NCBI GenBank assembly: GCA_944326385.1
Contig: CALVDT010000074.1
Coordinates: forward strand, 1-34,412
From: an uncultured Bacteroidales bacterium
GTDB taxonomy: Bacteria; Bacteroidota; Bacteroidia; Bacteroidales; UBA932
DNA length: 34,412 bases
Direction: 5' to 3'
Shown here: positions 1 to 34,412 of the stretch, piece by piece
Numbering within the stretch: position 1 is the stretch's first letter
How the letters are laid out: each line of letters begins with the position of its first letter
Notes under the pieces: model-generated
Seen by the model: the letters and a program-made list of their open reading frames with translations, nothing else
The model's database searches: none
Told to the model about the DNA's origin: nothing
Position numbers and translations under genes: made by a program

Positions 1-79
1 TCGTAAACTCCTTCTCCTCATACCATCCAAGTTCTTCGTTCCAGACCCTCCGGGTCACTGTCTTTAGTTCCATTGTCAT
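1..79 (-). CDS. Unknown protein, N-terminal fragment cut by the window edge
   Basis: The minus strand is open from an ATG at 79 to the window edge (26 codons), starting MTMELKTVTRRVW. An A-rich, GGA-containing stretch lies just upstream of the start. A second in-frame ATG lies two codons later (73), so the exact start is uncertain. The visible part is charged, with no signal peptide, and is not recognised. Only a fragment is visible, so the gene call itself is tentative. Confidence 0.4.
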   Translation of the reverse strand, partial: MTMELKTVTRRVWNEELGWYEEKEFT

Positions 80-182
80 TCCTTTTTTGTGCTCCCTCGG
101 GTGACAACTTTTTTCAGTTCAAGTCACATCTATGTATGGAAAGACTTTATGAAAACATGAATGACCTTCCCTGAAATTGGTT

Positions 183-267
183 GTCACTTTTAGAGCGGTT
201 AAACTAATATATTTTACATATTCACTGACTGGGTTTACAGTCGGTGTTTTTTATCTCTAAAAGTGAC
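183..267. repeat. MITE-like element with 13-bp terminal inverted repeats
   Basis: A perfect 13-bp inverted repeat (GTCACTTTTAGAG at 183-195, its complement at 255-267) bounds an 85-bp segment with no ORF. The segment is flanked on both sides by the direct repeat GGTT (179-182 and 268-271), which looks like a 4-bp target duplication. Its centre holds a hairpin followed by six T. This could be a small non-autonomous mobile element or a structured regulatory RNA. An 8-bp inverted repeat (GTGACAAC at 101-108, complement at 180-187) also reaches into its left end. The rest of the gene-free region (80-521) shows only the inverted repeats listed separately. Confidence 0.4.
223..252 (+). terminator. 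Rho-independent terminator-like hairpin inside the inverted-repeat element
   Basis: CACTGACTG (223-231) and CAGTCGGTG (238-246) pair as a 9-bp stem with one G-T wobble around a six-base loop, followed directly by TTTTTT (247-252). The orientation is plus strand, but no plus-strand gene ends upstream, so it would act on a leader or small transcript heading toward the gene at 522, or is simply part of the element. Confidence 0.45.
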
Positions 268-351
268 GGTTTTACTGAATCTGCAACATCTATCATAAGT
301 GAAGCGTCATCGGCGACTACTGGCATTCGACAGAAGGTGCAGTAGAATCAT

Positions 352-383
352 ACATTATGCAATGCAAACATAATGTGTTTGCA
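352..383. promoter_or_regulatory. Two overlapping inverted repeats, possible operator
   Basis: ACATTATG (352-359) pairs with CATAATGT (369-376). TGCAAAC (363-369) pairs with GTTTGCA (377-383). The two stems share base 369 and interleave, so only one can form at a time in RNA. As DNA they form nested dyads about 140 bp upstream of the DUF3298 gene. The function is not known. Confidence 0.3.
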
Positions 384-459
384 GCATAACGCAAAGTTTA
401 TGGCCATTTTTATTCCAGCAGAAAAATGGCAATCGGCAACAAGATGACGTAAAAAACAC

Positions 460-467
460 TATCTTTG
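460..467 (+). promoter_or_regulatory. Possible -7 box for the DUF3298 gene
   Basis: TATCTTTG matches the Bacteroidetes -7 consensus TAnnTTTG and lies 54 bp before the ATG at 522. No clear TTTG -33 box is seen at the usual distance. Confidence 0.3.
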
Positions 468-521
468 AAGAAATACCGCAGATCTGCGGATAAAATCGGA
501 ACATTATTAAAAGACAGAGGC

Positions 522-1286
522 ATGAAAAAAGCATTGACAGTTTTCGCGGCAGTGTCGGCAATTGCGGCATTGTCTTCCTGCTGCCACGATTTCGAATCGG
601 AAACAATCGCGGTTTCCGGAAAATTCCCTTTGGCTGAAGGCCGGACGGATACATTGGAGGTGAATATTTCGGCTGAATTTCCGGTTTCGGGGCTGAGCAG
701 GGAAGCGGAGATGAAGATATCCGCGGCTGTAGCGGGAGCCCTTTTCGGGGAAGAATACATGAGCATGGATCCCGGAGCCGCTGCAGAAGCATACAAGAAC
801 GACCTTATAGACGAGTACCGGAGCGAAAACCTGCCGATGACGGAAATTCCGGAACTGGAAAGTTCCACACTGAGCTGGGCAAGCCATATTCAGGGAAATT
901 TCACATACTCTGACGAGAAGATACTGTCATACACGGCCTCCCGCTACACTTACAGCGGAGGAGCACACGGCATGACCGCCGAATCAGCTTACAACTTCGA
1001 CAGGACCACGGGAGACCCGGTCTCTGAAGAGGATTTCTTCAATGACGGATACATCGGGGAAATGACCGGACTCCTGACGGCGCACCTGCCCGAGGCCCTG
1101 GAAACCCCGGCCGACACATCCATGCTGTTCCTGAAGACCATAGAGCCTAACGGCAATTTCAGTATCGGCAGCGACGGCATCACGTATATCTACAATCAAT
1201 ACGAAATCGCGCCTTACTCTATGGGTATCATCAGGATATCCATCCCTTGGGAAGAACTCGAAGATCTGCTCCGGCAAAATCCTTAG
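522..1286 (+). CDS. DUF3298 (RsiV-like) lipoprotein
   Basis: The product is a 254-aa exported lipoprotein. The start at 522 (MKKALTVF) is preferred over an upstream in-frame ATG at 465 because it gives a classical lipoprotein signal peptide ending in LSSC. The body carries the signature of DUF3298 in its middle (TYSGGAHG, followed by an ITG-like strand region with NFDRTTGDPV) and an N-terminal part resembling the DUF4163 domain that often accompanies it. These domains are found in the extracytoplasmic part of the anti-sigma factor RsiV and in stand-alone lipoproteins. No anti-sigma or transmembrane segment is present here, so it is a stand-alone envelope protein of unknown role, perhaps lysozyme- or peptidoglycan-related by family analogy. 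It is followed after 30 bp by the alkyltransferase gene, possibly co-transcribed. Confidence 0.8.
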   Translation: MKKALTVFAAVSAIAALSSCCHDFESETIAVSGKFPLAEGRTDTLEVNISAEFPVSGLSREAEMKISAAVAGALFGEEYMSMDPGAAAEAYKNDLIDEYRSENLPMTEIPELESSTLSWASHIQGNFTYSDEKILSYTASRYTYSGGAHGMTAESAYNFDRTTGDPVSEEDFFNDGYIGEMTGLLTAHLPEALETPADTSMLFLKTIEPNGNFSIGSDGITYIYNQYEIAPYSMGIIRISIPWEELEDLLRQNP

Positions 1287-1316
1287 CCGGACACCCGCCA
1301 CAAACAATACCGACCC

Positions 1317-1874
1317 ATGGATACCGCACCGGAATGGATAGTATCGACTATCGACAATAAAATCGTTTCAGTCTCATTGGACTACAGGATTTTTGCTTCC
1401 ATAATGAAGCAGATCTCATGGCTGCCGGCAAGTTATGCCTCGGAAATCCAGTGCCGCAAGGTCAGTACGGAAGAAGTTGTCCGGATGTCGAAAACAGTCA
1501 AATGGGAAGACATGAGACTGTACGGCTCGGATTTCCAGAGAATGGTATGGCGGAGTCTGTTCGACCTGACGCATGCTTTGCAGCCGGAGGAGCACCCGCG
1601 GCTTATGAGCTATTCAGATTTCGCAGCGCTGTGCGGCAGGAAATCCGGAGTCAGGGCAGTAGCTCACGCCATAGGCCAGAATCCTGTCGCGATCATCATC
1701 CCATGCCACCTGATCGTACCGAAAGAGACCATCGACAGGATGAATGAAATAAAGCATCAGGCGGAAAACTCCCTCTTCGGCACAGACGGTCTCATCCTCG
1801 ACCCGAGCCTCGATTTCGGGGAATACCGCTACGGTAAAGAAATCAAGAAGAGACTTATCGTCGGCAGCAGATGA
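1317..1874 (+). CDS. Methylated-DNA-protein-cysteine methyltransferase family protein
   Basis: A 185-aa cytoplasmic protein of the O6-alkylguanine-DNA alkyltransferase (Ogt/AdaB) family, which removes alkyl groups from O6-guanine by irreversible transfer to its own cysteine. The helix-turn-helix and arginine finger are visible as RAVAHAIGQNP (about residues 113-123), followed by the active-site motif IIIPCHLIV with Cys130. The family norm is PCHRVI or PCHRVV, so the Arg after His is replaced by Leu. After the active site the usual short GGxxxK-LL segment is replaced by a longer tail (residues 135-180), which is unusual. It probably still has the alkyltransferase fold, but the substitutions leave activity or substrate preference open; alkyltransferase-like proteins that bind without repairing are an alternative, although those lack the cysteine. 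Confidence 0.8.
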   Translation: MDTAPEWIVSTIDNKIVSVSLDYRIFASIMKQISWLPASYASEIQCRKVSTEEVVRMSKTVKWEDMRLYGSDFQRMVWRSLFDLTHALQPEEHPRLMSYSDFAALCGRKSGVRAVAHAIGQNPVAIIIPCHLIVPKETIDRMNEIKHQAENSLFGTDGLILDPSLDFGEYRYGKEIKKRLIVGSR

Positions 1875-1916
1875 TATTTTGTACGATTTTCACACCGGCA
1901 TGTACTATCATTTGAC
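1871..1916 (+). promoter_or_regulatory. Candidate HTCS operator of the plus-strand GH50/esterase operon
   Basis: This 46-bp stretch aligns without gaps to the elements at 21652-21697 (25 of 46 identical) and 12631-12676 (23 of 46). It ends 20 bp before a TAnnTTTG box, the same spacing as in those two promoters (19 and 20). TGTACNAT occurs twice, 21 bp apart (1880 and 1901), as expected for tandem sites of an AraC-type regulator. The first bases overlap the stop codon of the alkyltransferase gene. Confidence 0.45.
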
Positions 1917-1936
1917 TTGAAAAGAGAGTGTAATGG

Positions 1937-1944
1937 TATTTTTG
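1937..1944 (+). promoter_or_regulatory. -7 box of the plus-strand GH50/esterase operon
   Basis: TATTTTTG matches TAnnTTTG and lies 22 bp before the ATG at 1967. A TTTG at 1911-1914 is 22 bp upstream, slightly more than the usual -33 spacing. Confidence 0.5.
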
Positions 1945-1966
1945 TTAAAACCGATAACCAATTAAC

Positions 1967-3391
1967 ATGAATGCCATGAAAATCAAGATTCTTTTCGTCA
2001 TGACGGCCGTGTGCTCATTACTGTCGTGCCGGGCGGTCGACACCCGGGAGAAGGACAGGACTGTCCTTGTGGAAGCAAAAGAATGGAACAAGCAGCATCC
2101 TGAGCTTCCGGAATGGAAAATGTATCCGTCGTTGACAGTGGACAGCCTGTGCCTTGTCCCTGACAGGCCTGACAATCTCAACAGATATGGAAGCCTCGCC
2201 GACGGGCCTCGATTCAAAGCCACAGGATTCTTCCATACCGCCAGACATGACGGCAGATGGATCATGGTGGATCCGGACGGATTCATGCACATAGATGCAG
2301 CTGTCGTAGGAGTACGGCAAGGCCAGGGGGAGCGGAACAAATCCGCGTTCAAGGAAAAATTCAAGAATGGGGAAGACTGGATAGACAAGACAGTCCGTGA
2401 ACTTGTCTCCTACGGCTTCAACGGTGCCGGGACCTGGTCAGATGAAAAAGCCATCATGGATTTCAACAGCCGGTCCTCAGACAAAAGGTTCACCATGTGC
2501 CCGATGCTGAACCTGATGTCAGGCTACGGGAAGGAGCTGAAAATCACAAGACAGCTTGCCGGAAATACCGGATACCCGAACCAATGTATACCTGTATTCA
2601 ATCCGGGATTCGGGGAATACTGCGACAAATACATCTCATCCGTCATCGGCAAATACAAAGGCAATCCTGACATAATAGGATTCTTTTCCGACAACGAACT
2701 GCCCATAAGCAAGAAAAACCTGGAAGGCTACCTGAGCCTGCCGGAGGATGACCACGGGCATAAAGCCGCAAAAGAATGGCTGGAGTCCAAAGGCGTGACC
2801 GAAGAGCAGATCACTGACGGACTCCGTTCAGAATTCGCCGGGTACGTGGCGGACACATATTACAGCACTGTCAGGAAAGTCCTGAAGAAATACGATCCCG
2901 ACCATCTGTATCTCGGAAGCAGGCTGCACGGAGGAGCAAAACATATCAAGGAAGTAATCGGGGCGGCCGGACGTCACTGCGACGTGATCTCCATAAATTA
3001 TTACGGCTTCTGGGAAGTCCGCCCGAAGGATATCGCAAACTGGGAAAAATGGGCGGACAAGCCCTTCATCATCACCGAATTCTATACGAAGGCAGAAGAC
3101 TCGGGATTGTCGAACGCGACAGGAGCGGGCTGGCTGGTACATACACAGAAGGACCGCGGCATTCACTACGAGAATTTCATCATCGGCCTTGTCCGTTCCG
3201 GAAACTGCGTAGGATGGAGCTGGTTCAAATATCAGGACAACGATCCTACGGCCAAAGGAGTCGATCCGTCGAACCTCAACTCGAACAAGGGGTGCTACGA
3301 CAATGATTATGAACCATACCGGGAACTGACCGCCAGAATGCGGAAGATAAACAGCATCAGATACGGTCTGGCCCTTCAGAACAGACACTAA
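1967..3391 (+). CDS. GH50/agarase-like clan GH-A glycoside hydrolase, lipoprotein
   Basis: A 474-aa lipoprotein (signal peptide ending LLSC; ATG at 1967 or 1976) predicted to be a retaining glycosidase on the cell surface or in the periplasm. The catalytic layout of a clan GH-A TIM barrel is visible: GFFSDNELP with likely acid/base Glu244 and FIITEFYTK with likely nucleophile Glu371. Other landmarks typical of GH50 beta-agarase relatives are YLGSRLHG, CDVISINYYG and GWSWFKYQD. The family assignment is by motif layout only; the substrate is inferred to be a galactan-like glycan. It is the first gene of an operon with the esterase (13 bp downstream) and a small lipoprotein. A paralogue lies at 7612-9168 on the other strand with the same motifs. 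Confidence 0.7.
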   Translation: MNAMKIKILFVMTAVCSLLSCRAVDTREKDRTVLVEAKEWNKQHPELPEWKMYPSLTVDSLCLVPDRPDNLNRYGSLADGPRFKATGFFHTARHDGRWIMVDPDGFMHIDAAVVGVRQGQGERNKSAFKEKFKNGEDWIDKTVRELVSYGFNGAGTWSDEKAIMDFNSRSSDKRFTMCPMLNLMSGYGKELKITRQLAGNTGYPNQCIPVFNPGFGEYCDKYISSVIGKYKGNPDIIGFFSDNELPISKKNLEGYLSLPEDDHGHKAAKEWLESKGVTEEQITDGLRSEFAGYVADTYYSTVRKVLKKYDPDHLYLGSRLHGGAKHIKEVIGAAGRHCDVISINYYGFWEVRPKDIANWEKWADKPFIITEFYTKAEDSGLSNATGAGWLVHTQKDRGIHYENFIIGLVRSGNCVGWSWFKYQDNDPTAKGVDPSNLNSNKGCYDNDYEPYRELTARMRKINSIRYGLALQNRH

Positions 3392-3404
3392 ACCGTTCAA
3401 TATC

Positions 3405-5837
3405 ATGGAATACAGGAAACTATTGTCGGGAACGGCCCTGCTGCTCTCGCTATTCATCAGTGTTTCTGCCCAGCAGAAGAAACCTCTGGCATTCTATCTC
3501 AAGAATCTTCCTTACGAGCGCATCGGAGAATATTCCGACGAGCGCATCATTTCTGACCTTCAGGATGACGGATTCATGGTGATTGAGGTGGACTGCAGCA
3601 GCTATCCCGGGACATCACCGGAACTGGAGAACGCTCTGGTCCAGTTCCATATGGATTCACCGGACATATACTCGGAATATGAATCCGGTGACGTGGAAGT
3701 CGATCCCGACTACATATTCTATGTACCTGAAGGCTATACAATCACCAGGAATATCCCCGTATGGAACATAAAGGAATACGGGGCGGACGGCTCGCTCGAA
3801 AGGGTGATGGACACATATAATGATGTGATTGTCCCGGAATTCGGGGTGGAGCCAGTCACTTCTCCTGACGAAATGGAAAATCCCGACGGTTCCCCGATCG
3901 ACTGGAATCTGTACATGGACATAATCCATCCGAGCGGGAAAGCTGCCGAAGACGTCCCTCTACTGCTGAATTTCTCATCCAACTCCCCGAGGATGGTTCC
4001 GTTCAACCCGCTGAAAACCAAAGAAGTGGTCTACAGATCCATATTCCCGATAGGCTTCATGACCACAGGGTACGCATGGGCGAATGCAGACCATTGCTAC
4101 AACCCTCTCGCAAGAGGGGAAAGCTGGGGATATTTCGACCAGTACTCCCTTGAAGACTGGAACGGACTTGCGGCAGTCCGGGCATATGTAAGATATCTCA
4201 GGACGCATCTGTCCGACTATAACCTCAACGGCAGGATAGGAGTGATGGGAATATCCAAAGCATCCTACAGTGCCGTAAGGATAGCGGATGTAAACAATGC
4301 TTCGGGAGAAGAGCATTTCAAGTTCAACGGTGTGGCAAACGACAAGCCCCAGCCATGGTCCGACGGAGAAAGCCATGTGGATGTGGCGTATGCGGCTGCA
4401 GGAAACGGGACTAGACGGATTCCCCGGTACGTGAATGAAAACACCGTACCCATGATCACCTCGGCAGGTTCCAAGGACGAATACAACCAGTGGGCAGTCT
4501 ATCCGGAAGTGGTAAGGCACATGCAGGATATAGACCATATCCATCTTGGCCTGTGGATGGAAGAACTCGGGCACACATACCCAGGCCTGGGGACAGACCT
4601 GGCCACCGGGGAACAGAGATACGTCCTGTTCAAGCGGTTCTTCGACCATTACCTCAAACCTGACAGCGCACACGATGCCGATGTGTTCTACATCCTTCCC
4701 AAGGAAAATGCCGAAGACGTGGATGCCCGCGGGTACTCGAGGACACTTGCCCCTGACGGGATACTGCCGGCTGCAATGCTGGGGATTTCCCCGTATTCCC
4801 CTTTGACAGTAAGATTCCTGACAGCCTTCAGTCCTGAAGAAATCGGGAACAAGGTTTCCGTAACCAGGATATCGGACGGACAGGAAATAGAAGGAAGCTG
4901 GACACCGGCCATGCAGGGGACATCATTTTCTTTCACGCCTGCATCTCCGCTTGAAAAAGGACAGAAATACCTTATCACGGTACCTGCGGACATCACAAGT
5001 CTGGCAGGGACATCCCCATCCGGCACAGTGACACGGGAATTCGAGGTCACACGTTCAGATGGAGGAGGTGAGGGACCGGCAGTCGAGAACCGGATACTGC
5101 CGACCGACGACACTTATTCGCAGGTGGTCAAGAATACCGAACCGAAAGGAGACCAGACCACGCTGAGGGTAAGATACAGCACCATGGGTGACTGGAGATT
5201 CGATGCGTTCCTGAAGTTCGACATTTCCGGACTCAAGGCGAACAGGATCACCAAGGCATCCATATGCCTGACGCCTTCCTCTGCACTGACCGGGACTCCT
5301 ATAACAATCCAGTTCTTCAAGACCGGCACAGACTGGACCGAAGACGGACTTGTCTCGGAAAACAGGCCGCAGATTGAAGACAGCTGGTTCGATGCACAGA
5401 CAGTATCCACATCAGGAGACGTGGTCTGCGCCGATGTCACTTCGGTAATAAAGCAGGCTATTGAAAACGGAGAGACCCGGCTGAGCATCTGCGTAAGGGT
5501 ACCGAGTTCGTCCGGCAGTACGGAAAACATCTATTTCAACTCCAAGGAAGCCGAATCGGAATCCGTCAGACCATGCCTGTCCGTAGAAAAAAACATGATA
5601 TCCGGAAACCCGACCATAGACATAGAAAGGGAATATGCCGCCGGAACTGCAATAATGCTTGACGTAAGGGCAGAATACGAAGATGAAATAAGCGACATCG
5701 CCTGGTTCGTCGATGACGAGCCTGTGGACGGGGATACCGTTACCCCTGAAGCCGGACTGCATAAGATCAAGGCCGTGGTCACAGGACCCGAAGATATCGG
5801 GACAGACATCATTGTCAAATATATCAACGTGGAATAA
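3405..5837 (+). CDS. Secreted multidomain alpha/beta-hydrolase (esterase) with Ig-like and DNRLRE domains
   Basis: An 810-aa exported protein with a signal peptide ending SVSAQQ. Residues of about 150-430 look like an alpha/beta-hydrolase: the nucleophile elbow GISKAS gives Ser284, and Asp358 (GSKDEYNQW) and His390 (ELGHTYPG) are in the right order for a catalytic triad. A Big_5/Ig-like domain follows (about 455-550), then a DNRLRE-type carbohydrate-binding domain (about 560-725, TDDTY and FLKFDISGL motifs), and a short terminal Ig-like domain (about 735-810). It probably removes ester groups from a glycan, with the DNRLRE module as an anchor to it. The elbow GISKAS differs from the common GxSxG, so a peptidase or other hydrolase activity is an alternative. 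It sits between two lipoprotein genes in the same operon. Confidence 0.7.
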   Translation: MEYRKLLSGTALLLSLFISVSAQQKKPLAFYLKNLPYERIGEYSDERIISDLQDDGFMVIEVDCSSYPGTSPELENALVQFHMDSPDIYSEYESGDVEVDPDYIFYVPEGYTITRNIPVWNIKEYGADGSLERVMDTYNDVIVPEFGVEPVTSPDEMENPDGSPIDWNLYMDIIHPSGKAAEDVPLLLNFSSNSPRMVPFNPLKTKEVVYRSIFPIGFMTTGYAWANADHCYNPLARGESWGYFDQYSLEDWNGLAAVRAYVRYLRTHLSDYNLNGRIGVMGISKASYSAVRIADVNNASGEEHFKFNGVANDKPQPWSDGESHVDVAYAAAGNGTRRIPRYVNENTVPMITSAGSKDEYNQWAVYPEVVRHMQDIDHIHLGLWMEELGHTYPGLGTDLATGEQRYVLFKRFFDHYLKPDSAHDADVFYILPKENAEDVDARGYSRTLAPDGILPAAMLGISPYSPLTVRFLTAFSPEEIGNKVSVTRISDGQEIEGSWTPAMQGTSFSFTPASPLEKGQKYLITVPADITSLAGTSPSGTVTREFEVTRSDGGGEGPAVENRILPTDDTYSQVVKNTEPKGDQTTLRVRYSTMGDWRFDAFLKFDISGLKANRITKASICLTPSSALTGTPITIQFFKTGTDWTEDGLVSENRPQIEDSWFDAQTVSTSGDVVCADVTSVIKQAIENGETRLSICVRVPSSSGSTENIYFNSKEAESESVRPCLSVEKNMISGNPTIDIEREYAAGTAIMLDVRAEYEDEISDIAWFVDDEPVDGDTVTPEAGLHKIKAVVTGPEDIGTDIIVKYINVE

Positions 5838-5848
5838 GAATCTTTCAT

Positions 5849-6301
5849 ATGGAAACTCAAAATCTGATAAAAGCCTTGCTGTTCGCTGTCCTGATTCCGG
5901 TATCGGCATGCAAAAGCCCTGAAATCACCGAAGGGGAAGCGGAAGGCATAGATGAAGAACTGGTGGCGGCCTTCTCCGGGAACACTGATTACGGATTCTA
6001 CAGCGGTAACACCGACCCTGAATACACGCTTGACCTGCTGACACAGGAGATGATATACAATACAAAGTCCGGAAAGTTCATGATCCAGGACGAGGACAGG
6101 AATGTGCTTGTCTCCGTAACGCTGACACCTTCCGGTCAAGACGGGTTCTACTCCGTGGAGATAGAGTCCGCCGAAGCCGATATCCGGAAAGGCAGTTTCC
6201 GGATGAAAGCCGTGAAACATGAAGGTGACAGGATATGGCTCTGGGAAGCGGGGAACGGATTCGGGATTATTATACTCGGTCCGTCCCGGCTTGAGGCCTG
6301 A
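5849..6301 (+). CDS. Small lipoprotein of unknown function
   Basis: A 150-aa protein with a lipoprotein signal peptide ending VSAC (Cys21). The mature part is acidic and beta-rich in appearance (alternating segments such as YSVEIESAEAD and WLWEAGNGFGIIIL). No family is recognised. It starts 11 bp after the esterase gene and is followed within a few bases by a strong terminator, so it is the last gene of the operon. Confidence 0.75.
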   Translation: METQNLIKALLFAVLIPVSACKSPEITEGEAEGIDEELVAAFSGNTDYGFYSGNTDPEYTLDLLTQEMIYNTKSGKFMIQDEDRNVLVSVTLTPSGQDGFYSVEIESAEADIRKGSFRMKAVKHEGDRIWLWEAGNGFGIIILGPSRLEA

Positions 6302-6303
6302 TG

Positions 6304-6341
6304 AAAAGAGGGCGGGTCAAAAGTCAGACCCGCCCTCTTTT
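6304..6341. terminator. Strong bidirectional rho-independent terminator
   Basis: A perfect 15-bp stem, AAAAGAGGGCGGGTC (6304-6318) with its complement at 6327-6341, closes an 8-base loop. The A and T ends give U-tracts in both directions. It lies between convergent operons ending at 6301 (plus) and 6397 (minus), so it can serve both. Confidence 0.9.
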
Positions 6342-6396
6342 TAGAGAAAAAATTCCTTTTGGTCACACTCTTTCGATGTGTAATGGAAGTCCGTAA

Positions 6397-7587
6397 TTAA
6401 CGGAGAATCTTCTTTACTGCGCGGACAAACCTTTCTGTTGATTTGTTGGACTGATATGCATTCTTGTTCGCACCTACCTTGATCGCCCATACTTTCTCTT
6501 GCGAATATTCGCAACAGCTTAAATAATATGACTCATACTGTATAGGTGCTCCTCCATATGACTCAAGATAAGAATTTATGAGTTCGACTCCAGGCGCATC
6601 CGTTCCTGCAGTATTATTGTAAAGTGCTATAAGTTCCTTTCTCGACGGCATGTACCATCCTTCACCGAGGTCGGTGCAGAACTTGGCGGCAGGATAGGCG
6701 GTGGCAAAATTCGTAAGAGCCTGCAGGATAGCAGTATTGCCGAGCCCCTCCTCAGGATTGCTCTCCGTGCCGGCCTCGATATTTTCAGTACTCCAAGCCA
6801 GCGATGCTTCCTGCAGAGACAGGATCTTGATATAGGTATCAGTAATGTCGAATATCATACCTCCCTCATACAAGGCGCCCACGGCCAGATCCTCAGGTGC
6901 GGTGGTATTCTGCTTCACCGTCACATTCACAGACAGGACCTTGTCATCCTGTCCTGCGCTTACTGTCGCAACAGCGGATCTTATCGCCCCCGTGCTGTTC
7001 TGCGACAATGCAGTGAACACGACTTCGCTGCCGGATATCTCTGCCTGCAGCCAGCTTTCCGCCCCTTCCTCGACAGACACTCTCACATCAGTCTTGTTCG
7101 TCTCGAAAGTGACTGTTGCCCTGGAATCCGCCTCGGCGGCAAGTTCGGCATTAGGATCCGCTATCGTCAGGATCGTGGTTTCGGAAGACTCGTCACGGAT
7201 TTCCTGACGGACGTCTATGGTAGCCGTCGCAGTATTGTCGCCTTCTCCGGCAGTCACGGTGATGACAGCAGTCCTTTCTGCGCCCGTATCATTCGGCTGT
7301 GCGGCTATCGCCCTCAATATCTTGCCCTCGCATTCCGCAGTGAGCCATGTTTCACTTGAAACGGCGGTGAATTTCATCTGGTTGCTCTTTATCGTGGCTT
7401 CACCGGCATCGAACATTGACCCGCCGATCACTATTTCAGTCTTCGAGAAAGACAGTGTCGCCTCAGGGACTGTTTCCGGCCCCGGATCAGGCATGGTCTC
7501 TCCTTCATCAATCTCCAGGGCTTCGCTATTGCAAGCCACTGCTGCAGCCATCGCTGCAAAAAAGAACAGTCTGGTTATCTTTTTCAT
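6397..7587 (-). CDS. BACON-BACON-DUF1566-like lipoprotein, candidate surface glycan-binding protein
   Basis: A 396-aa lipoprotein (lipobox AVAC, Cys19) with a Pro/Glu-rich linker. Two BACON-type Ig-like domains follow at about residues 45-128 and 136-226, each with the WL-x-A core and a terminal VRQ or VKQ strand. The C-terminal part (232-396) has features of the DUF1566/Fib_succ_major group: GGMIFDIT, then CTDLGEGWYMPSRKEL, then RFVRAVKK. BACON domains act as spacers or mucin/glycan contacts in PUL proteins. It is the last gene of the operon GH2-GH50-this, 24 bp after the GH50-like gene. Because no SusE/SusF-like gene follows SusD, this protein is the best candidate here for surface glycan binding; that is inference. 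Confidence 0.75.
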   Translation of the reverse strand: MKKITRLFFFAAMAAAVACNSEALEIDEGETMPDPGPETVPEATLSFSKTEIVIGGSMFDAGEATIKSNQMKFTAVSSETWLTAECEGKILRAIAAQPNDTGAERTAVITVTAGEGDNTATATIDVRQEIRDESSETTILTIADPNAELAAEADSRATVTFETNKTDVRVSVEEGAESWLQAEISGSEVVFTALSQNSTGAIRSAVATVSAGQDDKVLSVNVTVKQNTTAPEDLAVGALYEGGMIFDITDTYIKILSLQEASLAWSTENIEAGTESNPEEGLGNTAILQALTNFATAYPAAKFCTDLGEGWYMPSRKELIALYNNTAGTDAPGVELINSYLESYGGAPIQYESYYLSCCEYSQEKVWAIKVGANKNAYQSNKSTERFVRAVKKILR

Positions 7588-7611
7588 TGTCTTGATGATT
7601 TATGTGGTTTT

Positions 7612-9168
7612 TCAGTTGTCAAAAAAATCCATCAGCCTGTAAGTATTGTAATTCAGGTCTCTTGTGTATTTAGCCATCCACGGATAGACATTGTACCAAT
7701 TGTCGATGAGGCCTTTGTTTGCAGGCTTGCCGCTGTTGTCGTCACCGTCGTCGTCCTGGTATTTGAACCAATGCCATCCCACGCAGTTCTTCGCTTCCAG
7801 AAGTCCCAAGGTGAAATGCTGATAGGCGAAAGCCCTCTCCTTCTGTGTCGGTACGGCATAGCCGGCTCCGGAAAGATTGTTGAGATCGGTATCCATGCCC
7901 TTGGTATAGAATTCAGTCACGATGAAAGGTGCATCAGGAGCCCAGGTCTCCCAGTCCTTAACCGCACCTGTCAGTTCCACGTCCCATCTCGAATAGTAGT
8001 TTATGGAAATCACGTCGCACCATCTGCCTGCGGCCCTGATTACATGTTCCATGTACTTTGGCGTCCCGTGAAGTCTGGAGCCGAGATAGAGCATATCCTT
8101 GTCTACTTTCAGCAAAGCCTCTTTCACGCCTTTGTAGTAACGCTCCGCAAGCATTCCTGCGAATTCATCGTTCAGTTCTTCAGTGACCGCCGATGCTCCC
8201 TTTTCATTCATGAACTTCTCGGCTTCCTGGTATGCGACATCGGATTTGCTGCCTTTGAGTATCCTGTCAAGCAGACGGGAATTCATGGAAGAGAAATCTA
8301 TTTCGTTGTCGGAGAAGAAACCGATGACATTCGGGTCACCGATGTAAGGGGCAAGTTCCGTCCGAATGAAGTCTTCGCAGAATGCTGGCCATTCATCGTG
8401 CAGGACAAGCCCGATCGCAGTGTTCGAATCACCGTTGCAGTACGAGAAGCCATACTCCTTCCGGAATCCGGACAGGAAACCGAAAGACGGAGCCAGGGTT
8501 ATCGGAGTATCCGGGTGCGCCCTGTTGAACGACTGTATCGTCTGGTAAGTACCGATGCAGAATGCGCCTGAACCGTGGAAGCCCATCTTCGCCAGCTCCT
8601 CCTGAGTCTCCTCCAGCCATGTCATATCGTTTCCGAACTTCGCCCTGAATGCCTCGTCATTCCTCGCGGAAGATCCCTTCCTCAATGATGCCACACCCCT
8701 CTGATGATGAGGATATCCTTCAGGATCTATGAAATACCAGCGGCCGTCTATCTTCTTGACCTGGAAACGTCCGGTGGCTTCATACGGTCCCATGTCTGTC
8801 CTGCTGCCGTATTTGTTCGTGGCAGCCATATAGTCGGCTCTGGTGCACTCATAGTCGAAGCCTACGAGATATGGGACAATACGTGTTTTAGCGGTCTTCC
8901 AGCTGTTTACGGGAACTGAAGAAGAATATTGCACCGAAACAGGCAAGTAAGGGTCGTTGCTGAATGAATTCGCATAATTCTCCTGAGGGAGATGCTCCGG
9001 AAGGACCAGCACTTCGTCCGGATCGGACGGCTCAGACGGCTGTTCCGGCTCCTCGGACGATGAACCCCCGCCTGTTACGGGAGGCGGTGCATCGGGGGCC
9101 TTTGTGCAGCCGGAAACGGTGACTGCAATCCCTGTGAGCAATGAAATCAGTAATAATCCGGTTTTCAT
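7612..9168 (-). CDS. GH50/agarase-like glycoside hydrolase, lipoprotein (second copy)
   Basis: A 518-aa lipoprotein. The start at 9168 (MKTGLL) gives a good signal peptide with lipobox VSGC; an in-frame ATG at 9177 is the alternative. A Pro/Ser/Glu-rich linker follows the cysteine. The catalytic region matches the protein at 1967-3391: GFFSDNEID with acid/base Glu289, FIVTEFYTKG with nucleophile Glu419, and also YLGSRLHG, CDVISINYYS and GWHWFKYQD. The gene begins within 20 bp of the GH2-fusion stop codon, so they are co-transcribed. It differs from its paralogue by its long linker and by insertions in the first half of the barrel, suggesting a different site of action or substrate size. Confidence 0.7.
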   Translation of the reverse strand: MKTGLLLISLLTGIAVTVSGCTKAPDAPPPVTGGGSSSEEPEQPSEPSDPDEVLVLPEHLPQENYANSFSNDPYLPVSVQYSSSVPVNSWKTAKTRIVPYLVGFDYECTRADYMAATNKYGSRTDMGPYEATGRFQVKKIDGRWYFIDPEGYPHHQRGVASLRKGSSARNDEAFRAKFGNDMTWLEETQEELAKMGFHGSGAFCIGTYQTIQSFNRAHPDTPITLAPSFGFLSGFRKEYGFSYCNGDSNTAIGLVLHDEWPAFCEDFIRTELAPYIGDPNVIGFFSDNEIDFSSMNSRLLDRILKGSKSDVAYQEAEKFMNEKGASAVTEELNDEFAGMLAERYYKGVKEALLKVDKDMLYLGSRLHGTPKYMEHVIRAAGRWCDVISINYYSRWDVELTGAVKDWETWAPDAPFIVTEFYTKGMDTDLNNLSGAGYAVPTQKERAFAYQHFTLGLLEAKNCVGWHWFKYQDDDGDDNSGKPANKGLIDNWYNVYPWMAKYTRDLNYNTYRLMDFFDN

Positions 9169-9186
9169 ATGAAACATCTTGTTTTG

Positions 9187-12100
9187 TTAGAAACATCTGT
9201 AAATCCTGACTGCATTCAGGACAGGGCTTCCCTTGCGCGGGATAAAGCGGATGTCAAGTCCTTCCCCGCCATATGCATCGACCGTGAATTTCTTCACCAC
9301 GGCAGTCTCAGGGCCGCATTCCCGGGCGATATTGAAGTCCTTCAGCACCTTGACGCCATTGATCGTGACATCGAACTCCCGCTCTCCGGCAGCCTCCCTT
9401 ATGGCATCGTTCCCGAGATTATAGGCCAATACCTCTTTCTCGCTGTCCGAGACAAGCTCTGCAAAATAGAGATAGACATAATACCTCCCGTCCGGGACAT
9501 CGGCCCTGAACCCTTCCAGACCTTCCCTCTGCGTCTGGAAGACAGGGTCCTGGTCAGTATTCAGGATATCGATATCGGAGCATGGGAGAGAGCCGTGCCT
9601 GGTCTTTGTCCTGACGGCTTCGCCTCCGGTATAGCCCCAGCTTCCGGCTGTGTATTCCTGCTCCGGAATCCATACCATTTCCGCTGTCCTGTCTTCAAAA
9701 TAACGCCTTGATCCGAGCATGACATTCATTTCCGTGAATTCAAGACTTCCGTCAAATACAGCCGGAACCATCCGGAAATCCACACTGAGGATATCCTCAA
9801 GCCTGATTCCGTCTTTTTCAGCCACTGCCTTGAGAATATTCTCTCCGTCGGTGAACGGAACCTCGAACACAGCCGTCATCCCATCCGTCTGCACCATGCC
9901 GAGATCATTGCCGTTATGGTAAAGCCGGATCTGTGAAGCATTCGAATATACCTCCACCGGCTGCGGACACACTCCGGTACTGTCAGGGACACCGCCGCGG
10001 ATTTTCCACCCGTGTCCTCCTATCCTGAGCTCCGGCTTGTCCGAAAGCCATGTCCTGTACAGGTAATACGTGTCTTTGCGCTCCCTGTCCAGCCCTGTTA
10101 TCCCCTTGCTGTTCACATGCGGCACCGCATCCCGTCTGCTTTCAGAATAAAAGGAATTGAGATTCCAGACCGTGGTTCCTGCAAGCCATTTCCTGGAAAG
10201 GATTTCAGGTATATAATGATGATGGTACATCAGTCCGTACTCGCACGAGAAATCGAATCTCTCAGGCTCGAAAGAATGCAGTCTCGGATCGACATCTGCA
10301 CCGTATTCCGTCACGAGAAGGCTCTGCTCGGGGTACATGGCGTGCAGCTTGCCGAGGGTCTTCCGGAAACCGTCGAAACCGCCTCCGTACCAGCCGTTGT
10401 ACAGGTTCCAGCCCAAAATGTCTGGAAGCCGGCTTATGCCGCATTCATTGTAGAGGGCAGGATTGCTGTGGCACGGAAGCATGGTATACCTGTCCGGGTC
10501 TATCTTCTTGATGGTATTCTCTATGTCTTCCGCCACTGAATAAAGGAAGTCCATGTATGCCTTCTTCCCTGCTTCATCCTCATCATCGTACGGCGGACGC
10601 AGGAGGACTTCATTCATATAAGCCCACATCACCACGGACGGGCTGTTGAAATCCTGCCAGACCATCTCCTCGGCCATTCTGACACAGTTCTCCCTGAATT
10701 CCCCGGAAACGGTGACGGCATTTACCACCGGAATCTCCACGGAAGCGACAATACCGTACCTGTCGCACATCTGGGTCACGACCGGGTCCTGCGGATAATG
10801 CGATATCCTCAGGAAATTCCCGCCCATGTCCTTCAGCAACCGGACATCCCTGACATGCATCTCGTCGGCAAGGGCATTGCCCTTAAGGTAATAGTCCTGA
10901 TGCCTGTTGGTACCCATGAGTTTGGTGTATTTCCCGTTCAATGAAAAGCCTTCATCAGGATCGAAGGAGAACCACCTTATACCGAACCGCTCCGAAACCA
11001 TGTCCTTCTTCTTTCCCGTCTCGTCGCTGAGGACTGTCACTACCCTGTAGATGCCGGGAGTATCCATACTCCACAGTACAGGATCCTTTATCTTGAACCG
11101 GGTACTGTCCAGATGGTTCTCCTTGCCGGCCGGAATCCTTATCTTCCTGCTTCCCGAGGCCACAGGCTTCCCGGAAGGGTCCAGGACCGTCTGCGTCAGC
11201 ACGACCGTTTCATCCGAAGGACTGTCATTCGACAGCCGGGTGCATATCCTGACTGCCGCCTTCCTGCGGGATTCGCACTCTGTCGAAACATATACGCCTG
11301 AAGTGGCATAATGTGTCGGGGATATGTGCACATCAGGAGTGATGATCAGAGAGACATCCCTGTAGATGCCGCCGAAAAATGTGAAATCGGCCGACAAGGG
11401 AGGTATATCGGCATCGAAGGAATTGTCCACGATGACCTTTACTGAATTGCCGCCCTTCCTGACCATGTCCGTGACATCAAGACAGAAAGCGGTATATCCT
11501 CCCTTGTGCACACCTGCAGAACGTCCGTTCACGAAAACCTCGGCCACCTGGTTGGCTCCCTCGAAATGGAGGAAGAAACTCCTGCCGTCCGTATCTTCGT
11601 TTATCATCAACGTCTTGGCATATATACCCTTGCCCCTGTAATAGCCCGGGGTCTCATCCTGACTGTCGATATTGTTCCATGTATGGGGCAGGTTCACCGC
11701 AACGGTATCGGATTCCCCTTCCCTGCAGAATTTCCATGACTCGTTCACGGAACGGACTACCCTGCCGATGCAGCCCCCGTAACACATTTCGAGCACTTTC
11801 CCTGCATACCTCTCCCCGAGCAGTATCTGTCCGTCCCTGCCGAAATGAGGGTCGGAAGTGTCCTTCAGAGGAGTACAGCCTTCGGAAGACACGTAGTCGG
11901 AATATGGTATTTTCCCGGATATCCGGCGTATCACCGGGTTGAATCTGGCGGCATTCCTGTGCCAGCCCGCTATTTCTCCGGCGATGAACGGGACCTGCGG
12001 TGCATCGAGATCCTTCCTCAGCGAGTCGACAATGACCGCAAGCCTGTCCAGATAAGTCTCCGGGGAGCTGCTGTCAGCCTCACCCTGGTGCCACAATATG

Positions 12101-12579
12101 GCCTTGAGGCGGCCATGCTTAAGAGCCTGCCCAGTGCGTCTGACCGCTTCACTGTAGTATTCTCCGGCTACAGCCCATTCAGAGACGGATGTACCGCCGC
12201 GGGCATTCACCACCAGAAGGATTTTCCGTCCGGTCTCGGCAGCTATCTTCCTTGAAAAGCTGAAGCCAGGATTTATCTGCTGCATGGACAGGCTTTTCCT
12301 GATGCTTGAAAACCTGTTCAGAGGGTTCGTCGCCGGGACTGGATTTCCCTTGTCGTCAAGCAGGCAGACGTTTTCATCAAAGACCTGCGCGTCCTCTTCA
12401 AGCATGGTCCCGCGTCCGGCCATGTTCGACTGCCCGATCAGAAGGAACACATCATATCCGTCCTTTTCTCCGCTCCCGCAGGAAATGTCTGACGGTCCGG
12501 ATGCCAAAGCCACGTATTGGAATACCTGAAGGACCAGAACGGCGATGACGACAAAAGCCGGTTTCAATATTTTCCCCAT
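9187..12579 (-). CDS. SGNH/SASA acetylesterase - GH2 glycosidase - malectin fusion protein
   Basis: An 1130-aa exported protein with a signal peptide (residues 1-27). Residues 42-270 are an SGNH-type carbohydrate esterase of the sialate O-acetylesterase/DUF303 group: GQSNMAGRG (Ser51), HQGEAD (164-169) and DPHF (Asp243, His245). A complete GH2 follows, about 275-860: sugar-binding domain (LPHTWN), Ig-like domain, and TIM barrel with acid/base Glu657 (AYMNEV) and nucleophile Glu758 (VTEYGAD). The last 170 residues resemble a malectin domain. The expected activity is beta-galactosidase-like hydrolysis coupled to deacetylation, in the periplasm or at the surface. It is the first gene of the operon leading to the GH50-like and BACON proteins. 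Both catalytic sites look intact, so this is a true bifunctional fusion rather than a remnant. Confidence 0.85.
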   Translation of the reverse strand: MGKILKPAFVVIAVLVLQVFQYVALASGPSDISCGSGEKDGYDVFLLIGQSNMAGRGTMLEEDAQVFDENVCLLDDKGNPVPATNPLNRFSSIRKSLSMQQINPGFSFSRKIAAETGRKILLVVNARGGTSVSEWAVAGEYYSEAVRRTGQALKHGRLKAILWHQGEADSSSPETYLDRLAVIVDSLRKDLDAPQVPFIAGEIAGWHRNAARFNPVIRRISGKIPYSDYVSSEGCTPLKDTSDPHFGRDGQILLGERYAGKVLEMCYGGCIGRVVRSVNESWKFCREGESDTVAVNLPHTWNNIDSQDETPGYYRGKGIYAKTLMINEDTDGRSFFLHFEGANQVAEVFVNGRSAGVHKGGYTAFCLDVTDMVRKGGNSVKVIVDNSFDADIPPLSADFTFFGGIYRDVSLIITPDVHISPTHYATSGVYVSTECESRRKAAVRICTRLSNDSPSDETVVLTQTVLDPSGKPVASGSRKIRIPAGKENHLDSTRFKIKDPVLWSMDTPGIYRVVTVLSDETGKKKDMVSERFGIRWFSFDPDEGFSLNGKYTKLMGTNRHQDYYLKGNALADEMHVRDVRLLKDMGGNFLRISHYPQDPVVTQMCDRYGIVASVEIPVVNAVTVSGEFRENCVRMAEEMVWQDFNSPSVVMWAYMNEVLLRPPYDDEDEAGKKAYMDFLYSVAEDIENTIKKIDPDRYTMLPCHSNPALYNECGISRLPDILGWNLYNGWYGGGFDGFRKTLGKLHAMYPEQSLLVTEYGADVDPRLHSFEPERFDFSCEYGLMYHHHYIPEILSRKWLAGTTVWNLNSFYSESRRDAVPHVNSKGITGLDRERKDTYYLYRTWLSDKPELRIGGHGWKIRGGVPDSTGVCPQPVEVYSNASQIRLYHNGNDLGMVQTDGMTAVFEVPFTDGENILKAVAEKDGIRLEDILSVDFRMVPAVFDGSLEFTEMNVMLGSRRYFEDRTAEMVWIPEQEYTAGSWGYTGGEAVRTKTRHGSLPCSDIDILNTDQDPVFQTQREGLEGFRADVPDGRYYVYLYFAELVSDSEKEVLAYNLGNDAIREAAGEREFDVTINGVKVLKDFNIARECGPETAVVKKFTVDAYGGEGLDIRFIPRKGSPVLNAVRIYRCF

Positions 12580-12602
12580 TATATCCTTGATTTGCTTTTA
12601 CG

Positions 12603-12610
12603 CAAAATTA
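12603..12610 (-). promoter_or_regulatory. -7 box of the GH2 operon
   Basis: On the minus strand this reads TAATTTTG, matching TAnnTTTG, 23 bp before the ATG at 12579. No TTTG -33 box is present at 19-21 bp, which fits a promoter that needs an activator. Confidence 0.55.
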
Positions 12611-12630
12611 TCGATACATGGACCTGGCGC

Positions 12631-12676
12631 ATGTTACGCGAGTACAATATAATATCAAAATAATCCACAACATGTC
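12631..12676 (-). promoter_or_regulatory. Candidate HTCS operator of the GH2 operon
   Basis: Read on the minus strand, this 46-bp element is identical at 29 of 46 positions to 21652-21697 upstream of susC, including 21 of the first 26 positions. The shared core is TGGATnATTTTGAyATT. It ends 20 bp before the -7 box. Its first bases overlap the stop codon of the HTCS gene (12675-12677). Confidence 0.6.
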
Positions 12677-15600
12677 ACCTGCCGGAAAGTTCTTTTCTGC
12701 AGGCATTCGGAGTCTTTCCATACATGGCCTTGAAGCATTTTATGAAATAGCTCGGAGAACTGAACCCGAGGGAATATGCTATGTCCACCATACTTGCATC
12801 CGGCTGCTCCTTCAGTCTGACCACAGCCTGCTTCAGACGTATGGTCGAAATGAAGCCGTTCGGCGACTGGCCGGTCAGCCCTTTTATCTTAGTAAACAGG
12901 TATGTGCGGCTCAAGCCCATTTCCTTCGCGAACACCTCTATGCTGAATTCAGGGTCATCCAGATGCTTCATCACGACAGCCACGGCATTCTCGAGCATGG
13001 CCTGCTCCCGAGGATTCTCCGTCAGCATCTTCACGGAAGCCTCGGGTTGCTGGAGATATTTCTGCTGCAGCCGTCTGCGTCCCTCCACCAGATTGTTGCA
13101 TCTGGCGACAAGTATCTTGACGTTGAACGGTTTGGTGACATAATCATCTGCACCGGTCTGCAGGCCTTTCACTATCTGGCTTTCCGCTGTCTTCGCGGTC
13201 AGGAGGACGATCGGGATATGGCTGGTCTCCATATTGTTCTTCAGCTTGCGGCACATTTCAAAACCGGACATGCCAGGCATCATCACATCGCTGAGTATGA
13301 TGTCCGGGCTGTCCGCCAATGCCATGGCTATCCCTTCTTCCCCGTTCCTGGACGAAGATACCTTGTAGACAGGCGAGAAAATCTGGACAAGCATGTCCCG
13401 GACCTCGTCGTTATCCTCGACTACCAGCATCTTCACGGTTTTTTCGCTGTCCCGTTTTTCTTGAGTGTTTTCCTGCGGAAGCCCTGCGGCAATGACCGGA
13501 TCCGGGGTATATTCCCTGAGCAGTTCCGATGTCTTGTCCCTGCTGTCCTCATGCACGATCACGGTCTCGGCCTTGAATACGGGATGCATCGGAAGAACTA
13601 CGGTGAAGCAGGTCTCCTTCTCAGGCTCGCTCGTGACAGAAATGCTTCCGCCATGCATCTCCACTATAGCCTTGCTGAGAGAAAGCCCCACCCCGGAACC
13701 CTGATAGGAAAGCTTTGCATTCAGTTTGTCATCCTGAAAGAAGCGCTCGAAAACATGTGCGATATTCGCTGGATCTATACCGGCGCCGTCATCCTTCACC
13801 GAGACAGACACGGAATCCCCGGTCTCCTGCACCGTCATGCCGATATGCCCGCCTTCACGGGTGAACTTGAATGAATTCGACAGCAGGTTGAAGAACACTT
13901 TCTCCATCTGTACCGGATCGAAAAGCATGACCACAGGATGATCCGGGCCGCAGAAACCGAAATCGATCTTCCTGTACTGGGCATATTCTTCAAAAGACAC
14001 ATAGATTTCCCGCAGAAAGGCCATCATATCCTTCTCCTGCACTTTCAGCTTCATCTTTCCTGCATCCTGTTTCCTGATGTCGACAATCTCGTCCACAAGC
14101 CGTCTCAGTCTTCTGGAATTCCGGTAGATGCTGAGAATGCGGGAATACACCGACGGTTTCAGGTCGCTTCTCTGCAGAATCAGTTCCAGCTGCCCGTCGA
14201 TAAGCGTAAGCGGAGTGCGGAACTCGTGGGATATGTTCGTGAAAAGCCTGAGTTTCTCCTGGTTCACCTGGCTTATATATGCCTTCTCCCTTTTCTCCAG
14301 GTCAAGGAGAGACCTGAGCCTTATGCTCGTGATATATGTCCTGATTATGTAATAGGATACAATCATCACGGCGGCAAGGCACAGGAGGATGAACCATCCG
14401 GTTCTGTAGAACGGCGGGATTACCTTGATGGCGACCCTGGAAGACGGGAAATCCCCGTCCGGCCCCGGGATCAGGCCCTTCACGATGAACGTATAGTTCC
14501 CGGGATTAAGGTTGGTGTAAGTCACATGATCCGTACCGGAGGCCTTGATGAACTCCTGGTCGAACCCTGTCATCCTGTATTCGACCTGCAGGCCTGAACT
14601 GTTGTTGCCGTAATCCGTATTCGATATGTCGAAACCTATTGCAGAGTGTCCCGGCCGCAGTATTATCCTGTCCTGGAACAGGATGTCCTCTTTCAGCACT
14701 GCCTTTTTCCCTGACGGGTCGGGGGAAATATGCCTGTTGTCTATCAGAAGTCCTGAAATATAGACATTATAGTTCCTTGGGCTGCCTACCAGGCTGTCGC
14801 ACTGCACCGACACGAGCCCGTTCATGTCACTGGCGAACAATTCCCCGGAAGACGAAATGAAAAGGCTGTTGTCGTTTATGCTCGACAGAGGAAAGCCGTT
14901 CGCCGGATTATATACGTCCACTGTTCCTGATCCGGGACAGAATCTGGCAAGACCGTTGTTGGTGGCGATATAGATATAGCCCGTCCGCCTGTCCTCAGCC
15001 AGCCCTGTCACATAGCCGTTTGCCATCTTCTCCGCAGGCACTGCATTCCGGAAACTGTCGTCTGCCTTGTCATAAAGGAAGACACCGGAGCCGGAAGAGC
15101 CGAACCACAGCCTGCCGCGGCTGTCACGCAGGATCGAGTTGAGGTTGTTGTTGGCCCTGGCGGAACCGAAATCATGGAACGGATAATATTTCGTGGATCT
15201 GTTCTCTATATTATAGCAATACAGATCGGAGGAGGTCGTGAACCACAGATTCCCGTCTTCATCCAGCTCCATGTCCCAGACCTGGGCCTGGTAATTCTTG
15301 TCGAAGCCTGTCTCCAGTTTCGACATCTCTCCTGTCTTCTTGCCGAAAAGGAAAATGCCGTAATTCGTGGCCAGCATGATGGAGTCCTGTCCGAACGGTT
15401 TCATCATGACGATGTTCTCAATGTTCGGAAAACCGCAGTCCCTGCTTCCGATACCGTAGTTCGTAATCGTCCCGGTACCGATATCGTACCTGTCGATGCC
15501 GTCACGGAGCGTAGCGATATACAGAGCGTTCTCCTCCCGGTCATACAGCGTAGTCTTTATCACATCGGAAGCCAGTCCGTCCGATACCGTCATGGTCTCG

Positions 15601-16742
15601 AACTGCCTTGTGACCACATCCATACGGCTGAGCCCTCCGCCTTCTGTGCCTACCCAGAGATTTCCGTCCGAATCTTCCGAAACGGAATTCGACAGCGGTG
15701 AATTCAGCTTGCCTTCAGCCTCCGTTTCCGGTGTATAATAGAAATAAGTCTCCGCTTCAGTATTATAATAGCTCACGCCCTCGTAGAAGGAACCGAACCA
15801 GAGAGTCCCCTGCCTGTCGCATATCATCGAGATTATGGACCTTACATTGAATGCATGGTGCTGGAATCCGTATTTATACCTGACAAAACAGTCTTCATCC
15901 GGATCATACCTGCAGACGCCTCCGTATGTCCCCAGCCAGAAATTCCCGTCCAGATCCTCGCAGACCTGACGGACATTGTCGTGCGGAATCGAGGCATCGT
16001 CGGAAGGATCATGCCTGTAACGGGATATCCCTCCGCCCTTGCTTACAAGATAGACGCCTTCATTGCGGGAGGCTATCCATATGTTCCCTTTGCTGTCTTC
16101 AAAGATGGAATTCGCTGCGCCCGACTCCAGATGCATGATGACGTGCCCGTTCCTGTTTATCCTGTAGAATCCGTCCGTGTTCGTACAGACGCACATATCC
16201 CCGGACCTGGTGATGATGAAGCAGTCGATGGCAGCCTCGTCGAGACCTGCCCCGCTGAAATCGAAGACTGTCCGGAATTCCCCGTCCGCCATCCTGCACA
16301 GCGACCCTGTGCGTGCTATCCAGAGGGACTCCCCGTCATGGAAAATATACCTGACATCCCGGTCTTCGAGCATCCTGAATGTGACGGACCTCATGTCGAA
16401 TTCGGAGACGCTGTTCAGTCCTTTTATGTAAAGATGGCCGTTCTGGTCACCGCATATCTGCCGGATATTGTTGTCAACAAGCCATGTGGTGTCAGAGCCG
16501 TACCCCCCCCCGACACCGGGCTTGAAGACTTTCGTCTTGTGCCCGTCAAACCTGTTGAGGCCAACCATCGTCCCGATCCAGATGAAACCGAACTCATCCT
16601 GATAGATGGCATTGGCTGTCTGGTGCGAAAGACCGTCTTCCGTGCCGAGGTGCTTGACCATTATGTCCCGTGGGATAGCCATAGCCGTGATACAGCCCGA
16701 TATCAGGACCGGAATGGCAAACAGTATGCGGTGCGTTTTCAT
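12675..16742 (-). CDS. Hybrid two-component system regulator (HTCS) of the PUL
   Basis: A 1355-aa one-protein sensor-regulator. The start at 16742 (MKTHRILF, signal peptide) is preferred over an upstream ATG at 16853. The periplasmic part has two Reg_prop beta-propellers with repeats such as IWIGTMVGL, FWLGTYGGV and LWFGSSGSG, then a Y_Y_Y domain and a membrane helix (WFILLCLAAVMIVSYYII). The cytoplasmic part has HisKA (NISHEFRTP, His839), HATPase_c (NLLSNSFKFT, GSGVGLSLS), a receiver domain (DVMMPG, Asp1152; Lys in YVTKPF) and a C-terminal AraC HTH pair. All key residues are present. It should sense a glycan fragment in the periplasm and activate the susC, GH2 and GH50 promoters. A run of nine G in the coding strand falls at residues 78-80. 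The gene starts 175 bp after the SusD stop codon. Confidence 0.95.
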   Translation of the reverse strand: MKTHRILFAIPVLISGCITAMAIPRDIMVKHLGTEDGLSHQTANAIYQDEFGFIWIGTMVGLNRFDGHKTKVFKPGVGGGYGSDTTWLVDNNIRQICGDQNGHLYIKGLNSVSEFDMRSVTFRMLEDRDVRYIFHDGESLWIARTGSLCRMADGEFRTVFDFSGAGLDEAAIDCFIITRSGDMCVCTNTDGFYRINRNGHVIMHLESGAANSIFEDSKGNIWIASRNEGVYLVSKGGGISRYRHDPSDDASIPHDNVRQVCEDLDGNFWLGTYGGVCRYDPDEDCFVRYKYGFQHHAFNVRSIISMICDRQGTLWFGSFYEGVSYYNTEAETYFYYTPETEAEGKLNSPLSNSVSEDSDGNLWVGTEGGGLSRMDVVTRQFETMTVSDGLASDVIKTTLYDREENALYIATLRDGIDRYDIGTGTITNYGIGSRDCGFPNIENIVMMKPFGQDSIMLATNYGIFLFGKKTGEMSKLETGFDKNYQAQVWDMELDEDGNLWFTTSSDLYCYNIENRSTKYYPFHDFGSARANNNLNSILRDSRGRLWFGSSGSGVFLYDKADDSFRNAVPAEKMANGYVTGLAEDRRTGYIYIATNNGLARFCPGSGTVDVYNPANGFPLSSINDNSLFISSSGELFASDMNGLVSVQCDSLVGSPRNYNVYISGLLIDNRHISPDPSGKKAVLKEDILFQDRIILRPGHSAIGFDISNTDYGNNSSGLQVEYRMTGFDQEFIKASGTDHVTYTNLNPGNYTFIVKGLIPGPDGDFPSSRVAIKVIPPFYRTGWFILLCLAAVMIVSYYIIRTYITSIRLRSLLDLEKREKAYISQVNQEKLRLFTNISHEFRTPLTLIDGQLELILQRSDLKPSVYSRILSIYRNSRRLRRLVDEIVDIRKQDAGKMKLKVQEKDMMAFLREIYVSFEEYAQYRKIDFGFCGPDHPVVMLFDPVQMEKVFFNLLSNSFKFTREGGHIGMTVQETGDSVSVSVKDDGAGIDPANIAHVFERFFQDDKLNAKLSYQGSGVGLSLSKAIVEMHGGSISVTSEPEKETCFTVVLPMHPVFKAETVIVHEDSRDKTSELLREYTPDPVIAAGLPQENTQEKRDSEKTVKMLVVEDNDEVRDMLVQIFSPVYKVSSSRNGEEGIAMALADSPDIILSDVMMPGMSGFEMCRKLKNNMETSHIPIVLLTAKTAESQIVKGLQTGADDYVTKPFNVKILVARCNNLVEGRRRLQQKYLQQPEASVKMLTENPREQAMLENAVAVVMKHLDDPEFSIEVFAKEMGLSRTYLFTKIKGLTGQSPNGFISTIRLKQAVVRLKEQPDASMVDIAYSLGFSSPSYFIKCFKAMYGKTPNACRKELSGR
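16503..16511 (-). repeat. Homopolymeric G9 tract near the start of the HTCS gene
   Basis: Nine consecutive C on the plus strand (G on the coding strand) encode part of PGVGGGYG at about residue 78. One-base slippage here would truncate the regulator. Confidence 0.9.
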
Positions 16743-16882
16743 GTCATTGGATGTGTTGAGAAACCATGCAGCCGCCAAAGGTAGCAATTCCCGGACGAAT
16801 TCCATCGTCAGATTCGCATGGTTTTCTTCTATCCTGCGAAGGCCTGCCTGCAACCCCGTTCAGGACCGATGGCATTTGAATG

Positions 16883-16905
16883 AGGGCGACCTTTTGAGCC
16901 GCCCT
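16883..16905 (-). terminator. Weak hairpin after SusD
   Basis: AGGGCG (16883-16888) pairs with CGCCCT (16900-16905) around an 11-base loop, 12 bp beyond the SusD stop. It is not followed by a U-tract, so termination would be partial and read-through into the HTCS gene is possible. Confidence 0.3.
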
Positions 16906-16917
16906 TGTGCTTCAACT

Positions 16918-18516
16918 TTATAACCAACCCTCATTCTGAGGAAAATTCTCCACTCCCATGAAGTCCAGTTCCGACTGAGGGATAGGCCATCTGTAATGCT
17001 TCGGCTCGAAATTGGCCCTCTGCTGTGCAAGACTCGTCTGGTCTTTGAGCATAGGATCCTCTTCAGGAGTATCGCCTCCATGAAGGACTACCCTCTCCAG
17101 CATACCGAGACGTTTGAGCAGTGACCATCTCACACCTTCGAAATGGCATTCCCTGGCATACTCATCCAGCAGGTCGTCTATGGTTACCGGACCGTCGAAA
17201 TGGTCGTTGCCGGCCCTCTCCCATGTCTTGTTGAAATACTCTATGGCCTTGGCGCTTCCGCCTCCGTCCCTGTGATAATATGCCTCGGCAGCCATGAGAT
17301 AGGTTTCAGCGAGTCTGTAAAGGACGATATCCTTGTAGCTGGTCCTGCGTTCGATGTTGTCGGCATTGGTCCAGCCGTCAAAATATTTGAGCGTCATGGG
17401 ATGGACATTGCCTATATAGTCGGACCCTGTAGCAGGTATCACTTCATCCCCGAGATTCTTTCCCTCAGGAAGGGTTGCAGGGTCGTTGTAGTACCATTTG
17501 TGGCGGAACAGTTCAGTGTACCTCCTGTCCTTTTCCTGATCATACAGGCCAAGGAGATAGCTGTTTGGATAGCAGCGTCCCCAGCCGTAGCCTCCATATT
17601 CCGTAGAGAACGTGAGACCGGCCATCTTGTAATACTGCGTCGTAACCTGCAATGCCATCCTGTGACCGCTCACCTCTCCGTCGTCGCTCACGCTGTTGCC
17701 GCCTCCGAGATTCCCGGAGAACTGGTAGACATAGAGGTTCTCCTTGCAGTTGAGATCGGCTCCTGTGAAACATTCTATGGCGCTGTCCATCATTCCATAT
17801 GAAGGGCATTCGAAGATATCCTCACACTGTTCTATGGCAGTGGTCCAGTCGTCTTCCCACATGGCCACCTGGGCTCTGATGTGCTTTGCGACCGCCTTGG
17901 TCCATCTTCCCGGCTGGTCGGTCCAGTCAAGAACCTCCATGGCATCGTCCAGGTCTGTCTTGACCACCTCGAATATGGCTTCCTTTCCCGACGGCTTGAA
18001 CACCCTGTCGATATTGCCGATTGTAGTAGGCACTGTATTCAGATACAGCCGTTCAAACCTTTTGTACAATTCAAAATACGATCTTGCCCGGAAGACCTTC
18101 GCTTCACCCCAGGCTTTCTTTACGACAGGATCGTCCATATCCATCCGTTCCGCGTGGTAAATGACCTCGTTGGCCTTTCCTATGATCTGGTAATACCGCT
18201 CCCAGACCTTTCTGAAATTCCCATTCGAGGCATTCAGACCGCTCAGACGGGCAAGAGCGGCTCCGCTGCCGGATCTGTAAAGAAGGATATCCGTACCCGA
18301 ATCCATCATCAGAGATGCAAACAGGTCGCCTTCCCCGTCCCTGATTATGCTCCTGTCCTGGTCGTACAGTGCAATCACCATCCTGTCCAGACCGTCAGGA
18401 GTCGTGACAAGCCAGCTGGAAGTGACTTCCGTCTTCGATTCCTCCTGAAGCATCTTCGTGCAGGAAGAAAGGATGCCGGCCGATAATAAAACTGCTGCTA
18501 TCAAATATTTCTTCAT
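16918..18516 (-). CDS. SusD/RagB family outer-membrane lipoprotein
   Basis: A 532-aa starch-utilisation-type substrate-binding lipoprotein that caps the SusC transporter at the cell surface. The start at 18516 (MKKYLI) gives a lipobox LSSC; an ATG two codons earlier is possible. Typical SusD features are the TPR-like first half (AKVFRARSYFELYKRF), the YRLAETYLMAAEAYY helix with a following AIEYFNKTWERAG, and a closing segment (LDFMGVENFPQNEGW). It starts just after the SusC stop codon, so the pair is co-transcribed. The ligand cannot be read from the sequence. Confidence 0.93.
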   Translation of the reverse strand: MKKYLIAAVLLSAGILSSCTKMLQEESKTEVTSSWLVTTPDGLDRMVIALYDQDRSIIRDGEGDLFASLMMDSGTDILLYRSGSGAALARLSGLNASNGNFRKVWERYYQIIGKANEVIYHAERMDMDDPVVKKAWGEAKVFRARSYFELYKRFERLYLNTVPTTIGNIDRVFKPSGKEAIFEVVKTDLDDAMEVLDWTDQPGRWTKAVAKHIRAQVAMWEDDWTTAIEQCEDIFECPSYGMMDSAIECFTGADLNCKENLYVYQFSGNLGGGNSVSDDGEVSGHRMALQVTTQYYKMAGLTFSTEYGGYGWGRCYPNSYLLGLYDQEKDRRYTELFRHKWYYNDPATLPEGKNLGDEVIPATGSDYIGNVHPMTLKYFDGWTNADNIERRTSYKDIVLYRLAETYLMAAEAYYHRDGGGSAKAIEYFNKTWERAGNDHFDGPVTIDDLLDEYARECHFEGVRWSLLKRLGMLERVVLHGGDTPEEDPMLKDQTSLAQQRANFEPKHYRWPIPQSELDFMGVENFPQNEGWL

Positions 18517-18527
18517 GTCCATGACCT

Positions 18528-21500
18528 TTAGAATGTGAGATTAAGTCCGAAAACCCATTGTCTTGCTTCAGGATACGATCCCGGCGTAAGTTCAGGGCTG
18601 TATGACAGGAACTTTGTGAGAGTAAAGACGTTGGTTCCTGTCACATAGAACCTGAGTCTTTCTATTTTCGCCTTTCCGGTGAGAGAAGCAGGTATGGTAT
18701 ATCCCAATGTCAGTGTCCTGAGCCTGATATAGGAAGCATCCTGATAGGACAGTGAGGAATGATAGGAAATACCCTGGCTGTTTCTCGGGCGAGGATATTC
18801 GTTTGAAGGATTCTGAGGCGTCCAGTAGTTGACCTTGATTCCGTTCAGCTTGCCGGCAAGCGAGCCTCCGCTGTTGTAGTCATACAGGTACTTGTTCTGG
18901 ATGACCCTGCCGTAGACTCCGTAGAAGTCGGCATAAAGGTCGAAGCCTTTCCATTTGAAAGTGGTGTTGAGAGACATGATGAACTTCGGATCCCGCGGGA
19001 TGACCACACGGTCTTCTGCATCGATTTTTCCGTCGTTGTTCACATCCTTGACCTTTATTGCACCCGGATATACTTCGGAATCGGTGTCTATCGGAGCATC
19101 GGGGATTCCGTCTCCGTCTGAATCGAATGTAGGCTTCAGTTCATATTTGCCGTCCACAAGGTTGAAATCCTCGAACTGGTAGATTCCGTCGAACTGGTAG
19201 TCATAGTATACACTCAGAGGCTGGCCTATGAACCATTTGTTGTTTATGTCGTCCTGCTGGTTCCCGTCCTCGTCAGTCAGACCGTTTATCCTGAGTATCC
19301 TGTTCCTGTACAGGGAGAAGTTGGTCCCCACACTCCAGAGCAGTCCGGGTTTCCTGATGATGTCGCCGGCAAGGGAGATCTCTGTTCCCCACGTGCGGGT
19401 CTTGCCCATATTGTCGGTTATGGAATCATACCCCAGGGCACTGCTTATGCTTCTGTCTACAAGCAGATCCCTTGTCGTGGTAGTGTAATATTCGACACTT
19501 CCGGTGAGCCTGTTGTCGAAGAACCCGAAATCCACTCCGACATTCGTCTGTGATGTCGTCTCCCATCCTATGTAAGGGTTGGTCAGTTCGCTTCCAGGCA
19601 GGTAGCCTACGACATATTCGTTTCCGAATTCCATCTCATGCGCATCGGCAAGTCCGAGACTCTTGTATCTGCTCAGTCCGCTATGGGCCCCTACCTGTCC
19701 CCAGCTGGCGCGCAGCTTGAGGTTCGATACGGATTTTGCGGATTCCATCCATGGCTCTTCGGAGATAAGCCATCCGGCGGAGAAGGACGGGAATGTAGCC
19801 CATTTGTTGCTCGGGCCGAACTTGCTGTCACCGTCCCGGCGTACGGAAGCCGTGAAGAGATATCTGTCCTTGAAGCTGTACTGTACGCGGCCCATGAACG
19901 AAAGCATGGTCTCCTCTGCATAGCTTCTCGTGATTTCGGTCACTTCACCGTTCGGCAGCATGTTCCAGTCCATGTCCACCGGGACATTGTTGGCACCGTA
20001 TGACATGGATCTGTTCAATGTGTAGTCATAGCTCTGCACGAGTGTCAGATTCAGCCTGTGGTTCATGTTCCTGACAGGGACTGTGTATGTTATGATGTTC
20101 TCCACGAGGTAGTTCTCGTGTTTTGTATCCTTGAGGGTACCGGAACCGGTGCTGCCTATATCCTCGGAAGATGTGTACTGCCCGTCTTCGTTGAAACTGT
20201 TGTAGTAGGATAGGTTCAGCCTGTAGTTGAATCCTTTGAAGAACTTGAAGTCGAAGAATGTGTTCAGCCTGTAGTAGTCGCGTCCGATGGTCCTCTGGAA
20301 ATACTGGGAAGAATAGAGCGGATTCGGATCATTGGCGCTGTTGATGTACATGGCATAGCTGCCGTCTTCGTTGTATACGTTCGCTATAGGCGTCCTGGTG
20401 ATGAATTCGGTGAAATTACCGTATTCACGGTCCTGGCCGCTCTTGGCATAAGAAGCATTGACACCTATCGACAGCCATTTGTAGACGTTGAAATCCACAT
20501 TGAGACGGGCTGTCGCCCTCTGGTAGCCTGAACCTGTCCTGATCATACCTGCCTGGTCATAGTAACCGAGCCCGACGGCTACCCTGATCTTGTCTGTCCC
20601 TCCGCTGATGCTCAGGTCGTGTTTCTGCGTCCAGGCGGGCTTGAACATGAGAGATTCCCAGTCGGTGAACTGCTTTTTCTCATAAAGCTCCTCCATGATG
20701 GCGTCGTTGAGGACATATGAAGGGACGAGTGCCTCATAATCTTCCGGATTGTAGAACATATTGTCCCCCGCGTATGCTTCCCGGCGGAGATTGTAGAATT
20801 CTTCCCCGTCGTAGAAATCGAAGTTGCGCCACAGGGTGGAGATGCTGCCATAGCTGTTCAGATTCACTCTGACCTTATCCGACGAGCCCCTTTTCGTAGA
20901 AACGAGGATGACACCGTTCGCCGCCCTTGTACCGTAGATGGCCTGCGATGCCGCATCCTTCAGCACTTCTATGGAAGCGATGTCGGTGCTGTTTATCATT
21001 CCGAATTCATCCGCCGAGGCTGGCGAACCGTCTATCACATACAGAGGCTCGTTCCCTCCTGTCAGGGAGCGGCTGCCTCGGATCTTGATCTCGGCATTCG
21101 AACCCGGGCGTCCTGATGAAGAGGTGATCTCGACTCCGGCGATCCTTCCCCGTAGCATGTCTGCCGCATCTGAACCTGGAGTGTAGCTCATGTCCTCCAT
21201 GTTTACCGAAGCGACCGCCCCGGTGATGTCTTTTCTTCTCTGCATACCGTATCCGACCACCACAAGAGCTTCAAGCTGCTGCGAATCTTCGGTCATGAAG
21301 ACATCTATCCTGCTGCTTTTCCCCACAGTGATCTCCTGGTCGGAATATCCGATATACGAAAATACCAGGACCGTCCCTTCTCCGGCCGGAATGGAATATT
21401 CACCTTTCTCGTCGGTCACGGTTCCTGTCGTCGTCCCCTTGACAAGGACATTGACACCCGGCAATGCTCCGATTTCATCGGAAACGACTCCGGTAATGTT

Positions 21501-21578
21501 CGTCTGCGCAAACGCCGATGATATGGCGGCGAATGCCAGAGACACGATTAGTGAAAGTCTGATTAATCGGGTTCTCAT
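18528..21578 (-). CDS. SusC/RagA family TonB-dependent outer-membrane transporter
   Basis: A 1016-aa TonB-dependent importer for oligosaccharides. It has a signal peptide (ending AFAQ), a carboxypeptidase-regulatory-like domain (about 27-105: GALPGVNVLVKGTTTG), a TonB-box region (EALVVVGYG), and a plug (MLRGRIAGVEITSSSGRPG, PLYVIDGSP). A 22-strand-type beta-barrel follows and ends in the expected terminal Phe (GLNLTF). No STN domain is seen, so it is not the ECF-sigma-linked subtype; this fits control by the HTCS. It is the first gene of the SusC-SusD operon, with its own promoter and the best copy of the candidate HTCS operator upstream. Confidence 0.95.
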   Translation of the reverse strand: MRTRLIRLSLIVSLAFAAISSAFAQTNITGVVSDEIGALPGVNVLVKGTTTGTVTDEKGEYSIPAGEGTVLVFSYIGYSDQEITVGKSSRIDVFMTEDSQQLEALVVVGYGMQRRKDITGAVASVNMEDMSYTPGSDAADMLRGRIAGVEITSSSGRPGSNAEIKIRGSRSLTGGNEPLYVIDGSPASADEFGMINSTDIASIEVLKDAASQAIYGTRAANGVILVSTKRGSSDKVRVNLNSYGSISTLWRNFDFYDGEEFYNLRREAYAGDNMFYNPEDYEALVPSYVLNDAIMEELYEKKQFTDWESLMFKPAWTQKHDLSISGGTDKIRVAVGLGYYDQAGMIRTGSGYQRATARLNVDFNVYKWLSIGVNASYAKSGQDREYGNFTEFITRTPIANVYNEDGSYAMYINSANDPNPLYSSQYFQRTIGRDYYRLNTFFDFKFFKGFNYRLNLSYYNSFNEDGQYTSSEDIGSTGSGTLKDTKHENYLVENIITYTVPVRNMNHRLNLTLVQSYDYTLNRSMSYGANNVPVDMDWNMLPNGEVTEITRSYAEETMLSFMGRVQYSFKDRYLFTASVRRDGDSKFGPSNKWATFPSFSAGWLISEEPWMESAKSVSNLKLRASWGQVGAHSGLSRYKSLGLADAHEMEFGNEYVVGYLPGSELTNPYIGWETTSQTNVGVDFGFFDNRLTGSVEYYTTTTRDLLVDRSISSALGYDSITDNMGKTRTWGTEISLAGDIIRKPGLLWSVGTNFSLYRNRILRINGLTDEDGNQQDDINNKWFIGQPLSVYYDYQFDGIYQFEDFNLVDGKYELKPTFDSDGDGIPDAPIDTDSEVYPGAIKVKDVNNDGKIDAEDRVVIPRDPKFIMSLNTTFKWKGFDLYADFYGVYGRVIQNKYLYDYNSGGSLAGKLNGIKVNYWTPQNPSNEYPRPRNSQGISYHSSLSYQDASYIRLRTLTLGYTIPASLTGKAKIERLRFYVTGTNVFTLTKFLSYSPELTPGSYPEARQWVFGLNLTF

Positions 21579-21624
21579 AGATAATTATTAAAAAATGTGG
21601 TTGGTTGTTTTGTGTTTTCATGCA

Positions 21625-21632
21625 CAAAATTA
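21625..21632 (-). promoter_or_regulatory. -7 box of the susC operon
   Basis: TAATTTTG on the minus strand, identical to the -7 box of the GH2 operon, 46 bp before the SusC start codon. No TTTG -33 box is present. Confidence 0.55.
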
Positions 21633-21651
21633 TTCCAGCCACATTCCTGCG

Positions 21652-21697
21652 ATGTAATAATTATCCAGAGAAATGTCAAAATCATCCAGAATCTGTC
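21652..21697 (-). promoter_or_regulatory. Candidate HTCS operator of susC (tandem half-sites)
   Basis: Read on the minus strand, positions 7-25 of this element repeat at positions 28-46 with 15 of 19 identical (CTGGATnATTnTnACAT in both), a direct repeat with a 21-bp period, two helical turns. The element ends 19 bp before the -7 box. Related elements occur at 12631-12676 and 1871-1916 at the same spacing. Confidence 0.6.
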
Positions 21698-21711
21698 CGG
21701 ATGCGTTGTTT

Positions 21712-22413
21712 TCAGTTTTTCAGATAATAAGTCACCGAAGATACCACACGGACTTTCTTTATATAAGGTGTGTTGCTGTCCCTGTCGCTGATGGTGAAAG
21801 TGCCCTGGCTGGCAGTCTTGATCTTGCCGACCTTGCTGCCGGAATCCTTCGCGAATTTGTCTGCAGCCTCACGGGCGTTCCTGGTGGCGTCTTCGATCAT
21901 TTCCGGCTTTATGGCATTCAGGCCTTCGAACTTGAACTCCACCTGGTTTTCCCAGGTGTTCCCTGAACCGATAATACCTTTTTTCAGAAGTTCCGACTGG
22001 CGTGGCATCAGAGCAAGCACTGAATCGACCTTCTCTGTACAGACGGTAACTACATTCTTGCAGAAATAGCGGTACGTCCTGTCGTTGTTCCCGTATTCCT
22101 GCGCATACTTGTCGGAAATGGCGGGCATCGATACAGTGATTTCCGACTCCGGAATACCTCCTGAAACCAGAAAATCCTTAATGAGCGCGGTATTCCTGTC
22201 TATCTGCTCATAGACACCGTTGAGGTCGTTCCCGACCACGTTGAACGCAAGAGGCCATATGACCTTGTCCGCCTTGACTTCCCTTTCACTCAGACCCTTG
22301 ACGATGACCGTCCTGTCGTAAGCCCTGAACTTCGAGACAGAGACTGGCAGCATCGCTCCGAGGAACACAAGTCCTGCCAGCAGACATAAAGCAAAAAAAT
22401 TCCTGTTTTCCAT
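21712..22413 (-). CDS. SIMPL (DUF541) domain protein
   Basis: A 233-aa envelope protein with an N-terminal signal anchor (FFALCLLAGLVFLGAML) followed by a SIMPL/DUF541 domain: VIVKGLSEREVKADKVIW near the start, and TRNAREAADKFAKDSGSKVGKI followed by VRVVSSVTYYL at the end. Members are periplasmic or membrane-bound proteins linked to oxidative-stress resistance and envelope functions; the biochemical role is not established. It starts 16 bp after the TolC-like gene and is the last gene of the efflux operon. The 133 bp after it hold the susC promoter. Confidence 0.85.
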   Translation of the reverse strand: MENRNFFALCLLAGLVFLGAMLPVSVSKFRAYDRTVIVKGLSEREVKADKVIWPLAFNVVGNDLNGVYEQIDRNTALIKDFLVSGGIPESEITVSMPAISDKYAQEYGNNDRTYRYFCKNVVTVCTEKVDSVLALMPRQSELLKKGIIGSGNTWENQVEFKFEGLNAIKPEMIEDATRNAREAADKFAKDSGSKVGKIKTASQGTFTISDRDSNTPYIKKVRVVSSVTYYLKN

Positions 22414-22429
22414 GATATTTGTTTAATGA

Positions 22430-23836
22430 TTATTCTATCTTGTCCAGATATGCCGCCAATGCAGTCCTGTATGCTATCTGCCGGTCCAGAAGGTCCGACT
22501 TGGCTCTGGCAGCATCGGTCTGCACCCTGAGGAGTTCCGATACAGGGACCATCCCGGCCGAATACTGGTCACGCATCTGCGCAAGCAAAGTCTCTGCCAT
22601 ATCCGTATTTTCCATGGATACCTGCAGCTGTTCCCATGATGCCGTAAGGTCCATCCAGAGTTTATGTGTCTGCAGGACTATCTGTCTCTGCAGATAAAGC
22701 CTGTCATTGTCCGCCTTCTGCAGTTCGGAATCGAGCCTCTGCACTTTGCGCGCCGTCTTGCCCCAGTCGGTGATAGGAATCTGGACGATTCCGAATACAA
22801 GACCGTTCATCGACCCTTTATCCAGAACATTGTTATAGCCGTACGATGCGCCTACGGCAATCTGCGGCAATGCCTCTCCTATGGCCATCTTCTTTTCCAG
22901 CCGTTTCGACTCCACCGAAAGATCCAGAAGCCTGGTCTCTTCACGGGATGCCGCCACTTCCTCGGCGTTCCTGTAGTATCTGTCCGGGGATTCAAGCGCC
23001 CCAAGGCTGTCTACAAGACGGATATCATCTATATAAGGTATGGAATCGCGGCTGAATGTGCTGTATGGATTGTATTGCACCCCTATGGAATTCAGGAAAT
23101 CCATTTTCGCAAGCCTGAGACCGTTCTTCAGCCGGACCTTTCCTGACTTCACCTCGTTGAGTTTGAGTCTGACCTGCAGCAGATCAGTTTCCAGTGCCAG
23201 ACCTGCATCTGCAGCGGAAAGGGCGTCACGGTACAGAGTATCCAGCATCACCTGCACTTCTTCAAGGCAGGCGAGCTTGTCTTCCAGCGCCACCACTCTC
23301 CAATACCCGCTTTCCACTTCCTCGGCCGTGGTCCGAAGCTGGATGTCCTCCTGCAGGGTTGCGGCTTCCACTCCGAGTCTTGCCATCCTGTTCCCTGTAA
23401 TGATGCGTCCCCCGGCAAAAACAGGCTGCATGACAGAGACATTGGCGGTAATTCCTTTTTTCAGCGTGGAATATATCGGGGAAAATCCGTACTGCGAAGC
23501 AAGACCGGTCAGCATGTCGTTCAGGCTCTGCGAGAAATCCGAGTCGCCGATGATGTCGGTAATGCCGAGTTCCAGAAGCGGATCAAAGGCGTAGAAGGCT
23601 ATGGCATTGACCGAGACCTTCGGGAAATATTCGGCTACAGCCTCCTGCTTCCTGTATTTTGCCGCTGACACGTCAAGGCCGGCATTCATTACGGCCGTAT
23701 TGTCCGTAAGAGCCAGAGCCTGGCATTGTTCAAGTGTCAGTTCAAGTACCGGTTTCTGTCCGTCACCGGCAGTTCCGGCGGCAGCAGGACCGGCAAGGAC
23801 CAGTACGGCTGCCAATATGTTTCCAATCCGTTTCAT
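22430..23836 (-). CDS. TolC-family outer-membrane efflux channel
   Basis: A 468-aa protein of the outer-membrane efflux family, which forms the trimeric outer duct of tripartite pumps. The start at 23836 (MKRIGNILAAVLVL) gives a signal peptide ending PAAAG; an ATG at 23857 would overlap the pump gene by 14 bp. Two repeats of long amphipathic helices are visible, with the typical first helix (LTLEQCQALALTDNTAVMNAGLDVSAAKYRKQEA, shown in part) and second-repeat helix ending in RVQTDAARAKSDLL. It begins 7 bp after the RND pump gene stop and is clearly co-transcribed. Confidence 0.9.
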   Translation of the reverse strand: MKRIGNILAAVLVLAGPAAAGTAGDGQKPVLELTLEQCQALALTDNTAVMNAGLDVSAAKYRKQEAVAEYFPKVSVNAIAFYAFDPLLELGITDIIGDSDFSQSLNDMLTGLASQYGFSPIYSTLKKGITANVSVMQPVFAGGRIITGNRMARLGVEAATLQEDIQLRTTAEEVESGYWRVVALEDKLACLEEVQVMLDTLYRDALSAADAGLALETDLLQVRLKLNEVKSGKVRLKNGLRLAKMDFLNSIGVQYNPYSTFSRDSIPYIDDIRLVDSLGALESPDRYYRNAEEVAASREETRLLDLSVESKRLEKKMAIGEALPQIAVGASYGYNNVLDKGSMNGLVFGIVQIPITDWGKTARKVQRLDSELQKADNDRLYLQRQIVLQTHKLWMDLTASWEQLQVSMENTDMAETLLAQMRDQYSAGMVPVSELLRVQTDAARAKSDLLDRQIAYRTALAAYLDKIE

Positions 23837-23843
23837 TTTCCAA

Positions 23844-26800
23844 TCACTTGATTTCATTTTTCTCCACAGGCACCGCCCGCTCCGCTTTCCGGAATATCTG
23901 CCAGTATGAAACCGGCATCATGAACACTATCAGGAATATCGAGAGCATGGTACCGAAGCAGATGACTACACCCATAGGCATCCACAAGGCGTCCCCGCTT
24001 ATGATCATGGGCAATACTCCGAGAGCCGTAGTGCAGGAAGTCAGGAAGATAGGCCTCATCCTGCGCTTCCCGGCCTCTTCAGCCGCTGTCTTCACGTCCA
24101 GGCCCTTTTCAAACCTGAGTTCTTCCGCATATTCGAACATTATGATTCCGTTCCGCACGATTATCCCCACCAGGCTTATCAGGCCGAGAACTGATGTCAT
24201 GCCGAAATCGAGGCGGAAAAGCCACATTCCGAAAAACGCACCGAACAGACAGAGGGAACTCATGATCAGCGTCAGGAATGCGAGCGAGGCTTTCTTGAAA
24301 TGCACAAGCATGAAGAAGAAGAGCACGGCTACGGCACAGATGAAACTCAGGAGAATTTCCGGTCCGACCTGCTTGTTCATGGAGGTCAGCCCTCCGTATG
24401 AAATCGTGACTCCGTCAGGCAGTCCGGGTTCTATCTCCTCCTTTATATATGATTTGATCTTCTTCATCGCCGCCGGCTGGCTGCACCCGAAACGCATGTC
24501 TGCCCCTATCGTCACGGACTCCTCGCCGGAAGTCCTTGCAAAAGTCTCCGGTGACCAGCCGGGCTCGATGTCTGCAACCTGGCGCAGAGGGACGGAGACT
24601 CCCGGCATGATGGTAGGGACTATCTGGTTCGCTATCACATCGTAATCCATGTCAGGACCTGCCGCCATGCTGTACAGGTTTACAGGTATCTGCTTGTCCT
24701 TTTCCCATAATGAAGCTATTGTCTGCCCGTTGAAGGCTCCGGACAGGGAAAGCGACAGCATGGCCTTATTTACGCCTAACCGTGCCGCCTCGTCAGGATC
24801 CAGGGTTATATCCACGGAAGACACGTAATCGTCGCAATCGCTATGTATCCATTTGAGCATGTCATTGAGGGAATACATGTAAGTCTTTATCTTTTCCGCC
24901 ACAGGCACAAGCGTCTCCTGGTCAGGGCCTTTCACCACCACGGCCACTGGAGATGTGACCGCCTGGTAATCCATCTGCTTGAATCTGACAAGAGCCCGCG
25001 GGAAATAATGCTCGTATTCCACCTCATATTCCTTCAGGATGGCTTCAGTGGCAAGGTTCGAAGTGGTGTTCACTATGAACTGGGCATAATTCTGGCCCGG
25101 GAGCTGCGGAGCGTAAGTGGCATGAAAGCGCGGTGACGATGTCCCGACGAACGCAGTTACGGAGCGCACCCTCTTGTCCGCAAGCAATATCTTCTGCAGG
25201 GAATCGCTCACCTCCTGCGTCTGGGCAAGCCCGGCATTCCCGTCCAGATATATCTCGACGGCAAAGCAGTTCCTTGCAGCCTTTGGCATCATCTGTACAT
25301 TCAGCTGGGTGAACATCAGTATCCCGAGTCCTACCGCCACGGCACCTGTCAGCAATGTCAGCTTCGGATGCCTGAAGCAGACAGCCTGCATCCAGTCATA
25401 TCCGTTCTGCATGGCAGCGAAGAACTTCGACTGCAGTCTTGCAAACCACCACGTACTTGTGGACTGCGCTGTCCTGATGTATCTCACCTCAAGGGAAGGC
25501 ACGACGAGCATGGCATAGATCAGGGAAATACTGAGTGCTATGGCCACCACCCACGGGAATGTCGTGACGAAATCCCCGAGGTAGCCGGTGATTATCCCCT
25601 TGATAGGGAAAAACATGGCACAAATGGCGAAAGTAGCCATGAACATAGGCATGAAAAGCTCCTTGGCACTTGCTGCGGCAGCATCCACCTGCGACATCCC
25701 CTTCGCCAGATTCCCCATATACCCGTCCATGGTTATGATCGAATCGTCCACAATCATCCCGAGCACCACTATCAATGCGGCAAGCGACACCGTATTGAGA
25801 TCGATGCCCGTGATGAACATCACCGCAAGGGCAAGAGCCGTACATACAGGCACACCGGAGCCGGCTATCAGGGCAGACTTTATCGGGAACAGCATCAGCA
25901 TCACGAGTATCACCACAAGCATGGATATCACGAGATCCCTGAGAAAGGACACCACGGATGAAGCCACCACGCGAGGCTGGTCGGTTATCTTGCTTATGTT
26001 GACAGTATCCGGAAGCGTCTTGTCGAATCCCTCCAGTATCTTTTCGACTTTTGCCCCGAATGCGACTATATCGTTGTCCGGACGCATCTCGATCGAGATT
26101 ATTATGGCAGAGTGGCCGTTATAGTCTATCCTGGACACCGGTTCCTTGAACTGTCTGGTTATTTCCGCCACATCGCCGAGCCTTACCACATTTCCCGCCG
26201 GATCCGAATAAATGATCTTCTCGGCTATCTCCTGCTCGGAAGTCAGGGGACTGGTGATCCGAAGCGGGGAATTGACATAATCCGTCTTGAACGTGCCGCT
26301 CGGAACCTGCAGTGCAGCGGTCTGATAGTCAAACATGAGCGAAGCCGGACTTATTCCGTATGAAGACAACTTCTCCATGTCCACTTTCACGGCAATCTCC
26401 TCGGACTGCGCCCCGATTATCGAGACATCGGCCATTTCCGGAATCTCCCTGAGCCTGGCACTCAGGTCCTCCGCATAGCCGAGGAGTTCAGAATAGCCCT
26501 TGTCGGACGATTCCAGGGCAATAAGCATGGAAGACACCGAACTGAAATCGTCAAGTACCGTGACCGCCAGCACACCTGCCGGCAATGTCATCTTGGCGGA
26601 TTCGAGTCCGAGCTTGATCTTCGACCATGCCTCATCCTTCTTTTTCGCAGGGACTGTCAGATCCACGAAAATATAGCATATCCCGTCTCTGGAATACGAG
26701 TATGTGTTCTCCCTGCTGACTTCCGAAAACGAGAACAACGCCTCTTCAAGAGGTCTTGTCAGCTGATCCTCGACTTCCGCTGCGGAGGCGCCTGGATAAA

Positions 26801-26963
26801 TGCCGGCGACAAGCCCCTGCTTGATCTCAAACGACGGGAACTCATCCTTGTTTATGAATGACAATCCTATGACACCGATCACTACAAAAGCAGACACGAC
26901 AATGTATATCAGCTTCTTGTGTGCGATGAAACTCCTTATGATATTCCCTGAATCCCTTTTCAT
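23844..26963 (-). CDS. RND (AcrB/HAE-type) efflux pump permease
   Basis: A 1039-aa proton-driven inner-membrane pump. The start at 26963 is chosen because its ATG overlaps the stop codon of the adaptor gene (TGATG), a classic coupling arrangement; an ATG at 26996 would overlap by 34 bp. The protein has the duplicated layout of 12 helices and two large periplasmic loops: TM1 (IYIVVSAFVVIGVIGLSFI), then the TM4 proton-relay motif GMIVDDSIITMDGYM with paired Asp near residue 404, and the C-terminal half with GLISLVGIIVRNGIIMFEYAEE. The substrate cannot be deduced; HAE1-type export of drugs, bile salts or other toxic small molecules is most likely. Confidence 0.93.
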   Translation of the reverse strand: MKRDSGNIIRSFIAHKKLIYIVVSAFVVIGVIGLSFINKDEFPSFEIKQGLVAGIYPGASAAEVEDQLTRPLEEALFSFSEVSRENTYSYSRDGICYIFVDLTVPAKKKDEAWSKIKLGLESAKMTLPAGVLAVTVLDDFSSVSSMLIALESSDKGYSELLGYAEDLSARLREIPEMADVSIIGAQSEEIAVKVDMEKLSSYGISPASLMFDYQTAALQVPSGTFKTDYVNSPLRITSPLTSEQEIAEKIIYSDPAGNVVRLGDVAEITRQFKEPVSRIDYNGHSAIIISIEMRPDNDIVAFGAKVEKILEGFDKTLPDTVNISKITDQPRVVASSVVSFLRDLVISMLVVILVMLMLFPIKSALIAGSGVPVCTALALAVMFITGIDLNTVSLAALIVVLGMIVDDSIITMDGYMGNLAKGMSQVDAAAASAKELFMPMFMATFAICAMFFPIKGIITGYLGDFVTTFPWVVAIALSISLIYAMLVVPSLEVRYIRTAQSTSTWWFARLQSKFFAAMQNGYDWMQAVCFRHPKLTLLTGAVAVGLGILMFTQLNVQMMPKAARNCFAVEIYLDGNAGLAQTQEVSDSLQKILLADKRVRSVTAFVGTSSPRFHATYAPQLPGQNYAQFIVNTTSNLATEAILKEYEVEYEHYFPRALVRFKQMDYQAVTSPVAVVVKGPDQETLVPVAEKIKTYMYSLNDMLKWIHSDCDDYVSSVDITLDPDEAARLGVNKAMLSLSLSGAFNGQTIASLWEKDKQIPVNLYSMAAGPDMDYDVIANQIVPTIMPGVSVPLRQVADIEPGWSPETFARTSGEESVTIGADMRFGCSQPAAMKKIKSYIKEEIEPGLPDGVTISYGGLTSMNKQVGPEILLSFICAVAVLFFFMLVHFKKASLAFLTLIMSSLCLFGAFFGMWLFRLDFGMTSVLGLISLVGIIVRNGIIMFEYAEELRFEKGLDVKTAAEEAGKRRMRPIFLTSCTTALGVLPMIISGDALWMPMGVVICFGTMLSIFLIVFMMPVSYWQIFRKAERAVPVEKNEIK

Positions 26964-28003
26964 CACTCTGAAATCATGACTTTCATGCCGGTGCACACTT
27001 TCTGCACGCCTTCGGTTATCACTTTGTCGCCTGCAGAAAGCCCTTCGGCTATTATCACACCTTTACCTGAAAAACCTCCCGGAACTACATGTTTCTTTGA
27101 AACAATGCCTTCATCGGAAACTGTCCATACATAGCGTCCGTCCACGTCTGTCCTGATCACTGACGCGGGAATCACGATCCCGGGCCCGTTTCCAGTGTCG
27201 ATACGGACTTTCACCACCATGCCCGGCATCAGTCCCGGTATTTTCCTGACAGGGACTGCCGTACATTCATATGTATGGGAAAGAGGCGAAGCAAAGACCC
27301 CTTTCGACGTGATCACCGCCGGCATGTCCTCGACATCGAGGGCAGGGACAGAGACTCTCGCAGTGTCGCCTTTCCCGATATCTGCAAGTTCGCTCTCCGG
27401 AACAGGGAAATCTATCTCCACTGAAGATATGTCGAGCAGGCTCAGGATACCTTCCAGAGGATTCAGTTCCATTCCCTCCGATACCAGCACCTCCTGCACG
27501 ACTCCCGAGAACGGGGCCTTTATGCGGCAGTCTTCAAGAGCGGCATCCGCAGCCTTCGCCGCAGCTTCCGCCTGCGCCAGCTTCGTCTCCACTTCCACCA
27601 TCTTGACATCGGCCATGCTTCCGCTCTGATGCACCTTCCTGGCCCTGTCGTATCCGTCCCTTGCCTGTTCCAGCGATGAATGCGACATCGTCCACGTCGA
27701 AAGGACATTCTGCGACTCCACTTCTGCGAGGACATCCCCCGCCTTCACATATTCCCCTTTGCGCACATCCAGTTTCACGACACGTCCGGGATAACGGCAT
27801 GACAAAACGGCAGATTTTTCCGCCGCCGCTGTCCCTACATAACTTCTGACGCCCGTACTTTCCGACTCCCCTGCCGTCATTACCTTGACAGGGATATCGT
27901 ATGTGGTGTTCTTGTCGAATATCGACTTCCCGCCTTTGCAGGACACTGACATTACTGCCATGACAAGTATTCCGGCCGCAATGCCGGCATGACATCTATC
28001 CAT
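26963..28003 (-). CDS. RND efflux periplasmic adaptor (membrane fusion protein)
   Basis: A 346-aa lipoprotein (lipobox SVSC, Cys22) of the HlyD/AcrA adaptor family that bridges pump and outer channel. The split lipoyl/barrel-sandwich halves are visible (CRYPGRVVKLDVRKGEYVKAGDVL, shown in part, and IKAPFSGVVQEVLVSEG), with a short helical hairpin between them (about residues 100-155), followed by the beta-barrel and membrane-proximal domains (VVKVRIDTG, ITEGVQKVCTGMKV). It is the first gene of the operon adaptor-pump-channel-SIMPL. No dedicated regulator gene is adjacent; the 287-bp divergent spacer is shared with the DUF1080 operon. Confidence 0.92.
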   Translation of the reverse strand: MDRCHAGIAAGILVMAVMSVSCKGGKSIFDKNTTYDIPVKVMTAGESESTGVRSYVGTAAAEKSAVLSCRYPGRVVKLDVRKGEYVKAGDVLAEVESQNVLSTWTMSHSSLEQARDGYDRARKVHQSGSMADVKMVEVETKLAQAEAAAKAADAALEDCRIKAPFSGVVQEVLVSEGMELNPLEGILSLLDISSVEIDFPVPESELADIGKGDTARVSVPALDVEDMPAVITSKGVFASPLSHTYECTAVPVRKIPGLMPGMVVKVRIDTGNGPGIVIPASVIRTDVDGRYVWTVSDEGIVSKKHVVPGGFSGKGVIIAEGLSAGDKVITEGVQKVCTGMKVMISE

Positions 28004-28153
28004 ATGTTTCCGATTTAATTTGTCAAAATCATGTCAAGGCTGCAAATTTCTTTCCTTATCCGGCCCCTGACAGAATAAATGATGACCAACAGGAAGAAAA
28101 TGTTACATCCCGTCACGGATTTTTTCCAGAAATGCAGAAATATCGGGCAGATT

Positions 28154-28227
28154 CATGAATTTGGAATTATTTTACCGGATTTTGAGACGCTATTACCATT
28201 TTGAACGGAAATGAATGCCTATCTTTA
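28154..28227 (+). promoter_or_regulatory. Possible promoter and weak operator copy of the DUF1080 operon
   Basis: TATCTTTA (28220-28227) differs from TAnnTTTG at the last base and lies 63 bp before the ATG. The 46 bp ending 20 bp upstream of it (28154-28199) match the susC element at 22 of 46 positions, including AATT, the ATTTT block and the terminal CAT. The half-site core is shifted by one base (TGGAATTATTTT), so this is much weaker than the other three copies. Confidence 0.3.
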
Positions 28228-28290
28228 CGGGGAATTAAGAATCTGTACAGATTCCAAGAGCAATACCACAAAATATCAATTTAAAAAAAC

Positions 28291-29628
28291 ATGAAAAGAA
28301 TCATCTTGGCAGCCATTGCCTGCCTTCTCGCCATGAATGCGGATGCACAGTGGCAGTCCTTGTTCAACGGCAAGAACCTTAAAGGCTGGAAGACAGCAGG
28401 AGGAACAGCGGAGTACAAAGTTATAGACGGAGCCATCACCGGAGCCAGTACGGAAGTCAAAGGAGGGAACACTTTCCTCTATGTAGACCGTGAATACGGG
28501 GATTTCATACTCGAATTCCTGTTCAAGATAGATGAGGGCTCCAATTCAGGTGTCCAGCTGCGGAGCCATATCTCCGGTGACAGGATGTACGGATACCAGT
28601 ACGAAATCGACCCTTCTTCAAGAGCCTGGACCGGAGGGATATATGACGAAGCCCGGCTCGGATGGCTGTATCCCCTGACCGTGAACCCTGAAGCCAGGGC
28701 GGCATTCCGCCACGGCGACTGGAACAAGGCCAGAGTCGAAGCTGTCGGGAACCGTATCAGGACATGGATAAACGGTGTGCCTGCTGCAGATGTTCTCGAC
28801 GAACAGGATGCCTCCGGATATATCGCGCTGCAGGTCCATGCAGTATATGATGAAAAATCAGTGGGAAAGACAGTAAGCTGGAAGGATATACGCATCATGA
28901 CGGAAGGTCTCGAATATGAAGTGTCCCCCGAGAACGGCATAGCACAGAAGAACTGTATCCCGAACACAATCTCTGAAAGGGAGGCTGCCGAAGGATGGAA
29001 GCTGCTGTGGGACGGCAAGACCACAGCCGGATGGCACAGCCATAAATCCCCGGAATTCCCTTCAAAAGGCTGGCATATCGAGAACGGAATGCTTGTCGTG
29101 GAGAAAGCTGACGGAGCGGAATCCGGGAACGGCGGCGACATCATCACTGACAGGAAATACGGCAATTTCGAACTTACCGTGGATTTCAAGATAACGGAAG
29201 GGGCAAACAGCGGTATCAAATACTTCGTGAACCCGGATGTGAACAATGCCATGTCAGGCTCTTCAATCGGGTGCGAGTTCCAGATCCTCGACGATGCCAG
29301 ACACCCTGACGCCAAGCTCGGAGTCAACGGCAACCGCCGTCTGGGCTCCCTGTACGACCTTATCCCTGCCCCTGAGGACAAACCTTTCCGCAAAGGCTTC
29401 TTCAATACGGCAAAAATCATTGTCCGCGGCAACCATGTGGAACACTGGCTCAATGATGTCAAGCTCCTGGAATATGAAAGGAACAGCCGGATGTGGGACG
29501 CCCTCGTGGATTACAGCAAATACAGGAACTGGATCAATTTCGGCAATTTCCCTACAGGGCATATCCTTATCCAGGACCATGGGGATATGGTATACTACAA
29601 GAATATAAAGATCAAGGAACTCGATTGA
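28291..29628 (+). CDS. Double DUF1080 (3-keto-disaccharide hydrolase family) protein
   Basis: A 445-aa exported protein with a signal peptide ending NADAQ. It has two DUF1080 (PF06439) jelly-roll domains: residues about 20-205 ([34 protein letters not shown]) and about 232-445 ([47 protein letters not shown]). Single-domain members of the family act on 3-keto-glycosides by hydrolysis or elimination after a partner oxidoreductase has oxidised C3. The next gene and the last gene of this operon are such Gfo/Idh/MocA proteins, which supports that role. The tandem arrangement suggests either two substrate ranges or one catalytic and one binding domain. It starts a five-gene operon. Confidence 0.88.
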
Positions 29629-29647
29629 CCGTTAAACCTATAGAAAT

Positions 29648-31084
29648 ATGTCAGGACACAGGATTTCACGCAGGGACTTCCTGCAGAAGGCTGCCATAAT
29701 CGGCGGTGCGGCCATGTTGCCCTCCATGGCAATGGGATTCGACCGGAAGGCTCAGCCGGCACCGAGGAAAGTGGGTGCAAATGATAAAGTGAATATTGCC
29801 CTTATAGGCATAGGAAACAGAGGAAACGAAGTCGCAAAGAAATTCAAGGCGACCGGATTATGCAATGTCGTCGCCCTCTGCGATGTAGACATGGGGGCAA
29901 AGCAGACCAGAGAAGTGGAGGCGATGTTCCCGGGGGTGCCGAAATACAAGGATTTCCGCAAGCTTTTTGAAGAAATGGGTCCGCGGATAGATGCAGTGGC
30001 GGTAGCGACACCCGACCACAGCCATTTCCCTATCTGCATGGCGGCCATGCGTGAAGGCATACACGTGTATGTCGAAAAGCCGCTTGCCCGCACCTTCTTC
30101 GAGTGCGAAATGCTGATGCAGGCGGAAAAGAAATACGGAGTAGTGACACAGATGGGCAACCAGGGGCACTCCGAGGCGAATTATTTCCAGTTCAAGGCCT
30201 GGAAGGAAGCCGGCATCATCAAGGATGTGACAGCCGTGACCGCCCATATGAACAACCCTCGCCGCTGGCACGGATGGAATCCGGCAATGACAGCATATCC
30301 TGCCGCCGAGACTGTCCCGCCTACCATGGACTGGGATACATGGCTCTGTGCTGCCCATGAACACTCATACAACCATGATTTCCATAACGGGCAATGGCGC
30401 TGCTGGTATGAATTCGGGATGGGCGTACTCGGGGACTGGGGCGCGCATATCATCGACACGATACATGAATTCCTCGAACTGGGACTTCCGGTAGAGGTGA
30501 ATCCGCTTTACCTCAAAGACCACAATCCGTTCTTCTACCCGATGTCATCCACCATACTGTTCAGATTCCCGGAGCGGAACGGGATGCCGGCGCTGGACAT
30601 AACGTGGTATGACGGGCTGGACAACATACCTGCTGTCCCTGAGGGATACGGGGTGTCGGAACTGGATCCTGATATTCCTTCGGTTGCCGGACAGAAGATA
30701 CAGCCGGCAAAGCTCAACCCTGGCAAGGAGATATATTCCGGAAACCTGACCTTCAAGGGTGGCTCCCACGGAAGCACGCTCTCCATAATCCCGGAGGAAA
30801 AGGCGATGGAGATGAAGGACAAGCTGCCTGAGGTACCGAAGTCGCCATCCGATCATTTCGCCAATTTCCTGCTTTCAGTGATGGGCAGGGAGAAACCGCG
30901 TTCACCGTTCTCCATATCCGGGCCGTTGAGCCAGGTGTTCTGTCTCGGTGTCATCAGCCAATGGACAGGACAGAAGATCATTTTCGACAGGGAGACGAAG
31001 CAGATAACTAACAACCCTCTGGCAAACCAGCTTCTCTGGGGGACCATGCCTCGTGAAGGGTGGGAGGATTTCTACAGGATATAG
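29648..31084 (+). CDS. Gfo/Idh/MocA family oxidoreductase, Tat-exported (first copy)
   Basis: A 478-aa NAD(P)-dependent sugar oxidoreductase. The N-terminus has a twin-arginine signal (SRRDFLQKA, Arg8-Arg9) and a hydrophobic stretch ending near residue 30, so it is exported folded, probably with cofactor bound. The Rossmann fold shows IALIGIGNRG (50-59), the acidic strand end VALCDVD, and the catalytic motif VEKPLA with Lys144. The C-terminal half contains the RWHGWNP and GDWGAHIIDTIHEF signatures typical of the Bacteroidetes subgroup linked with DUF1080 proteins. It starts 19 bp after the DUF1080 gene. The predicted role is oxidation of glycosides at C3 or the reverse reduction; the exact reaction is inference. 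Confidence 0.88.
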   Translation: MSGHRISRRDFLQKAAIIGGAAMLPSMAMGFDRKAQPAPRKVGANDKVNIALIGIGNRGNEVAKKFKATGLCNVVALCDVDMGAKQTREVEAMFPGVPKYKDFRKLFEEMGPRIDAVAVATPDHSHFPICMAAMREGIHVYVEKPLARTFFECEMLMQAEKKYGVVTQMGNQGHSEANYFQFKAWKEAGIIKDVTAVTAHMNNPRRWHGWNPAMTAYPAAETVPPTMDWDTWLCAAHEHSYNHDFHNGQWRCWYEFGMGVLGDWGAHIIDTIHEFLELGLPVEVNPLYLKDHNPFFYPMSSTILFRFPERNGMPALDITWYDGLDNIPAVPEGYGVSELDPDIPSVAGQKIQPAKLNPGKEIYSGNLTFKGGSHGSTLSIIPEEKAMEMKDKLPEVPKSPSDHFANFLLSVMGREKPRSPFSISGPLSQVFCLGVISQWTGQKIIFDRETKQITNNPLANQLLWGTMPREGWEDFYRI

Positions 31085-31096
31085 GAGACTTTCCAG

Positions 31097-31348
31097 GTGA
31101 AAGATACTGTCATTACAGCGAAGGTGAAGCGCAGGGAGATATTGCTGGCCGCAGGATGTCTCCTTGCCGCTTTCCTTGTCAACGCATTCGCCATAATCAG
31201 ATACGGCACACCGTGGACAGAGCTGTTCTCACAGCTCGGCTATGTGGTGATATTGGCCGTGATAATTTATGCCGTACTATGGGCAGTGCGGTTGTGCGTA
31301 TTGGCCGCCATGGCCATCTACGGCAAGTGGTTCAAGAGAAACCGTTGA
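31097..31348 (+). CDS. Small two-helix membrane protein
   Basis: An 83-aa protein beginning with GTG at 31097, preceded by AGGAG at 31084-31088. A short basic N-terminus (TAKVKRRE) is followed by two transmembrane helices (about residues 18-36 and 46-72), with a basic tail (YGKWFKRNR), so both ends should face the cytoplasm. It fits tightly in the operon: 12 bp after the oxidoreductase and 6 bp before the ApbE-like gene. No named family is recognised. Its place among Tat-exported oxidoreductases suggests a membrane anchor or assembly helper, which is inference. Confidence 0.75.
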   Translation: MKDTVITAKVKRREILLAAGCLLAAFLVNAFAIIRYGTPWTELFSQLGYVVILAVIIYAVLWAVRLCVLAAMAIYGKWFKRNR

Positions 31349-31354
31349 CAGACA

Positions 31355-32191
31355 ATGGAATTTGTCTACAGTACGGAAAATCCAGAGGCGGAAGTGGCTT
31401 TTGCCTCCTTTCCGGCGATGCATTCCGTTTTCGAGATGGTCATTACCGGAATATCCGAAGAACGGGCGAAGGCTGTCACCCGAACGGTCTGTTCCATGGT
31501 TTCGGAAATAGAAAAGAAACTGGACAGGCACAATCCGGACAGTTTTTTCGCCAGACTTGATTCCTCGTCAGGAGACGGATCCGCCATTGTGGATGAGGAG
31601 GTGTTTTCCGTTCTCCAGTTCTGTGAGGTGTTCAGGGAAAACACGTCCGGTTATTTCGACATTGCAGCCTTGTCCCGGAATGCAGTACGGCCGGCTTACT
31701 CCCTGTGCCCGTCCGACAGGAGCGTGACTCTTTCGGGGAAAGGGATTTTCCTCGACGCCGGGGGATTCGGAAAAGGATATGCATTGGACAGAGTCAGGCA
31801 TATGCTCATCAGCGAGGGCATAACCGATGCCTTGCTGAATTTCGGGGACAGTTCCGTACTGGCGCTCGGAAGGCATCCTTTCGGGGACTGCTGGCAGGTG
31901 GAGCCGAAAACCGGAGGACACATATTCCGGCTCAGGGATTCCGCTCTTTCCCTGTCCGGGCCGAAACCGGACGGCAGCGCACACATAGTCAACCCGGCAG
32001 ACGGCTCGCTGGTGCAGTCACAGGAGCTCGCGGCAGTGGAGGGTCGTTCAGCGTTTGTCTGCGAGGTGCTTTCCACGGCTCTTTATGCTGCTCCCGGGAA
32101 TATGCGGGCAGCCATATTGGCCTCATTTGAAGGATATTCACATACGGCAATAAAACAGGATTTGAAAAAATGGATAGAAGAGAATTTGTAA
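31355..32191 (+). CDS. Divergent ApbE-like FAD:protein FMN transferase
   Basis: A 278-aa protein of the ApbE fold, which transfers FMN from FAD onto Thr/Ser of target proteins. Family motifs are recognisable but altered: MHSVFEM instead of MGTxYxI, DAGGFGKGYALD close to consensus, NFGDSSVLALG instead of NxGGDI, HIVNPADG for HIxDPxTG, and FVCEVLSTALY where the metal-binding Asp of the usual AD-A-L-xT is Glu. There is no signal peptide, whereas typical ApbE is exported. No obvious flavinylation target is encoded nearby. It overlaps the next gene by 22 bp and so is translationally coupled to it. It could be an active flavin transferase, or a related enzyme serving this sugar pathway. Confidence 0.8.
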   Translation: MEFVYSTENPEAEVAFASFPAMHSVFEMVITGISEERAKAVTRTVCSMVSEIEKKLDRHNPDSFFARLDSSSGDGSAIVDEEVFSVLQFCEVFRENTSGYFDIAALSRNAVRPAYSLCPSDRSVTLSGKGIFLDAGGFGKGYALDRVRHMLISEGITDALLNFGDSSVLALGRHPFGDCWQVEPKTGGHIFRLRDSALSLSGPKPDGSAHIVNPADGSLVQSQELAAVEGRSAFVCEVLSTALYAAPGNMRAAILASFEGYSHTAIKQDLKKWIEENL

Positions 32192-33417
32192 AGCGTTTCG
32201 GGACTATTGGTGCTGCAGGGCTGCTGATGGCTTCGGTGCCCTGGCTGAAAGGGTGCTCTCCTGCCGGACAGAAGGAAATGTCGGGCGGCAAGGTGCGGTT
32301 CGGAATCATCGGCCCCGGGTCAAGGGGATGTTACCACATAGACAATCTTCTGAAGATTCCCCAGGCGGAGATAGTGGCCCTGTGCGATAACTACAAGGTG
32401 AATCTGGACAAGGCATCTGCGAAAGTCCCTTCTGCACGGAGATATGATGATTACAGGCAGCTTCTTGAAGACAAGGATGTGGATGCCGTCATAATAGCCA
32501 CTCCGCTGAACCTGCATTACAGGATGGCTGTCGATGCATTTGCAGCCGGCAAGCATGTACTGTGCGAAAAGGCCATGGCGTACACGATGGAGGAATGTCT
32601 TGACATGTACCGCAAAGGCAAGAGTTCCGGAAAGGTTTTCTTCATAGGCCAGCAGAGGCTCTTCGATCCGAAGTACCTGCTTATAATGGAATCCATAAAG
32701 AAGGGGGAATTCGGACCTGTCGTGAATGTCCGCAACTACTGGTTCAGGAACAACGACTGGAGACGCACCGTACCGTCTCCCGATCTCGAAAGGCATATAA
32801 ACTGGCGTCTTTACAGGGAATATTCCCGCGGGCTCATGACCGAACTGGCCTGCCACCAGCTCCAGAACGGGACATGGGCTCTCGGAATGCTTCCTGACAA
32901 AGTGATGGGGACAGGCAATATCATCTACTGGAAGGACGGGCGGGAGGTCTTCGACAGTGTCTGCACCATATACACTTTCCCGAACGGAGTGAACATGACT
33001 TTCGAATCCGTCATCTCCAACAAGCATTTCGGCATGGGAGAACAGATTCTGTGCAAGGATGCGACCATCGATCTGGCGGCAGGACGTCTGTATGCCGAGA
33101 ATCCCAAGCCGAGAAGCGGAATACGGCAGCTTGTCGGGGATATCGAACAGGGGATATTCAGCAGTTCCGCGTTTGCCGGCACCAGCTGGAGTGCAGAGAA
33201 TGCATCAGCGGATCCAGGCATAGCCATTATGCCGGAGGCAGTGGGAAGCGACGGTTCCCTGGAGATGCTTCAGTCCTTCTGCCACAGTATTCTGACAGGG
33301 ACACAGCCGCCGCATGTCCTAGAAGAGGCTTATTACGGCTCGGTGCTTTGCCTGCTCGGCGATGAAGCCCTGCTCCAGCAGAAGATCCTGGAATTCCCTG
33401 AGGAGTTCAGGCTGTAG
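32170..33417 (+). CDS. Gfo/Idh/MocA family oxidoreductase, Tat-exported (second copy)
   Basis: A 415-aa oxidoreductase with a twin-arginine signal at its start (DRREFVKRF, Arg3-Arg4), with a Cys at 29 after WLKG that could be lipidated although the lipobox is poor. The Rossmann motif is FGIIGPGSRG (44-53). At the place of the catalytic EKP the sequence is CEKAMA (Lys134 kept, Pro replaced by Ala). The C-terminal half contains ELACHQLQ and a region matching family substrate-binding strands. It overlaps the ApbE-like gene by 22 bp and ends the operon. Two different Gfo/Idh proteins with one DUF1080 protein fit a pathway with separate oxidation and reduction steps on 3-keto sugars. Confidence 0.87.
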   Translation: MDRREFVKRFGTIGAAGLLMASVPWLKGCSPAGQKEMSGGKVRFGIIGPGSRGCYHIDNLLKIPQAEIVALCDNYKVNLDKASAKVPSARRYDDYRQLLEDKDVDAVIIATPLNLHYRMAVDAFAAGKHVLCEKAMAYTMEECLDMYRKGKSSGKVFFIGQQRLFDPKYLLIMESIKKGEFGPVVNVRNYWFRNNDWRRTVPSPDLERHINWRLYREYSRGLMTELACHQLQNGTWALGMLPDKVMGTGNIIYWKDGREVFDSVCTIYTFPNGVNMTFESVISNKHFGMGEQILCKDATIDLAAGRLYAENPKPRSGIRQLVGDIEQGIFSSSAFAGTSWSAENASADPGIAIMPEAVGSDGSLEMLQSFCHSILTGTQPPHVLEEAYYGSVLCLLGDEALLQQKILEFPEEFRL

Positions 33418-33441
33418 GTGGCGGTCCGATGGCGCTTTTTC

Positions 33442-33492
33442 ATTGATTCCGGCAGTGGTCGATGGTGTTTTGCTACGACCACTGCCGTCAAT
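33442..33492. terminator. Convergent hairpin between the oxidoreductase operon and the 132-aa gene
   Basis: GGCAGTGGTCG (33451-33461) pairs perfectly with 33476-33486, and ATTGA (33442-33446) with TCAAT (33488-33492) extends the stem beyond a small internal bulge. No U-tract follows on either strand. It lies between convergent genes and overlaps the stop codon of the minus-strand gene, so it probably protects or terminates both transcripts. Confidence 0.5.
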
Positions 33493-33886
33493 CGACATAG
33501 CGCACGCAGTAGATGTCATGGTAGTAGCCAAGCGTCTCTCTGACAAAATCTTTCGCTTTCATGTCGTCAGACCGGAGCTTCGCCAGAAGACTGTTCAGTT
33601 TGCCGGCCGCAACGAGGGCGAACTCCTTGTTCTTCATCCTCAGATGCTCATAATCATCGTCGATGGCCAGATCCCAGGCTTTGTGGCAAAGCAGGAATGC
33701 CGTGAAGGCAAAATCATTTGACCTGCACAGGTCGGCCATCCTGAGATAGCGCTTGATCTTTTCCCGGACATCCCGCGTCTTGAGCGCATCCTTCTCACAG
33801 TCTGCCACCATTTCCACCAGCAGATTTCCGTCGACTGTCACTGACCCGTCATCGGGGCAATGTGCTAATTTTGTTTCAGTAACCAT
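33488..33886 (-). CDS. Hypothetical 132-aa cytoplasmic protein
   Basis: A charged, mostly helical protein with no signal peptide or membrane segment. It contains regions rich in Lys/Arg and Asp/Glu (CEKDALKTRDVREKIKRYL, RSDDMKAKDFVRETLGYYHD, shown in part) and five cysteines. No family is recognised. It is preceded by a TATATTTG promoter box at 34028-34035 and a leader of about 130 bases with a long hairpin. It converges with the oxidoreductase operon. Confidence 0.7.
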   Translation of the reverse strand: MVTETKLAHCPDDGSVTVDGNLLVEMVADCEKDALKTRDVREKIKRYLRMADLCRSNDFAFTAFLLCHKAWDLAIDDDYEHLRMKNKEFALVAAGKLNSLLAKLRSDDMKAKDFVRETLGYYHDIYCVRYVD

Positions 33887-33964
33887 AATACCAATAATTT
33901 AAAGAACATTAATGATATCCGGCCCGATAAGAATAATGACTGGGATCTGCTTTCTGCAACGAAA

Positions 33965-34009
33965 ACAGCAATCCCGTATTACCGTTTTACCGGTATCCGG
34001 AATTGCTGT
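33965..34009 (-). promoter_or_regulatory. Long hairpin in the leader of the 132-aa gene, possible attenuator
   Basis: ACAGCAAT (33965-33972) pairs with ATTGCTGT (34002-34009), and TACCG with CGGTA pairs inside, giving an imperfect stem of nearly 20 bp with a small loop. On the minus strand the stem is followed by TTTT, so it resembles a terminator or attenuator placed about 10 bases after the predicted transcription start. Confidence 0.45.
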
Positions 34010-34027
34010 CTTATTTCGGTTCTGGTG

Positions 34028-34035
34028 CAAATATA
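34028..34035 (-). promoter_or_regulatory. -7 box of the 132-aa gene
   Basis: TATATTTG on the minus strand is a perfect TAnnTTTG box followed by CA. It lies 141 bp upstream of the ATG at 33886. No good -33 box is seen in the A-rich sequence upstream. Confidence 0.5.
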
Positions 34036-34105
34036 GAATCTTTTTCATGATTTCTTTGTTTTTTTTGGAGAAATCAGCATATGTAAAATAGAACTCCCAT
34101 ATACA

Positions 34106-34139
34106 ATACACCCTCCTGCATTACTGCAAGAGGGTGTAT
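34106..34139 (-). terminator. Hairpin after the YafQ-like gene
   Basis: ATACACCCTC (34106-34115) pairs perfectly with 34130-34139, and an inner TGCA/TGCA stem (34117-34120, 34125-34128) closes a TTAC loop. It starts 7 bp after the toxin stop codon. The sequence that follows on the minus strand is only partly T-rich, so efficiency is uncertain. Confidence 0.55.
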
Positions 34140-34146
34140 CGTTAAA

Positions 34147-34412
34147 CTATTTCTTGAATAAGTCGGAGTGTGTACCTGTTCTGGCAAGTTCGAGTATCTG
34201 CAATTCGTTGTTATCTGTCTTTTTGTATATCAACAGCCAATCCGGTTTGATATGACATTCCCGATAACCGACATAATTTCCTCGCAAAGCATGGTCTTTC
34301 TTCTCTTTGGGTAGTGGAATGTCGTTTGCCAGTTTATAGATAACATCATTGAGTTCTTCAATGGGAAGATTTCTGCGTTTCGCCAGTTCCCAGTCTTTTC
34401 TGTACTTGCTGG
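34147..34412 (-). CDS. YafQ-family toxin (type II toxin-antitoxin mRNA interferase), C-terminal part
   Basis: The last 87 codons of a RelE/YafQ-superfamily toxin; about five N-terminal residues lie beyond the window. Family landmarks are present: KYRKDWELAKRR near the start, IPLPKEKKDHALRGNY, YRECHIKPDWLLIYKK, and the end LARTGTHSDLF. The catalytic residues known from YafQ (two central His, Asp-Trp, C-terminal His and Phe) are all kept, so it looks active. YafQ cleaves mRNA on the ribosome and is normally preceded by a DinJ-type antitoxin gene, which should lie just past the right edge. Confidence 0.9.
   Translation of the reverse strand, partial: SKYRKDWELAKRRNLPIEELNDVIYKLANDIPLPKEKKDHALRGNYVGYRECHIKPDWLLIYKKTDNNELQILELARTGTHSDLFKK

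Follow-up and report, generated by a model that had tools for sequence, protein, structure and literature searches.

Two copies of a 40-bp element, each placed just upstream of a promoter, are predicted to be the operators of the HTCS encoded between those promoters in the stretch of DNA analysed here (34,412 nucleotides, referred to as the window). The probability of this assignment is put at a little under nine in ten. The copy before the susC-susD-HTCS row of genes (21652–21691, minus strand) was chosen as an operator candidate on half-site identity, conservation and first rank in a matrix search, and the copy before the SASA-GH2 operon (12631–12670, minus) on conservation and second rank in the same search. 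Many of the glycan-use loci of Bacteroidales are regulated by HTCSs; a first-pass annotation of this DNA had already suggested a likely HTCS operator here. That suggestion is favoured by the period, orientation and promoter position of the element, by its placement in the PUL and by its co-conservation with the predicted HTCS DNA-binding domain.

Results and discussion

The gene for the proposed binding protein (12675–16853, minus) lies, as had been claimed, between the susC and GH2 promoters. Domain annotation gave Reg_prop repeats, Y_Y_Y, HisKA, HATPase_c, a receiver and an AraC-type HTH_18; the propeller sensor, the kinase (HisKA and HATPase), the receiver and the AraC-type HTH all belong to a single chain. 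The reading frame starts at TTG and the true start may be inside the frame. The residues SHIP at position 1211 match the S/CHIP part of the published S/CHIP-DK motif, and the closest solved structure to the DNA-binding domain by sequence is PDB 12aw (E 2.3e-17), a hybrid two-component system protein. The proposed target susC encodes a susC-like TonB-dependent receptor (18528–21578, minus; 86% identical in the related locus L038) and is followed by a susD-like gene (16918–18522, minus), with the HTCS frame 64 bp further on the same strand.

The second target operon begins with a gene for a SASA esterase fused to GH2 (9187–12579, minus), and a 521-aa gene with no Pfam match (7612–9177, minus) and a BACON-domain gene (6397–7587, minus) are its presumed second and third members. 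SASA and GH2 form a single 1130-aa frame in the window and two separate adjacent frames in the related loci L038, L033, L032 and L034; the single frame is either a gene fusion or an assembly indel.

A 46-bp element shared by the two promoters had been described, and on recomputation its values were the same: the copies agree at 29 of 46 positions and at 21 of the first 26, and positions 7–25 of the susC copy recur at 28–46 with 15 of 19 bases identical, a 21-bp period. The TAATTTTG boxes were likewise where the first-pass annotation had placed them, 19 bp downstream of the susC element (21625–21632, minus) and 20 bp downstream of the GH2 element (12603–12610, minus), and TTTG is indeed absent from the −33 position of both promoters. 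When both strands of the whole window were searched, the next best 46-mer had 25 matches to the susC copy and 24 to the GH2 copy.

The element is thus real, but its length had been overstated. Comparison with orthologs (see below) gives a conserved part of only 40 bp, minus 21691–21652 and 12670–12631, and the outer (first) six bases of the 46-mer fall outside it, since the 40 bp upstream of the element match the orthologs at only 6–12 of 40 positions at the susC and GH2 promoters. The left and right half-sites of the susC element are at 21691–21673 and 21670–21652 (minus, period 21). Those of the GH2 element, which begins a few bases past the HTCS stop codon, are at 12670–12652 and 12649–12631 (minus). 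The GH2 half-sites agree with each other at 9 of 19 positions, so the tandem is visible by eye only in the susC copy.

Genome contigs were scanned with the HTCS protein, giving 13 loci. Five were used as orthologs: L038 (68% identity), L033, L032 and L034 (55–56%) and L035 (37%). The other eight were matches of 22–38%, some of them short, and L036, L037, L039 and L041 from among these were used in the period test described below. Genes for susC, susD, HTCS and GH2 are all present in L038 and L033; L034 has all but the start of susC, which is added by L087, L032 holds the HTCS and GH2 end of the locus, and in L035 the set is rearranged. Three relatives (L033, L034 and L035) have a DUF2264 gene ahead of susC, and in these the element stands before DUF2264, the gene in L033 lying between the promoter and susC. 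The HTCS orthologs of L034 (9938–13968) and L033 (10001–14027), both from MAGs, are each broken into two reading frames.

In these orthologous promoters the element is kept and the DNA on both sides of it is near random. Loss of the element from orthologous promoters had been named in the first-pass annotation as an outcome that would refute it, and this check came out in its favour. For the susC promoter, window and L038 half-sites match at 18/19 and 17/19 positions, compared with 8/40 in the upstream DNA and 10/19 in the 19-bp spacer between element and box; the corresponding figures for L033 are 14/19 and 16/19, 6/40 and 10/19. At the GH2 promoter, comparison with L038, L033, L032 and L034 gave 13–17/19 for the left half and 11–14/19 for the right half, with 7–12/40 upstream and 3–6/19 in the spacer for the same four relatives. 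The conservation pattern is that of a clean, putative 40-bp footprint.

Scans by similarity and by matrix, run on the relatives and on stretches of the window's own genome (a draft in 99 contigs), gave a total of 22 sites from six genomes. The first 14 were hand-picked from a similarity listing and promoter read-outs, the later ones came from matrix scans, and the uxuA site of L087 came from a pattern listing; the susC and GH2 sites of the window are the only ones that had been named beforehand by another reader. Copies of the element were found before the divergent SASA genes of L033, L032 and L034, before the BACON orthologs of L033 and L034, which have their own copy, and before uxuA in L086 (from the genome of L033) and L087 (from that of L034). 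They were also found before the DUF2264-susC operons of L086, L087 and L035 and before a 474-aa gene in L089 and L090. L091 holds one more relative of the 474-aa gene (55% identity), the third, and its promoter shows no element.

The window itself contains a third operator candidate (1877–1916, plus), in a promoter that the earlier reader missed. It stands before the 474-aa gene (1967–3391), after which comes a CBM96 gene (3405–5837), and its −7 box, TATTTTTG (1937–1944, plus), lies 20 bp past the element. The left half of this element matches at 17/19 positions in L089 and 15/19 in L090, the right half at 12/19 and 7/19, and the upstream 40 bp at 10/40 and 14/40, respectively. TTTG is present in this promoter, 22 bp before the −7 box.

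Contig C73 of the same genome (L084) carries two further copies, one upstream of a DUF2264 gene (at 2727) and one upstream of uxuA (at 6270). Three DUF2264 genes lie side by side on this contig (L084:135–5210), a minus-strand pair and a plus-strand gene, the last having a GH88-like domain as well. Between the DUF2264 and uxuA genes that carry the element there is a sensor-only, HTCS-like fragment with Reg_prop repeats (L084, G000:C73, 5182–6483, minus). It shares 34% identity with a part of the sensor of the window HTCS, and its listed frame overlaps the uxuA promoter; perhaps it is a decayed regulator whose targets have passed to the window HTCS.

A fourth candidate in the window (28160–28199, plus), in the promoter of a 3-keto-disaccharide hydrolase gene (28291–29628), has TATCTTTA 20 bp downstream. 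It was rejected as a full member of the regulon and is listed as a weak candidate only: its score of 12.0 is within the simulated maxima (6.4–14.2), and the promoters of L094 and L095 have no clear copy. A weak copy in L038 (9873, minus; score 10.2), with TATATTTG 20 bp downstream, stands before a divergent gene next to the HTCS gene, in the place occupied by the SASA sites of L032, L033 and L034, and was not counted among the 22. In L035 a place scoring 16.0 (7287, plus) is found before a 344-aa gene and may be a further target.

The half-sites are direct repeats of 19 bp each with a 21-bp period, and the element is oriented as its gene. Over the 22 sites the mean half-site identity was 10.1/19 at a shift of 21, compared with 4.7–6.5 at shifts of 15–20 and 22–27. 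The left half-site has the consensus TttTGtAcgATtTTgacAT (22 sites); the right half has a looser one, whose fourth and fifth bases are TG. An exact TAnnTTTG follows 19–21 bp downstream in 17 of the 22 sites. Five of the six box letters are present at 20 bp in the two BACON sites (L033 and L034) and the DUF2264 site of L087, and four of the six in the L035 site; the uxuA site of C73 has no −7 box near 20 bp, the nearest exact box being at 32. As the element usually ends 20 bp before TAnnTTTG, the inner half-site stands where the −33 box would be.

A matrix made from the relatives only was run over 300,599 own-genome bases. The best four places were the sites of susC (43.5), GH2 (31.9), C73 DUF2264 (20.9) and C73 uxuA (18.3), and the maxima of ten Markov simulations were 6.4–14.2; the 1877 site scored 7.8 and ranked 15. 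When only places with a TAnnTTTG box 18–22 bp downstream were counted, susC, GH2, C73 DUF2264 and 1877 took the first four ranks, and the best simulated score was 3.1. Leave-one-genome-out searches placed the five listed sites of the own genome (433,568 bases, 19% of the genome) at ranks 1, 2, 3, 5 and 6, the susC element being first, the GH2 element second and the 1877 element sixth, and the sites in the stretches of the five relatives (16,879–34,466 bases each) at ranks 1–3, 1–5, 1–2, 1–5 and 1–2. These leave-one-genome-out ranks are partly circular, since most sites outside the window were found by similarity; more independent evidence comes from the susC and GH2 sites of the window, from where the genes lie and from the distance to the −7 box.

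The place that ranked 4 with a score of 20.0, above two of the listed sites, is L116:10629 (minus), which precedes a 183-aa gene and a gene whose start reads as adenylate-kinase-like; it was taken as a chance match. L081:12824 (14.6) and L104:4993 (14.4), just above the simulated maxima, were likewise set aside, and both lack a TAnnTTTG box at 18–22 bp.

A 17-base core, TGRATKATTTTGAYATT, was also searched for. In the own genome it occurs exactly only at the two reported promoters, nowhere with one mismatch and at nine places with two. One of the 199 other genomes of the genus (G220) has an exact match, which was dismissed as chance: it lies just before a truA-like gene and has no second half-site and no box at 20 bp. 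The genome of L033 (G065), among the 200 searched, has the PUL and yet no exact core, so absence of the core from other genomes is weak evidence; the genome of L038 (G414) was outside this search.

The element might instead be the operator of another regulator, either a second HTCS or a global sugar regulator, with the adjacent HTCS acting elsewhere. The window HTCS has at least 23 matches in its own genome, and hence many paralogs, and a second complete HTCS (L086:3715–7809, minus), adjoining the uxuA gene, lies beside the uxuA site in the genome of L033. Against this, the stretches SRTYLFTKI(K/R)GL and SSPSYFIKCF, which we read as the putative recognition helices of the HTCS, are the same in the window protein and four orthologs (55–68% identical), one K/R change aside. 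They are slightly different in L035 and differ more in the seven own-genome paralogs that were aligned and in the second HTCS of L033. In the L038 and L032 stretches, both of which carry the element, the ortholog is the only HTCS match, and an exact core confined to two own-genome PUL promoters is ill-suited to a global regulator. Control by another regulator is therefore considered unlikely. Published binding or expression data for the window HTCS protein were not found.

Two other explanations of the similarity were weighed. If one promoter had arisen by duplication of the other, the likeness would reflect shared ancestry without an operator, and the boxes and spacing common to both promoters would fit; but in the orthologs the 40 bp persist where the flanks and much of the spacer do not, the half-sites in other operons vary in sequence and hold to the 21-bp period, and copies of the element stand before susC or DUF2264-susC, SASA-GH2, divergent SASA, BACON, uxuA and 474-aa genes. 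Duplication thus seems very improbable. Least credible of all is chance similarity of AT-rich promoter DNA, which does yield stray matrix matches (L116:10629 and L081:12824 being examples): the window sites rank 1 and 2 on a matrix from other genomes, at scores (43.5 and 31.9) above the ten-run simulated maxima of 6.4–14.2, and conservation of the element without its flanks in the orthologs contradicts it. Binding by the HTCS encoded between the two promoters is the reading that we prefer.

The 21-bp period was also found near other HTCS genes. TAnnTTTG boxes 18–150 bp before predicted genes were taken from loci, 41 in all, that surround other HTCS genes or matches resembling them, which gave 60 promoters once near-duplicates had been removed. 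In each, a 19-base segment whose end is 20 bp ahead of the box was compared with the 19-base segment s upstream of it. Identity was highest at s = 21, where it reached 6.42 (mean 5.12; z 6.0, n 60), a value reached by 0 of 2000 shuffles, and the own-genome subset (n = 20) gave z 4.1 at the same shift. No shift-21 signal was seen in control promoters from other own-genome contigs (z 0.04, n 49); the exclusion of HTCS genes from these controls covers the matches listed, and further HTCS genes may be among them.

The controls (L099–L120) were the starts of own-genome contigs C1–C4, C6, C8–C14, C16–C24 and C26. C5 and C15 were left out because they contain HTCS genes among the matches listed, and C7 and C25 because of weak pattern matches; L084 and L085 are in neither the HTCS-linked nor the control set. 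A first control set (L099–L110 with L056–L075), which gave z 2.1 and 24 of 2000 shuffles, was replaced, as its GH2 loci include orthologs of the PUL. TTTG is present at −33 in 4 of the 60 HTCS-linked promoters and 8 of the 49 controls, too weak a difference for depletion of the −33 box to be accepted as a general HTCS trait.

The presence of the 21-bp signal near other HTCS genes and its absence in the controls suggest that the approach is widely applicable. There may even be a general HTCS promoter code across Bacteroidota, in which half-sites are 21 bp apart and the inner one ends about 20 bp before TAnnTTTG, replacing the −33 box, although this idea is tentative and, in our estimate, falls somewhat short of an even chance.

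A possible mechanism can be outlined. Binding of an oligosaccharide by the propeller sensor, presumably in the periplasm, would lead the HTCS to phosphorylate its own receiver. Two AraC-type DNA-binding domains would then sit on the same face of the DNA in head-to-tail order, with two helical turns between them. The bound domains would be next to RNA polymerase, where activation in place of the −33 contact would most likely be class II-like and due to a phosphorylated dimer. The inner half-site is in the −33/−35 region, at a near-fixed distance from the box (exact in 17 of 22 sites), as for a class II AraC-type site. From the susC site the HTCS would drive susC, susD and, judging by the 64-bp spacing past susD, its own gene, which would amount to positive feedback. 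The GH2 site would serve the enzyme operon and the 1877 and C73 sites the CBM96, DUF2264 and uxuA genes, and glycan uptake would in this way be coupled to mannonate catabolism. The DUF2264, UxuA and SASA genes suggest, as a guess, that the substrate is an acetylated, uronic-acid-bearing glycan.

A familiar parallel is AraC at araBAD, where the I1–I2 half-sites are direct repeats spaced at a period of 21 bp. The inner half-site extends to the −35 region, and activation is of the class II type. AraC is a soluble one-component regulator that acts at a sigma-70 −35/−10 promoter and has no receiver domain. The candidate window operator is like it in having a 21-bp direct repeat with the inner half-site near the core promoter, and unlike it in that the window HTCS has a receiver.

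The first-pass annotation had called HTCS sites poorly catalogued, a view that does not hold even on the accessible portion of Ravcheev et al. (2013, PMC3878776), where motifs are predicted for 16 of the 36 HTCSs of B. thetaiotaomicron, all of them direct repeats averaging 21 bp. The same portion proposes dimers on one DNA face, two turns apart, and assigns one motif to each HTCS or group of close paralogs. As far as that text goes, the candidate window operator is like the published set in being a two-site direct repeat of 21 bp upstream of susC/susD and enzyme operons. It differs in belonging to a different HTCS from a different Bacteroidales group, and the comparison made here is of architecture rather than of half-site sequence against the published logos. 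The accessible portion reports no fixed −7 distance; here it is 19–21 bp in 17 of 22 sites.

In the available part of a 2024 study (PMC11253607), response-regulator fragments of BT4124 and BT4663 bind in EMSA to the bt4114 and bt4662 susCD promoters, which carry predicted sites, and the S/CHIP-DK motif is associated with inhibition in the absence of phosphorylation; that part gave no mapping of half-sites. On the same text, the window HTCS resembles BT4124 and BT4663 in its receiver, its AraC-type domain and its S/CHIP residues; those two were tested in vitro, whereas binding to the window elements is predicted from sequence. A further paper (PMC12125979), as represented by its available part, concerns a Vibrio regulator and only mentions HTCSs. 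No report on the present locus was found in the literature titles and abstract starts among the matches listed.

Conclusions

The operator design is already known; what is added here is a specific, predicted HTCS operator and regulon in a draft Bacteroidales-type genome. Relative to the accessible portions of the papers cited, the near-constant −7 distance, the unlinked genes and the control-tested 21-bp signal near other HTCSs are also additions.

The 40-bp element is short enough to serve as a DNA probe in a direct binding assay, and a defined operator would give candidate HTCS target genes without culturing. It connects the locus with genes on a separate contig (DUF2264 and mannonate dehydratase), which is a hint that the substrate bears uronate. 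If the tentative promoter code is true, a genome sequence would suffice for reading the operator and regulon of almost every HTCS, and unlinked targets like the DUF2264 and uxuA operons of C73 would be covered too.
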